From Owenia fusiformis (Eukaryota; Annelida; Polychaeta; Sabellida; Oweniidae), in assembly GCA_903813345.2 (NCBI GenBank), contig CAIIXF020000009.1, positions 15,018,347-15,082,346 of the forward strand: a stretch of 64,000 nt of DNA, read 5' to 3'. Of this stretch, positions 1-64,000 are shown piece by piece. A program made the position numbers and the translations under genes. The notes below the pieces were generated by a model, which was given only the letters and a program-made list of their open reading frames with translations, made no database searches and was not told the origin of the DNA. Position 1 is the stretch's first letter. Every line of letters starts with the position of its first letter.

Positions 1-937
1 CTTTATTTCAATAAAATGTGATAAATTAATGTCTTCAGGTATTATCTAATAATATTCCTACCAAATGAATTTTTTATTAAGTATAAACATAAGAAATTGC
101 TTAAATAGCGCCATCTTTTGATAAAATTATACCAAAATTGACGTCAAAATAGCAAACATTTCCCTTATTCACTACTTCTTTTCAATAAAATTTGACAAGT
201 TTATATTTTATCAAGGCTTACTGATAATATTCAACATATATCCGTCAAAATATTTCATCATAATCAATAAAGAAGAGTGTTGGGCAGCCCCACCTATAGG
301 TATATACATGCATTGAACTGCTCTGAAACATAAATTAATGATTATTATTTTATTCATGCTGACCCAATTTGCTTATTCTTAAATAACTGTTATCTGTAAT
401 GAAAATGTTAGATTTTCGGCACACAGACTAATATGGATATTTTAAAGATCTCAATCCGCATTGCCATGCATGATTCTCACTCCTTCGAGGTTAAAATTCA
501 AGATGGCCGCCATAATAATCTTCAAATAAGAATATTTTTTTGATAATTTTTTTTCTGCTTTTATTTCAATAAAATGTGATAAATTAGTGTCTTCAGTTAT
601 TATTTAATAATATTTCCACCAAAGAAATTGCTCATACAGCGCCACCTTTTGGTAAAATTATACCAAAATTAACATCAAAATAATAAACAATTTCCTTATT
701 CACTTCTTCTTTTCAATAAAATTTGACAAGTTTATATTATATCAATGCTTAGTGATAACATTCAACATATATCTGTCAAAATATTTCATTATAACCAATA
801 AAGAAGAGTGTTGTGCAGCCCGACCTATAGGTATATGCATTAAACTGAAACATAAATTAATAATTATTATTATTTTATTCATGCTGACCCAATTTGTTTA
901 TACTTAAGTAACTGTTATCTGGAATAAAAATGTTAGC
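1..937. repeat. Tandem direct duplication, period about 557 bp
   Basis: Bases 1-410 and about 558-937 are the same sequence with scattered changes. Shared landmarks are the opening AATAAAATGTGATAAATTA, the AGCGCCA block near 106 and 637, and the GACCTATAGG-type block near 290 and 822. Both copies end near the same AAAATGTTAG. The unique piece between them (411-557) is the left inverted terminus of the transposon that follows. This is either a tandem duplication of the subterminal region or two related element ends side by side. No coding sequence is visible. Confidence 0.8.
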
Positions 938-1164
938 GTTTCTAGATTCAACAACATGTAAGTTGTAGAAAGTAGAAATGAGAGTTATATGAAGGGGGAG
1001 GGGGTATGTAAGTGGGGATAAGGATTGTGGGTATATATTGAGGCATGTCACCCATCTTGATTTCCTGTGTGTTTCTGCACTCTGAAGTATAACAGAACTG
1101 TATTACAATTTTCTTCATTTTAGTTATATTGAAGTCAGTTTAAAGTCTAATATTCATTGTCTCT

Positions 1165-2690
1165 CATGTTGACGTATATAAAGTCAACAAATTATATCAA
1201 CCCAGACCAAACACCTGTACTTGCTGCCGAACAGCCCCTCTTTGCACTGTTCAAGCAGTAATAGTGGACAATGGCAAGAGATGGGAGAAAAAACGAAGCT
1301 GATAAGGATACTTGGTGGAATACACACTGAGATGGGAGCATTTCACATCTTTGGCAATCTATGAGAGAACCCTGGATGGATTATCTACCTCTCTCAAGGT
1401 GGCATAGCCACATCTGGTACAGCTGATTCCTTTATCAAAGTTAACCAACTCGCACTAACTTGCAGAGCACATCATATTTCTGCCTGTAGTGTTTATATTC
1501 TTGACAAAAAAGCCTGTGAGACACATTGTTTGTGCTGTGATATCGATGAATAACCTCAGTTTGAGTTGGATGACTGGGTGAAAAAACAGTCCCAGCTGAA
1601 TGGCTCTTCCCAATTTAAGTTCTGGTCGATGGTAATGGATCTTAAACTTTTGAGAGGGCAACTTCAGCCTATACAAAGATACCCTTTCTGAGTTGTTACC
1701 ATGCCTTTTTATACTCAATCACAAAAACTAGTCAAGGTGGCTACCAGTTCATATCCGTGACAATCAGTGCTTGGTGAATTCATTAAGGGAAACTAAACTG
1801 ACTAAAACAACAAGGCACATGACATGAACGAAATCATACCATCTAGATATTGTTTTGGACATTTATGAAACTACATGTAACAGTTTAGAGTCTGGTATAA
1901 GAAATAAGAGAGGAAACAGTAAAAGGAGGCATATTTATCCTGAAAATTCCCTACCTAGAAACTGGCAAGATTGTTTGTGCTTGGAGTAAACCAAGAGAGA
2001 ACTGTTTCAAATCCTTACTGCAAATGTGATATAATATAATTATTCATGAACGAAAAAGACTTCTCGCAACCTTTGATCAGGATGTCATGTGTCAATCCAC
2101 AGAAACAATCCACCAAAGACAAATAACCTTGCACACAATCAACACATTTTTTCTGAATGAACCAATATGAGTTGGATTTGACAAGGGGAGACAGTTCAGG
2201 TACTTGGCAGCACATGAAATGGCGAATTCCATTGGGCCTCAAAAAGTCTATGTCTGCCATTATTCCACTCATTGACAAGTTACACCTGGAATGTCCTGGA
2301 TTCCATGGAAGCAGGGGCAGAATTATAGCATGGGACAGATGAAACTCATTTTCACAACTGATGAATGCATTCCTCAGTCTAATAGATGATCCTTTATTAA
2401 TGTTATGTTGCTGTATGATAAATTCAGCAATGACACCTCAATCAACACTGCAAGAAAGAATACATTTTTACAGAAGACTACTTCATTATTGACCACATTC
2501 CTCCAACAGCTGACGCCTTAATGCAACACTGCAAGGGAGCATTGTACCAAGGTGTGCATATCTGGGGTCAGTTTAACAAACCAAGTCCTATCATTCCCTG
2601 GGTATCATTCCATCTCCAAAGAACTGGGGCTGGAGAACAGAGCCAAGAGACAACACTCAGAAGCCACACAGGACTACCTTAAAGCAGATG
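1165..2690 (+). pseudogene. Broken gene of an unclassified transposon-like protein family
   Basis: Several collinear plus-strand blocks in different frames look like one decayed protein: NPDQTPV and QPLFALFKQ near 1200-1255, GGIHTEMGAFHIFGN near 1312-1358, TSGTADSF near 1413-1436, WLPVHIRD near 1738-1762, RNWQD near 1958, HEMANSIGPQK near 2209-2242, and LLYDKFSND near 2406-2435. From memory, this block order occurs in large hypothetical proteins repeated through cnidarian and mollusc genomes, usually transposon-associated; I do not know an agreed name. Stops and frameshifts separate almost every block, so it cannot make a full protein. It lies inside the inverted repeats of the surrounding element, which fits an element-encoded protein. 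Function unknown. Confidence 0.65.
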
Positions 2691-3339
2691 GCTGATGCTA
2701 GTCAACCATTAGTGTGGTTGTCAGAAGCAGTGTTTCCCATGAAGATGTACCATGTACCAGCTTGAAGGCTACTCTAGTATGCACATCATTGTGTGCCTGC
2801 AATGTAGAGTATTCATTAGAATAACTAAAAAAAGGGTTTAAATATGGTAATACTAGGCCTATATAAGATGCAAGATACCCCCTATTTACCCCACCCCCCA
2901 AATTTATATGGTTGACATCTTAGAGTTGGCATTCTACTGTAAAATAATACTATAGAATATTTTTTTATTATGCATGGTACATGATACAGATCAAATCTTG
3001 GCTCTCCAAACTATTACACGCTTCCTTCAACAGTTCAATATATTATAAAACACAGTTTTGATTTTGAACAATTTCACCAATAGGTGGCGCTATGGGAGAC
3101 ATTCTTCATTATGTATTTATCTAAATATTGTTTGGAAAGGAATCAGTTTCTACTAAAACATACAAACCTAATATATTCTGATGAAAAAAGGATGGAGATA
3201 TGATAGGTACAGTACTACAGTATATATGAAATATACATATTTTAATGATTTATCGAAAATTTGGACGAAATCTTAAAAATGGGGGGAATGAACAACCAAA
3301 ATCTTCTTTTTTGATAATCTAAATATTTTTCAGGGTAGA
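2691..3339. other. Non-coding tail of the 3.1-kb element
   Basis: AT-rich sequence between the last recognisable protein block and the right inverted terminus. A possible inner part of the terminal repeat lies near 3065-3090 (AATAGGTGGCGCTATGG). I see no other gene or repeat. Confidence 0.5.
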
Positions 3340-3591
3340 AATATTATAAATTGAAGTTGAAAAATACTAATTAACCACATTTTATTGAAAAAAAGGAATG
3401 AAAAAAATTATCAAATGAATATTATATAATTGTCAGCAATTTTGGCGGCCATCTTGGATTTTCACCAAGAAGGAGTGCGAACCACGCTTGGCAATGCGGA
3501 TCAAAATTTTTAGAATGTCCATATTAGTCTATGTGCCAAAAATCTAAGAATATATATGATCGCGAACTATCGAGCCATTATTGACTGGGCT

Positions 3592-4222
3592 ATAGGTACA
3601 TTTTAATATATAACATTATGGGGGTAAGCGTTTCATAGTTGCTCACGACGCCAGAAGTGCAAAGTATTGTTCCGAATTTTTGAATTTCGTGTTAGATTAC
3701 AGTACTCACACCTGAAGCATGGTTTTTGTTTTTGATAAATTACAATAAAGTTTAATATTCCTATGCGTATTTTTGTGAAATTGTATTGACGTTTATTTAA
3801 GTTACAATGTAACGGTGCATTATATTTGATTAATCAGTATCTGAAGTTTGATTTAAGTACTTTTACATTAGTCTCAATCACGCAAATCCCTTGAATGCGG
3901 GACATCCTACAAATTTAGGTGGATGTCCCGCGAAATCCCGCAAATTTAGGGCACTTTGTCTTAAAAATCTGTCCCTCTATGAAGTTTTTGGTGGTACACC
4001 TGTTAACTGTCTCGCAATTAGGGTGTTTGTCCCTCGAATGGTGCCGCGAAATCCCGCGAATTTGATAAAAAAAATTGGCCTATTAGCGCAATCACGCAAG
4101 TCCCTTAAATGTCCCGCGAAATCCCGCGAATTTAGTAGATGTCCCGCAAAATCCCGCGAATTTTGGGCACTGGGTCTAAAAAATCTGTCCCGCGAGAAAA
4201 TCTTCAGGGGTTGACAGTACTG
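3592..4222. mobile_element. hAT-like repeat with subterminal CGCGGGA-type motifs, copy 1
   Basis: The right end reads GGGGTTGACAGTACTG. In reverse complement this is CAGTACTGTCAACCCC, which fits the terminus CAG-NN-CTGTCAA shared with elements at 19417, 23821 and 26945. The half next to that end is packed with degenerate copies of GTCCCGCGAAATCCCGC spaced 20-40 bp apart, as expected for transposase-binding subterminal repeats. The other half (3592-3860) is AT-rich and simple. The element matches 25053-25688 in inverted orientation along its whole length. I found no target-site duplication, so the left boundary is only where the two copies stop matching. Confidence 0.7.
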
Positions 4223-4274
4223 CGTTTAGAGGCTTGCTTAAAAGTGTGTTCAACATTTTCAAAAAATAGTTTTT

Positions 4275-4730
4275 ATGTCCCCACCACATAGTGTGGGGCC
4301 ATATTGTCGGCCTAGGCGCGTCTGTCTGTCCGTATGTCCGTACGTCCGTCTGTCCATCCGTACGTCCGGGAGTTCTCTCCAAAACCGCTACAGATATCAC
4401 CTTCAAATTTTCAGGGATAACTTATGAGTGCATACAGATATGAATGAAAAAAATTTAACTCGAAACCTACTTCCTGTCGGCCATTTTGAAGTCAAATGCT
4501 AAAATCCTTGTCTGCAAACTTTAGGAAAAACGGCTTCACAGTTGCTTTTAAAACTTTGGAATCAGGGGTGGTTCTTAGTATGAAAATCTAGAACTGACTA
4601 AATATTTGGCATTCTGGGTAAATTTTAAGGTGGCCATTTTGGATTTTCCGTCCTCAAATTGCGTTGGTAAAGTCTTGTCTACTCATTTTCAGGATAACCA
4701 TTTGACGGGATCACCCATTGGTGGGGACAT
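4275..4730. mobile_element. MITE with ATGTCCCCACCA termini
   Basis: The ends are perfect 12-bp inverted repeats, ATGTCCCCACCA at 4275-4286 and TGGTGGGGACAT at 4719-4730. The left part contains a pyrimidine-rich simple array of GTCCGTCTGTCC type (4318-4372). The interior includes two GGCCATTTT motifs and no credible reading frame. The GTCCCCACCA type of end is common in marine invertebrate genomes (recollection). The right end abuts the LINE endonuclease fragment, so it appears to have inserted into or beside it. Confidence 0.75.
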
Positions 4731-4734
4731 TTTG

Positions 4735-5050
4735 TACACATTTGTGTTCTTGTTCTTGATTTCTATCTAAATTGGGAGATTTGTAGTAAATCCCATATAA
4801 AATTTTTGTGTTTTTGTATTTTATCTCTGCCCAGATATAGTCTGTAGTATCTAAGTCAGGTCTTGGTTTTAATAATAATTCCCTTCTAACATGAATTAAT
4901 AATCCCCTGTTGTTTGGGTTGTATAATGGGGGGTGAAAATCATCACCAAGAAAAAATCGTTGGTCAATCACATCATATGTATACTTCCCAGCTTCACAAA
5001 TGCCTACAATACTAATATTCTCTGATGTAACTCTGTTTCTTAAAGTTTCA
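4735..5050 (-). pseudogene. LINE apurinic-type endonuclease fragment
   Basis: About 105 codons on the minus strand read like the N-terminal endonuclease domain of an APE-type non-LTR retrotransposon. Visible in order are ISIVGICEAGKY, where the acidic residue fits the usual catalytic E, then NNRGLLIHVRREL, matching the family's GGV-like strand, then TKILYGIYYKSPN, matching the common YRPPNS block. A complete domain is about 220 residues, so this is a fragment. It is cut by the MITE ending at 4730 on its 3' side and by the minisatellite starting at 5051 on its 5' side. No reverse transcriptase is adjacent. It could belong to the same family as the LINE at 18602-20806, but the pieces do not overlap. 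Confidence 0.7.
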
Positions 5051-5206
5051 AGACAACTCATCCCTGGACAACTCATCCCCTAGACAACTCAACCCCTGGA
5101 TATCTCATCCCCTGGACAACTCATCCCCTGGACATCTCATCCCCTAGACAACACATCCCCTGGACAACTCATCCCCTGGACAACTCATCCCCTAGACAAC
5201 TCATCC
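5051..5206. repeat. 16-bp minisatellite, forward array (GGACAACTCATCCCCT)
   Basis: About ten copies of a 16-bp unit, GGACAACTCATCCCCT, with changes such as AGACAACTC or GGATATCTC. The unit is the reverse complement of the array at 6123-6304. Confidence 0.95.
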
Positions 5207-6122
5207 TTTTTCACAAATTGTAAAGTTTTTTTTGGAAAATAAATATTTATTAAATACATTTTGAATTCTTCTAAATACTATTTTTCACTTTATTGACACA
5301 AATAAAATGGTCAAACAGTCAAACAGTGCCATTAAAACGTCTATCTCTTGTCCTTATATTACATGACTTAAGTTTTCTCTCTGCATAATTTTGAAACATG
5401 AACTTCAGTACCTTCATCTGTGACTGCTGTGAAAAAATAATCTTTGGATTAAAGAATATTTGAACTATGAACAAGGAACATATAATGACATCAAAGGAGC
5501 TTCTTCAATCAATGTTAACATAATATTGAAATTGCATATTAAAAGTAAAATTAATGGTAAATATTTACAAAACAAATTACAGATTATTGGTTGACTATCT
5601 CCTTGACAATACCATAGTAGTACCATGGTATTATTACTATCATAGTTTTTTAAACAACTTTCCAGATTTCCCCTCAAGAAAGTCTTTGTTCACTTGTACT
5701 CAGAAGGGCACCCTCAGAAGACAACAGAATCGTCGCATTAATTAATACCTTACTATTGTTATGTAAATGGAAAGAGTTAGAAGTGCAGATCATTTTTGAG
5801 ATTATGTTTATGGAACAAAAGTGAGGTATTAAATCGAGGATCGTGTTGTCTTCTGAACTATTTGTTCGCACAAATGTACATTTTCTTAGACATATGATAT
5901 TCTGCCTACAACTGGAGGAATAAGGAAAAAACAAAAATCGCACCTTTGAGGCATTTAATTACCGAAACGGTTTGTTCGCAACATTATGGAGTGGAGTACC
6001 AGTGCTCATGTAATATATGATTTTAAAACTTAAAAATGATCGTGATAACCAAGACATTTAAAAATCATTTGAATAATATATGAATTAAAAATATTACATT
6101 AAATTACTCAAACATGCCAAAG
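5207..6122. other. AT-rich interval between two inverted minisatellite arrays
   Basis: About 0.9 kb without a credible gene. It includes a stem-loop: TCAGAAGACAACAGAATCG near 5712 is mirrored by CGTGTTGTCTTCTGA near 5841, with a loop of about 90 bases, and AGTAGTACCATGGTATTATT near 5616 is a short palindrome. Because the flanking arrays are inverted to each other, 5051-6304 may be one element with minisatellite arms. Confidence 0.5.
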
Positions 6123-6304
6123 GATGAGTCGTCCAGGGGATGAGTATGAGTTGTCTAGGGGATGAGTTGTCTAGGAGATGAGTTGTCCAGGGGATGAGTT
6201 GTCTAGGGGATGAGTTGTCCAGGGATGAATTTTCTAGGGGATGAGTTGTCTAGGAGATGAGATGTCCAGGGGATGAGTTGTCCAGGGGATGAGATATCCA
6301 GGAG
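6123..6304. repeat. 16-bp minisatellite, inverted array (GATGAGTTGTCCAGGG)
   Basis: About eleven copies of GATGAGTTGTCCAGGG or close variants, the reverse complement of the 5051-5206 unit. A third, short array lies at 23299-23343. Confidence 0.95.
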
Positions 6305-6309
6305 CCCTT

Positions 6310-6596
6310 ATGAAAAAACAACAATTTTTTCCGAAATTCAATGGTTTCATTGCATATCATGTAACCATCATTTCAACCTTGAAGATCAAAGGAAAAAATC
6401 ATTATTTCAACCTTTAAAAACCATTGCGCAACCATTACTTCACCCAATCTTTTCAACCCTTTTTACATAAAGTTGCAATGGTTACGCAACCATTTTTGAG
6501 AAACCATTGCAAAACCATTACCCATTGAAATAAACAGTTACAATTGATTGCAACCATTGATGGGGAACTGCAACTATTGCAACCATTAATCCTCGA
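6310..6596. repeat. Degenerate AACCATTGC-rich repeat, copy 1
   Basis: The region starts with a short A-rich block (AAAAAACAACAATTTTTTCC) and continues with many degenerate copies of GCAACCATT and CAACCATT. It recurs as the reverse complement at 23036-23292, again directly beside a 16-bp minisatellite. Confidence 0.8.
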
Positions 6597-6970
6597 AATG
6601 AACACTCATGGGTAGATCCCTAGCCAGCTTTTGCACTTTTGAAAAATTTCTAAGGGAATTCACATTTGATAAATATGGCCCAAAAAATGGCCAAAATCAC
6701 TTGAGAAGTGATCAATATGGTGAAAAACTGCATGAATTTGAAATAATTTTTGGCCAGGGTGAACTGCCCCTACCCCGAACACCCCTGTTTACGAGCCTGG
6801 AGGACAATCATAACTTTTAAATTTAAAATACTTTCTCAATTAATCATTAGAGCCCTCTCATCAGGAATGCAGTACCTGATGACCTTAAAATCTGACACAA
6901 AAAATATTTAAGGAGCATATCAAATCCGATCTCTAAAACATTATATTTAGCTTCAAGTCAAATATATAGA
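6597..6970. other. Unassigned AT-rich interval
   Basis: A 70-codon open frame at 6608-6820 resembles nothing I know and shows no domain. I see no repeat partner in the window. Confidence 0.4.
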
Positions 6971-7113
6971 GATTATCCTATATGAGGTTCAGGATATTGG
7001 GATTATCCCTTGGCCAATATAATATATTTGCCCGAGGGCCGCAGGTCCTGAGGGAAAATATGTTATATTGGCCAAGGAATAATCCCAATATCCTGAACCG
7101 ACTATAGGATAAT
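6971..7113. repeat. Fold-back hairpin with a CG-rich centre
   Basis: An imperfect palindrome of about 140 bp. ATTATCCTATATGAGGTTCA is mirrored by TGAACCGACTATAGGATAAT, and TTGGCCAATATAA by TTATATTGGCCAA. The loop centre reads CCCGAGGGCCGCAGG, resembling the centre of the hairpin at 21683-21862. Confidence 0.85.
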
Positions 7114-7390
7114 ATGTTTATCCCTTACCAATCTTGGTCATCTGGTTCACATTGTTCAATCGTGGAAATATTTTAGAATATTCATGTCCAGTTTTGTTTT
7201 CTTGGCCGTGGGTGGATTTTCCTGTTCTCTCAAATATTCCCATATTTATTTTCTCGAATTTTTGATTGATTAAGTGGATGCTCCTTGCTATCAAACAGAT
7301 CCCGATTGTCTGTGTTTTCTCCATTGTCGTTTACAGTCATTACGCGAACGTTACAAATTATGAACAAATATGCGAGCGACGATTATGACG

Positions 7391-7452
7391 TAGCGGGCAG
7401 ATATACTATATCTGCCCGCTCGGAGCGGGACGTAAAGCTATATCTGCCCGCT
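7391..7452. repeat. Short hairpin cluster, AGCGGGCAGATATA
   Basis: AGCGGGCAGATATA is followed immediately by its mirror TATATCTGCCCGCT, a CGGAGCGGGAC spacer, then a second TATATCTGCCCGCT. It lies 280 bp from the previous fold-back. Confidence 0.85.
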
Positions 7453-8068
7453 AATGAAAATATAAGTTTTTACAAACTGGCTTTATGTACCTGTAACACG
7501 TCCAAGTATGGGATAAACTTCATTATGTCTCTTTATTTCCCATTTTGCTAGCATCTTTGACAAATCATGTATGAAACAATTCTAACTTCATGTATGTACA
7601 TAATTATTAGGAAGTCTAATCTGTTAGTATGATATTATTAGTATGTTTATAAGTTAGTATGTCTCAAGTCTGCAGTCTTAATCACACTATTCTCTCATTA
7701 AGAATTTCTTTTTGGACTTTGTGTGTCTCGGATCCTGTTCCAAATGATAAGTCTGGTGTCACTTCTAGAACAACAGAAAAACATTCACTTGTCTGTATAT
7801 ACCATATAAGCTAATCCTTAAGATCTTAAACACATTTCTTTGGCCAAATCGCTTATCGGATATTCGTTTTTAAGGAGAATGAATAATGATGGAATCTTGT
7901 AAGAAAATAAAGATTCTTTTTTGTTTCAATTCAATTTTGTTTAATTTTGCAGGCTTATTTTCATTTAGAAAATAGTAAAAATACAAGTTAAGATTTCACA
8001 TTATTGAATTCAGATAAAGTACCAAGACAGCTAGAGCAGCAACAGTTACACAGACAGAGCGGCAACAG
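7453..8068. other. AT-rich interval, nothing recognised
   Basis: No gene or repeat partner seen in this 0.6 kb. Confidence 0.4.
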
Positions 8069-8146
8069 TTGAAATGCTAATTATAACCCTTGAAAAGCTA
8101 ATTATAACCCTTGAAATGCTAATTATAACCCTTGAACAGCCAATTA
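8069..8146. repeat. 21-bp tandem repeat, about 3.7 copies
   Basis: Units read TTGAAATGCTAATTATAACCC with an AAAGC variant. The last unit is partial (TTGAACAGCCAATT). Confidence 0.9.
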
Positions 8147-8384
8147 GATAAAGTTCTGTTTTGATAGTATAATAAAATCATTACAAATTATGTCTTCATT
8201 TTCAGAATTATTTTTGTCTGAATAATTTATTTTTGAATTCCCCCTACCATAATAATGACACAATCATAGTTAATAAGATGAGATTCACATTAAGAATTTT
8301 AAAGCCAGCTACATGTATGGTCTTGATGATTTAAGCTCAATACCCAAATTATTTCTATTTGATTAATTTCATTTGATTGTAGAG
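8147..8384. other. AT-rich interval, nothing recognised
   Basis: No supported gene or repeat. Confidence 0.35.
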
Positions 8385-8575
8385 GATGAGGTGTACTCGT
8401 TTTTGGCCCTGCTTAGGACTTCAAGTTCATGCTCATATGCATACTATTTCTATTTAATTGAAGGGAAGTGTATTCATGACTTAAAGTTCATGATTTTATT
8501 GAAGAGAATAATTGAAATGCATATTGGCACTGAATATGACTTCAAGTTCATGCTCATAGGCATAAAACCATGTCT
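8385..8575. repeat. About 80-bp tandem repeat, inverted relative to 15160-15395
   Basis: Two to three degenerate units share GACTTCAAGTTCATGCTCAT, TTGGC and GAAGAGAATAATTGAA-type blocks. In reverse complement they match the array at 15160-15395, on the other side of the Mutator-like element. Confidence 0.75.
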
Positions 8576-8961
8576 AGTAAAAGGAAATATCAACTATTCA
8601 AGTGTATAAGATAATTCCCTTTCAGTCATTATGATTAAATGGCTAAAAAACTTTAAGACAACATCTCTCAATGTGCACATTTCAAATATGATATTACTTT
8701 AAGCATGTTCAACTAGTTGAAAGCCCATGCTTTAAGTTAATTATGAATATTAAATGATTAAAATCAATATAATTTGTACTTGCATCTAATCTATTGCTAA
8801 GCAGAGACTTTTTATGTCTCTGTGCTAACCAAGAATATTTCAGGAACAGGGATGTAGCTTTTGGGGTAGATTACAAATTGCCTTGATGTCTGTCTTTGAA
8901 TATTAGTTACTTCAGTCATCCAGATATGCTTTCACTCAAGTATGGATTTTACTGTATTGTA
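8576..8961. other. AT-rich interval before the Mutator-like element
   Basis: No gene seen. TTGAAAGCCCATG at 8718-8730 equals one half of the perfect palindrome at 25703-25728. Confidence 0.35.
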
Positions 8962-9127
8962 CATCTAATGGGAATGTACTAAAAACCCTTCGACCAACGA
9001 CCCTTCGACCCTACGACTTACTGGGTGTCAAGAATTTTTGGAATATATTTTATTGAAAAACCCTTCGACCTCTGATTTCCCAGTCCAGTTTACTAAATGA
9101 TTACGTATAGTTCCAACTTGAGCTCCC

Positions 9128-9312
9128 TGTGCACGCAAATACGCATTTTACCTGGTAATTGTCAAGCAAAAATGTTTCAGTAGAAAAATTTCTAAAAAAG
9201 TTCGTCTACACAGCAAAAATACGAACGCCGAAAAAAAACCGTACGCATTTCGTTCGGACTTTTCACGCGAATTACGTATATGTCACGCAGTGCGTTCGAA
9301 ATTTTTCGTCTT
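9128..9312. mobile_element. Partial copy of the 482-bp MITE family
   Basis: Matches 19502-19690 and the inverted copy at 23821-24000: CACGCAAATACGCATTTTAC, the GTCTACACAGCAAAAATACG block and TTCGTTCGGACTTTTCACGC. Neither CAGGCCTGTCAACT end is present, so both ends are missing. Confidence 0.85.
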
Positions 9313-9495
9313 ATTTTACTTTTTTACTAAAACTTGAAAAGTAGTTGAACGATTTTGAGATCAAAAGTTCGATGGGATTTGCTCCACCTCGCGTTGCTGT
9401 TATCTAGTTCTGAAATGTTTCATATCTATGTCTAATAAATATAGTTGTATAGATGTGTTTGTAATAACCTTTATGCCCTTAAAATGTATATATTC

Positions 9496-9642
9496 AGGGG
9501 GGGGGACATTCGTGGGTTCAAGTGGACCACTGCATTGGCCAAATATTCTCTCAAAATCAGTACAATTTTTCGGTAGTTTAGAAAATACATCACCAAGAAA
9601 ATGCATTTTCTAAAATTTTGGGGCTCCCAGAGGGTAAATTTA
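9496..9642. repeat. Repeat, inverted relative to 13625-13765
   Basis: Shares TCAAGTGG, GGTAGTTTAGAAAATAC, CACCAAGAAAATGCAT and GGCTCCCAGAGGGTA with the reverse complement of 13625-13765. Both lie inside the Mutator-like element. A G-run (9486-9496) precedes it. Confidence 0.8.
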
Positions 9643-10053
9643 AATTATGAATTTTACTTTTAGATTTTTATGAAACAAATTGCCTACATCATTATGTATG
9701 TTGTAATATTATACATTAATTAATAAGAGGTACTAAAGTATTACTACTACACATTTAATTTTTAAATGTTATTATCGAATTCAAATATAAATCAACTATT
9801 TTAACTGAGCCAAGTATTGGATGATTGGAGGCAGTATTGATCAAATTTGCAAAGGGTTAATTTTATTCTCACCTGTCTCAACAAAACAGGAATATCCCAG
9901 AATTCATACAGTCATACTTCTCTTATGTAAACTATATCATTGATTGGCCAAGGGTTCATCTATAATCCTGGGAAGTGACCTCTTCTGGACGAAAAGCGTG
10001 GGAACATCTGATATGACCAGTTCCCATAACAGTGTGTCACCTCACTGTATGTA

Positions 10054-12129
10054 CAGTGATCGCCTACTATTAAAAGTGCGTGATCAAAGACTCGACAAGA
10101 TGCGCAAAATTCGAAATGTCGGAGGAAAGGTATGTTTGTTTCTCTTTTCTTTACCACCTTAATGACATTTTACCTACAGATGGTATTCCATATGCTGTAT
10201 AAGAGACTCAAGATTCATTTGGTAACAGGATTCGGTGATTGGTTCAACCGAAATACCTGAACTGAGTTAAATAAATGAAGCAAAATCAAAAAACCCGCCG
10301 AATGAAAATGTATATTTCACCAAATTTTCTGTTTTTAGATTACCAAAACCACAAAACCAACATGCTTATGGTTAATATACATAATACTTAACATTACATG
10401 CATATCAGACGTTCCAACTCCCCTTCAGTATCGAGTAAGAAGGATGTTATGAAAACAATTTATGATCAGCCAAGTGGATTCTAATGATATGTTCTTTGCA
10501 TTTCAGAGTGGTTGGGTTTACATGATTTTACTGTCCTTCATTACGAACTCCTAAATTTCAAATCATTATAAACCACCTTGTAGAACATCATAAAGAAGAA
10601 GAGATGAAGATGAGAAAGATTACTGAAAATAGAGGCAAATCTAGAATGATAACAAGAAATTTCTCTGGAATAATACCAAATGAAGTGAAATCAATAAATA
10701 AACACATACTTGTAGAAAGTGATGAATTCATGACAATTTCAGTGATTGACAATAATCGAATGAAATCATCCAGAATCTCTGATTCAACAACTGCTACAAA
10801 ATCAAATAAAATTACCAATGAAATTGCAATAGAACGAGAATATCAATTAGTAATGAAATGACAATAAATGATTCTGAAATTACAATAGACTCTCATTCTC
10901 CAATAGTGTCCACCAGTTAATCTGAGATGATACCCCTCTGAGCAAAGCCTAAACTGGAACTTTTACTCGGTCCCATCGATCCACATAACTCTGTCATTAG
11001 AGATAATAGCATGGTATTTATTTCACATTTTGTAGAGTTTCTCTAAAAACGCTCACTGGTCGTTTATTTTGCATTCGATTACATACAATTCTAAAATTCT
11101 CAAGCTAATCACTTATAGACCTTAGTTGAAAATTGATCAATAAATCTACTGAATATTGAATACCTAAGAGGAGTTTTCCCTTATACCTGTCATTTATATA
11201 TGACCCAAGTTAGCCACCTCGTGGTGAAACTGGGAACTGACTACTGGCATCTACTGAAGGTTATTACGTCATTACATTACTTATTGATACCTTGCTGCAA
11301 AAGAATGATTTAACTCCCCAATGAAAAAGATAATGTACAATTCAGATTTTATATTTTATTACAATTACAATTACATTACAATTCGACAATCATCTTGGAT
11401 GCCAAGGTGTTTAGTTCTCATACTTTGGGATCAGAGGTGTAAAATAAATGGACTAAAATGGAACTTAAAAAACGGTTCCACTTGTAAGGTGTTACGCTTC
11501 AAGAGGTGTTTCACTTAGCAGGTTCTAGAGGTTCAGTGTATATATCATTTAATGGTAATGTATTCAAATCTAGGCAGAAAAACAAAATGAACACACACAC
11601 AGTGACCATTTAATTGACTGAATCAGTTTGGACATACATTTTGCAAGATCCCCATTTTCTTCTCTTGAAAAGCATATAGATATGGGTGTATGGTTTGCTG
11701 AAACTCACGCTATTGGCGGATCCATTCGTTTCTGTGTTAAAATATTTATTCCATGTTATTGAAGGGGAAACGTGAATTTCATCATGGTCAAATGGAAGTC
11801 CAAGACCCTACCTAAGTATAAAAAATTAAAGAGAGTAAAAATGTTCTATTGTTTTTGATATTTCAAACTTTTTAAATAAAATAACACATATTGTATCGCA
11901 TTTATATCTTTAAATTGTAAAATCAATAACATATACGAAAAATGGTCAAACTAATATATATTTCTCAAAGCATATGGGTGTTCTTGTGCCTACAAAACCT
12001 AATTGAATCACCAGTAGCCTGTAATATAAACACAAATAAATCTTTTAAAAGTAACCGTTACAAAATATTTGAATTTTGCGCATCTTGTCGATTCTTTGAT
12101 CACGCACTTTTAATAGTAGGCGATCACTG
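10054..12129. mobile_element. Mariner/pogo-type element, 2076 bp, nested in the Mutator-like element
   Basis: Near-perfect inverted termini of about 64 bp (10054-10117 and 12066-12129) start CAGTGATCGCCTACTATT and include AAAGTGCGTGATCAAAGA and GACAAGATGCGCAAAATTC. A TA dinucleotide flanks each end (10052-10053 and 12130-12131), as expected for Tc1/mariner/pogo insertion. The length would suit an autonomous element, but I found no DDE/D transposase. The longest frame (10604-10861, 85 codons) is lysine-, serine- and isoleucine-rich and unlike any transposase I know. Probably decayed or non-autonomous. Confidence 0.8.
10604..10861 (+). other. Unassigned 85-codon open frame inside the mariner-type element
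   Basis: A polar, low-complexity sequence (MKMRKITENRGKSRM...) with no domain, signal peptide or membrane segment. Chance occurrence in AT-rich DNA is the likeliest explanation. It is recorded because it is the only sizeable frame in the element. Confidence 0.15.
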
Positions 12130-12202
12130 TATATACAGTGCATCTGTCATTTCTCTGGAATGATGTACACTTTCCTCCAAAAGATTGAAAACAATTGTAG
12201 TA

Positions 12203-12667
12203 CAGTAAAACCTGTATATCTGAACACTTGGCTAATCCGAACCCCTCCCAATTTGAACATTTTTTGGTCCCGTTTTTTCTCCCATTGACTCAAATGTTTA
12301 AAAAACTTGAAATATGAACATCTCCCAATTTTGACAGTGAACAGTCATGTTTGAAAATTAACCTATCTAATCTGAACACATGAAATATCACATGTTCCAT
12401 AAATTGATCAAATATTTGAAAAAAACTTGAACGATCTCACTCATGGTGGGGCTTTCTAGGATGACTAAATTCATTTGAATCAGATTTTTATGTCACTCTA
12501 ATGCCAAAGCTAAGTAGTCAAAAGAACTATAATATTTATTGAGAATTTGTTTCTATTTCTTCAAAAACCTAAATCTTGCAAATGCAAAACCTCAAAATGT
12601 GAACACCTCCTAATCCATGTAATCCGAACGCTCTGAGCTGGTCCCTTGGATTAGACAGATTTTACTG
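12203..12667. mobile_element. Pogo/Tigger-like MITE, 465 bp
   Basis: Begins CAGTAAAACCTGTATATC and ends GATTAGACAGATTTTACTG, imperfect inverted termini of about 20-25 bp, flanked by TA on both sides (12201-12202 and 12668-12669). Internal ATCCGAAC and ATCTGAAC motifs recur. No coding capacity. CAGTAAAA-type ends with TA duplications are typical of pogo-derived MITEs. Confidence 0.85.
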
Positions 12668-12690
12668 TAGGTACAATCCCCTCTAAAATT

Positions 12691-13070
12691 TACTGAAATC
12701 ACTGGCTGGGAATTGGTGTTCGCTTACACACAGGTGTTCAATAGAGTATACTCATATGTTCGCTGGGCACAGTATTTCACTAAAGAGATGTTCATTATGA
12801 CAGTTTTACTGTACTGGGAATTGGTGTTCACTATACACAGGTGTTCAATAGAGTAGACGCATGTTTTCACTGGGCACAGATCTTCACTAAAGAGGTGTTC
12901 ATTAGGATATTTTTACTGTACTGAACTCACTGGCTGGGACGGAATCGGTGTTCACTTTAATATACACAGGTGTTCAATAGAGTAGAGGCATGTCACTGGG
13001 CACAGATCTTCACTAAAGAGGTGTTCACTATGACAGTTTTACTGTACTGAAATCAATCACTGGGAATTCA
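12691..13070. repeat. Tandem repeat of 107-126 bp, three units
   Basis: Units start near 12691, 12812, 12919 and 13045. Each holds GGTGTTC, ACACAGGTGTTCAATAGAGTA, a CTGGGCACAG block and CACTAAAGAG, and ends TTTTTACTGTA or GTTTTACTGTA. The unit end resembles the terminus of the adjacent pogo-like MITE, so the array may have grown from one end of such an element. Confidence 0.85.
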
Positions 13071-13429
13071 CTATATACAAAATTGAAATCTGTGTATCAT
13101 GCCACCCCTGCAAAATAATTGACTTGCCCACTTGGTCTCTTGGATCCACTTGCAAAATATATATAGTAGATGTGAATATTTTCGAAACAAATGAGTGATA
13201 TATACACATATTTTGTACCAAATGCGTGACATAAACGGCAATCGCGTGCAAAGACCGAACGGAATGCGTTCGCTTTTTTCGCCATTCGGTATTTTACCGT
13301 GTTGGCCAGGGGGGAGATTGCCCAAAGATGCCCTATCATATTAGCACGTTCGAAAACAAATTTTATAAACAGGCCTCAATTTGCCGTTGAAATGGATCTC
13401 CAAATTTTCACTGTAGTTTTATGAGTATT

Positions 13430-13620
13430 CTTTACAAGTATGGATCGAGTAACTTCAATAGTATTACCGTAGGTTTGAAGTGACGATGTTGAACTGATGT
13501 AAACGCCATTCCCACGATTTCAAATTTAACTCTGCGCATGCGCAGCACTGAGAGAGCATGTGCCCATGATTGTTCACGTGATCGAATCCTGCAATTTGAT
13601 TGGAGATGAAAAAAGCACTT
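13430..13620. repeat. Dispersed repeat, copy 1 (second copy at 28405-28590)
   Basis: Shares TACAAGT-TGGATCGA, TAACTT-AATAGT, a CTGAGAGAGC block, CATGATTGT-CACGT and TCCTGCAAT with 28405-28590 in the same orientation. No coding potential. Confidence 0.75.
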
Positions 13621-13624
13621 GGTG

Positions 13625-13765
13625 GAAAATGTGTATACCCTCTGGGAGCCACCAGCATGCATTTTCTTGGTGTTGTATTCTCTAAACTACCCAATTTTTC
13701 ACAATTCTGAGCATTTTCAAGATTTATGGGCCACTTGAAAATTGTCAAATGTTCACCCCTTGATC
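13625..13765. repeat. Inverted partner of 9496-9642
   Basis: Reverse-complement match to 9496-9642, including TACCCTCTGGGAGCC and ATGCATTTTCTTGGTG. Confidence 0.8.
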
Positions 13766-14265
13766 CTTTTGAAAAACTTAAATTGGCAAAAGCTGGTTAT
13801 ACGAACCTGATATGACCTAGCTTGCAAGCTTTTTCTTGACGGTTTGTGTTTATTTTCCTTGTACCCTTGCATGCTTTGGATTTTGTAGGATGCAAAACAA
13901 AGAATCTACTTATTTAGTTGGCATTAGATTCTTAACTATACAAATCCAAATTGAATCAAAGTTGATAAAATCATAAGACGGTTCTCTTTAAACCATATAA
14001 AAAAATTGACCTCCTGAAAATATGCACGATGCGCCACTGTTACAATGTTATGGGAAAAGCACAAATATTTTTACTGAGGAGGTAAGAAACGTTCACATTC
14101 GAATGTGCTTGAATACATTAAACCTGCACATCGCTCCAAAACGCAATATGTTGACATATATTGTTTTTACATTTTCAAGCTCTAATATAAAGTTTATGTA
14201 AATAAAATAAATTATCTGCGTAATGTCAAAGAACAATCATTTAGTTAAAAAAAATAAAAAGGCGA
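13766..14265. other. Interior of the Mutator-like element, nothing recognised
   Basis: About 0.5 kb of AT-rich sequence with no gene or repeat partner seen. Confidence 0.35.
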
Positions 14266-14331
14266 ATGCGGGATTCGAATCCGGGCCTCCCGCGTGCTAA
14301 GCGAGCATTCTTCCGCTAGACCACCGTGATT
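14266..14331 (-). pseudogene. tRNA-like relic (alanine AGC anticodon loop) or SINE head
   Basis: On the minus strand, GGTGGTCTAGCGG resembles a D-arm/A-box region. CTCGC-TTAGCAC-GCGGG forms a five-pair anticodon stem (one G-T pair) with AGC in the anticodon position, and GGATTCGAATCCC resembles a T-arm/B-box. A T-run (CCTTTTTATTTTTTT) follows, as at Pol III terminators. The 5' bases do not pair with ATTCGCC to make an acceptor stem, and the T-stem has mismatches, so this is probably a decayed tRNA or tRNA-derived SINE head. Confidence 0.55.
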
Positions 14332-14656
14332 TTATGAATGGTGGAAGTAATTAAACGCTACTTATTTTGAATGCTATGATTCGGAAGTGACGTCACGTTC
14401 TTCATTTAGAAAGCTTTCCAAAATCATATCGCCGGCTCCGATCGAAGTCCAGCTTTAAATATCTTTAACTCTCTTGGGACAGATTCTTAAGTTCTATACA
14501 CAAAGTAATATTTCCAGCAACTTCATATGGACTGAGAAATATCTAGAAGGTCGAAGGGTTTTTATAAAAATATATTTCAAAAGTTCTTGACACGCTGTAA
14601 GTCGTAGGTCGCAGGGTCGAAGGGTCGAAGGGTTTTTAGTACATTCCCATCTAATG

Positions 14657-15159
14657 ATAGGTACGGTACATGTACTTAAAATTTTAAGATTCTGCTTTCC
14701 TATCTGATTACTGAACCTGAAGGTATCTCTTCTGTAACTCAAACACTGATATTGATAAAGTTGGTTGCTGATCTTGAATTTAATCCAATAGTAATTAACA
14801 TTTTTCGCTTTGTAAATGATATTGAAGAAAAGACAATCCGGCTCTTGCCTATAATCCAAAGCATAAATACAAGGATGTTGATGTTTCAAAAACATGTATT
14901 AATTGGAAACATTTTCAGTTTAATCTACTTAATTAGACTTCTTTGATATTGGAGAAGCAGTTATTTCGGCACTAGCTTAATCCAAATCATAAACAATAGG
15001 CAGGAAATACAATCTTTGGTGTTTCATAATATGTGTGTATTTTCAGTCAGAAACATTTTTTGTTGAGACAGGAGAAAAATAGAAAAATTCCACAGAACAT
15101 TTTGTTGTATTGTTCAGAAAACTGAATGAATCAAGAAAGAGTTTCCAAATAAATTACAA
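14657..15159. other. AT-rich interval, nothing recognised
   Basis: Flank of the Mutator-like element. No gene seen. Confidence 0.35.
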
Positions 15160-15395
15160 GAATGACCAGGGCCAAAAATGAATACCCTTGATTCTCTTCA
15201 ATATAATAGAAATAATATCTCTATGAACATGAACTTGAAGTGATATTCAGTACCAAAAATGAATAAACCTTATTCTTTATAGAAATAATATGCCAATGAG
15301 AATGAACTTGAAGTCATATCTAATGCCAAAAATGAATAAACCTTGTTCTCTTCAATTGATTAGAAATAATATGCCAATAAACATGAACTGCCATA
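15160..15395. repeat. About 80-bp tandem repeat, three units
   Basis: Each unit holds CCAAAAATGAATA, TTCTCTTCAAT-type, AGAAATAATAT and ATGAACTTGAAGT. It is the inverted counterpart of 8385-8575. Confidence 0.85.
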
Positions 15396-15460
15396 TTTTG
15401 AAACATAATCATGCATTCAATTCATTTATATGTTCTTCATGTTTTTGTTTGTCTCATTCT

Positions 15461-15540
15461 CACGCCTGACCATCGACAAGGTACAGTCACGTGACAGTGA
15501 CAAAATATACCGTAGTACACTTTTGATGTACGATGTCATT
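15461..15540. repeat. Well-conserved 80-bp segment, inverted relative to 22945-23029
   Basis: Contains ATCGACAAGGTACAGTCAC, a GACAGTGACAAAATATACCG block and GTACACTTTTGATGTACGAT. The reverse complement occurs at 22945-23029 with very few differences. The rest of either copy does not match, so this is a shared element end or a small dispersed repeat. Confidence 0.85.
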
Positions 15541-15903
15541 TCCGTCATTTTAGATCGCCATTTTCTAGAATGAGGAAGCGGGGAAAGAACTAGCATTGAT
15601 TTGATCAATATTGTGTCAGTTCATCATCAGGTAGTTGTTGGATTCGATTTGTAATTAAGTTGCAAATATGCATATCTACTTCAAATGATCCTCAGCAACT
15701 TCAATATCTTGTTATAGATCTACCCATTACGTCAGGGATCTCTAAATCTTGACTGAATTTCGCAAAATTCTCTCTAATTTTTGTTTTGCAATGCAAATAA
15801 CAGCCAAACTACGACTAACACAACTTAAGATAAGTATACAAATATACATCCAGAGTTAATGCAAAACCGCTTTTTACTTTGGATGCTACTACGAAAAATA
15901 GAT
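15541..15903. other. Interval without recognised features
   Basis: A GATCGCCATTTT motif lies near 15553. No gene seen. Confidence 0.35.
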
Positions 15904-16239
15904 AATGTATGTTGTCAACTCGAATGTATGTTGTCACATTGGCCTTACGGATCTCAATTCACATTTAATTTTACAGTGAATGAAATGCTATAATGTACGT
16001 GTAATAGAAGGAACATATTTGATAATAAGTAATAAGAACAACGGCAATGCCAAAGCGTAGCGAATCCCATCGAACAAAAATACAAACAAAATATATAGCA
16101 AATATTGTAAAATAACATCCATCTGCACCATTTTCAAAATGGTTGCTCACTAGCCAAGTCGTCATCAGAAGTAATATGCTTTTAAGTAGCCACATATAAA
16201 AAAATTTAAAAATCGCACACACATACATGTAAATGCTGG

Positions 16240-17235
16240 CCATTTTTAAAAATGGCCACCTACTACCCAAAATGTCATGAGACAGTATGCAATCCTTACG
16301 AGTATTCACATATCAAATATGAACAAAATCGCTCCAATACTTTTCGAGTTATAGTAAAAAATGTAAAAATGACAGCAATTTTTTAAAATGAAAATCTACT
16401 ATGTGAAGTGTCATGAGACAGTGTGCAAGGTTCATAAGTATTCACATACCAAATATGAACAAAATCGCTCCACCACTTTTCAAGTTATAGTAAAAAACGT
16501 AAAAAATGGTGGCCATTTTTCAAAATGGTCGCCTTCTACCCAGAGTGTCATTAGACAGTGTGCCATGCTTATAGTATTCACATATAAAATATGAACAAAA
16601 TCGCTCTACTACTTTTTGAGTAAGAGTGAAAAATGTAAAATGTAAAAATGACTACCCAAAATGTCATTAGACATTGGGCCATGTTTAAAGTATTCACATA
16701 CCAAATATGAACAAAATCGCTCCACTTCTTTTTGACTTACAGTAAAAAATGTTAAATAAAACACGTAAAAATGGGGGCCATGTTTCAAAATGGCTGCCTA
16801 CTACCAAAAATGTAATTAGACATTGTGCCATGCTCAAATTATTCACATACCAAATATGAACAAAATCGCTCAAATACTTTTCAAGTTACAGCAAAAATCG
16901 TAAAATGACGTGCAAAGGCAGCCATTTTTCAAGATGGCTGCCATGAATTTCTTCTGTCTTTACATTTCTAGCTTAATCAATGTCCTATATAACTTTTTTA
17001 CATTGAAAACATATTGCTATTACAGTTTTATATGCAGTACCTAAATTACTGTAAAATCGGCACTAAAATGGCCGCCATTTTTAAATAAGCGGCCATTTTG
17101 AAAATCGGTTTTCGAGCAGAACTCCTACCCCCATTGGGTATATGTGTACAAAATATGAACAAAATCAGCCCAACGGTATTTGAGTTATTGCCCGGATGGA
17201 CGGACGGACGAACAGACGGATGGAGGCGTTCCCTA
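16240..17235. repeat. Irregular tandem repeat (117-150 bp) with AAATATGAACAAAATCGCTC
   Basis: GAACAAAATC starts at 16321, 16457, 16592, 16709, 16858 and 17157. Each is followed by a (T/C)ACTTTT-GAGTTA-type block, usually a GGCCATTTTTCAAAATGG block, and a TGTCAT-AGACA-TG block. The last unit runs into a GGACGGACGGACGAACAGAC simple stretch. No coding. Confidence 0.85.
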
Positions 17236-17421
17236 TATCCCTCTGAACTTCGTTCGATGGGATAATAATACTAGTAATAGGCATATCAGATATATTTACT
17301 CTAATATTTTGTCCGTTAATCCATAAAATTGCATTGATATGATTAAATTTCAATGTTACTAATTCTTTTTTTGTGTTCCATAACCTGGCTTTTGAACTTC
17401 TGCACTTTCCAGATATACATA

Positions 17422-17964
17422 GTGTCCCAAAGTATGCTCCCCCTAGGCAGACATATACCAATTCCTCCATAGTATGTGTCATATATCATTTTTAAGCTTA
17501 TCCAAAGTTACATTGATTTGCCAAATATGATGGTTCAAATGGTAAAAAGTAACAGACATTTCACGTGACATGAATGTGACAGAAAATATGGATGCTATTC
17601 TCGAAGATAGGATGGATATTGAGTTCTAAAAAGATGACGTTTAGAGTAGATACTCCAAGGAAACTCTTCTTATGCCTTAAAAGGGTATTATGAGGATTAC
17701 AAAACGCCATATCCCTATTTGAAGCCTGTTTAAGGTCATATATTGAAAGTATTGCTGCATGGCGGCTAAGGAGACACACCGACTATTGTTTTGGTGTAAA
17801 ACTGACTTTAATTTTGGCCAAACACTAACTTTTCTCCATTTGTGAGTTGAACCATGATACTCGGCAAATTAATGTAACTTTGGATGAGCTTTAAAATGAT
17901 ATATGACACATACTATGGAGACATTGGTATGTGTCTGCCTAGGGGGCCCATACTTTCGGGACAC
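17422..17964. mobile_element. Fold-back MITE, 543 bp, about 105-bp inverted termini
   Basis: GTGTCCCAAAGTATG at 17422 is mirrored by CATACTTTCGGGACAC ending at 17964. The arms continue through CCCCCTAGGCAGACA, CCATAGTATGTGTCATATAT and ATCCAAAGTTACAT. The loop (about 17527-17860) is not repeated elsewhere in the window. Confidence 0.9.
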
Positions 17965-18319
17965 CCTGTTGCATAAATTTTGAAAGTCATCTTGGATTAG
18001 CTACCTAGTATAGATCTCTCCATGAACTCCTTAAGATTATTAAAATTCATAAAAGTGCAACTAAACATAACGTAACGTACCGACGCCGAGTGGTCAAAGA
18101 GGTCGGAAGAAAACACGCCATGGTCACATATTAATCACCATATTAACACTTTCATAAAATAAAATAGCATTCAACAAAAAATCACTTTTACCTGTTATCT
18201 GTACTAGGGATACAGGAGCATGTTCGTTGAACATCACTTGTTACGCATAAAACCCTTAATGCATTTTGAAATTAAATCATTGCAATGTTTAATATCATAA
18301 CTCATGAATTTCAATTACA
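17965..18319. other. Interval without recognised features
   Basis: No gene or repeat partner seen. Confidence 0.35.
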
Positions 18320-18818
18320 GGGACAACATACACTGTGAGTTGACAACGTACATTTCTGATTTTTTAAATTATACCAAATGCATGAATATTTATTAAATCT
18401 TCACTCGTCTTAAACTGTTTAGTTTACAGAAACACATTCTCATAAAAATATTCGACAATCTGAGACGTCAGGGGAGAAAATTATCAAAGGAAATGTGTAA
18501 AAAACAACATTTTTCCAACCGAACAATTGTATGGGTAGACTTACAACGAAAAAAATCGAGCACTGCTCGAAGATCTTTTAAGTAATTAGAAAAATAAATG
18601 TCTTTTTTTTTTTTATTATTTTTTTTTTATTATTATTTATTGCTCTCACTATTTACAACAGTGGCACATGAGGAGTATCAGTGCGGCAGAATGACATATC
18701 ATTAAAATACAACATATTACAGCATTAAAAAACATTAAAATATTTGTTAAAATACATTACAATACTGATAATAGACTTTTATCTTCATTGTCATTACAGA
18801 AAGTGAAAGTGAATAAAA

Positions 18819-19416
18819 TCAATGTTTGAATATCTCTTTATTGATATCAACTAAAAATGTTTTTGATAGCTTATCAAAAGTAGAACCTAGGTCCTGTCCC
18901 CAATATATAGCTACATCATCCCCCAAAATCCAACGTGTTTTCTCAGAAATGGAAAGTTGTAAAAAACTATTGACAATTGAATCCGGGCATTCTTTATTAA
19001 ACTTTTCAAAAAACATATTTCGTTGTGTTGTTGTGGATGGGCAAGTAAATAAGCGGTGTTCAAGTGTATCTTTTTCTGAGAGGCAAGTACTACAGAACCC
19101 ATCTGACAGTCCCCTCCTTTCAAGATCAGTATTCAAGCCCAGACATTTAGCGCGAGCTCTGAATTTGATATGCTGGCTGTAAAAATCCATGCCTGTTTTC
19201 AGATAATTTTCTAAAAAAGTATGGTTCTTAACAGTCTTGAATAGTGACAATGATGATTTATCGCATATTGCCTCATTAAAGCATCTTACCCATTGTTCAT
19301 TTGAAATATTTAAATAAGATGTGTACCAGTTAGTATCGTCAGGGTATATAACATCATCAAGTCCAGCCTCAGTTAGGATTGAGTGGACATTTTCCATAAA
19401 AGGCCATGGTGCCTTG
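18819..19416 (-). pseudogene. LINE ORF2 C-terminal part with zinc-knuckle-like motif
   Basis: About 195 codons on the minus strand. The motif CSTCLSEKDTLEHRLFTCP (about 19035-19095) gives C-X2-C-X8-H-X4-C, the knuckle found near the C-terminus of many LINE ORF2 proteins. Just upstream is FYSQHIKFRARAKCLGLN, a typical basic linker. Translation ends at a stop at 18819, about 180 bp before the A-rich tail, so the 3' UTR is short. Its N-terminal side is cut by the MITE at 19417. With one copy of the GCCTTG duplication and the MITE ignored, the frame runs on into 19899-20368, so the MITE entered an open frame. Confidence 0.8.
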
Positions 19417-19898
19417 CAGGCCTGTCAACTGTCCCGCAATTTGCGTATTTGTCACGCATTTGCTGAAGAATTTGAAGTCACGCCAGTTATATTTGCGTGA
19501 CAGAAAATGTCACGCAAATACGCATTTTACCTGGTAATTGTCAAGCAAAAATATTTCTGTAGAAAAATTTCTAAAAAAGATCGTCTACACAGCAAAAATA
19601 CGAACGCCGGAAAAAAACGTACGCATTTCGTTCGGACTTTTCACGCGAATTACGTATATGTCACGCATTCCGTTCGAAATTTTTCGTACCTACCCCCCCC
19701 CCCCCCCCGTTGACGGATGTTTGAAACGCGAGCGTAGTGAGGTGTTCAAAATTTGGCAAGATGTCCTAAAATTTAAACCAAGGTGTTCAAAATTTGGATC
19801 AAGGTGTTCAGATTTGGACCAAGGTGTCCACATTTTGAGGGGAGGTGTTCAACATTTCCAAGTCACTCATGTTAGGTGTTCCCAAGTTGACAGGCCTG
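19417..19898. mobile_element. 482-bp hAT-like MITE inserted in the LINE
   Basis: Perfect 14-bp inverted termini, CAGGCCTGTCAACT (19417-19430) and AGTTGACAGGCCTG (19885-19898), flanked by GCCTTG direct duplications (19411-19416 and 19899-19904). Six bases is shorter than the usual 8-bp hAT duplication, so the superfamily is tentative. The left half carries GTCACGCA and ACGCAAAT motifs. A C-run (19686-19708) is followed by five degenerate AAGGTGTTCAAAATTTGGA-type units. Related pieces lie at 9128-9312 and 23821-24094. Confidence 0.9.
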
Positions 19899-20379
19899 GC
19901 CTTGTGACCAAGCTTAAACTCATGTAGCAAATAATTGAAAATATCTTTATGGAGTCCATTCTTCAAGGAACTTTTTAAATAAATAAAATAATCAATCTGG
20001 CGTTTATGTATAATATCACAGATTGGTCTCCACCCAAGGTCACCAAGGAGGGATTCTCTTGCAGGGTTGCATTTGAGTTGCATTAAGGCCTTAGCCATTT
20101 TGTATTGCATAGTGCTAAGATATTTTTCGGTGGTCTTATTCAGTAACATTACTCCACAACCATGGAGTATTGCAGGCAAAAACATTCCGTTATACATTGT
20201 ATTGCCAAAATCAATTCTTTTCATATTACAATGCTTTGTCAGTGTAGAGCAAATCATATTTTGAATTCTTCTTGACTTGGGTTTTAAAGTGTCTTTAATG
20301 TGGTAAGTATCCTTCAAAGAACGGTCAAAATAGATACCCAAATACTTGTAGACTTTTACTTCTGTCAATTCATGTTCCC
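19899..20379 (-). pseudogene. LINE reverse transcriptase, region after the palm
   Basis: Minus-strand frame beginning after the palm segment: VYKYLGIYFDRSLKDTYHI matches the conserved post-FADD block (YLG-x2-ID-like) of LINE reverse transcriptases. ILHGCGVMLL and WRPICDIIHKRQIDYF follow, the usual thumb-like region. It is out of frame with the preceding palm by one base, the shift falling near 20383-20395 by an A-run. That could be a decay mutation or a sequencing error. Downstream it is cut by the MITE at 19898. Confidence 0.8.
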
Positions 20380-20806
20380 CTAATATCCATTTTTCTCATA
20401 ATTGATTCTTTGCCCTATAACCATTACTTTCGATTTTTTCGAATTAAATTTAAAACCCCATTCAACTGCAAAAATGTCAGTTACTTTTAAAAGTTTATTC
20501 AATTGCTGCTCAGACTCGCCCATAAGCACTATATCATCGGCGAAAAATAAAGATGGAATTTTTTTACCTTTAAAGTCAAAGCCAATGTTTTCCTTTTCAA
20601 GTGAGCTTAATAAGTCGGTCATTATAATAGAAAATAATGTTGGGGAAAGGCAGCAACCTTGTTTTAAACCTGTTTCTGAGTCATACCATGGAGTTGAAAA
20701 ATTTCCAAAAACCACCTTATTAGATATACCTTCATATGTTTTCCTCAGGAGTCTCCAAAATTTACCCGAATCGAATACATGCGAAATCAAACATGAAATC
20801 CTTTAT
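20380..20806 (-). pseudogene. LINE reverse transcriptase palm with FADD
   Basis: Minus-strand segment with GKFWRLLRKTYEG, then TGLKQGCCLSPTLFSI (block around the QG motif) and SLFFADDIVLMGE, with catalytic FADD encoded at 20533-20544. GFKFNSKKSKVM follows, a typical thumb-entry block. Fingers and endonuclease are absent: the frame meets the edge of another element at 20806, and the sequence past that element (from 22872) is not recognisable as the missing part. The catalytic aspartates remain but the protein is not continuous. Confidence 0.85.
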
Positions 20807-21245
20807 CACGGGGTGCCATCGAATAATTTTGGCAACGTACCGGAGAACGACATTTTACTAAGAAATGGCAATAATTTAGCACAATATATTTTTTAACTAG
20901 AGTTCTATTTTGATTTTGACAAAAGTAAGTATTCCATACAATAACTATTTCATTCATGAGTCTGTAGGAATTATGTTGGAACCCAGTTCTGATCAAGTAC
21001 GAAGTTATTGAAATCGGCGCAGACGGACTTTACTCCGAAAGATGGTTTTTCGATTATAACTTTTTACAACATTTAAGTATAGACTTTTGAAAAAAGTACA
21101 GAATAGTTCTTATACTATTGAATAATTCTGTTATTTCTGATTCACACGACTCTGATTTGTTTAATTAAAATTTTTTTTTTTAAATATTACTTAGGAACGT
21201 AACCGGAGCTGGGAACGTAACCGGAGCAGATCAGTTGAATTATAT

Positions 21246-21682
21246 AATTTAAAAAAATAAAATATATGATTTAAAGCATATATATTATTTACAAACACAT
21301 ATGTCAGCTTACTTGGTGTGATAGAATTATAGAACACTGTCTATTAACGACTGAAAAGCAATGTTCTGTAGTTTAACTGGAAAAAATCATTCACTTTCTT
21401 ACTTGCTTAATGACCCACGCCTAGGTTTATCGAAACAAAGATGGATAACAACTGGTTTTGCATAAAACAATAAACGGGCACTCACTCAAACAGCTTACGT
21501 TTATATGGAGGGGGGGGGGGTTAGGTGAAGAATTTCAGAAAGCATATGTTGATTCGATTTGGTCGAGCACATGACAAGTACTTAACACACCTACGCTATA
21601 TACAGTTCGTTGTATCCTAACCTTTTTAATAATCTAGCATTTAAATGCTTTTATTTCCCCTGAAAAAGAGAAGTTGTCTTAG
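21246..21682. other. Left interior of the 2.06-kb element, nothing recognised
   Basis: AT-rich, with a G-run at 21511-21520. No gene seen. Confidence 0.35.
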
Positions 21683-21862
21683 AAGTATAATACATATAGG
21701 TTATTTACTGGGAGGGATTGAATATGGGTTTTATTCCGAGGGACAATATGATATTGACCGAGGGAGCGCAGCGACCGAGTGTCAATATCATATAGCCCAA
21801 GGTCAATATCATATTTTCCGAGGAATAAAACCCATATTCAATCCCGACCAGTAATAACCTAT
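21683..21862. repeat. Fold-back hairpin with a GACCGAGGGAGCGCAGCGACC centre
   Basis: AGGTTATTTACTGGGAGGGA is mirrored by CGACCAGTAATAACCT. ATTGAATATGGGTTTTATTC and ATATGATATTGACC are also mirrored. The centre, CCGAGGGAGCGCAGCGACC, is GC-rich. Confidence 0.85.
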
Positions 21863-21952
21863 TTATTCCATAATACACCCCTCTAAAATGCTACATTTGG
21901 AAAATGCAGATAACTGGTAAAAAATAACCGGGAAACCGAAAATAGGTTAATA

Positions 21953-22075
21953 TGCTCCAATACGATTTTTTCCCGGGGACAATACGATTTTTTCATGTAA
22001 TACGCTCCAATACGATTTTTTTCCCAGGGACAATACGATTTTTTCATGTAATACGATTCAATACGATTTTTATTC
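21953..22075. repeat. Short tandem repeats of an AATACGATTTTT motif
   Basis: CTCCAATACGATTTTT, GGGACAATACGATTTTTTC and ATGTAATACG alternate over about 120 bp with a period near 54 bp. Confidence 0.85.
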
Positions 22076-22944
22076 CTTCATATTTCCCTGGGAAAACAGT
22101 AGTATTATGGAATAAATGTATGTATAAACAGTATATATATACGAAATTAGTATAACAGAGTGGGTTCTAATAGTTCGCTGAACAAATACAATGGGTGAAA
22201 TCAAATGTATTATTTGCTTACTACATTTAATCACTTCATTCTCCATACAATGGTTGTTCTATGTTTGATAGCCTTTCTAAGATAAGTGCACTTATGCATG
22301 GTAAATACCAAATTTAATTTTTCACAATGGATAATTTTTTTCTTTAAATAAAATGTAATAAATACGCATTCGAACAATCCCGTATGTTTTTAAATTAGTA
22401 TATGTGCTTTAAATCATATATTTTAATTTTTTTGATTATTGATTAAATAATTCAACTGATCTGCTCCGGTTACGTTCCTAAGTAATATTTTTAAATATTT
22501 TTTTTTAATTAAACAAATCAGAGTCTTGTGAATCAGAAATAACAAAATTATTCAAAAGTATAAGGACTATTCTGTACTTTTTTCAAAAGTCTATACTTCA
22601 ATGTTGTGAAAAGTTATAATCGAAAAACCATCTTTCGGAGTTAAGTCCGTCTGCGCCGATTTCAATAACTTCGTACTTGATCAGAACTGGGTTCCAACAG
22701 AATTCCTACAAACTCATGAATGAAATAGTTATTGCATGGAATACTTACTTTTGTCAAAATCAAAATAGAACTCTAGTTAAAAAATATATTGTGCTAAATT
22801 ATTGCCATTTCTTAGTAAAATGTCTTTCTCCGGTACGTTGCCAAAATTATTCGATGGTACCCCGTGTTTATGTATTCCTCAAATCTATTTTTGAAAACCT
22901 GCATCAAACCTACACCATAGTCTTTGCTTAAAATCAGTTAATAG

Positions 22945-23029
22945 TGACATCGTACATCAAAAGTGTACTACGGTATATTTTGTCACTGTCATGTGACTGT
23001 ACCTTGTCGATGGATAGGCGTGATTCTTA
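22945..23029. repeat. Inverted partner of the 15461-15540 segment
   Basis: Reverse-complement match over about 80 bp, including GTGACATCGTACATCAAAAG and GACTGTACCTTGTCGATGG. Confidence 0.85.
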
Positions 23030-23035
23030 AACTAA

Positions 23036-23292
23036 ATAATTTCCATAATATGGTTGAAAATAGTTGCAACCATTTGGTAAAATGCAACTTAAACAATCAA
23101 TGGTTTGTAATGGTTGCAAATGATTCCATAATTTCAATGATATGCAACCAAAATTTTCAACCAAATTTTAATGGTTGAAATGTGATGGTTGGAAACCATT
23201 TCAAATGGTTGCAGCAATGGTTACGCAATGATTTTTAATGGTTACGCAATGGTTTTTAACGGTTGAAATTCGGAAAAAATAGTTGTTTTTTT
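23036..23292. repeat. Degenerate AATGGTTGCAA-rich repeat, copy 2 (inverted)
   Basis: Many degenerate AATGGTTG and GGTTACGCAATG units, the reverse complement of 6310-6596, ending in the same ATAGTTGTTTTTTTC block. Confidence 0.8.
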
Positions 23293-23298
23293 CTAAGG

Positions 23299-23343
23299 GA
23301 GATGAGTTGTCTAGGGGATGAGTTGTCCAAGGATGAGTTGTCT
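23299..23343. repeat. Short 16-bp minisatellite array (third copy)
   Basis: Three units of GATGAGTTGTCTAGGG type. Relative to the neighbouring AACCATT repeat, its orientation is opposite to that seen at 6123-6304. Confidence 0.9.
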
Positions 23344-23345
23344 AA

Positions 23346-23820
23346 TAGCCCAATGACATATCAGAAGAATTAAACGATGGAGATAACAATGAAGAACTAG
23401 AATGCAGATGTAATACTTCAAAATTCAATAATGGGGATCATCAACATGTTGTAACAGGAGACCTAAAAATCATTGAAAACACAAAACTAAGGAAGCTATT
23501 TGAGAAAGGACCTAATTACAGGGAGAAAAGAAATATAAATTTCGACAACACTTACCGAGAAATCAAGAATGGAAAAAAAGAATGTGCAAAGAAATGGACT
23601 AAAAAGGAAAATATAGTAGAATCAGCATTAATGAATGGACAATTAAAGTAATGTCTAAAGTGAAAGAGAAAATTGATTGACTCAAAAGAGGAAAATTAAA
23701 GCATATAAGAAATCCAAAACAAGTGCTTCGAGATCCATGGATCTCGAAGCGCTATACATGAATTAAACAGACTAAAAGAAGAGTATGTTATAGTTCCTAT
23801 AAACAAGGCAGCTAACAACA
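23346..23820 (+). pseudogene. Penelope-like element reverse transcriptase fragment
   Basis: A stop-to-stop plus-strand frame of about 100 codons (23352-23652) contains ECRC near 23400, HVVTGDLKIIENTKLRKLF near 23440-23496 and KGPNYRE near 23506-23526. These match the N-terminal part of Penelope-like reverse transcriptases (the H-(I/V)-TGDL and KGP-(K/N)-(Y/F)-RE blocks) as I remember them. After a stop and a frameshift, VIVPINKAANN (about 23788-23820) fits the following (P)-DKA-NN block. The fragment begins at the minisatellite and is cut at 23821 by MITE sequence. No catalytic YADD-type motif remains. Confidence 0.7.
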
Positions 23821-24094
23821 GGTACGAAAAATTTCGAACGGAATGCGTGACATATTCATATTTCGCGTGAAAAGTCCGAACGAAATGCGTACGTTTTTTC
23901 CCGTCGTTCGTATTTTTGCTGTGTAGACGATCTTTTTTAGAAAATTTTCGACAGAAATATTTTTGCTTGACAATTACCAGGTAAAATGCGTATTTGCGTG
24001 ACATTTTCTGTCACGCAAAAATAACTGGCGTGACTTCAAATTCTTCAGCAAATGCGTGACAAATACGCAAATTGCGGGACAGTTGACAGGCCTG
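23821..24094. mobile_element. Truncated inverted copy of the 482-bp MITE
   Basis: Reverse complement of 19417 to about 19690, ending in the same 14-bp terminus AGTTGACAGGCCTG (24081-24094). It breaks off at the point corresponding to the C-run of the full copy, so the other half is missing. Confidence 0.9.
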
Positions 24095-24345
24095 CAGTCG
24101 TTAGTTATTTATTCCCCTGGGGCGCCCTCGGGTCATTACACATTAAAATCCATCCATATGCCTTTATTTATGGATCTGTCATCTGTCTAGTCATAAATTA
24201 AAGCTGGAATTGTAGAAATGTTAATAATTTGAGCTATTTTGAGATTTAATAATCTTTAAAATTGAACCCTTCAATGACTATCATGTTCCACGTAGGTGGG
24301 TATGAGGTAGGTTTTTATACAAAGCCGTTTCTTCAATATATTGTA

Positions 24346-24523
24346 AGCAAATTGTTTGTACTCACATCATCACATCTTTCTTTGTATTTTCAAAATTGTT
24401 TGTACTCACATCGTCACTTCTTTGTATTTTTAAAATTGTTTGTACTCAAATCGTCACTTCTTTTTTTTTGTATTTTCAAAATTGTTTGTCCTCAAATTGT
24501 CACATCTTTCTTTGTATTTGCAG
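24346..24523. repeat. Intronic tandem repeat (about 45-50 bp, four units) ending at the splice acceptor
   Basis: Units carry AAATTGTTTGTACTCA, ATCGTCAC, and TTCTTTGTATTTTCAA-type ends. In the last unit the end reads CTTTGTATTTGCAG, which is the acceptor of the following exon. Earlier units lack the AG. Confidence 0.8.
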
Positions 24524-24622
24524 AATGGCCGTGTTCCATTACACTGGGCTTGCTCAGGGAGTCACTCTGATGTTGTAGAATTCCTTCTCAACCAGAATGT
24601 GCCTATCGACGCCAGGGATGAT
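24524..24622 (+). CDS. PSMD10: Single ankyrin-repeat exon, PSMD10 (gankyrin)-like
   Basis: Ninety-nine bases encode exactly 33 residues, one ankyrin repeat, in phase 0. The acceptor is TATTTGCAG ending at 24523 and the donor GTAGGT begins at 24623. The protein contains the ankyrin signature PLHWACSGSHSDVVEFLL followed by VPIDARDD. The LHWACS...VEFLL...VP...DD spacing matches the second repeat of PSMD10, the chaperone that helps assemble the 19S proteasome base. This gene choice is from memory of the human protein; another ankyrin protein is possible. No neighbouring exon is visible on either side, so this is one exon of a gene with very long introns or an orphan duplicated exon. The flanking direct repeats allow either. 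Confidence 0.6.
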
Positions 24623-25052
24623 GTAGGTCTTAGATCTTATTTTAAATTAAATTAAGGCTTTGTATAAAAAACCTCCTACCTCATACCCACGTACTTTGGA
24701 CATGATACAGTCTTTGAAGGGTTCAATTTTAAAGATTTCTTTATCTGGCTTGTTGGACCTATGCTCGGGGTCATTAGTAAGTTATTCCCCTGGGGCTCCC
24801 TCGGGTCAATACACATTACAATGCACCCATATGCCTTTATTTATGGATATGTCATCCGTCTAGTCATAAAATAAAGCCGGAATTGTAGAAATATTAATAA
24901 TTGGAGCTATTTTGAGATTTAAAAATCTTTTAAATTGAACCCTTCAATGACTGTTTCATGTCCCACGTAGGTGGGTAAGTGGGTATAAGGTAGGAGGTTT
25001 TTTATACAAAGCCTTAAATTAAATGCTTCTTCACTTAAAGTTTATCCAATTC

Positions 25053-25688
25053 CAGTACTGTCAACCCCTAAAGATTTTCTTGCGGGACAGATTTTTTAGA
25101 CCAAGTGCCCAAAATTTGCGGGATTTTGCGGGACATCTACTAAATTCGCGGGACATTTAAGGGATTTGCGTGATTGTGCTAATAGGCCAATTTTTTTTTA
25201 TAAAATTTGCGGGATTTCGCGGGACCATTCGAGGGACAAACACCCTAATTGCGGGACAGTTAACAGGGGTACCACCAAAAACTTCATAGAGGGACAGATT
25301 TTTTAGACAAAGTGCCCTAAATTTGCGGGATTTCGCGGGACATCCACCTAAATTTGCAGGATGTCCCGGGACATTCAAGGGATTTGCGTGATTGGGACTA
25401 ATGTAAAAGCGTGTAAAAGTACTTAAATCAAACTTTCAGATACTGATTAATCAAATATAATGCACCGTTACATTGTAACTTAAATAAACGTCAACACAAT
25501 TTCACAAAATACGCATAGGAATATTATTATACTTCATTGTAATTTATCAAAAACAAAAACCATGCTTCAGGTGTGATTACCGTAATCTAACACGAAATTC
25601 AAAAATTTGGAACAATACTTTGCACTTCTGGCGTCGTGACCAACTGAAACGCTTACCCCCATAATGTTATATATTAAAATGTACCTAT
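25053..25688. mobile_element. hAT-like repeat with subterminal GCGGGA motifs, copy 2 (inverted)
   Basis: Begins CAGTACTGTCAACCCCTAAA and is the reverse complement of 3592-4222 along its whole length, with small differences. Many GCGGGATTTCGCGGGAC-type units occupy 25080-25385. The 73-codon minus frame at 25157-25378 is a chance frame through these units. Confidence 0.75.
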
Positions 25689-25702
25689 TCATATACTGTA
25701 GG

Positions 25703-25728
25703 CATGGGCTTTCAATTGAAAGCCCATG
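25703..25728. repeat. Perfect 26-bp palindrome
   Basis: CATGGGCTTTCAA is followed directly by its reverse complement TTGAAAGCCCATG, with no loop. One half also occurs at 8718-8730. Confidence 0.95.
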
Positions 25729-25786
25729 ATATAGGGGTTCGATTAATCTACATCAAATTATAGGAAATGAGGTTACTTTTCTAGAT

Positions 25787-26666
25787 AGGGTTTGTAGAAA
25801 AAACCGGGTACTGGGTAGTAAATCCTCCATGCTGGGTTCAAACTTGGTACCCAGTCAAAAAAAACGGGTACCCAAAAAACGAAATATACGAATATACAAC
25901 ATAATTAGATCATTAGAAAACCTGTACGATTTGTTTTGAATTATAAAAATGTATGTTACTTCCTTCAAAATTGAGCTAGAAGCTTCAAATAAAAAGCATT
26001 TTAAGGCTCTTTTCTTCTTCTATCATCATGGTCATATTTCCATTGGTAATGAAGGGGGGGGGGGGTGCGATCGCACCCCCTCCTGGCTATGCCAATGACA
26101 TTGTAAGACGATGTAAAAAACAAGACAAATCAATCTTACTCTATTTTCAATACTTCGTATGTTGGTACATGAATTGTTTTGATTATGATTTAAACCTGTA
26201 AATAGCTATCGTTGCTTTAGCAGAGAGGTGACGTGTGTTAATTTAAATGATGCAACGTGTAAGATTTTGATTATTAATCATAATTTAAGTTATCCCAATT
26301 TTCGACAAATTGTCCACTGAATTGTAAATTGTTATGTCTTACAATGTCATAGGCGTAGCCAGGAGAGGGTGCGATGGTGCGATCGCACCCCCCCCATAAC
26401 CAATGAAAATATGACCATGACGATAGAGGAAGAAAAGAGCCTTAAAATATGCTTTTTATTTGAAGCTTCTAGCTCAATTTTGAAGGATGTTACATACATT
26501 TTTGTAAATTCAAAACAAATCTTACACGTTTTCTCATAATCTATTATGTTATATACCGTATTCGTATTTTCCGTTTTTTGGGTTCCCGTTTTTTTTGACC
26601 GGGTACCAAGTTTGAACCCAGCATGGAGGATTTACTACCCGGTACCCGTGTTTTTCTACAAACCCT
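25787..26666. mobile_element. 880-bp fold-back element with about 330-bp arms and an 8-bp imperfect duplication
   Basis: Arms 25787 to about 26112 and about 26338-26666 are inverted copies: AGGGTTTGTAGAAAAA, the ACTACCC/GGGTAGT block, TTGGTACC, TAGAAGCTTCAAATAAAAAG, and a GGTGCGATCGCACC palindrome by a G- or C-run. Flanks are TTCTAGAT (25779-25786) and TTCTAGAA (26667-26674), seven of eight bases equal, which fits a hAT-type duplication. No transposase. Confidence 0.85.
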
Positions 26667-26944
26667 TTCTAGAAATCAGCGTCCATTTATTGTAACTCGC
26701 GTTTGCTAATATTTGCTCAGTTCTGAGATGAAGGCCACACGGGTAGTAAAAAGGCCAACGTTGGAACTATTTGTGACCTACATCCCTATTTTCGTAATTA
26801 AAATGAAAGTTGAACCTTTCCCCTTTATTTTGATACCAAACAACAGCATGCTAGGTACTTAAAATTAGGTAAACTTTACTCCTCAAAAGTGCAAAAACTT
26901 AGCTTCTTATAAAAGATAAGATAATCACAATATAGGGGATTGCA
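26667..26944. other. Interval without recognised features
   Basis: No gene or repeat partner seen. Confidence 0.35.
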
Positions 26945-27069
26945 ACAATTTCGGAAATTCGCGGAGGTCAAAGCCACATTTGCGGGACTTCGCGGGACAC
27001 GCGAATTAGCCTAATTTTGATCAAATTCGCGGGATAATCCCACCATTCGCGGGACACTTGACAGCTCTG
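26945..27069. mobile_element. Terminal fragment of a CGCGGGA-type hAT-like repeat
   Basis: Dense TTCGCGGGACAC and TTTGCGGGACTTCGCGGGAC motifs lead to TTGACAGCTCTG, whose reverse complement CAGAGCTGTCAA fits the shared CAG-NN-CTGTCAA terminus. The opposite terminus was not found. Confidence 0.6.
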
Positions 27070-27246
27070 CAATTCCAGGACTTAAAGTCCTGCGCTCCAA
27101 TGATTGTTCAGGCAGTGCTTATCCAATCCCAGGAGAAAGTACTATGTGTTGCAAACTTAAATGACTTACCTCAATACATTTCTGAGTGTATTTGGATTCT
27201 TATTATGTACAGGTTGAATCCCCAATTGCATAAGTTCATCGGCTGA

Positions 27247-27461
27247 ACCAAGAGATTTTCCTTTTACATGGAATATTTACGCACTTTTCAAGATGTCGGA
27301 AGGGGAGCCCAATTAATTTGTAGAGCCCAGATATACCAATAGATGGAGGAATTTAGCGATTGGTACATGTACACACCGGGCTCTGCAAATTAAGGGGGTT
27401 CCCCTTCCAACATCTTGAAAAGTGCGTATAGATTATTCCTGATGTAAAACGAAAATCTCCT
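27247..27461. mobile_element. Hairpin MITE, 215 bp
   Basis: GAGATTTTCCTTTTACAT (27251) is mirrored by ATGTAAAACGAAAATCTC ending near 27459, and ACGCACTTTTCAAGATGT by ACATCTTGAAAAGTGCGT. AGCCCAATTAATTTG is also mirrored. The loop is about 25-30 bp. Confidence 0.85.
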
Positions 27462-27549
27462 AGTTCTGCCAACTGACCTTTAGCATTTTATTGTTGTAGA
27501 AGTCAATTGTACCAATCAATAGTACCAGTAAAAGTAAAAAATATAAGGT

Positions 27550-28125
27550 GCTAGTAGGTCATGCTAATAAGTTTCCAAAAAACTAATTCATAAGTAGATA
27601 ATCCGTTGTAAACTTCAAGAATATCAAAATCTAATATTTTTTATTTTTTGTGGACCCCTGTCAAACCCCTCAATAATAAGTAAATGGTAATGTTGACAAG
27701 TGCTCAACATGTGAAAACATATGTAGAAATATATGTTTTATCATTTAAAGATATCAAAACAATTGGCGGATCAACAAAAAACAAGGTGATGTTAAAAGAA
27801 AGTGAACTTAATGGAACAATCCTCTTTAATCATTTTTAATGCAAAATATAATCAGACAGACGATCTTATTTTCAATTAAACAGATAAAATCAATATGTCA
27901 TGCTAATAACCTTTCTAAAAACCGATGCATAAGTAGATAATCCGTTGTAAACTTCAAAAATATCCAAATCTAATATTTTTTAATTTTTTGTGGACCCCTG
28001 TTAAACCCCTCAATATTAAGTAAACGGTAATGTTGACGAGTGCTCAACAAGTGAAAACGTGTGCAGGAATATATGTTTTATCATTTAAACTCATCAAAAC
28101 GATTGCAGGATGAACAGGAGGAAAC
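27550..28125. repeat. Tandem direct duplication, period 339 bp
   Basis: CATAAGTAGATAATCCGTTG occurs at 27589 and 27928. The copies share TGTGGACCCCTGT-AAACCCCT, AGTGCTCAACA and ATATATGTTTTATCATTTAA. No coding. Confidence 0.9.
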
Positions 28126-28404
28126 AGCTTAATTAAGGCTTATCTGAAAAATTCCTTTATCCCTAACAGTCTTGAAAAGAGAGCACAATCATTTTTTCAA
28201 TGCTGTTTCCTTGGTAACATTCACTTTTGTTTTCTGTTACTTGAATATTAGAAAATTGTTTCTTTTTATATAGATAGTGTCTGTTATTTGTTTAGATCTG
28301 TCACCCAGTTTTTCTTTAGTGTACAATTTGTACTGATCCTGGCCACTTTGCTCCATTTCCCAAAGATGAACCAGGTTCTCAAGCAGAATGTTGTTTTATG
28401 ATTA
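28126..28404. other. Interval without recognised features
   Basis: No gene or repeat partner seen. Confidence 0.35.
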
Positions 28405-28590
28405 TTCTCTACAAGTTTGGATCGATTAACTTAAATAGTGTTACCTTCATCTTCATCTTATTCTGCCATCTCCACAATTTCACATTATACTTTGCGCACA
28501 TGCTGCCCTGAGAGAGCTCATGCTCATGATTGTGCACGTAATCATGTCCTGCAATCCTACTGTCCTGCCATCCTACTGATGGGAGTGATT
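28405..28590. repeat. Dispersed repeat, copy 2 (first copy at 13430-13620)
   Basis: Same orientation and order of conserved blocks as 13430-13620, with clear divergence. A CCTACTGTCCTGCCATCCTACTG doublet is specific to this copy (28553-28577). Confidence 0.75.
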
Positions 28591-28644
28591 TAAGTAAATT
28601 ATGTTCATGAGTATGAAATAATATGATAGTATTATGGGAGCTAC

Positions 28645-28985
28645 TCACTTCTTCTGGACTGATACAATATCTTTGCTGACTAATGAGTACAAGTCATTTG
28701 AAGTCTCCAGAAAGGATTTCCCATCTATTCTATGGTTTCTGATAATAGTTTCACATTATCTTTGAATCTTTGTTGTATGCTTATACTTTGTTCATGATTA
28801 TATGGGTCTTCATCTTGATCATTATTTATATTGTTCTCAAATTCAGTGATCAGTCTGGCAGATTCAGGGCCTCCAACCATCCAACAGAGCTGTCTGGTTG
28901 TCAAAGAGCCCCACTGCTCCACCGTTTGATTTATCTAGACTGTTATTCCGCTTGTGAACCTGGTCAATAGCAATGGCTGAAAAGC
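28645..28985 (-). pseudogene. Relic of the same unclassified transposon-like protein family
   Basis: Minus-strand blocks read SAIAIDQVHKRNN (about 28965-28930), NGGAVGLFDNQ (about 28925-28895), WMVGGPESARLITEFENN (about 28886-28832) and FLETSNDLYSLVSKDIV (about 28710-28660). From memory these are the 'AIDQAHEQNN ... GGAVGLTEN ... WMVAGPE' blocks that follow the WLPVHIRD region in the family whose other segment survives at 1165-2690. At least two frameshifts and a stop separate the blocks. The upstream part would lie in the assembly gap or is lost. Confidence 0.65.
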
Positions 28986-29000
28986 TCGCTCTCAGTAACA

Positions 29001-29500
29001 NNNNNNNNNNNNNNNNNNNNNNNNNNNNNNNNNNNNNNNNNNNNNNNNNNNNNNNNNNNNNNNNNNNNNNNNNNNNNNNNNNNNNNNNNNNNNNNNNNNN
29101 NNNNNNNNNNNNNNNNNNNNNNNNNNNNNNNNNNNNNNNNNNNNNNNNNNNNNNNNNNNNNNNNNNNNNNNNNNNNNNNNNNNNNNNNNNNNNNNNNNNN
29201 NNNNNNNNNNNNNNNNNNNNNNNNNNNNNNNNNNNNNNNNNNNNNNNNNNNNNNNNNNNNNNNNNNNNNNNNNNNNNNNNNNNNNNNNNNNNNNNNNNNN
29301 NNNNNNNNNNNNNNNNNNNNNNNNNNNNNNNNNNNNNNNNNNNNNNNNNNNNNNNNNNNNNNNNNNNNNNNNNNNNNNNNNNNNNNNNNNNNNNNNNNNN
29401 NNNNNNNNNNNNNNNNNNNNNNNNNNNNNNNNNNNNNNNNNNNNNNNNNNNNNNNNNNNNNNNNNNNNNNNNNNNNNNNNNNNNNNNNNNNNNNNNNNNN
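29001..29500. other. Assembly gap, 500 Ns
   Basis: The round length suggests a placeholder of unknown true size. It separates AT-rich transposon DNA from the satellite, so the array's left boundary is not observed. Confidence 0.99.
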
Positions 29501-29970
29501 ATGTACCCCTAGGACCATGCATGCGATGGCTACGCTACCTATACTGGTTTTGCAGCTACTGGGTACGCGGCTACAGAGGTTCTTGAGGTAAACCTAGGAG
29601 CATGCTTGCGTTGGCTACACTAGCTGCACTGGCTACGCGGCTACAGATGTTCTTGAAGTAAACCTAGGAGCATGCATGCGTTGGCTACGCTGGCTACACT
29701 GGCTATGCAGCTAGAGAGGTTCTCGAGGTAAGCCCAGGACCATACATACTGTGGCCCCGATAGCTGCACTGGGTACGCAGCTACAGAGGTTCTTGAGGTA
29801 AACCAAGGAGCATGCATGCGTTGGCTACACTAGCTACACTGGCTATGCAGCTAGAGAGGTTCTCGAGGTAAGCCAAGGAGCATACATCCGGTGGTCAAGA
29901 TAGCTACACGGCTACGCGGCTACAGAGGTTCTTGAGATACCCCTAGGACCATTCATGCGGTGGCTACGCT
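29501..29970. repeat. Higher-order repeat, tail of a copy left of copy A
   Basis: Matches 39856-40325, including the hybrid junction TTTTGCAGCTACTGGGTACG that also recurs near 50775. It shows that at least one more copy continues into the gap. Confidence 0.8.
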
Positions 29971-32900
29971 AGCTATATAGGCTACGTGTCTACACAGGGT
30001 CTGGAGATATGTAAGAATATGCATTTGCTAGCTACGCTAACTACACTGGCTATGCAGCTAGAGAGGTTCTTGAGGTAAGCCCAGGACCATACATACTGTG
30101 GCCCCGATAGCTGCACTGGGTACGTGGCTACAGAGGTTCTTGAGGTAAACCTAGGAGCATGCATGCGTTGGCTACACTAGCTACACTGGCTATGCAGCTA
30201 GAGAGGTTCTCGAGGTAAGCCCAGGACCATACATACTGTGGCCCCGATAGCTGCACTGGGTACGTGGCTACAGAGGTTCTTGAGGTAAACCTAGGAGCAT
30301 GCATGCGTTGGCTACACTAGCTACACTGGCTATGCAGCTAGAGAGGTTCTCGAGGTAAGCCCAGGACCATACATACTGTGGCCCCGATAGCTGCACTGGG
30401 TACGTGGCTACAGAGGTTCTTGAGGTAAACCTAGGAGCATGCATGCGTTGGCTACACTAGCTACACTGGCTATGCAGCTAGAGAGGTTCTCGAGGTAAGC
30501 CCAGGACCATACATACTGTGGCCCCGATAGCTGCACTGGGTACGTGGCTACAGAGGTTCTTGAGGTAAACCTAGGAGCATGCATGCGTTGGCTACGCTAG
30601 CTACACTGAATATGCAGCTAGAGAGCTTCTCGAGGTAAGCCCAGGACCATACATACTCTGGCCCCGATAATGCACTGGGTACGCGGCTATAGAGGTTCTT
30701 GAGGTAAACCTAGGAGCATGCATGCGTTGGCTACACTAGCTACACTCGCTATGCAGCTAGAGAGGTTCTCGAGGTAAGCCCAGGACCATACATACTGTGG
30801 CCCCGATAGCTGCACTGGGTACGCGGCTACAGAGGTTCTTGAGGTAAACCAAGGAGCATGCATGCGTTCGCTTACACTAGCTACACTGGCTATGCAGCTA
30901 GAGAGGTTCTCGAGGTAAGCCAAGGAGCATACATTCGGTGGTCAAGATAGCTACACTGGCTACGCGGCTACAGAGGTTCTTGAGGTAAACCTAGGAGCGT
31001 GCATGCGTTGGCTACACTAGCTACACTCGCTATGCAGCTAGAGAGGTTCTCGAGGAAAGCCCAAGACCATACATACTGTGGCCCCGGTAGCTGCACTGGA
31101 TACGCGGCTACAGAGGTTCTTGAGGTAAACCAAGGAGCATGCATGCGTTGGTTACACTAGCTACACTGGCTATGCAGCTAGATAGGTTCTCGAGGTAAGC
31201 CAAGGAGCATACATTCGGTGGTCAAGATAGCTACACTGGCTACGCGGCTACAGAGGTTCTTGAGGAAAACCTAGGAGCATGCATGCGTTGGCTACACTAG
31301 CTACACTGGCTATGCAGCTAGAGAGGTTCTCGAGGTAAGCCAAGGAGCATACATTCGGTGGTCACTATAGCTACACTGGCTACGCGGCTACAGAGGTACC
31401 CCCTGGGAACATGCATGCGGTGGCTACGCTACCTTCACTGGCTTTGCGGCTACAGATGTTCTGGATGTAAGGCCGGGACCATACATACTGTGGCCCTGAT
31501 AGCTACACTGGCTACGCGGCCACAGAGGTAACCCTAGGAGCATGATGCGTTGGCTACGCTAGCTACACTGACTATGCAGCTTGAGAGGTTCTGGAGGTAA
31601 GCCCAAGAGCATACATCCGGTGGTCACGATAGCAGGCTACGTGTCTACACAGGGTCTGGAGATATATAAGAATATGCATGCGCTAGCTACGCTAACTACA
31701 CTAGCTATGCAGCTAGAGAGGTTCTTGAGGTAATCCCAGGAGCATACATGCGGTGGTCACAATAGCTAAACAGGCTATGCGGCTACAGAGGTTCTTGATG
31801 TACCCCTGCGATGGCTACGCTACCTATACTGGCTTTGCGGCTACAGAGGTTCTGGATGTAAGCCTAGGACGAAACGTACTGTGACCCCGATAGCTGCACT
31901 GGGTACACGGCTACAGAGGTTCTTGAGGTAAACCTAGGAGCATGTATGCGTTGGCTACACTAGCTACACTGGCTATGCGGCTAGAGATGTTCTCGAGGTA
32001 AGTCCAGGACCATACATTCTGTGGTCCCAATAGCTTCACTGGCTTCGCGGCTACAGAGGTTCTTGAGGTAACCCAAGCAGCATGCATGTGTTGGCTACGC
32101 TAGTTACACTGACTATGCAGCTAGAGAGGATCTGGAGGTAAGCCCAGGAGCATACATCCGGTGGTCACGATAGCTACACTGGCTACGCGGCTACAGAGGG
32201 TCTTGGGGTACCCCTAGGAACATGCATGCAGTGGCTACGCTACCTACACTGGCTTTGCGGCTACAGAGGTTCTGGATGTAAGCCTAGGACGAAACATACG
32301 TGACCCCGATAGCTGCACTGGGTACGCAGCTACAGAGGTTCTTGAGGTAAACCTAGGAGCATGCATGCGTTGGCTTCACTAGCTACACTCGCTATGCAGC
32401 TAGAGAGGTTCTCGAGGTAAGCCCAGGACCATACATACTGTGGCCCCGATAGCTGCACTGGGTACGCAGCTCCAGAGGTTCTTGAGGTAAACCAAGGAGC
32501 ATGCATGCGTTGGCTACACTAGCTACACTGGCTATGCAGCTAGAGATGTTCTCGAGGTAAGCCAAGGAGCATACATCCGGTGGTCAAGATAGCTACACGG
32601 CTACGCGGCTACAGAGGTTCTTGAGATACCCCTAGGACCATTCATGCGTTGGCTACGCTAGCTACACAGGCTACGTGTCTACACAGGATCTGGAGATATG
32701 TAAGAATATGCATTCGCTAGCTACGCTAACTACACTAGCAATGCAGCTAGAGAGGTTCTTGAGGTAAGCCCAGGAGCATACATGCGGTGGTCACAATAGC
32801 TACACAGGCTAAGCGGCTATAGAGGTTCTTGATGTACCCCTAGGACCATGCATGCGATGACTACGCTACCTATACTGGTTTTGCGGCTACAGATGTTCTG

Positions 32901-33673
32901 GATGTAAGCCCGGGACCATACATACTGTGGCCCCGATAGCTGCACTGGGTACGCGGCTACAGAGGTTCTTGAGGTAGACCAAGGAGCATGCATCCGGTGG
33001 TCAAGATAGCTACACTGGCTACGCGGCTACAGAGGTTCTTGAGATACCCCTAGAACCATTCATGCGGTGGCTACGCTACCTATACTTGTTTTGCGGCTAC
33101 AGATGTTCTGGATGTAAGCCTAGGACGAAACGTACTGTGACCCCGATAGCTGCACTGGGTACACGGGTACAGAGGTTCTTGAGGTAAACCTAGGAGCATG
33201 CATGCATTGGCTACACTAGCTACACTGGCTATGCGGCTAGAGATGTTCTCGAGGTAAGCCCAGGACCATACATACTGTGGCCCCGATAGCTGCACTGGGT
33301 ACGTGGCTAGAGAGGTTCTTGAGGTAAACCTAGGAGCATGCATGCGTTGGCTACGCTAGCTACACTGACAATGCAGCTTGAGAGGTTCTGGAGGTAAGCC
33401 CAAGAGCATACATCCGATGGTCACGATAGCTACACTGGCTACGCGGCTACAGAGGTTCTTGAGGTACCCCTAGGTGGCTATGCTAGCTGCACAGGCTACG
33501 TGTCTACACAGGGTCTGGAGGTAACTGTAAGAATATGCATGCGCTAGCTACGCTAACTACACTGGTTATGCAGCTAGAGAGGTTCTTGAGGTAAGCCCAG
33601 GAGCATACATCAGGTGGTCACGATAGCTCCACTGGCTACGTGGCTAAAGATTTCTTGAGGTACCCCTAGGACC

Positions 33674-33800
33674 ATTATACATGTCATGATATAGGGAGAA
33701 AATCAAAAAACTCAAGGCCTGTGTTACATTTGCTAACTGTATATTGAATGCTCTTACTATGCTAGAATATTTTCTCTCACTATATCTTGACACTGTTTTA
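33674..33800. mobile_element. 127-bp MITE-like insertion in satellite, copy A site 1
   Basis: Non-satellite, AT-rich sequence inserted between AGGACC (33668-33673) and AGGACC (33801-33806), a 6-bp target duplication. The ends are imperfect inverted repeats: ACATGTCATGATATAGGGAG against the mirror of TCACTATATCTTGACACTGT, then AGAAAAT against ATTTTCT. No coding. Confidence 0.85.
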
Positions 33801-35736
33801 AGGACCCTGCATGCGCTAGCTACATTGGCTTTGCGTCTACAAATGTTCTGGATGTAAGCCCAGGACCATACATACTATGGCCCCGATAGCTGCACTGGGT
33901 ACGTGGCTACAGAGGTTCTTGAGGTAAACATAGGAGCATGCATGCGTTGGCTACGCTAGCTACACTGGCTAGGCAGCTAGAGAGGTTCTGGAGGTAAGCC
34001 CAGTACCCCTTAGACCATGCATGCGGTGGCTACGCTATCTACACTGGCTTTACGGCTACAGAGGTTCTGGATATAAGCCCAGGACGATACATTCTGTGGC
34101 CCCGATAGCTGCACTGGCTACACAGCAACAGAGGTTCTTGAGGTACCCCTAGGACCATGCATGCGTTGGCTACACTAGCTACACTCGCTATGCAGCTAGA
34201 GAGGTTCTCGAGGTAAGCCCAGGACCATACATACTCTGGCCCCGATAGCTGCACTGGGTACGCGGCTATAGAGGTTCTTGAGGTAAACCTAGGAGCATGC
34301 ATGCGTTGGCTACACTAGCTACACTCGCTATGCAGCTAGAGAGGTTCTAGAGGTAAGCCAAGGACCATGCATACTGTGGCCCCGATAGCTGCACTGGGTA
34401 CGCGGCTACAGAGGTTCTTGAGGTAAACCAAGGAGCATGCATGCGTTCGCTTACACTAGCTACACTGGCTATGCAGCTAGAGAGGTTCTCGAGGTAAGCC
34501 AAGGAGCATACATTCGGTGGTCAAGATAGCTACACTGGCTACGCGGCTACAGAGGTTCTTGAGGTAAACCTAGGAGCATGCATGCGTTGGCTACACTAGC
34601 TACACTCGCTATGCAGCTAGAGAGGTTCTCGAGGAAAGCCCAAGACCATACATACTTTGGCCCCGATAGCTGCACTGGGTACGCGGCTACAGAGGTTCTT
34701 GAGGTAAACCAAGGAGCTTGCATGCGTTGGCTACACTAGCTACACTGGCTATGCAGCTAGAGAGGTTCTCGAGGTAAGCCAAGGAGCATACATTCGGTGG
34801 TCAAGATAGCTACACTGGCTACGCGGCTACAGAGGTTCTTGAGGTAAACCTAGGAGCATGCATGCGTTGGCTACACTAGCTACACTCGCTATGCAGCTAG
34901 AGAGGTTCTCGAGGTAAGCCCAAGACCATACATACTGGGGCCCCGATAGCTGCACTGGGTACGCGGCTACAGAGGTTCTTGAGGTAAACCAAGGAGCATG
35001 CATGCGTTGGCTACACTAGCTACACTGGCTATGCAGCTAGAGAGGTTCTCGAGGTAAGCCAAGGAGCATACATTCGGTGGTCACGATAGCTACACTGGCT
35101 ACGCGGCTACAGAGGTACCCCCCTAGGAACATGCATGCGGTGGCTACGCTACCTTCACTGGCTTTGCTGCTACAGATGTTCTGGATGTAAGCCCGGGACC
35201 ATACATACTGTGGCCCTGATAGCTACACTGGCTACGCGGCCACAGAGGTAACCCTAGGAGCATGATGCGTTGGCTACGCTAGCTACACTGGCTGTGCATC
35301 CAGAGAGGTCCTGGAGGTAAGCCCAGGAGCATACATCCGGTGGTCACGATAGTTACACTGGCTATGGGGCTACAGAGGTTCTTGAGGTAACCCTAGGAGC
35401 ATGCATGCGTTGGCTACGCTAGCTACACTGACTATGCAGCTTGAGAGGTTCTGGAGGTAAGCCCAAGAGCATACATCCGGTGGTCACGATAGCTACACTG
35501 GCTACACGGCTACAGAGGTTCTTGAGGTACCCCTAGGTGGCTACGCTAGCTGCACAGGCTACGTGTCTACACAGGGTCTGGAGGTAACTGTAAGAATATG
35601 CATGCGCTAGCTACGCTAACTACACTGGCTATGCAGCTAGAGAGGTTCTTGAGGTAAGCCCAGGAGCATACATCCGGTGGTAACGATAGCTCCACTGGCT
35701 ACGTGGCTTAAGATTTCTTGAGGTACCCCTAGGACC

Positions 35737-35863
35737 ATTATACATGTCATGATATAGGGAGAAAATCAAAAAACTCAAGGCCTGTGTTACATTTGCTAAC
35801 TGTATATTGAATGCTCTTACTATGCTAGAATATTTTCTCTCACTATATCTTGACACTGTTTTA
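35737..35863. mobile_element. 127-bp MITE-like insertion, copy A site 2
   Basis: Same insertion at the same base of the monomer as site 1, with AGGACC on both sides (35731-35736, 35864-35869). The following monomer reads GCATGCGTTGGATACG instead of GCATGCGCTAGCTACA, which tells site 2 from site 1. Confidence 0.85.
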
Positions 35864-38800
35864 AGGACCCTGCATGCGTTGGATACGCTAGCTACATTGG
35901 CTTTGCGGCTACAAATGTTCTGGATGTAAGCCTAGGACCATACATACTGTGGCCCCGATAGCTGCACTGGGTACGTGGCTACAGAGGTTTTTGAGGTAAA
36001 CCTAGGAGCATGCATGCGATGGCTAAGCTAGCTACACTGGCTATGCAGCTAGAGAGGTTCTGGAGGAAAGCCCAGTACCCCTTAGACCATGCATGCGGTG
36101 GCTACACTATCTACACTGGCTTTACGGCTACAGAGGTTCTGGATATAAGCCCAGGACGATACATTCTGTGGCCCCGATAGCTGCACTGGGTATGCGGCTA
36201 CAGAGTTTCTGGATGTAAGCCCAGGACCATACATTCTGTGGTCCCGATAGCTGCACTGGCTTCGCTGCTACATAGGTTCTTGAGGTAAACCTAGGAGCAT
36301 GCATGCGTTTGCTACGCTAGCTACACTGGCTATGCAGCTAGAGAGGTTCTGGAGGTAAGCCCAGTACCCCTAAGACCATGCATGCGGCGGCTACGCTCTC
36401 TACACTGGCTTTGCAGCTACAGAGGTTCTGGATGTAAGCCCAGGACCATACATACTGTGGCCCCGATAGCTACACTGGTTACACGGCTACAGAGGTTCTT
36501 GAGGTAAGCCCAGGACGAAACATACTGTGAACCCGATAGCTGCACTGGGTACGCGGCTACAGAGGCTCTTGGGGTAAACCTAGGAGCATGCATGCGTTGG
36601 CTACACTAGCTAGACTGGCTATGCAGCTAGAGAGGTTCTCGAGGTAAGCCCAGGACCATACATACTGTGGCCCCGATAGCTGCACTGGGTACGTGGCTAC
36701 AGAGGTTCTTGAGGTAAACCTAGGAGCATGCATGCGTTGGCTACGCTAGCTACACTGAATATGCAGCTAGAGAGGTTCTCGAGGTAAGCCAAGGAGCATA
36801 CATTTGGTGGTCAAGATAGCTTAACTGGCTACGCAGCTACAGAGGTTCTTGAGGTAAACCCAGGAAAATGCATGCGTTGGCTACACTAGCTACACTCGCT
36901 ATGCAGCTAGAGAGGTTCTCGAGGTAAGCCCAAGACCATACATACTGTGGCCCCGACAGCTGCACTGGGTACGCGGCTACAGAGGTTCTTGAGGTAAACC
37001 AAGGAGCATGCATGCGTTGGCTACACTAGCTACACTGGCTATGCAGCTAGAGAGGTTCTCGAGGTAAGCCAAGGAGCATACATTCGGTGGTCAAGATAGC
37101 TACACTGGCTACGCGGCTACAGAGGTTCTTGAGGTACCCCTACGACCATTCATGCGGTGGCTACGCTAGCTACACAGGCTACGTGTCTACACAGGGTCTG
37201 GAGATATGTAAGAATATGCATGCGCTAGCTACGCTAACTACACTGGCTATGCAGCTAGAGAGGTTCTTGAGGTAAGCCCAGGAGCATACATGCGGTGGTC
37301 ACAATAGCTACACTGGCTACGCGTCTACAGACGTTCTTGATGTACCCCTAGGACCATGCATGCGATGGCTACGCTACCTATACTGGTTTTGCGGCTACAG
37401 ATGTTCTGGATGTAAGCCCAGGACCATACATACTGTGGCCCCGATAGCTGCACTGGGTACGTGGCTACAGAGGTTCTTGAGGTAAACCTAGGAGCATGCA
37501 TGCGTTGGCTACACTAGCTACACTGGCTATGCAGCTAGAGAGGTTCTCGAGGTAAGCCCAGGACCATACATACTGTGGCCCCGATAGCTGCACTGGGTAC
37601 GTGGCTACAGAGGTTCTTGAGGTAAACCTAGGGGCATGCATGCGTTAGCTACGCTAGCTACACTGAATATGCAGCTAGAGAGGTTCTCGAGGTAAGCCCA
37701 GGACCATACATACTCTGGCCCCGATAGCTGCACTGGGTACGCGGCTATAGAGGTTCTTGAGGTAAACCTAGGAGCATGCATGCGTTGGCTACACTAGCTA
37801 CACTCGCTATGCAGCTAGAGAGGTTCTCGAGGTAAACCCAGGACCATACATACTGTGGCCCCGATAGCTGCACTGGGTACGTGGCTACAGAGGTTCTTGA
37901 GGTAAACCTAGGAGCATGCATGCGTGGCTACACTAGCTACACTGGCTATGCAGCTAGAGAGGTTCTCGAGGGAAGCCCAGGACCATACATACTGTGGCCC
38001 CGATAGCTGCACTGGGTACGTGGCTACAGAGGTTCTTGAGGTAAACCTAGGAGCATGCATGCGTTGGCTACGCTAGCTACACTGAATATGCAGCTAGAGA
38101 GGTTTTCGAGGTAAGCCAAGGAGCATACATTCGGTGGTCAAGATAGCTACACTGGCTACGCGGCTACAGAGGTTCTTGAGGTAAATCTAGGAGCATGCAT
38201 GCGTTTGCTACACTAGCTACACTCGCTATGCAGCTAGAGAGGTTCTCGAGGTAAGCCCAAGACCATACATACTGTGGCCCCGATAGCTGCACTGGGTACG
38301 CGGCTACAGAGGTTCTTGAGGTAAACCTAGGAGCATGCTTGCGTTGGCTACACTAGCTACACTGGCTATGCGGCTAGAGATGTTCTCGAGGTAAGCCCAG
38401 GACCATACATACTGTGGCCCCGATAGCTGCACTGGGTACGTGGCTACAGAGGTTCTTGAGGTAAACCTAGGAGCATGCATGCATTGGCTACACTAGCTAC
38501 ATTGGATATGCAGCTAGAGAGGTTCAGGAGGTAAGCCCAGTACCCCTTAGACGATGCATGCGGTGGCTACGCTATCTACACTGGCTTTGCCGCTACAGAG
38601 GTTCTGGATGTAAGCCCAAGACGATACATTCTGTGGCCCCGATAGCTGCACTGGCTACGCGGCAACAGAGGTTCTTGAGGTACCCCTAGGACCATGCATG
38701 CGGTGGCTACGCTACCTACACTGGATTTGCGGCTACAGATGTTCTAGATGTAAGCCTAGGACGAAACATACTGTGACCCCGATAGCTGCACTGGCTACGC

Positions 38801-41800
38801 GGCTACAGATGTTCTTGAAGTAAACCTAGGAGCATGCATGCGTTGGCTACGCTGGCTACACTGGCTATGCAGCTAGAGAGGTTCTCGAGGTAAGCCAAGG
38901 ACCATACATACTGTGGCCCCGATAGCTGCACTGGGTACGCGGCTACAGAGGTTCTTGAGGTAAACCAAGGAGCATGCATGCGTTGGCTACACTAGCTACA
39001 CTGGTTATGCAGCTAGAGAGGTTCTCGAGGTAAGCCCAGGACCATACATACTGTGGCCCCGATAGCTGCACTGGGTACGTGGCTACAGAGGTTCTTGAGG
39101 TAAACCTAGGAGCATGCATGCGTTGGCTACGCTAGCTACACTGAATATGCAGCTAGAGAGGTTTTCGAGGTAAGCCAAGGAGCATACATTCGGTGGTCAA
39201 GATAGCTACACTGGCTACGCGGCTACAGAGGTTCTTGAGGTAAATCTAGGAGCATGCATGCGTTTGCTACACTAGCTACACTCGCTATGCAGCTAGAGAG
39301 GTTCTCGAGGTAAGCCCAAGACCATACATACTGTGGCCCCGATAGCTGCACTGGGTACGCGGCTACAGAGGTTCTTGAGGTAAACCTAGGAGCATGCTTG
39401 CGTTGGCTACACTAGCTACACTGGCTATGCGAATAGAGATGTTCTCGAGGTAAGCCCAGGACCATACATACTGTGGCCCCGATAGCTGCACTGGGTACGT
39501 GGCTACAGAGGTTCTTGAGGTAAACCTAGGAGCATGCATGCGTTGGCTACACTAGCTACACTGGCTATGCAGCTAGAGAGGTTCTCGAGGTAAGCCCAGG
39601 ACCATACATACTGTGGCCCCGATAGCTGCACTGGGTACGTGGCTACAGAGGTTCTTGAGGTAAACCTAGGAGCATGCATGCTTTGGCTACGCTAGCTACA
39701 CTGAATATGCACAGGGGCCAAGGAGCATACATCCGGTGGTCAAGATAGCTACACGGCTACGCGGCTACAGAGGTTCTTGAGATACCCCTAGGACCATTAG
39801 CATACATGCGGTGGTCACAATAGCTACACAGGCTAAGCGGCTACAGAGGTTCTTGATGTACCCCTAGGACCATGCGTGCGATGGCTACGCTACCTATACT
39901 GGTTTTGCAGCTACTGGGTACGCGGCTACAGAGGTTCTTGAGGTAAACCTAGGAGCATGCTTGCGTTGGCTACACTAGCTGCACTGGCTACGCGGCTACA
40001 GATGTTCTTGAAGTAAACCTAGGAGCATGCATGCGTTGGCTACGCTGGCTACACTGGCTATGCAGCTAGAGAGGTTCTCGAGGTAAGCCCAGGACCATAC
40101 ATACTGTGGCCCCGATAGCTGCACTGGGTACGCAGCTACAGAGGTTCTTGAGGTAAACCAAGGAGCATGCATGCGTTGGCTACACTAGCTACACTGGCTA
40201 TGCAGCTAGAGAGGTTCTCGAGGTAAGCCAAGGAGCATACATCCGGTGGTCAAGATAGCTACACGGCTACGCGTCTACAGAGGTTCTTGAGATACCCCTA
40301 GGACCATTCATGCGGTGGCTACGCTAGCTATATAGGCTACGTGTCTACACAGGGTCTGGAGATATGTAAGAATATGCATTCGCTAGCTACGCTAACTACA
40401 CTGGCTATGCAGCTAGAGAGGTTCTTGAGGTAAGCCCAGGACCATACATACTGTGGCCCCGATAGCTGCACTGGGTACGTGGCTACAGAGGTTCTTGAGG
40501 TAAACCTAGGAGCATGCATGCGTTGGCTACACTAGCTACACTGGCTATGCAGCTAGAGAGGTTCTCGAGGTAAGCCCAGGACCATACATACTGTGGCCCC
40601 GATAGCTGCACTGGGTACGTGGCTACAGAGGTTCTTGAGGTAAACCTAGGAGCATGCATGCGTTGGCTACACTAGCTACACTGGCTATGCAGCTAGAGAG
40701 GTTCTCGAGGTAAGCCCAGGACCATACATACTGTGGCCCCGATAGCTGCACTGGGTACGTGGCTACAGAGGTTCTTGAGGTAAACCTAGGAGCAAGCATG
40801 CGTTGGCTACGCTAGCTACACTGAATATGCAGCTAGAGAGCTTCTCGAGGTAAGCCCAGGACCATACATACTCTGGCCCCGATAGCTGCACTGGGTACGC
40901 GGCTATAGAGGTTCTTGAGGTAAACCTAGGAGCATGCATGCGTTGGCTACACTAGCTACACTCGCTATGCAGCTAGAGAGGTTCTCGAGGTAAGCCCAGG
41001 ACCATACATACTGTGGCCCCGATAGCTGCACTGGGTACGCGGCTACAGAGGTTCTTGAGGTAAAGCAAGGAGCATGCATGCGTTCGCTTACACTAGCTAC
41101 ACTGGCTATGCAGCTAGAGAGGTTCTCGAGGTAAGCCAAGGAGCATACATTCGGTGGTCAAGATAGCTACACTGGCTACGCGGCTACAGAGGTTCTTGAG
41201 GTAAACCTAGGAGCGTGCATGCGTTGGCTACACTAGCTACACTCGCTATGCAGCTAGAGAGGTTCTCGAGGAAAGCCCAAGACCATACATACTGTGGCCC
41301 CGGTAGCTGCACTGGATACGCGGCTACAGAGGTTCTTGAGGTAAACCAAGGAGCATGCATGCGTTGGTTACACTAGCTACACTGGCTATGCAGCTAGATA
41401 GGTTCTCGAGGTAAGCCCAAGACCATTACATTCGGTGGTCACTATAGCTACACTGGCTACGCGGCTACAGAGGTACCCCCCTAGGAACATGCATGCGGTG
41501 GCTACGCTACCTTCACTGGCTTTGCGGCTACAGATGTTCTGGATGTAAGCCCGGGACCATACATACTGTGGCCCTGATAGCTACACTGGCTACGCGGCCA
41601 CAGAGGTAACCCTAGGAGCATGATGCGTTGGCTACGCTAGCTACACTGACTATGCAGCTTGAGAGGTTCTGGAGGTAAGCCCAAGAGCATACATCCGGTG
41701 GTCACGATAGCAGGCTACGTGTCTACACAGGGTCTGGAGATATATAAGAATATGCATGCGCTAGCTACGCTAACTACACTGGCTATGCAGCTAGAGAGGT

Positions 41801-43752
41801 TCTTGAGATAATCCCAGGAGCATACATGCGCGGGTCACAATAGCTAAACAGGCTATGCGGCTACAGAGGTTCTTGATGTACCCCTGCGATGGCTACGCTA
41901 CCTATACTGGCTTTGCGGCTACAGAGGTTCTGGATGTAAGCCTAGGACGAAACGTACTGTGACCCCGATAGCTGCACTGGGTACACGGCTACAGAGGTTC
42001 TTGAGGTAAACCTAGGAGCATGCATGCGTTGGCTACACTAGCTACACTGGCTATGCGGCTAGAGATGTTCTCGAGGTAAGTCCAGGACCATACATTCTGT
42101 GGTCCCAATAGCTTCACTGGCTTCGCGGCTACAGAGGTTCTTGAGGTAACCCTAGCAGCATGCATGTGTTGGCTACGCTAGCTACACTGACTATGCAGCT
42201 AGAGAGGATCTGGAGGTAAGCCCAGGAGCATACATCCGGTGGTCACGATAGCTACACTGGCTACGCGGCTACAGAGGGTCTTGGGGTACCCCTAGAAACA
42301 TGCATGCAGTGGCTACGCTACCTACACTGGCTTTGCGGCTACAGAGGTTCTGGATGTAAGCCTAGGACGAAACATACGTGACCCCGATAGCTGCACTGGG
42401 TACGCAGCTACAGAGGTTCTTGAGGTAAACCTAGGAGCATGCATGCGTTGGCTACACTAGCTACACTCGCTATGCAGCTAGAGAGGTTCTCGAGGTAAGC
42501 CCAGGACCATACATACTGTGGCCCCGATAGCTGCACTGGGTACGCAGCTCCAGAGGTTCTTGAGGTAAACCAAGGAGCATGCATGCGTTGGCTACACTAG
42601 CTACACTCGCTATGCAGCTAGAGAGGTTCTCGAGGTAAGCCCAAGACCATACATACTGGGGCCCCGATAGCTGCACTGGGTACGCAGCTACAGAGGTTCT
42701 TGAGATACCCCTAGGACCATTCATGCGTTGGCTACGCTAGCTACACAGGCTACGTGTCTACACAGGATCTGGAGATATGTAAGAATATGCATTCGCTAGC
42801 TACGCTAACTACACTAGCAATGCAGCTAGAGAGGTTCTTGAGGTAAGCCCAGGAGCATACATGCGGTGGTCACAATAGCTACACAGGCTAAGCGGCTATA
42901 GAGGTTCTTGATGTACCCCTAGGACCATGCATGCGATGACTACGCTACCTATACTGGTTTTGCGGCTACAGATGTTCTGGATGTAAGCCCGGGACTATAC
43001 ATACTGTGGCCCCGATAGCTGCACTGGGTACGCGGCTACAGAGGTTCTTGAGGTAGACCAAGGAGCATGCATCCGGTGGTCAAGATAGCTACACTGGCTA
43101 CGCGGCTACAGAGGTTCTTGAGATACCCCTAGAACCATTCATGCGGTGGCTACGCTACCTATACTTGTTTTGCGGCTACAGATGTTCTGGATGTAAGCCT
43201 AGGACGAAACGTACTGTGACCCCGATAGCTGCACTGGGTACACGGCTACAGAGGTTCTTGAGGTAAACCTAGGAGCATGCATGCGTTGGCTACACTAGCT
43301 ACACTGGCTATGCGGCTAGAGATGTTCTCGAGGTAAGCCCAGGACCATACATACTGTGGCCCCGATAGCTGCACTGGGTACGTGGCTACAGAGGTTCTTG
43401 AGGTAAACCTAGGAGCATGCATGCGTTGGCTACGCTAGCTACACTGACAATGCAGCTTGAGAGGTTCTGGAGGTAAGCCCAAGAGCATACATCCGATGGT
43501 CACGATAGCTACACTGGCTACGCGGCTACAGAGGTTCTTGAGGTACCCCTAGGTGGCTATGCTAGCTGCACAGGCTACGTGTCTACACAAGGTCTGGAGG
43601 TAACTGTAAGAATATGCATGCGCTAGCTACGCTAACTACACTGGTTATGCAGCTAGAGAGGTTCTTGAGGTAAGCCCAGGAGCATACATCAGGTGGTCAC
43701 GATAGCTCCACTGGCTACGTGGCTAAAGATTTCTTGAGGTACCCCTAGGACC

Positions 43753-43879
43753 ATTATACATGTCATGATATAGGGAGAAAATCAAAAAACTCAAGGCCTG
43801 TGTTACATTTGCTAACTGTATATTGAATGCTCTTACTATGCTAGAATATTTTCTCTCACTATATCTTGACACTGTTTTA
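43753..43879. mobile_element. 127-bp MITE-like insertion, copy B site 1
   Basis: Flanked by AGGACC on both sides and by the site-1 downstream monomer GCATGCGCTAGCTACA. Confidence 0.85.
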
Positions 43880-46514
43880 AGGACCCTGCATGCGCTAGCT
43901 ACATTGGCTTTGCGTCTACAAATGTTCTGGATGTAAGCCCAGGACCATACATACTATGGCCCCGATAGCTGCACTGGGTACGTGGCTACAGAGGTTCTTG
44001 AGGTAAATATAGGAGCATGCATGCGTTGGCTACGCTAGCTACACTGGCTAGGCAGCTAGAGAGGTTCTCGAGGTAAGCCCAGGACCATACATACTGTGGC
44101 CCCGATAGCTGCACTGGGTACGTGGCTACAGAGGTTCTTGAGGTAAACCTAGGAGCATGCATGCGTTGGCTACACTAGCTACACTGGCTATGCAGCTAGA
44201 GAGGTTCTCGAGGTAAGCCCAGGACCATACATACTGTGGCCCCGATAGCTGCACTGGGTACGTGGCTACAGAGGTTCTTGAGGTAAACCTAGGAGCATGC
44301 ATGCGTTGGCTACGCTAGCTACACTGAATATGCAGCTAGAGAGCTTCTCGAGGTAAGCCCAGGACCATACATACTCTGGCCCCGATAGCTGCACTGGGTA
44401 CGCGGCTATAGAGGTTCTTGAGGTAAACCTAGGAGCATGCATGCGTTGGCTACACTAGCTACACTGGCTAGGCAGCTAGAGAGGTTCTGGAGGTAAGCCC
44501 AGTACCCCTTAGACCATGCATGCGGTGGCTACGCTATCTACACTGGCTTTACGGCTACAGAGGTTCTGGATATAAGCCCAGGACGATACATTCTGTGGCC
44601 CCGATAGCTGCACTGGCTACACAGCAACAGAGGTTCTCGAGGTACCCCTAGGACCATGCATGCGTTGGCTACACTAGCTACACTCGCTATGCAGCTAGAG
44701 AGGTTCTCGAGGTAAGCCCAGGACCATACATACTCTGGCCCCGATAGCTGCACTGGGTACGCGGCTATAGAGGTTCTTGAGGTAAACCTAGGAGCATGCA
44801 TGCGTTGGCTACACTAGCTACACTCGCTATGCAGCTAGAGAGGTTCTCGAGGTAAGCCAAGGAGCATACATTCGGTGGTCAAGATAGCTACACTGGCTAC
44901 GCGGCTACAGAGGTTCTTGAGGTAAACCTAGGAGCATGCATGCGTTGGCTACACTAGCTACACTCGCTATGCAGCTAGAGAGGTTCTCGAGGTAAGCCCA
45001 AGACCATACATACTGGGGCCCCGATAGCTGCACTGGGTACGCGGCTACAGAGGTTCTTGAGGTAAACCAAGGAGCATGCATGCGTTGGCTACACTAGCTA
45101 CACTGGCTATGCAGCTAGAGAGGTTCCCGAGGTAAGCCAAGGAGCATACATTCGGTGGTCAAGATAGCTACACTGGCTACGCGGCTACAGAGGTTCTTGA
45201 GGTAAACCTAGGAGCATGCATGCGTTGGCTACACTAGCTACACTCGCTATGCAGCTAGAGAGGTTCTCGAGGTAAGCCAAGGAGCATACATTCGGTGGTC
45301 AAGATAGCTACACTGGCTACGCGGCTACAGAGGTTCTTGAGGTAAACCTAGGAGCATGCATGCGTTGGCTACACTAGCTACACTCGCTATGCAGCTAGAG
45401 AGGTTCTCGAGGAAAGCCCAAGACCATACATACTTTGGCCCCGATAGCTGCACTGGGTACGCGGCTACAGAGGTTCTTGAGGTAAACCAAGGAGCTTGCA
45501 TGCGTTGGCTACACTAGCTACACTGGCTATGCAGCTAGAGAGGTTCTCGAGGTAAGCCAAGGAGCATACATTCGGTGGTCAAGATAGCTACACTGGCTAC
45601 GCGGCTACAGAGGTTCTTGAGGTAAACCTAGGAGCATGCATGCGTTGGCTACACTAGCTACACTCGCTATGCAGCTAGAGAGGTTCTCGAGGTAAGCCCA
45701 AGACCATACATACTGGGGCCCCGATAGCTGCACTGGGTACGCGGCTACAGAGGTTCTTGAGGTAAACCAAGGAGCATGCATGCGTTGGCTACACTAGCTA
45801 CACTGGCTATGCAGCTAGAGAGGTTCTCGAGGTAAGCCAAGGAGCATACATTCGGTGGTCACGATAGCTACACTGGCTACGCGGCTACAGAGGTACCCCC
45901 CTAGGAACATGCATGCGGTGGCTACGCTACCTTCACTGGCTTTGCGGCTACAGATGTTCTGGATGTAAGCCCAGGACCATACATACTGTGGCCCTGATAG
46001 CTACACTGGCTACGCGGCCACAGAGGTAACCCTAGGAGCATGATGCGTTGGCTACGCTAGCTACACTGGCTGTGCATCCAGAGAGGTCCTGGAGGTAAGC
46101 CCAGGAGCATACATCCGGTGGTCACGATAGTTACACTGGCTATGGGGCTACAGAGGTTCTTGAGGTAACCCTAGGAGCATGCATGCGTTGGCTACGCTAG
46201 CTACACTGACTATGCAGCTTGAGAGGTTCTGGAGGTAAGCCCAAGAGCATACATCCGGTGGTCACGATAGCTACACTGGCTACACGGCTACAGAGGTTCT
46301 TGAGGTACCCCTAGGTGGCTACGCTAGCTGCACAGGCTACGTGTCTACACAGGGTCTGGAGGTAACTGTAAGAATATGCATGCGCTAGCTACGCTAACTA
46401 CACTGGCTATGCAGCTAGAGAGGTTCTTGAGGTAAGCCCAGGAGCATACATCCGGTGGTAACGATAGCTCCACTGGCTACGTGGCTTAAGATTTCTTGAG
46501 GTACCCCTAGGACC

Positions 46515-46641
46515 ATTATACATGTCATGATATAGGGAGAAAATCAAAAAACTCAAGGCCTGTGTTACATTTGCTAACTGTATATTGAATGCTCTTACTA
46601 TGCTAGAATATTTTCTCTCACTATATCTTGACACTGTTTTA
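46515..46641. mobile_element. 127-bp MITE-like insertion, copy B site 2
   Basis: Flanked by AGGACC and followed by the site-2 monomer GCATGCGTTGGATACG. Confidence 0.85.
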
Positions 46642-49600
46642 AGGACCCTGCATGCGTTGGATACGCTAGCTACATTGGCTTTGCGGCTACAAATGTTCTG
46701 GATGTAAGCCCAGGACCATACATACTGTGGCCCCGATAGCTGCACTGGGTACGTGGCTACAGAGGTTTTTGAGGTAAACCTAGGAGCATGCATGCGATGG
46801 CTAAGCTAGCTACACTGGCTATGCAGCTAGAGAGGTTCTGGAGGAAAGCCCAGTACCCCTTAGACCATGCATGCTGTGGCTACACTATCTACACTGGCTT
46901 TACGGCTACAGAGGTTCTGGATATAAGCCCAGGACGATACATTCTGTGGCCCCGATAGCTGCACTGGGTATGCGGCTACAGAGTTTCTGGATGTAAGCCC
47001 AGGACCATACATTCTGTGGTCCCGATAGCTGCACTGGCTTCGCTGCTACATAGGTTCTTGAGGTAAACCTAGGAGCATGCATGCGTTTGCTACGCTAGCT
47101 ACACTGGCTATGCAGCTAGAGAGGTTCTGGAGGTAAGCCCAGTACCCCTAAGACCATGCATGCGGCGGCTACGCTCTCTACACTGGCTTTGCAGCTACAG
47201 AGGTTCTGGATGTAAGCCCAGGACCATACATACTGTGGCCCCGATAGCTACACTGGTTACACGGCTACAGAGGTTCTTGAGGTAAGCCCAGGACGAAACA
47301 TACTGTGAACCCGATAGCTGCACTGGGTACGCGGCTACAGAGGCTCTTGAGGTAAACCTAGGAGCATGCATGCGTTGGCTACACTAGCTAGACTGGCTAT
47401 GCAGCTAGAGAGGTTCTCGAGGTAAGCCCAGGACCATACATACTGTGGCCCCGATAGCTGCACTGGGTACGTGGCTACAGAGGTTCTTGAGGTAAACCTA
47501 GGAGCATGCATGCGTTGGCTACGCTAGCTACACTGAATATGCAGCTAGAGAGGTTCTCGATGTAAGCCAAGGAGCATACATTTGGTGGTCAAGATAGCTT
47601 AACTGGCTACGCAGCTACAGAGGTTCTTGAGGTAAACCCAGGAAAATGCATGCGTTGGCTACACTAGCTACACTCGCTATGCAGCTAGAGAGGTTCTCGA
47701 GGTAAGCCCAAGACCATACATACTGTGGCCCCGATAGCTGCACTGGGTACGCGGCTACAGAGGTTCTTGAGGTAAACCAAGGAGCATGCATGCGTTGGCT
47801 ACACTAGCTACACTGGCTATGCAGCTAGAGAGGTTCTCGAGGTAAGCCAAGGAGCATACATTCGGTGGTCAAGATAGCTACACTGGCTACGCGGCTACAG
47901 AGGTTCTTGAGGTACCCCTACGACCATTCATGCGGTGGCTACGCTAGCTACACAGGCTACGTGTCTACACAGGGTCTGGAGATATGTAAGAATATGCATG
48001 CGCTAGCTACGCTAACTACACTGGCTATGCAGCTAGAGAGGTTCTTTAGGTAAGCCCAGGAGCATACATGCGGTGGTCACAATAGCTACACTGGCTACGC
48101 GTCTACAGACGTTCTTGATGTACCCCTAGGACCATGCATGCGATGGCTACGCTACCTATACTGGTTTTGCGGCTACAGATGTTCTGGATGTAAGCCCAGG
48201 ACCATACATACTGTGGCCCCGATAGCTGCACTGGGTACGTGGCTACAGAGGTTCTTGAGGTAAACCTAGGAGCATGCATGCGTTGGCTACACTAGCTACA
48301 CTGGCTATGCAGCTAGAGAGGTTCTCGAGGTAAGCCCAGGACCATACATACTGTGGCCCCGATAGCTGCACTGGGTACGTGGCTACAGAGGTTCTTGAGG
48401 TAAACCTAGGGGCATGCATGCGTTAGCTACGCTAGCTACACTGAATATGCAGCTAGAGAGGTTCTCGAGGTAAGCCCAGGACCATACATACTCTGGCCCC
48501 GATAGCTGCACTGGGTACGCGGCTATAGAGGTTCTTGAGGTAAACCTAGGAGCATGCATGCGTTGGCTACACTAGCTACACTCGCTATGCAGCTAGAGAG
48601 GTTCTCGAGGTAAGCCCAGGACCATACATACTGTGACCCCGATAGCTGCACTGGGTACGCGGCTACAGAGGCTCTTGAGGTAAACCTAGGAGCATGCATG
48701 CGTTGGCTACGCTAGCTACACTGGCTATGCAGCTAGAGAGGTTCTCGAGGTAAGCCCAGGACCATACATACTGTGGCCCCGATAGCTGCACTGGGTACGT
48801 GGTTACAGAGGTTCTTGAGGTAAACCTAGGAGCATGCATGCGTTGGCTACACTAGCTACACTGGCTATGCAGCTAGAGAGGTTCTCGAGGTAAGCCCAGG
48901 ACCATACATACTGTGGCCCCGATAGCTGCACTGGGTACGTGGCTACAGAGGTTCTTGAGGTAAACCTAGGAGCATGCATGCGTTGGCTACGCTAGCTACA
49001 CTGAATATGCAGCTAGAGAGGTTTTCGAGGTAAGCCAAGGAGCATACATTCGGTGGTCAAGATAGCTACACTGGCTACGCGGCTACAGAGGTTCTTGAGG
49101 TAAATCTAGGAGCATGCATGCGTTTGCTACACTAGCTACACTCGCTATGCAGCTAGAGAGGTTCTCGAGGTAAGCCCAAGACCATACATACTGTGGCCCC
49201 GATAGCTGCACAGGGTACGCGGCTACAGAGGTTCTTGAGGTAAACCTAGGAGCATGCTTGCGTTGGCTACACTAGCTACACTGGCTATGCGGCTAGAGAT
49301 GTTCTCGAGGTAAGCCCAGGACCATACATACTGTGGCCCCGATAGCTGCACTGGGTACGTGGCTACAGAGGTTCTTGAGGTAAACCTAGGAGCATGCATG
49401 CGTTGGCTACACTAGCTACATTGGATATGCAGCTAGAGAGGTTCAGGAGGTAAGCCCAGTACCCCTTAGACGATGCATGCGGTGGCTACGCTATCTACAC
49501 TGGCTTTGCCGCTACAGAGGTTCTGGATGTAAGCCCAAGACGATACATTCTGTGGCCCCGATAGCTGCACTGGCTACGCGGCAACAGAGGTTCTTGAGGT

Positions 49601-52600
49601 ACCCCTAGGACCATGCATGCGGTGGCTACGCTACCTACACTGGCTTTGCGGCTACAGATGTTCTAGATGTAAGCCTAGGACGAAACATACTGTGACCCCG
49701 ATAGCTGCACTGGCTACGCGGCTACAGATGTTCTTGAAGTAAACCTAGGAGCATGCATGCGTTGGCTACGCTGGCTACACTGGCTATGCAGCTAGAGAGG
49801 TTCTCGAGGTAAGCCAAGGACCATACATACTGTGGCCCCGATAGCTGCACTGGGTACGCGGCTACAGAGGTTCTTGAGGTAAACCTAGGAGCATGCTTGC
49901 GTTGGCTACACTAGCTACACTGGCTATGCGGCTAGAGATGTTCTCGAGGTAAGCCCAGGAGCATACATCCGGTGGTCAAGATAGCTACACGGCTACGCGG
50001 CTACAGAGGTTCTTGAGGTAAACCTAGGAGCATGCATGCGTTGGCTACACTAGCTACATTGGATATGCAGCTAGAGAGGTTCAGGAGGTAAGCCCAGTAC
50101 CCCTTAGACGATGCATGCGGTGGCTACGCTATCTACACTGGCTTTGCCGCTACAGAGGTTCTGGATGTAAGCCCAAGACGATACATTCTGTGGCCCCGAT
50201 AGCTGCACTGGCTACGCGGCAACAGAGGTTCTTGAGGTACCCCTAGGACCATGCATGCGGTGGCTACGCTACCTACACTGGCTTTGCGGCTACAGATGTT
50301 CTAGATGTAAGCCTAGGACGAAACATACTGTGACCCCGATAGCTGCACTGGCTACGCGGCTACAGATGTTCTTGAAGTAAACCTAGGAGCATGCATGCGT
50401 TGGCTACGCTGGCTACACTGGCTATGCAGCTAGAGAGGTTCTCGAGGTAAGCCAAGGACCATACATACTGTGGCCCCGATAGCTGCACTGGGTACGCGGC
50501 TATAGAGGTTCTTGAGGTAAACCAAGGAGCATGCATGCGTTGGCTACACTAGCTACACTGGCTATGCAGCTAGAGAGGTTCTCGAGGTAAGCCAAGGAGC
50601 ATACATCCGGTGGTCAAGATAGCTACACGGCTACGCGGCTACAGAGGTTCTTGAGATACCCCTAGGACCATTAGCATACATGCGGTGGTCACAATAGCTA
50701 CACAGGTTAAGCGGCTACAGAGGTTCTTGATGTACCCCTAGGACCATGCATGCGATGGCTACGCTACCTATACTGGTTTTGCAGCTACTGGGTACGCGGC
50801 TACAGAGGTTCTTGAGGTAAACCTAGGAGCATGCTTGCGTTGGCTACACTAGCTACACTGGCTATGCGGCTAGAGATGTTCTCGAGGTAAGCCCAGGACC
50901 ATACAAACTGTGGCCCCGATAGCTGCACTGGGTACGTGGCTACAGAGGTTCTTGAGGTAAACCTAGGAGCATGCATGCGTTGGCTACACTAGCTACATTG
51001 GACATGCAGCTAGAGAGGTTCAGGAGGTAAGCCCAGTACCCCTTAGACGATGCATGCGGTGGCTACGCTATCTACACTGGCTTTGCCGCTACAGAGGTTC
51101 TGGATGTAAGCCCAAGACGATACATTCTGTGGCCCCGATAGCTGCACTGGCTACGCGGCAACAGAGGTTCTTGAGGTACCCCTAGGACCATGCATGCGGT
51201 GGCTACGCTACCTACACTGGCTTTGCGGCTACAGATGTTCTAGATGTAAGCCTAGGACGAAACATACTGTGACCCCGATAGCTGCACTGGCTACGCGGCT
51301 ACAGATGTTCTTGAAGTAAACCTAGGAGCATGCATGCGTTGGCTACGCTGGCTACACTGGCTATGCAGCTAGAGAGGTTCTCGAGGTAAGCCCAGGACCA
51401 TACATACTGTGGCCCCGATAGCTGCACTGGGTACGCGGCTACAGAGGTTCTTGAGGTAAACCAAGGAGCATGCATGCGTTGGCTACACTAGCTACACTGG
51501 CTATGCAGCTAGAGAGGTTCTCGAGGTAAGCCAAGGAGCATACATGCGGTGGTCAAGATAGCTACACGGCTACGCGGCTACAGAGGTTCTTGAGATACCC
51601 CTAGGACCATTCATGCGGTGGCTACGCTAGCTATATAGGCTACGTGTCTACACAGGGTCTGGAGATATGTAAGAATATGCATTCGCTAGCTACGCTAACT
51701 ACACTGGCTATGCAGCTAGAGAGGTTCTTGAGGTAAGCCCAGGACCATACATACTGTGGCCCCGATAGCTGCACTGGGTACGTGGCTACAGAGGTTCTTG
51801 CTAAACCTAGGAGCATGCATGCGTTGGCTACACTAGCTACACTGGCTATGCAGCTAGAGAGGTTCTCGAGGTAAGCCCAGGACCATACATACTGTGGCCC
51901 CGATAGCTGCACTGGGTACGTGGCTACAGAGGTTCTTGAGGTAAACCTAGGAGCATGCATGCGTTGGCTACACTAGCTACACTGGCTATGCAGCTAGAGA
52001 GGTTCTCGAGGTAAGCCCAGGACCATACATACTGTGGCCCCGATAGCTGCACTGGGTACGTGGCTACAGAGGTTCTTGAGGTAAACCTAGGAGCATGCAT
52101 GCGTTGGCTACACTAGCTACACTGGCTATGCAGCTAGAGAGGTTCTCGAGGTAAGCCCAGGACCATACATACTGTGGCCCCGATAGCTGCACTGGGTACG
52201 TGGCTACAGAGGTTCTTGAGGTAAACCTAGGAGCATGCATGCGTTGGCTACGCTAGCTACACTGAATATGCAGCTAGAGAGCTTCTCGAGGTAAGCCCAG
52301 GACCATACATACTCTGGTCCCGATAGCTGCACTGGGTACGCGGCTATAGAGGTTCTTGAGGTAAACCTAGGAGCATGCATGCGTTGGCTACACTAGCTAC
52401 ACTCGCTATGCAGCTAGAGAGGTTCTCGAGGTAAGCCCAGGACCATACATACTGTGGCCCCGATAGCTGCACTGGGTACGCGGCTACAGAGGTTCTTGAG
52501 GTAAACCAATGAGCATGCATGCGTTCGCTTACACTAGCTACACTGGCTATGCAGCAGAGAGGTTCTCGAGGTAAGCCAAGGAGCATACATTCGGTGGTCA

Positions 52601-55600
52601 AGATAGCTACACTGGCTACGCGGCTACAGAGGTTCTTGAGGTAAACCTAGGAGCGTGCATGCGTTGGCTACACTAGCTACACTCGCTATGCAGCTAGAGA
52701 GGTTCTCGAGGAAAGCCCAAGACCATACATACTGTGGCCCCGGTAGCTGCACTGGGTACGCGGCTACAGAGGTTCTTGAGGTAAACCAAGGAGCATGCAT
52801 GCGTTGGCTACACTAGCTACACTGGCTATGCAGCTAGATAGGTTCTCGAGGTAAGCCAAGGAGCATACATTCGGTGGTCAAGATAGCTACACTGGCTAAG
52901 CGGCTACAGAGGTTCTTGAGGAAAACCTAGGAGCATGCATGCGTTGGCTACACTAGCTACACTGGCTATGCAGCTAGAGAGGTTTTCGAGGTAAGCCAAG
53001 GAGCATACATTCGGTGGTCACTATAGCTACACTGGCTACGCGGCTACAGAGGTACCCCCCTAGGAACATGCATGCGGTGGCTACGCTACCTTCACTGGCT
53101 TTGCGGCTACAGATGTTCTGGATGTAAGCCCGGGACCATACATACTGTGGCCCTGATAGCTACACTGGCTACGCAGCCACAGAGGTAACCCTAGGAGCAT
53201 GATGCGTTGGCTACGCTAGCTACACTGGCTGTAAATCCAGAGAGGTCCTTGAGGTAAGCCCAGGAGCATACATCCGGTGGTCACGATAGCTACACTGGCT
53301 ATGGGGCTACAGAGGTTCTTGAGGTAACCCTAGGAGCATGCATGCGTTGGCTACGCTAGCTACACTGACTATGCAGCTTGAGAGGTTCTGGAGGTAAGCC
53401 CAAGAGCATACATCCGGTGGTCACGATAGCAGGCTACGTGTCTACACAGGGTCTGGAGATATATTAGAATATGCATGCGCTAGCTACGCTAACTACACTG
53501 GCTATGCAGCTAGAGAGGTTCTTGAGGTAATCCCAGGAGCATACATGCGGTGGTCACAATAGCTAAACAGGCTATGCGGCTACAGAGGTTCTTGATGTAC
53601 CCCTGCGATGGCTACGCTACCTATACTGGCTTTGCGGCTACAGAGGTTCTGGATGTAAGCCTAGGACGAAACGTACTGTGACCCCGATAGCTGCACTGGG
53701 TACACGGCTACAGAGGTTCTTGAGGTAAACCTAGGAGCATGCATGCGTTGGCTACACTAGCTACACTGGCTATGCGGCTAGAGATGTTCTCGAGGTAAGT
53801 CCAGGACCATACATTCTGTGGTCCCAATAGCTTCACTGGCTTCGCGGCTACAGAGGTTCTTGAGGTAACCCTAGCAGCATGCATGTGTTGGCTACGCTAG
53901 CTACACTGACTATGCAGCTAGAGAGGATCTGGAGGTAAGCCCAGGAGCATACATCCGGTGGTCACGATAGCTACACTGGCTACGCGGCTACAGAGGGTCT
54001 TGGGGTACCCCTAGGAACATGCATGCAGTGGCTACGCTACCTACACTGGCTTTGCGGCTACAGAGGTTCTGGATGTAAGCCTAGGACGAAACATACGTGA
54101 CCCCGATAGCTGCACTGGGTACGCAGCTACAGAGGTTCTTGAGGTAAACCTAGGAGCATGCATGCGTTGGCTACACTAGCTACACTCGATATGCAGCTAG
54201 AGAGGTTCTCGAGGTAAGCCCAGGACCATACATACTGTGGCCCCGATAGCTGCACTGGGTACGCAGCTCCAGAGGTTCTTGAGGTAAACCAAGGAGCATG
54301 CATGCGTTGGCTACACTAGCTACACTCGCTATGCAGCTAGAGAGGTTCTCGAGGTAAGCCCAAGACCATACATACTGGGGCCCCGATAGCTGCACTGGGT
54401 ACGCAGCTACAGAGGTTCTTGAGATACCCCTAGGACCATTCATGCGTTGGCTACGCTAGCTACACAGGCTACGTGTCTACACAGGATCTGGAGATATGTA
54501 AGAATATGCATTCGCTAGCTACGCTAACTACACTAGCAATGCAGCTAGAGAGGTTCTTGAGGTAAGCCCAGGAGCATACATGCGGTGGTCACAATAGCTA
54601 CACAGGCTAAGCGGCTATAGAGGTTCTTGATGTACCCCTAGGACCATGCATGCGATGACTACGCTACCTATACTGGTTTTGCGGCTACAGATGTTCTGGA
54701 TGTAAGCCCGGGACCATACATACTGTGGCCCCGATAGCTGCACTGGGTACGCGGCTACAGAGGTTCTTGAGGTAGACCAAGGAGCATGCATCCGGTGGTC
54801 AAGATAGCTACACTGGCTACGCGGCTACAGAGGTTCTTGAGATACCCCTAGAACCATTCATGCGGTGGCTACGCTACCTATACTTGTTTTGCGGCTACAG
54901 ATGTTCTGGATGTAAGCCTAGGACGAAACGTACTGTGACCCCGATAGCTGCACTGGGTACACGGCTACAGAGGTTCTTGAGGTAAACCTAGGAGCATGCA
55001 TGCGTTGGCTACACTAGCTACACTGGCTATGCGGCTAGAGATGTTCTCGAGGTAAGCCCAGGACCATACATACTGTGGCCCCGATAGCTGCACTGGGTAC
55101 GTGGCTACAGAGGTTCTTGAGGTAAACCTAGGAGCATGCATGCGTTGGCTACGGTAGCTACACTGACAATGCAGCTTGAGAGGTTCTGGAGGTAAGCCCA
55201 AGAGCATACATCCGATGGTCACGATAGCTACACTGGCTACGCGGCTACAGAGGTTCTTGAGGTACCCCTAGGTGGCTATGCTAGCTGCACAGGCTACGTG
55301 TCTACACAAGGTCTGGAGGTAACTGTAAGAATATGCATGCGCTAGCTACACTAGCTACACTGGCTATGCAGCTAGAGAGGTTCTCGAGGTAAGCCCAGGA
55401 CCATACATACTGTGGCCCCGATAGCTGCACTGGGTACGCAGCTCCAGAGGTTCTTGAGGTAAACCAAGGAGCATGCATGCGTTGGCTACACTAGCTACAC
55501 TGGCTATGCAGCTAGAGATGTTCTCGAGGTAAGCCAAGGAGCATACATCCGGTGGTCAAGATAGCTACACGGCTACGCGGCTACAGAGGTTCTTGAGATA

Positions 55601-56776
55601 CCCCTAGGACCATTCATGCGTTGGCTACGCTAGCTACACAGGCTACGTGTCTACACAGGATCTGGAGATATGTAAGAATATGCATTCGCTAGCTACGCTA
55701 ACTACACTAGCAATGCAGCTAGAGAGGTTCTTGAGGTAAGCCCAGGAGCATACATGCGGTGGTCACAATAGCTACACAGGCTAAGCGGCTATAGAGGTTC
55801 TTGATGTACCCCTAGGACCATGCATGCGATGACTACGCTACCTATACTGGTTTTGCGGCTACAGATGTTCTGGATGTAAGCCCGGGACCATACATACTGT
55901 GGCCCCGATAGCTGCACTGGGTACGCGGCTACAGAGGTTCTTGAGGTAGACCAAGGAGCATGCATCCAGTGGTCAAGATAGCTACACTGGCTACGCGGCT
56001 ACAGAGGTTCTTGAGATACCCCTAGAACCATTCATGCGGTGGCTACGCTACCTATACTTGTTTTGCGGCTACAGATGTTCTGGATGTAAGCCCAGGACCA
56101 TACATACTGTGGCCCTGATAGCTACACTGGCTACACGGCTACAGAGGTAACCCTAGGAGCATGCATGCGTTGGCTACGCTAGCTACACTGGCTGTGCATC
56201 CAGAGAGGTTCTGGATGTAAGCCTAGGACGAAACGTACTGTGACCCCGATAGCTGCACTGGGTACACGGCTACAGAGGTTCTTGAGGTAAACCTAGGAGC
56301 ATGCAAGCGTTGGCTACACTAGCTACACTGGCTATGCGGCTAGAGATGTTCTCGAGGTAAGCCCAGGACCATACATACTGTGGCCCCGATAGCTGCACTG
56401 GGTACGTGGCTACAGAGGTTCTTGAGGTAAACCTAGGAGCATGCATGCGTTGGCTACGCTAGCTACACTGACAATGCAGCTTGAGAGGTTCTGGAGGTAA
56501 GCCCAAGAGCATACATCCGATGGTCACGATAGCTACACTGGCTACGCGGCTACAGAGGTTCTTGAGGTACCCCTAGGTGGCTATGCTAGCTGCACAGGCT
56601 ACGTGTCTACACAGGGTCTGGAGGTAACTGTAAGAATATGCATGCGCTAGCTACGCTAACTACACTGGTTATGCAGCTAGAGAGGTTCTTGAGGTAAGCC
56701 CAGGAGCATACATCAGGTGGTCACGATAGCTCCACTGGCTACGTGGCTAAAGATTTCTTGAGGTACCCCTAGAACC

Positions 56777-56902
56777 ATTATACATGTCATGATATAGGGA
56801 GAAAATCAAAAACTCAAGGCCTGTGTTACATTTGCTAACTGTATATTGAATGCTCTTACTATGCTAGAATATTTTCTCTCACTATATCTTGACACTGTTT
56901 TA
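56777..56902. mobile_element. 126-bp MITE-like insertion, copy C site 1
   Basis: One A is missing from an internal A-run, and the left duplication reads AGAACC while the right is AGGACC. Site-1 downstream monomer. Confidence 0.85.
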
Positions 56903-58838
56903 AGGACCCTGCATGCGCTAGCTACATTGGCTTTGCGTCTACAAATGTTCTGGATGTAAGCCCAGGACCATACATACTATGGCCCCGATAGCTGCACTGG
57001 GTACGTGGCTACAGAGGTTCTTGAGGTAAACATAGGAGCATGCATGCGTTGGCTACGCTAGCTACACTGGGTAGGCAGCTAGAGAGGTTCTGGAGGTAAG
57101 CCCAGTACCCCTTAGACCATGCATGCGGTGGCTACGCTATCTACACTGGCTTTACGGCTACAGAGGTTCTGGATATAAGCCCAGGACGATACATTCTGTG
57201 GCCCCGATAGCTGCACTGGCTACACAGCAACAGAGGTTCTTGAGGTACCCCTAGGACCATGCATGCGTTGGCTACACTAGCTACACTCGCTATGCAGCTA
57301 GAGAGGTTCTCGAGGTAAGCCCAGGACCATACATACTCTGGCCCCGATAGCTGCACTGGGTACGCGGCTATAGAGGTTCTTGAGGTAAACCTAGGAGCAT
57401 GCATGCGTTGGCTACACTAGCTACACTCGCTATGCAGCTAGAGAGGTTCTCGAGGTAAGCCAAGGACCATGCATACTGTGGCCCCGATAGCTGCACTGGG
57501 TATGCGGCTACAGAGGTTCTTGAGGTAAACCAAGGAGCATGCATGCGTTCGCTTACACTAGCTACACTGGCTATGCAGCTAGAGAGGTTCTCGAGGTAAG
57601 CCAAGGAGCATACATTCGGTGGTCAAGATAGCTACACTGGCTACGCGGCTACAGAGGTTCTTGAGGTAAACCTAGTAGCATGCATGCGTTGGCTACACTA
57701 GCTACACTCGCTATGCAGCTAGAGAGGTTCTCGAGGAAAGCCCAAGACCATACATACTTTGGCCCCGATAGCTGCACTGGGTACGCGGCTACAGAGGTTC
57801 TTGAGGTAAACCAAGGAGCTTGCATGCGTTGGCTACACTAGCTACACTGGCTATGCAGCTAGAGAGGTTCTCGAGGTAAGCCAAGGAGCATACATTCGGT
57901 GGTCAAGATAGCTACACTGGCTACGCGGCTACAGAGGTTCTTGAGGTAAACCTAGGAGCATGCATGCGTTGGCTACACTAGCTACACTCGCTATGCAGCT
58001 AGAGAGGTTCTCGAGGTAAGCCCAAGACCATACATACTGGGGCCCCGATAGCTGCACTGGGTACGCGGCTACAGAGGTTCTTGAGGTAAACCAAGGAGCA
58101 TGCATGCGTTGGCTACACTAGCTACACTGGCTATGCAGCTAGAGAGGTTCTCGAGGTAAGCCAAGGAGCATACATTCGGTGGTCACGATAGCTACACTGG
58201 CTACGCGGCTACAGAGGTACCCCCCTAGGAACATGCATGCGGTGGCTACGCTACCTTCACTGGCTTTGCGGCTACAGATGTTCTGGATGTAAGCCCGGGA
58301 CCATACATACTGTGGCCCTGATAGCTACACTGGCTACGCGGCCACAGAGGTAACCCTAGGAGCATGATGCGTTGGCTACGCTAGCTACACTGGCTGTGCA
58401 TCCAGAGAGGTCCTGGAGGTAAGCCCAGGAGCATACATCCGGTGGTCACGATAGTTACACTGGCTCTGGGGCTACAGAGGTTCTTGAGGTAACCCTAGGA
58501 GCATGCATGCGTTGGCTACGCTAGCTACACTGACTATGCAGCTTGAGAGGTTCTGGAGGTAAGCCCAAGAGCATACATCCGGTGGTCACGATAGCTACAC
58601 TGGCTACACGGCTACAGAGGTTCTTGAGGTACCCCTAGGTGGCTACGCTAGCTGCACAGGCTACGTGTCTACACAGGGTCTGGAGGTAACTGTAAGAATA
58701 TGCATGCGCTAGCTACGCTAACTACACTGGCTATGCAGCTAGAGAGGTTCTTGAGGTAAGCCCAGGAGCATACATCCGGTGGTAACGATAGCTCCACTGG
58801 CTACGTGGCTTAAGATTTCTTGAGGTACCCCTAGGACC

Positions 58839-58965
58839 ATTATACATGTCATGATATAGGGAGAAAATCAAAAAACTCAAGGCCTGTGTTACATTTGCTA
58901 ACTGTATATTGAATGCTCTTACTATGCTAGAATATTTTCTCTCACTATATCTTGACACTGTTTTA
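58839..58965. mobile_element. 127-bp MITE-like insertion, copy C site 2
   Basis: Flanked by AGGACC and followed by the site-2 monomer. Confidence 0.85.
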
Positions 58966-61948
58966 AGGACCCTGCATGCGTTGGATACGCTAGCTACATT
59001 GGCTTTGCGGCTACAAATGTTCTGGATGTAAGCCCAGGACCATACATACTGTGGCCCCGATAGCTGCACTGGGTACGTGGCTACAGAGGTTTTTGAGGTA
59101 AACCTAGGAGCATGCATGCGATGGCTAAGCTAGCTACACTGGCTATGCAGCTAGAGAGGTTCTGGAGGAAAGCCCAGTACCCCTTAGACCATGCATGCGG
59201 TGGCTACACTATCTACACTGGCTTTACGGCTACAGAGGTTCTGGATATAAGCCCAGGACGATACATTCTGTGGCCCCGATAGCTGCACTGGGTATGCGGC
59301 TACAGAGTTTCTGGATGTAAGCCCAGGACCATACATTCTGTGGTCCCGATAGCTGCACTGGCTTCGCTGCTACATAGGTTCTTGAGGTAAACCTAGGAGC
59401 ATGCATGCGTTTGCTACGCTAGCTACACTGGCTATGCAGCTAGAGAGGTTCTGGAGGTAAGCCCAGTACCCCTAAGACCATGCATGCGGCGGCTACGCTC
59501 TCTACACTGGCTTTGCAGCTACAGAGGTTCTGGATGTAAGCCCAGGACCATACATACTGTGGCCCCGATAGCTACACTGGTTACACGGCTACAGAGGTTC
59601 TTGAGGTAAGCCCAGGACGAAACATACTGTGAACCCGATAGCTGCACTGGGTACGCGGCTACAGAGGCTCTTGAGGTAAACCTAGGAGCATGCATGCGTT
59701 GGCTACACTAGCTAGACTGGCTATGCAGCTAGAGAGGTTCTCGAGGTAAGCCAAGGAGCATACATTCGGTGGTCAAGATAGCTACACTGGCTAAGCAGCT
59801 ACAGAGGTTCTTGAGGTACCCCTACGACCATTCATGCGGTGGCTACGCTAGCTACACAGGCTACGTGTCTACACAGGGTCTGGAGATATGTAAGAATATG
59901 CATGCGCTAGCTACGCTAACTACACTGGCTATGCAGCTAGAGAGGTTCTCGAGGTAAGCCAAGGAGCATACATTCGGTGGTCACGATAGCTACACTGGCT
60001 ACGCGGCTACAGAGGTACCCCCCTAGGAACATGCATGCGGTGGCTACGCTAGCTAGACTGGCTATGCAGCTAGAGAGGTTCTCGAGGTAAGCCAAGGAGC
60101 ATACATGCGGTGGTCACAATAGCTACACTGGCTACGCGTCTACAGACGTTCTTGATGTACCCCTAGGACCATGCATGCGATGGCTACGCTACCTATACTG
60201 GTTTTGCGGCTACAGATGTTCTGGATGTAAGCCCAGGACCATACATACTGTGGCCCCGATAGCTGCACTGGGTACGTGGCTACAGAGGTTCTTGAGGTAA
60301 ACCTAGGAGCATGCATGCGTTGGCTACACTAGCTACATTGGCTATGCAGCTAGAGAGGTTCTCGAGGTAAGCCCAGGACCATACATACTGTGGCCCCGAT
60401 AGCTGCACTGGGTACGTGGCTACAGAGGTTCTTGAGGTAAACCTAGGGGCATGCATGCGTTGGCTACGCTAGCTACACTGAATATGCAGCTAGAGAGGTT
60501 CTCGAGGTAAGCCCAGGACCATACATACTGTGACCCCGATAGCTGCACTGGGTACGCGGCTACAGAGGCTCTTGAGGTAAACCTAGGAGCATGCATGCGT
60601 TGGCTACGCTAGCTACACTGGCTATGCAGCTAGAGAGGTTCTCGTGGTAAGCCCAGGACCATACATACTGTGGCCCCGATAGCTGCACTGGGTACGTGGC
60701 TACAGAGGTTCTTGAGGTAAACCTAGGAGCATGCATGCGTTGGCTACACTAGCTACACTGGCTATGCAGCTAGAGAGGTTCTCGAGGTAAGCCCAGGACC
60801 ATACATACTGTGGCCCCGATAGCTGCACTGGGTACGTGGCTACAGAGGTTCTTGAGGTAAACCTAGGAGCATGCATGCGTTGGCTACGCTAGCTACAGTG
60901 AATATGCAGCTAGAGAGGTTTTCGAGGTAAGCCAAGGAGCATACATTCGGTGGTCAAGATAGCTACACTGGCTCCGCGGCTACAGAGGTTCTTGAGGTAA
61001 ATCTAGGAGCATGCATGCGTTTGCTACACTAGCTACACTCGCTAGGCAGCTAGAGAGGTTCTCGAGGTAAGCCCAAGACCATACATACTGTGGCCCCGAT
61101 AGCTGCACTGGGTACGCGGCTACAGAGGTTCTTGAGGTAAACCTAGGAGCATGCTTGCGTTGTCTACACTAGCTACACTGGCTATGCGGCTAGAGATGTT
61201 CTCGAGGTAAGCCCAGGACCATACATACTGTGGCCCCGATAGCTGCACTGGGTACGTGGCTACAGAGGTTCTTGAGGTAAACCTAGGAGCATGCATGCGT
61301 TGGCTACACTAGCTACATTGGATATGCAGCTAGAGAGGTTCAGGAGGTAAGCCCAGTACCCCTTAGACGATGCATGCGGTGGCTACGCTATCTACACTGG
61401 CTTTGCCGCTACAGAGGTTCTGGATGTAAGCCCAAGACGATACATTCTGTGGCCCCGATAGCTGCACTGGCTACGCGGCAACAGAGGTTCTTGAGGTACC
61501 CCTAGGACCATGCATGCGGTGGCTACGCTACCTACACTGGCTTTGCGGCTACAGATGTTCTAGATGTAAGCCTAGGACGAAACATACTGTGACCCCGATA
61601 GCTGCACTGGCTACGCGGCTACAGATGTTCTTGAAGTAAACCTAGGAGCATGCATGCGTTGGCTACGCTGGCTACACTGGCTATGCAGCTAGAGAGGTTC
61701 TCGAGGTAAGCCAAGGACCATACATACTGTGGCCCCGATAGCTGCACTGGGTACGCGGCTACAGAGGTTCTTGAGGTAAACCAAGGAGCATGCATGCGTT
61801 GGCTACACTAGCTACACTGGCTATGCAGCTAGAGAGGTTCTCGAGGTAAGCCAAGGAGCATACATCCGGTGGTCAAGATAGCTACACGGCTACGCGGCTA
61901 CAGAGGTTCTTGAGATACCCCTAGGACCATTCATGCGGTGGCTACGCT

Positions 61949-64000
61949 AGCTATATAGGCTACGTGTCTACACAGGGTCTGGAGATATGTAAGAATATGC
62001 ATTCGCTAGCTACGCTAACTACACTGGCTATGCAGCTAGAGAGGTTCTTGAGGTAAGCCCAGGACCATACATACTGTGGCCCCGATAGCTGCACTGGGTA
62101 CGTGGCTACAGAGGTTCTTGAGGTAAACCTAGGAGCATGCATGCGTTGGCTACACTAGCTACACTGGCTATGCAGCTAGAGAGGTTCTCGTGTAAGCCCA
62201 GGACCATACATACTGTGGCCCCGATAGCTGCACTGGGTACGTGGCTACAGAGGTTCTTGAGGTAAACCTAGGAGCATGCATGCGTTGGCTACACTAGCTA
62301 TGCAGCTAGAGAGGTTCTCGAGGTAAGCCCAGGACCATACATACTGTGGCCCCGATAGCTGCCCTGGGTACGTGGCTACAGAGGTTCTTGAGGTAAACCT
62401 AGGAGCATGCATGCGTTGGCTACGCTAGCTACACTGAATATGCAGCTAGAGAGCTTCTCGAGGTAAGCCCAGGACCATACATACTCTGGCCCCGATAGCT
62501 GCACTGGGTACGCGGCTATAGAGGTTCTTGAGGTAAACCTAGGAGCATGCATGCGTTGGCTACACTAGCTACACTCGCTATGCAGCTAGAGAGGTTCTCG
62601 AGGTAAGCCCAGGACCATACATACTGTGGCCCCGATAGCTGCACTGGGTACGCGGCTACAGAGGTTCTTGAGGTAAACCAAGGAGCCTGCATGCGTTCGC
62701 TTACACTAGCTACACTGGCTATGCAGCTAGAGAGGTTCTCGAGGTAAGCCAAGGAGCATACATTCGGTGGTCAAGATAGCTACACTGGCTACGCGGCTAC
62801 AGAGGTTCTTGAGGTAAACCTAGGAGCGTTCATGCGTTGGCTACACTAGCTACACTCGCTATGCAGCTAGAGAGGTTCTCGAGGAAAGCCCAAGACCATA
62901 CATACTGTGGCCCCGGTAGCTGCACTGGGTACGCGGCTACAGAGGTTCTTGAGGTAAACCAAGGAGCATGCATGCGTTGGCTACACTAGCTACACTCGCT
63001 ATGCAGCTAGAGAGGTTCTCGAGGAAAGCCCAAGACCATACATACTGTGGCCCCGATAGCTGCACTGGGTTCGCGGCTACAGAGGTTCTTGAGGTAAACC
63101 AAGGAGCTTGCATGCGTTGGCTACACTAGCTACACTGGCTATGCAGCTAGAGAGGTTCTCGAGGTAAGCCAAGGAGCATACATTCGGTGGTCAAGATAGC
63201 TACACTGGCTACGCGGCTACAGAGGTTCTTGAGGTAAACCTAGGAGCATGCATGCGTTGGCTACACTAGCTACACTCGCTATGCAGCTAGAGAGGTTCTC
63301 GAGGTAAGCCCAAGACCATACATACTGGGGCCCCGATAGCTGCACTGGGTACGCGGCTACAGAGGTTCTTGAGGTAAACCAAGGAGCATGCATGCGTTGG
63401 CTACACTAGCTACACTGGCTATGCAGCTAGAGAGGTTCTCGAGGTAAGCCAAGGAGCATACATTCGGTGGTCACGATAGCTACACTGGCTACGCGGCTAC
63501 AGAGGTACCCCCCTAGGAACATGCATGCGGTGGCTACGCTACCTTCACTGGCTTTGCGGCTACAGATGTTCTGGATGTAAGCCCGGGACCATACATACTG
63601 TGGCCCTGATAGCTACACTGGCTACGCGGCCACAGAGGTAACCCTAGGAGCATGATGCGTTGGCTACGCTAGCTACACTGGCTGTGCATCCAGAGAGGTC
63701 CTGGAGGTAAGCCCAGGAGCATACATCCGGTGGTCACGATAGTTACACTGGCTATGGGGCTACAGAGGTTCTTGAGGTAACCCTTGGAGCATGCATGCGT
63801 TGGCTACGCTAGCTACACTGACTATGCAGCTTGAGAGGTTCTGGAGGTAAGCCCAAGAGCATACATCCGGTGGTCACGATAGCTACACTGGCTACACGGC
63901 TACAGAGGTTCTTGAGGTACCCCTAGGTGGCTACGCTAGCTGCACAGGCTACGTGTCTACACAGGGTCTGGAGGTAACTGTAAGAATATGCATGCGCTAG
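61949..64000. repeat. Higher-order repeat copy D (partial, runs off the window)
   Basis: Matches the first 2 kb of copies A-C in monomer type order. It does not reach the first MITE site. Confidence 0.85.

Follow-up and report, generated by a model that had tools for sequence, protein, structure and literature searches.

A MITE-like element apparently captured once by a satellite array of Owenia fusiformis and copied along with it in overlapping blocks

The insert and the array that carries it

The window, by which we mean the whole 64,000-nucleotide stretch of DNA that was analysed, contains a satellite array in which six copies of an AT-rich insert of 126-127 bp occupy the identical monomer position, at the places where an earlier reading of the letters alone (the sequence-only reading) had noticed them. 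The features are listed below; the alpha and beta lineages are defined further on.

29501..64000, no strand assigned: satellite array of 70-bp monomers, types A and B mostly alternating in a 140-bp dimer; continues past the window, with 500 N at 29001-29500 in front
33324..34005, plus strand: alpha module, reaching from ~350 bp before the insert to 205 bp after it; has alpha-private substitutions and, immediately to the right of the insert, a 9-bp deletion
33676..33800, plus strand: insert copy, lineage alpha (site 1), 125-bp element; target duplications 33668-33675 and 33801-33808
35387..36068, plus strand: beta module, same extent as the alpha module, with beta-private substitutions
35739..35863, plus strand: insert copy, lineage beta (site 2); target duplications 35731-35738 and 35864-35871
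43755..43879, plus strand: insert copy, lineage alpha; target duplications 43747-43754 and 43880-43887
46517..46641, plus strand: insert copy, lineage beta; target duplications 46509-46516 and 46642-46649
56779..56902, plus strand: insert copy, lineage alpha, 124 bp (A run one base shorter); left duplication mutated to AGAACCAT (56771-56778), right 56903-56910
58841..58965, plus strand: insert copy, lineage beta; target duplications 58833-58840 and 58966-58973

In the 127-bp reading, by which copies are named here, the inserts start at 33674, 35737, 43753, 46515, 56777, and 58839; five are identical over 127/127 positions, and copy 56777 has 126 bp. The insert (127 bp) has a GC content of 31%, versus 52% for the array within the window, and its inverted ends are imperfect, as had been noticed, with 86% identity over 21 bp in the satellite copies. 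The hexamer AGGACC, originally taken as a 6-bp duplication, indeed flanks the insert on both sides in five of the six copies (the left hexamer of 56777 is AGAACC), but the dispersed copies described below put the duplication at 8 bp and the true left end two bases inward of where the 127-bp reading has it. With these as reference, element and duplication measure 125 + 8 bp; the element begins with TATACATG, and the two preceding bases are part of the target duplication. In the satellite, the left duplication is AGGACCAT and the right one AGGACCCT, which agree at 7 of 8 bases. Uninterrupted neighbouring monomers, e.g., at 34151, read AGGACCATGCATGCG, a sequence that would fit the empty target of the insertion.

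A dispersed family of MITE-like elements

Searching the genome with the insert gave 103 candidates, 40 of which were scored, and the resulting counts are lower bounds: 14 lie in the satellite (13 on C9, the contig of the window, and one on C348) and at least 26 outside it, at 93-98% identity, on all of the 12 large contigs (C1-C12) and on C414. Solo copies of the 127-bp element outside the array, which the sequence-only reading had proposed to look for, thus exist in number, and the idea that the insert is an ordinary monomer variant is rejected because of them. We fetched 20 of the 26 for the comparison of duplications and substitutions (two of the dispersed copies, L014 and L015, have common flanks and are not independent). 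The target duplication is perfect over at least 8 bp in 11 of the 20 and has one mismatch in 8 in another, and eight of the fetched copies have no convincing duplication. The insert is short (125 bp, below the MITE limit of ~600 bp, with no room for a transposase gene), has imperfect terminal inverted repeats and a target duplication of constant length, and occurs in many similar dispersed copies; by these sequence features, it appears to be a member of a dispersed, non-coding, MITE-like family. An 8-bp target duplication is typical of both the hAT and the P superfamilies, so that the duplication of this family is a feature common to the two. A search with the profile PF12017 found no match in this genome, nor in any of 14 control genomes, and is therefore uninformative about the superfamily. 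Searches for Rfam families (at gathering scores), tRNAs, and phage sequences found nothing.

The family has longer relatives. At four loci (L028-L031, on C1, C5, C2, and C7, respectively), elements of 4.1-4.7 kb have insert-type ends, perfect duplications of at least 8 bp in all four cases, and a pair of tandem arrays of ~89-bp units in opposed orientation, and lack any stop-to-stop frame as long as 120 aa; in architecture, they are foldback-like, tandem-repeat-bearing elements. A fifth relative of 7.2 kb (L035) has insert-type ends without a target duplication, and four of its ORFs searched against Pfam had no match. No autonomous copy of the family was found among these long relatives, as judged by the frames of the first four and the four Pfam-searched ORFs of the fifth. 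At another locus (L032, C4:11811800-11817900), a family copy is divided by a sequence of ~5.8 kb, its halves overlapping by ~5 bases, as if another element had inserted into it. Two tracts in the window, at 5052-5206 and 6122-6302, consist of a 16-bp minisatellite and the reverse complement of it; they are ~0.9 kb apart, in an opposed-array layout that resembles that of the long elements.

Evidence for a single capture by the satellite

Beyond the window, there are seven further intact copies of the insert and a broken one on C9, and one copy on the unplaced contig C348. C56T, C106A, and the altered right duplication AGGACCCT are found in every one of the 14 intact satellite copies. T34A is present in 13 of the 14 and undecided in 56777, where it is not callable because the missing base falls in the run that holds this site. 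Each of the three substitutions occurs in 0 of the 20 dispersed copies examined. All other changes among the 14 copies are private, namely one missing base (56777), G15A (64127), A20G (92121), and A53G with T126A (105139). The right end is also distinctive, as evidenced by the position of the duplication: it starts five bases after CACTG in the satellite, whereas among the 11 dispersed copies whose duplication is perfect, the distance is three bases in 10 and two in one. Finally, the pattern of the target-monomer variant (up to 3 mismatches) has 15 matches in the genome, all of which are filled by the insert, one of them broken, and none of which lies on C522, another satellite-bearing contig. 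With this pattern, which more diverged modules would escape, we found no empty module of any lineage.

The broken fifteenth copy lies at ext 82925-83006 and on (C9:15101271; "ext" coordinates continue the window numbering along C9) and is disrupted by different, repeat-like sequence. Next to it lie a short filler and a further repeat family, parts of which are palindromic, and no satellite was found to its right up to the next N run.

The common private substitutions, the altered right duplication, and the fact that every match of the target variant is filled argue that the element was captured once by the satellite, and the sequence-only reading, which had proposed a single entry, is upheld by changes that unite the 14 intact copies and are absent from the 20 dispersed ones. 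A model in which the element inserted several times, independently, at a preferred satellite target could draw on the dispersal of the family and on the frequency of the target hexamer in the window (134 AGGACC on both strands), but it would have to produce the same two substitutions and the same altered duplication in 14 of 14 intact copies, and flank similarity reaches far past the target site. We reject independent insertions on these common private changes and regard this alternative as hardly credible.

Lineages of the interrupted module

We compared the flanks of the copies from ~350 bp left to 205 bp right of the insert. Alpha comprises 33674, 43753, 56777, 79727, the C348 copy, and most of 71282; beta comprises 35737, 46515, 58839, 64127, 73612, 97080, and 105139. 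Within the window, alpha corresponds to site 1 and beta to site 2. Between about -340 and +205, and with 71282 set aside, 15 fixed substitutions separate the flanks of the two lineages, in addition to the 9-bp deletion in alpha. We tested 18 differences between 33674 and 35737 with 17-base words, and in 16 of them, one allele has no more than a single occurrence elsewhere in the C9 array, beyond the modules, a count inflated by words that neighbouring differences have in common. Most of the differences therefore look like new mutations and not like templated changes. The third set, gamma, is made up of 92121 and of the flank to the left of the broken copy, neither of which has the private changes of alpha or beta in the compared stretch; farther left, 92121 has alpha-like bases.

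A tree of the flanks, with three empty paralogues as outgroup, groups the six alpha copies, including 71282, with a support of 91 (86 without 71282) and the seven beta copies with 98; gamma falls outside alpha + beta with a weak support of 67 (supports taken from the unrooted tree string). The expectation that site-1 copies would group with site 1 and site-2 copies with site 2 therefore holds in the flanks, while the insert carries no tree signal, its alignment having 5 variable and 0 informative columns out of 127. From these sequence comparisons, alpha and beta are firm lineages and gamma is a probable third one, which we infer to have branched first.

A mosaic copy and the question of conversion

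Copy 71282 has alpha bases from -346 to -193, non-alpha bases at -108 and -62, and beta-private bases at -55 and -28; alpha resumes at +14, with the 9-bp deletion, and on. The non-alpha tract thus ends somewhere between -193 and -108 on its left and between -28 and +14 on its right. The copy reads as a mosaic, apparently produced by an exchange tract or a double exchange that stops, on one side, within the insert or next to it. Conversion, which had been named as the outcome that would pull site 1 and site 2 together in the tree, is thus found in one copy and does not overturn the tree.

Alpha and beta have no fixed difference in the 127 bp of the insert versus 15 substitutions in ~545 bp of flank. 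Equal rates would give ~3.5 fixed insert differences, and the chance of observing none is ~0.03 (hand calculation). Recent private changes, counted by hand without the broken copy and a single shared site, number 18 substitutions in ~545 bp of flank and, in the insert, 4 substitutions plus 1 deletion; the rates are similar. Comparing old with recent changes, with indels counted (16 and 18 in the flanks, 0 and 5 in the insert), gives ~0.06 one-sided, and substitutions alone (15 and 18 versus 0 and 4) give 0.11, both by hand. CpG effects could account for part of the insert's lack of fixed differences. This lack, together with the short non-alpha tract and its two beta-private bases in the alpha background of 71282, would fit a move of the insert to the second module by gene conversion between diverged monomers instead of by duplication of the interrupted module. 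Fixed differences between alpha and beta lie as near as -28 and +14, however, so that tracts of ~170 bp or less would be required, no empty module of alpha, beta, or gamma type was found with the target-variant pattern, and the old-versus-recent comparison stops at the values above. We consider such a transfer improbable and find conversion as a general rule not shown at values of 0.03 to 0.11 (by hand). A related scenario, which we likewise consider unlikely, is that short conversion tracts with the insert at their centre homogenise it across diverged modules, and that it consequently coalesces later than its own flanks; if this were true, such inserts would be a direct ruler of the tract length of satellite conversion.

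Array growth by blocks of variable reach

The interrupted modules form four alpha-beta pairs, at distances of 2,063, 2,762, 2,062, and 2,330 bp, the fourth of which (71282/73612) lies beyond the window; the other insert copies stand singly. The sequence-only reading had proposed two sites about 2.06 kb apart, which fits two of the pairs in the window and not the third (2,762 bp), and a 10-kb unit with two inserts per copy, which fails on the variable spacing, the lag test, and the unpaired copies beyond the window. Such a regular higher-order unit amplified as a block would agree with the three alpha-beta pairs in the window and with a block that spans a whole pair (33105-36755 versus 56208-59857, 99.1%). 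Successive site-1 copies are, however, 10,079 and 13,024 bp apart and successive site-2 copies 10,778 and 12,324 bp, i.e., the offsets vary between 10.1, 10.8, 12.3, and 13.0 kb, and single alpha, beta, and gamma copies stand beyond the window, which contradicts such a unit provided that this part of the assembly is correct. Among monomer lags 1-399 (398 monomers in a 54-kb piece), the best fits 16% of 352 comparisons at up to 2 edits, a figure also lowered by gained or lost monomers. No regular higher-order period was found over these lags; long matching blocks occur at many offsets, and the array does not repeat one unit in register at high identity as a regular higher-order repeat does. The regular unit is thus very unlikely.

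The reach of matching blocks around the insert differs from pair to pair, as a selection of nine pairs illustrates (seven of them with an identity no lower than 97.4%).

33674/43753: at least 3.0 kb left, 0.2 kb right (97.0%)
33674/56777: 0.67 kb left, 2.95 kb right
43753/56777: 0.67 kb left, 0.2 kb right (96.8%)
35737/46515: 1.7 kb left, 2.7 kb right
35737/58839: 2.7 kb left, 0.9 kb right
35737/64127: 1.7 kb left, 2.6 kb right
46515/64127: 2.0 kb left, 2.8 kb right
35737/73612: 0.5 kb left, 0.65 kb right
97080/105139: 1.5 kb left, 2.6 kb right

In a comparison of every pair among the 13 C9 copies (78 pairs; C348 left out), the best blocks reach 97% in 16 of the 31 within-lineage pairs, with lengths of 0.9-4.9 kb, and in 0 of the 47 between-lineage pairs. 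The best blocks of the remaining 15 within-lineage pairs stand at 89-97%, which argues that contexts have been reshuffled and that a clean duplication series cannot be drawn; copy 79727, for example, has an alpha module, yet its wider context fits no alpha copy well (89-95%).

An active role of the element as amplification driver is unsupported. At 97.5% identity, windows with the insert (n = 36) have a median of 8 copies versus 6 for 581 others, 28% of which have at least 8; the medians are 8.5 versus 7 at 96% and 6 versus 4 at 99%. Windows that contain the insert have been copied with about the same frequency as the rest, and the element therefore appears to ride along.

A proposed history and its parallels

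The history that we propose, and hold to be highly probable as a whole, is one of single insertion, passive block copying by the array, and divergence into three or more sets of flanks. It would involve 1) one insertion of a 125-bp, MITE-like, non-coding transposon with an 8-bp target duplication into an A-type monomer on C9; 2) incorporation of the interrupted monomer and its flanks into the array, whose exchange processes would then have copied them passively, by unequal crossing-over, segmental duplication, and occasional conversion, in blocks of ~1-5 kb; 3) divergence of the flanks into at least the alpha, beta, and gamma sets; and 4) subsequent copying of alpha and beta, at times jointly as a pair ~2 kb apart. 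The single origin, the alpha and beta lineages, the variable block reach, and the one mosaic copy are established within this history; unequal exchange, instead of another duplication process, is our presumed route of copying, and the absolute time order of events is presumed likewise. A single insertion is a tag on each surrounding satellite copy that is very unlikely to arise twice, and this tag let the lineages, one mosaic copy, and the reach of copied blocks be read from one array. The blocks indicate that the array grows by overlapping segments of ~1-5 kb and has no fixed unit.

A foreign insertion carried along by a satellite is a known kind of event, here well resolved. The 500-bp repeat of Arabidopsis has been proposed to be half a pAL1 repeat that was duplicated and then received a foreign element (PMC8122249). 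As in the present array, a single insertion in a satellite monomer enters the repeated unit; unlike in that account, dispersed relatives of the insert are found here, and the interrupted monomer is a minority variant of the array. The spread of satellite variants by exchange is described as concerted evolution or molecular drive via unequal crossing-over and conversion (PMC5615363). Here too, a variant spreads through exchange within the array, but the variant is here a tag of 133 bp instead of a single-base change, in an array with a block-mosaic structure. The long relatives, with their two opposed ~89-bp arrays, resemble the tandem-repeat-bearing MITEs and foldback elements (Donax trunculus; Tetris in Drosophila virilis) named in titles that PMC5615363 cites, whereas the insert itself has 125 bp without an array, and there is no hint that the satellite derives from the element. 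Mobile-element terms have no match in PMC11062924.

Assembly context and neighbouring sequences

N runs of exactly 500 lie at ext 29001, 83501, and 112001, and the pieces between them measure exactly 54,000 and 28,000 bp; C348 has exactly 21,000 bp and C522 exactly 50,000 bp, and the satellite-bearing C169 and C83 are not round. These runs may be assembly gaps from a scaffolder that cuts and joins pieces. Given the N run before the satellite and pieces in exact multiples of 500, the left 29 kb of the window may not truly adjoin the array, and the order of the pieces, the true array ends, and the status of C348 as an allele are uncertain for the same reasons. The order of the copies depends on this fragmented assembly. 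The C348 copy looks very different on the right because its array stops ~0.4 kb right of the insert.

The satellite pattern (0-1 mismatches) occurs on C9, C83, C169, C348, and C522 only, among the 100 of 649 matches listed. At C522:20001-30000 (L036, the one scored of 136 candidates), there is a diverged satellite array with 76-85% identity to the C9 query in 11 matches. In the left part of the window, the minus strand of 18822-20802 holds fragments of a reverse-transcriptase element (PF00078, E 5e-18), together with a match to the zinc-binding PF13966 below the cut-off.
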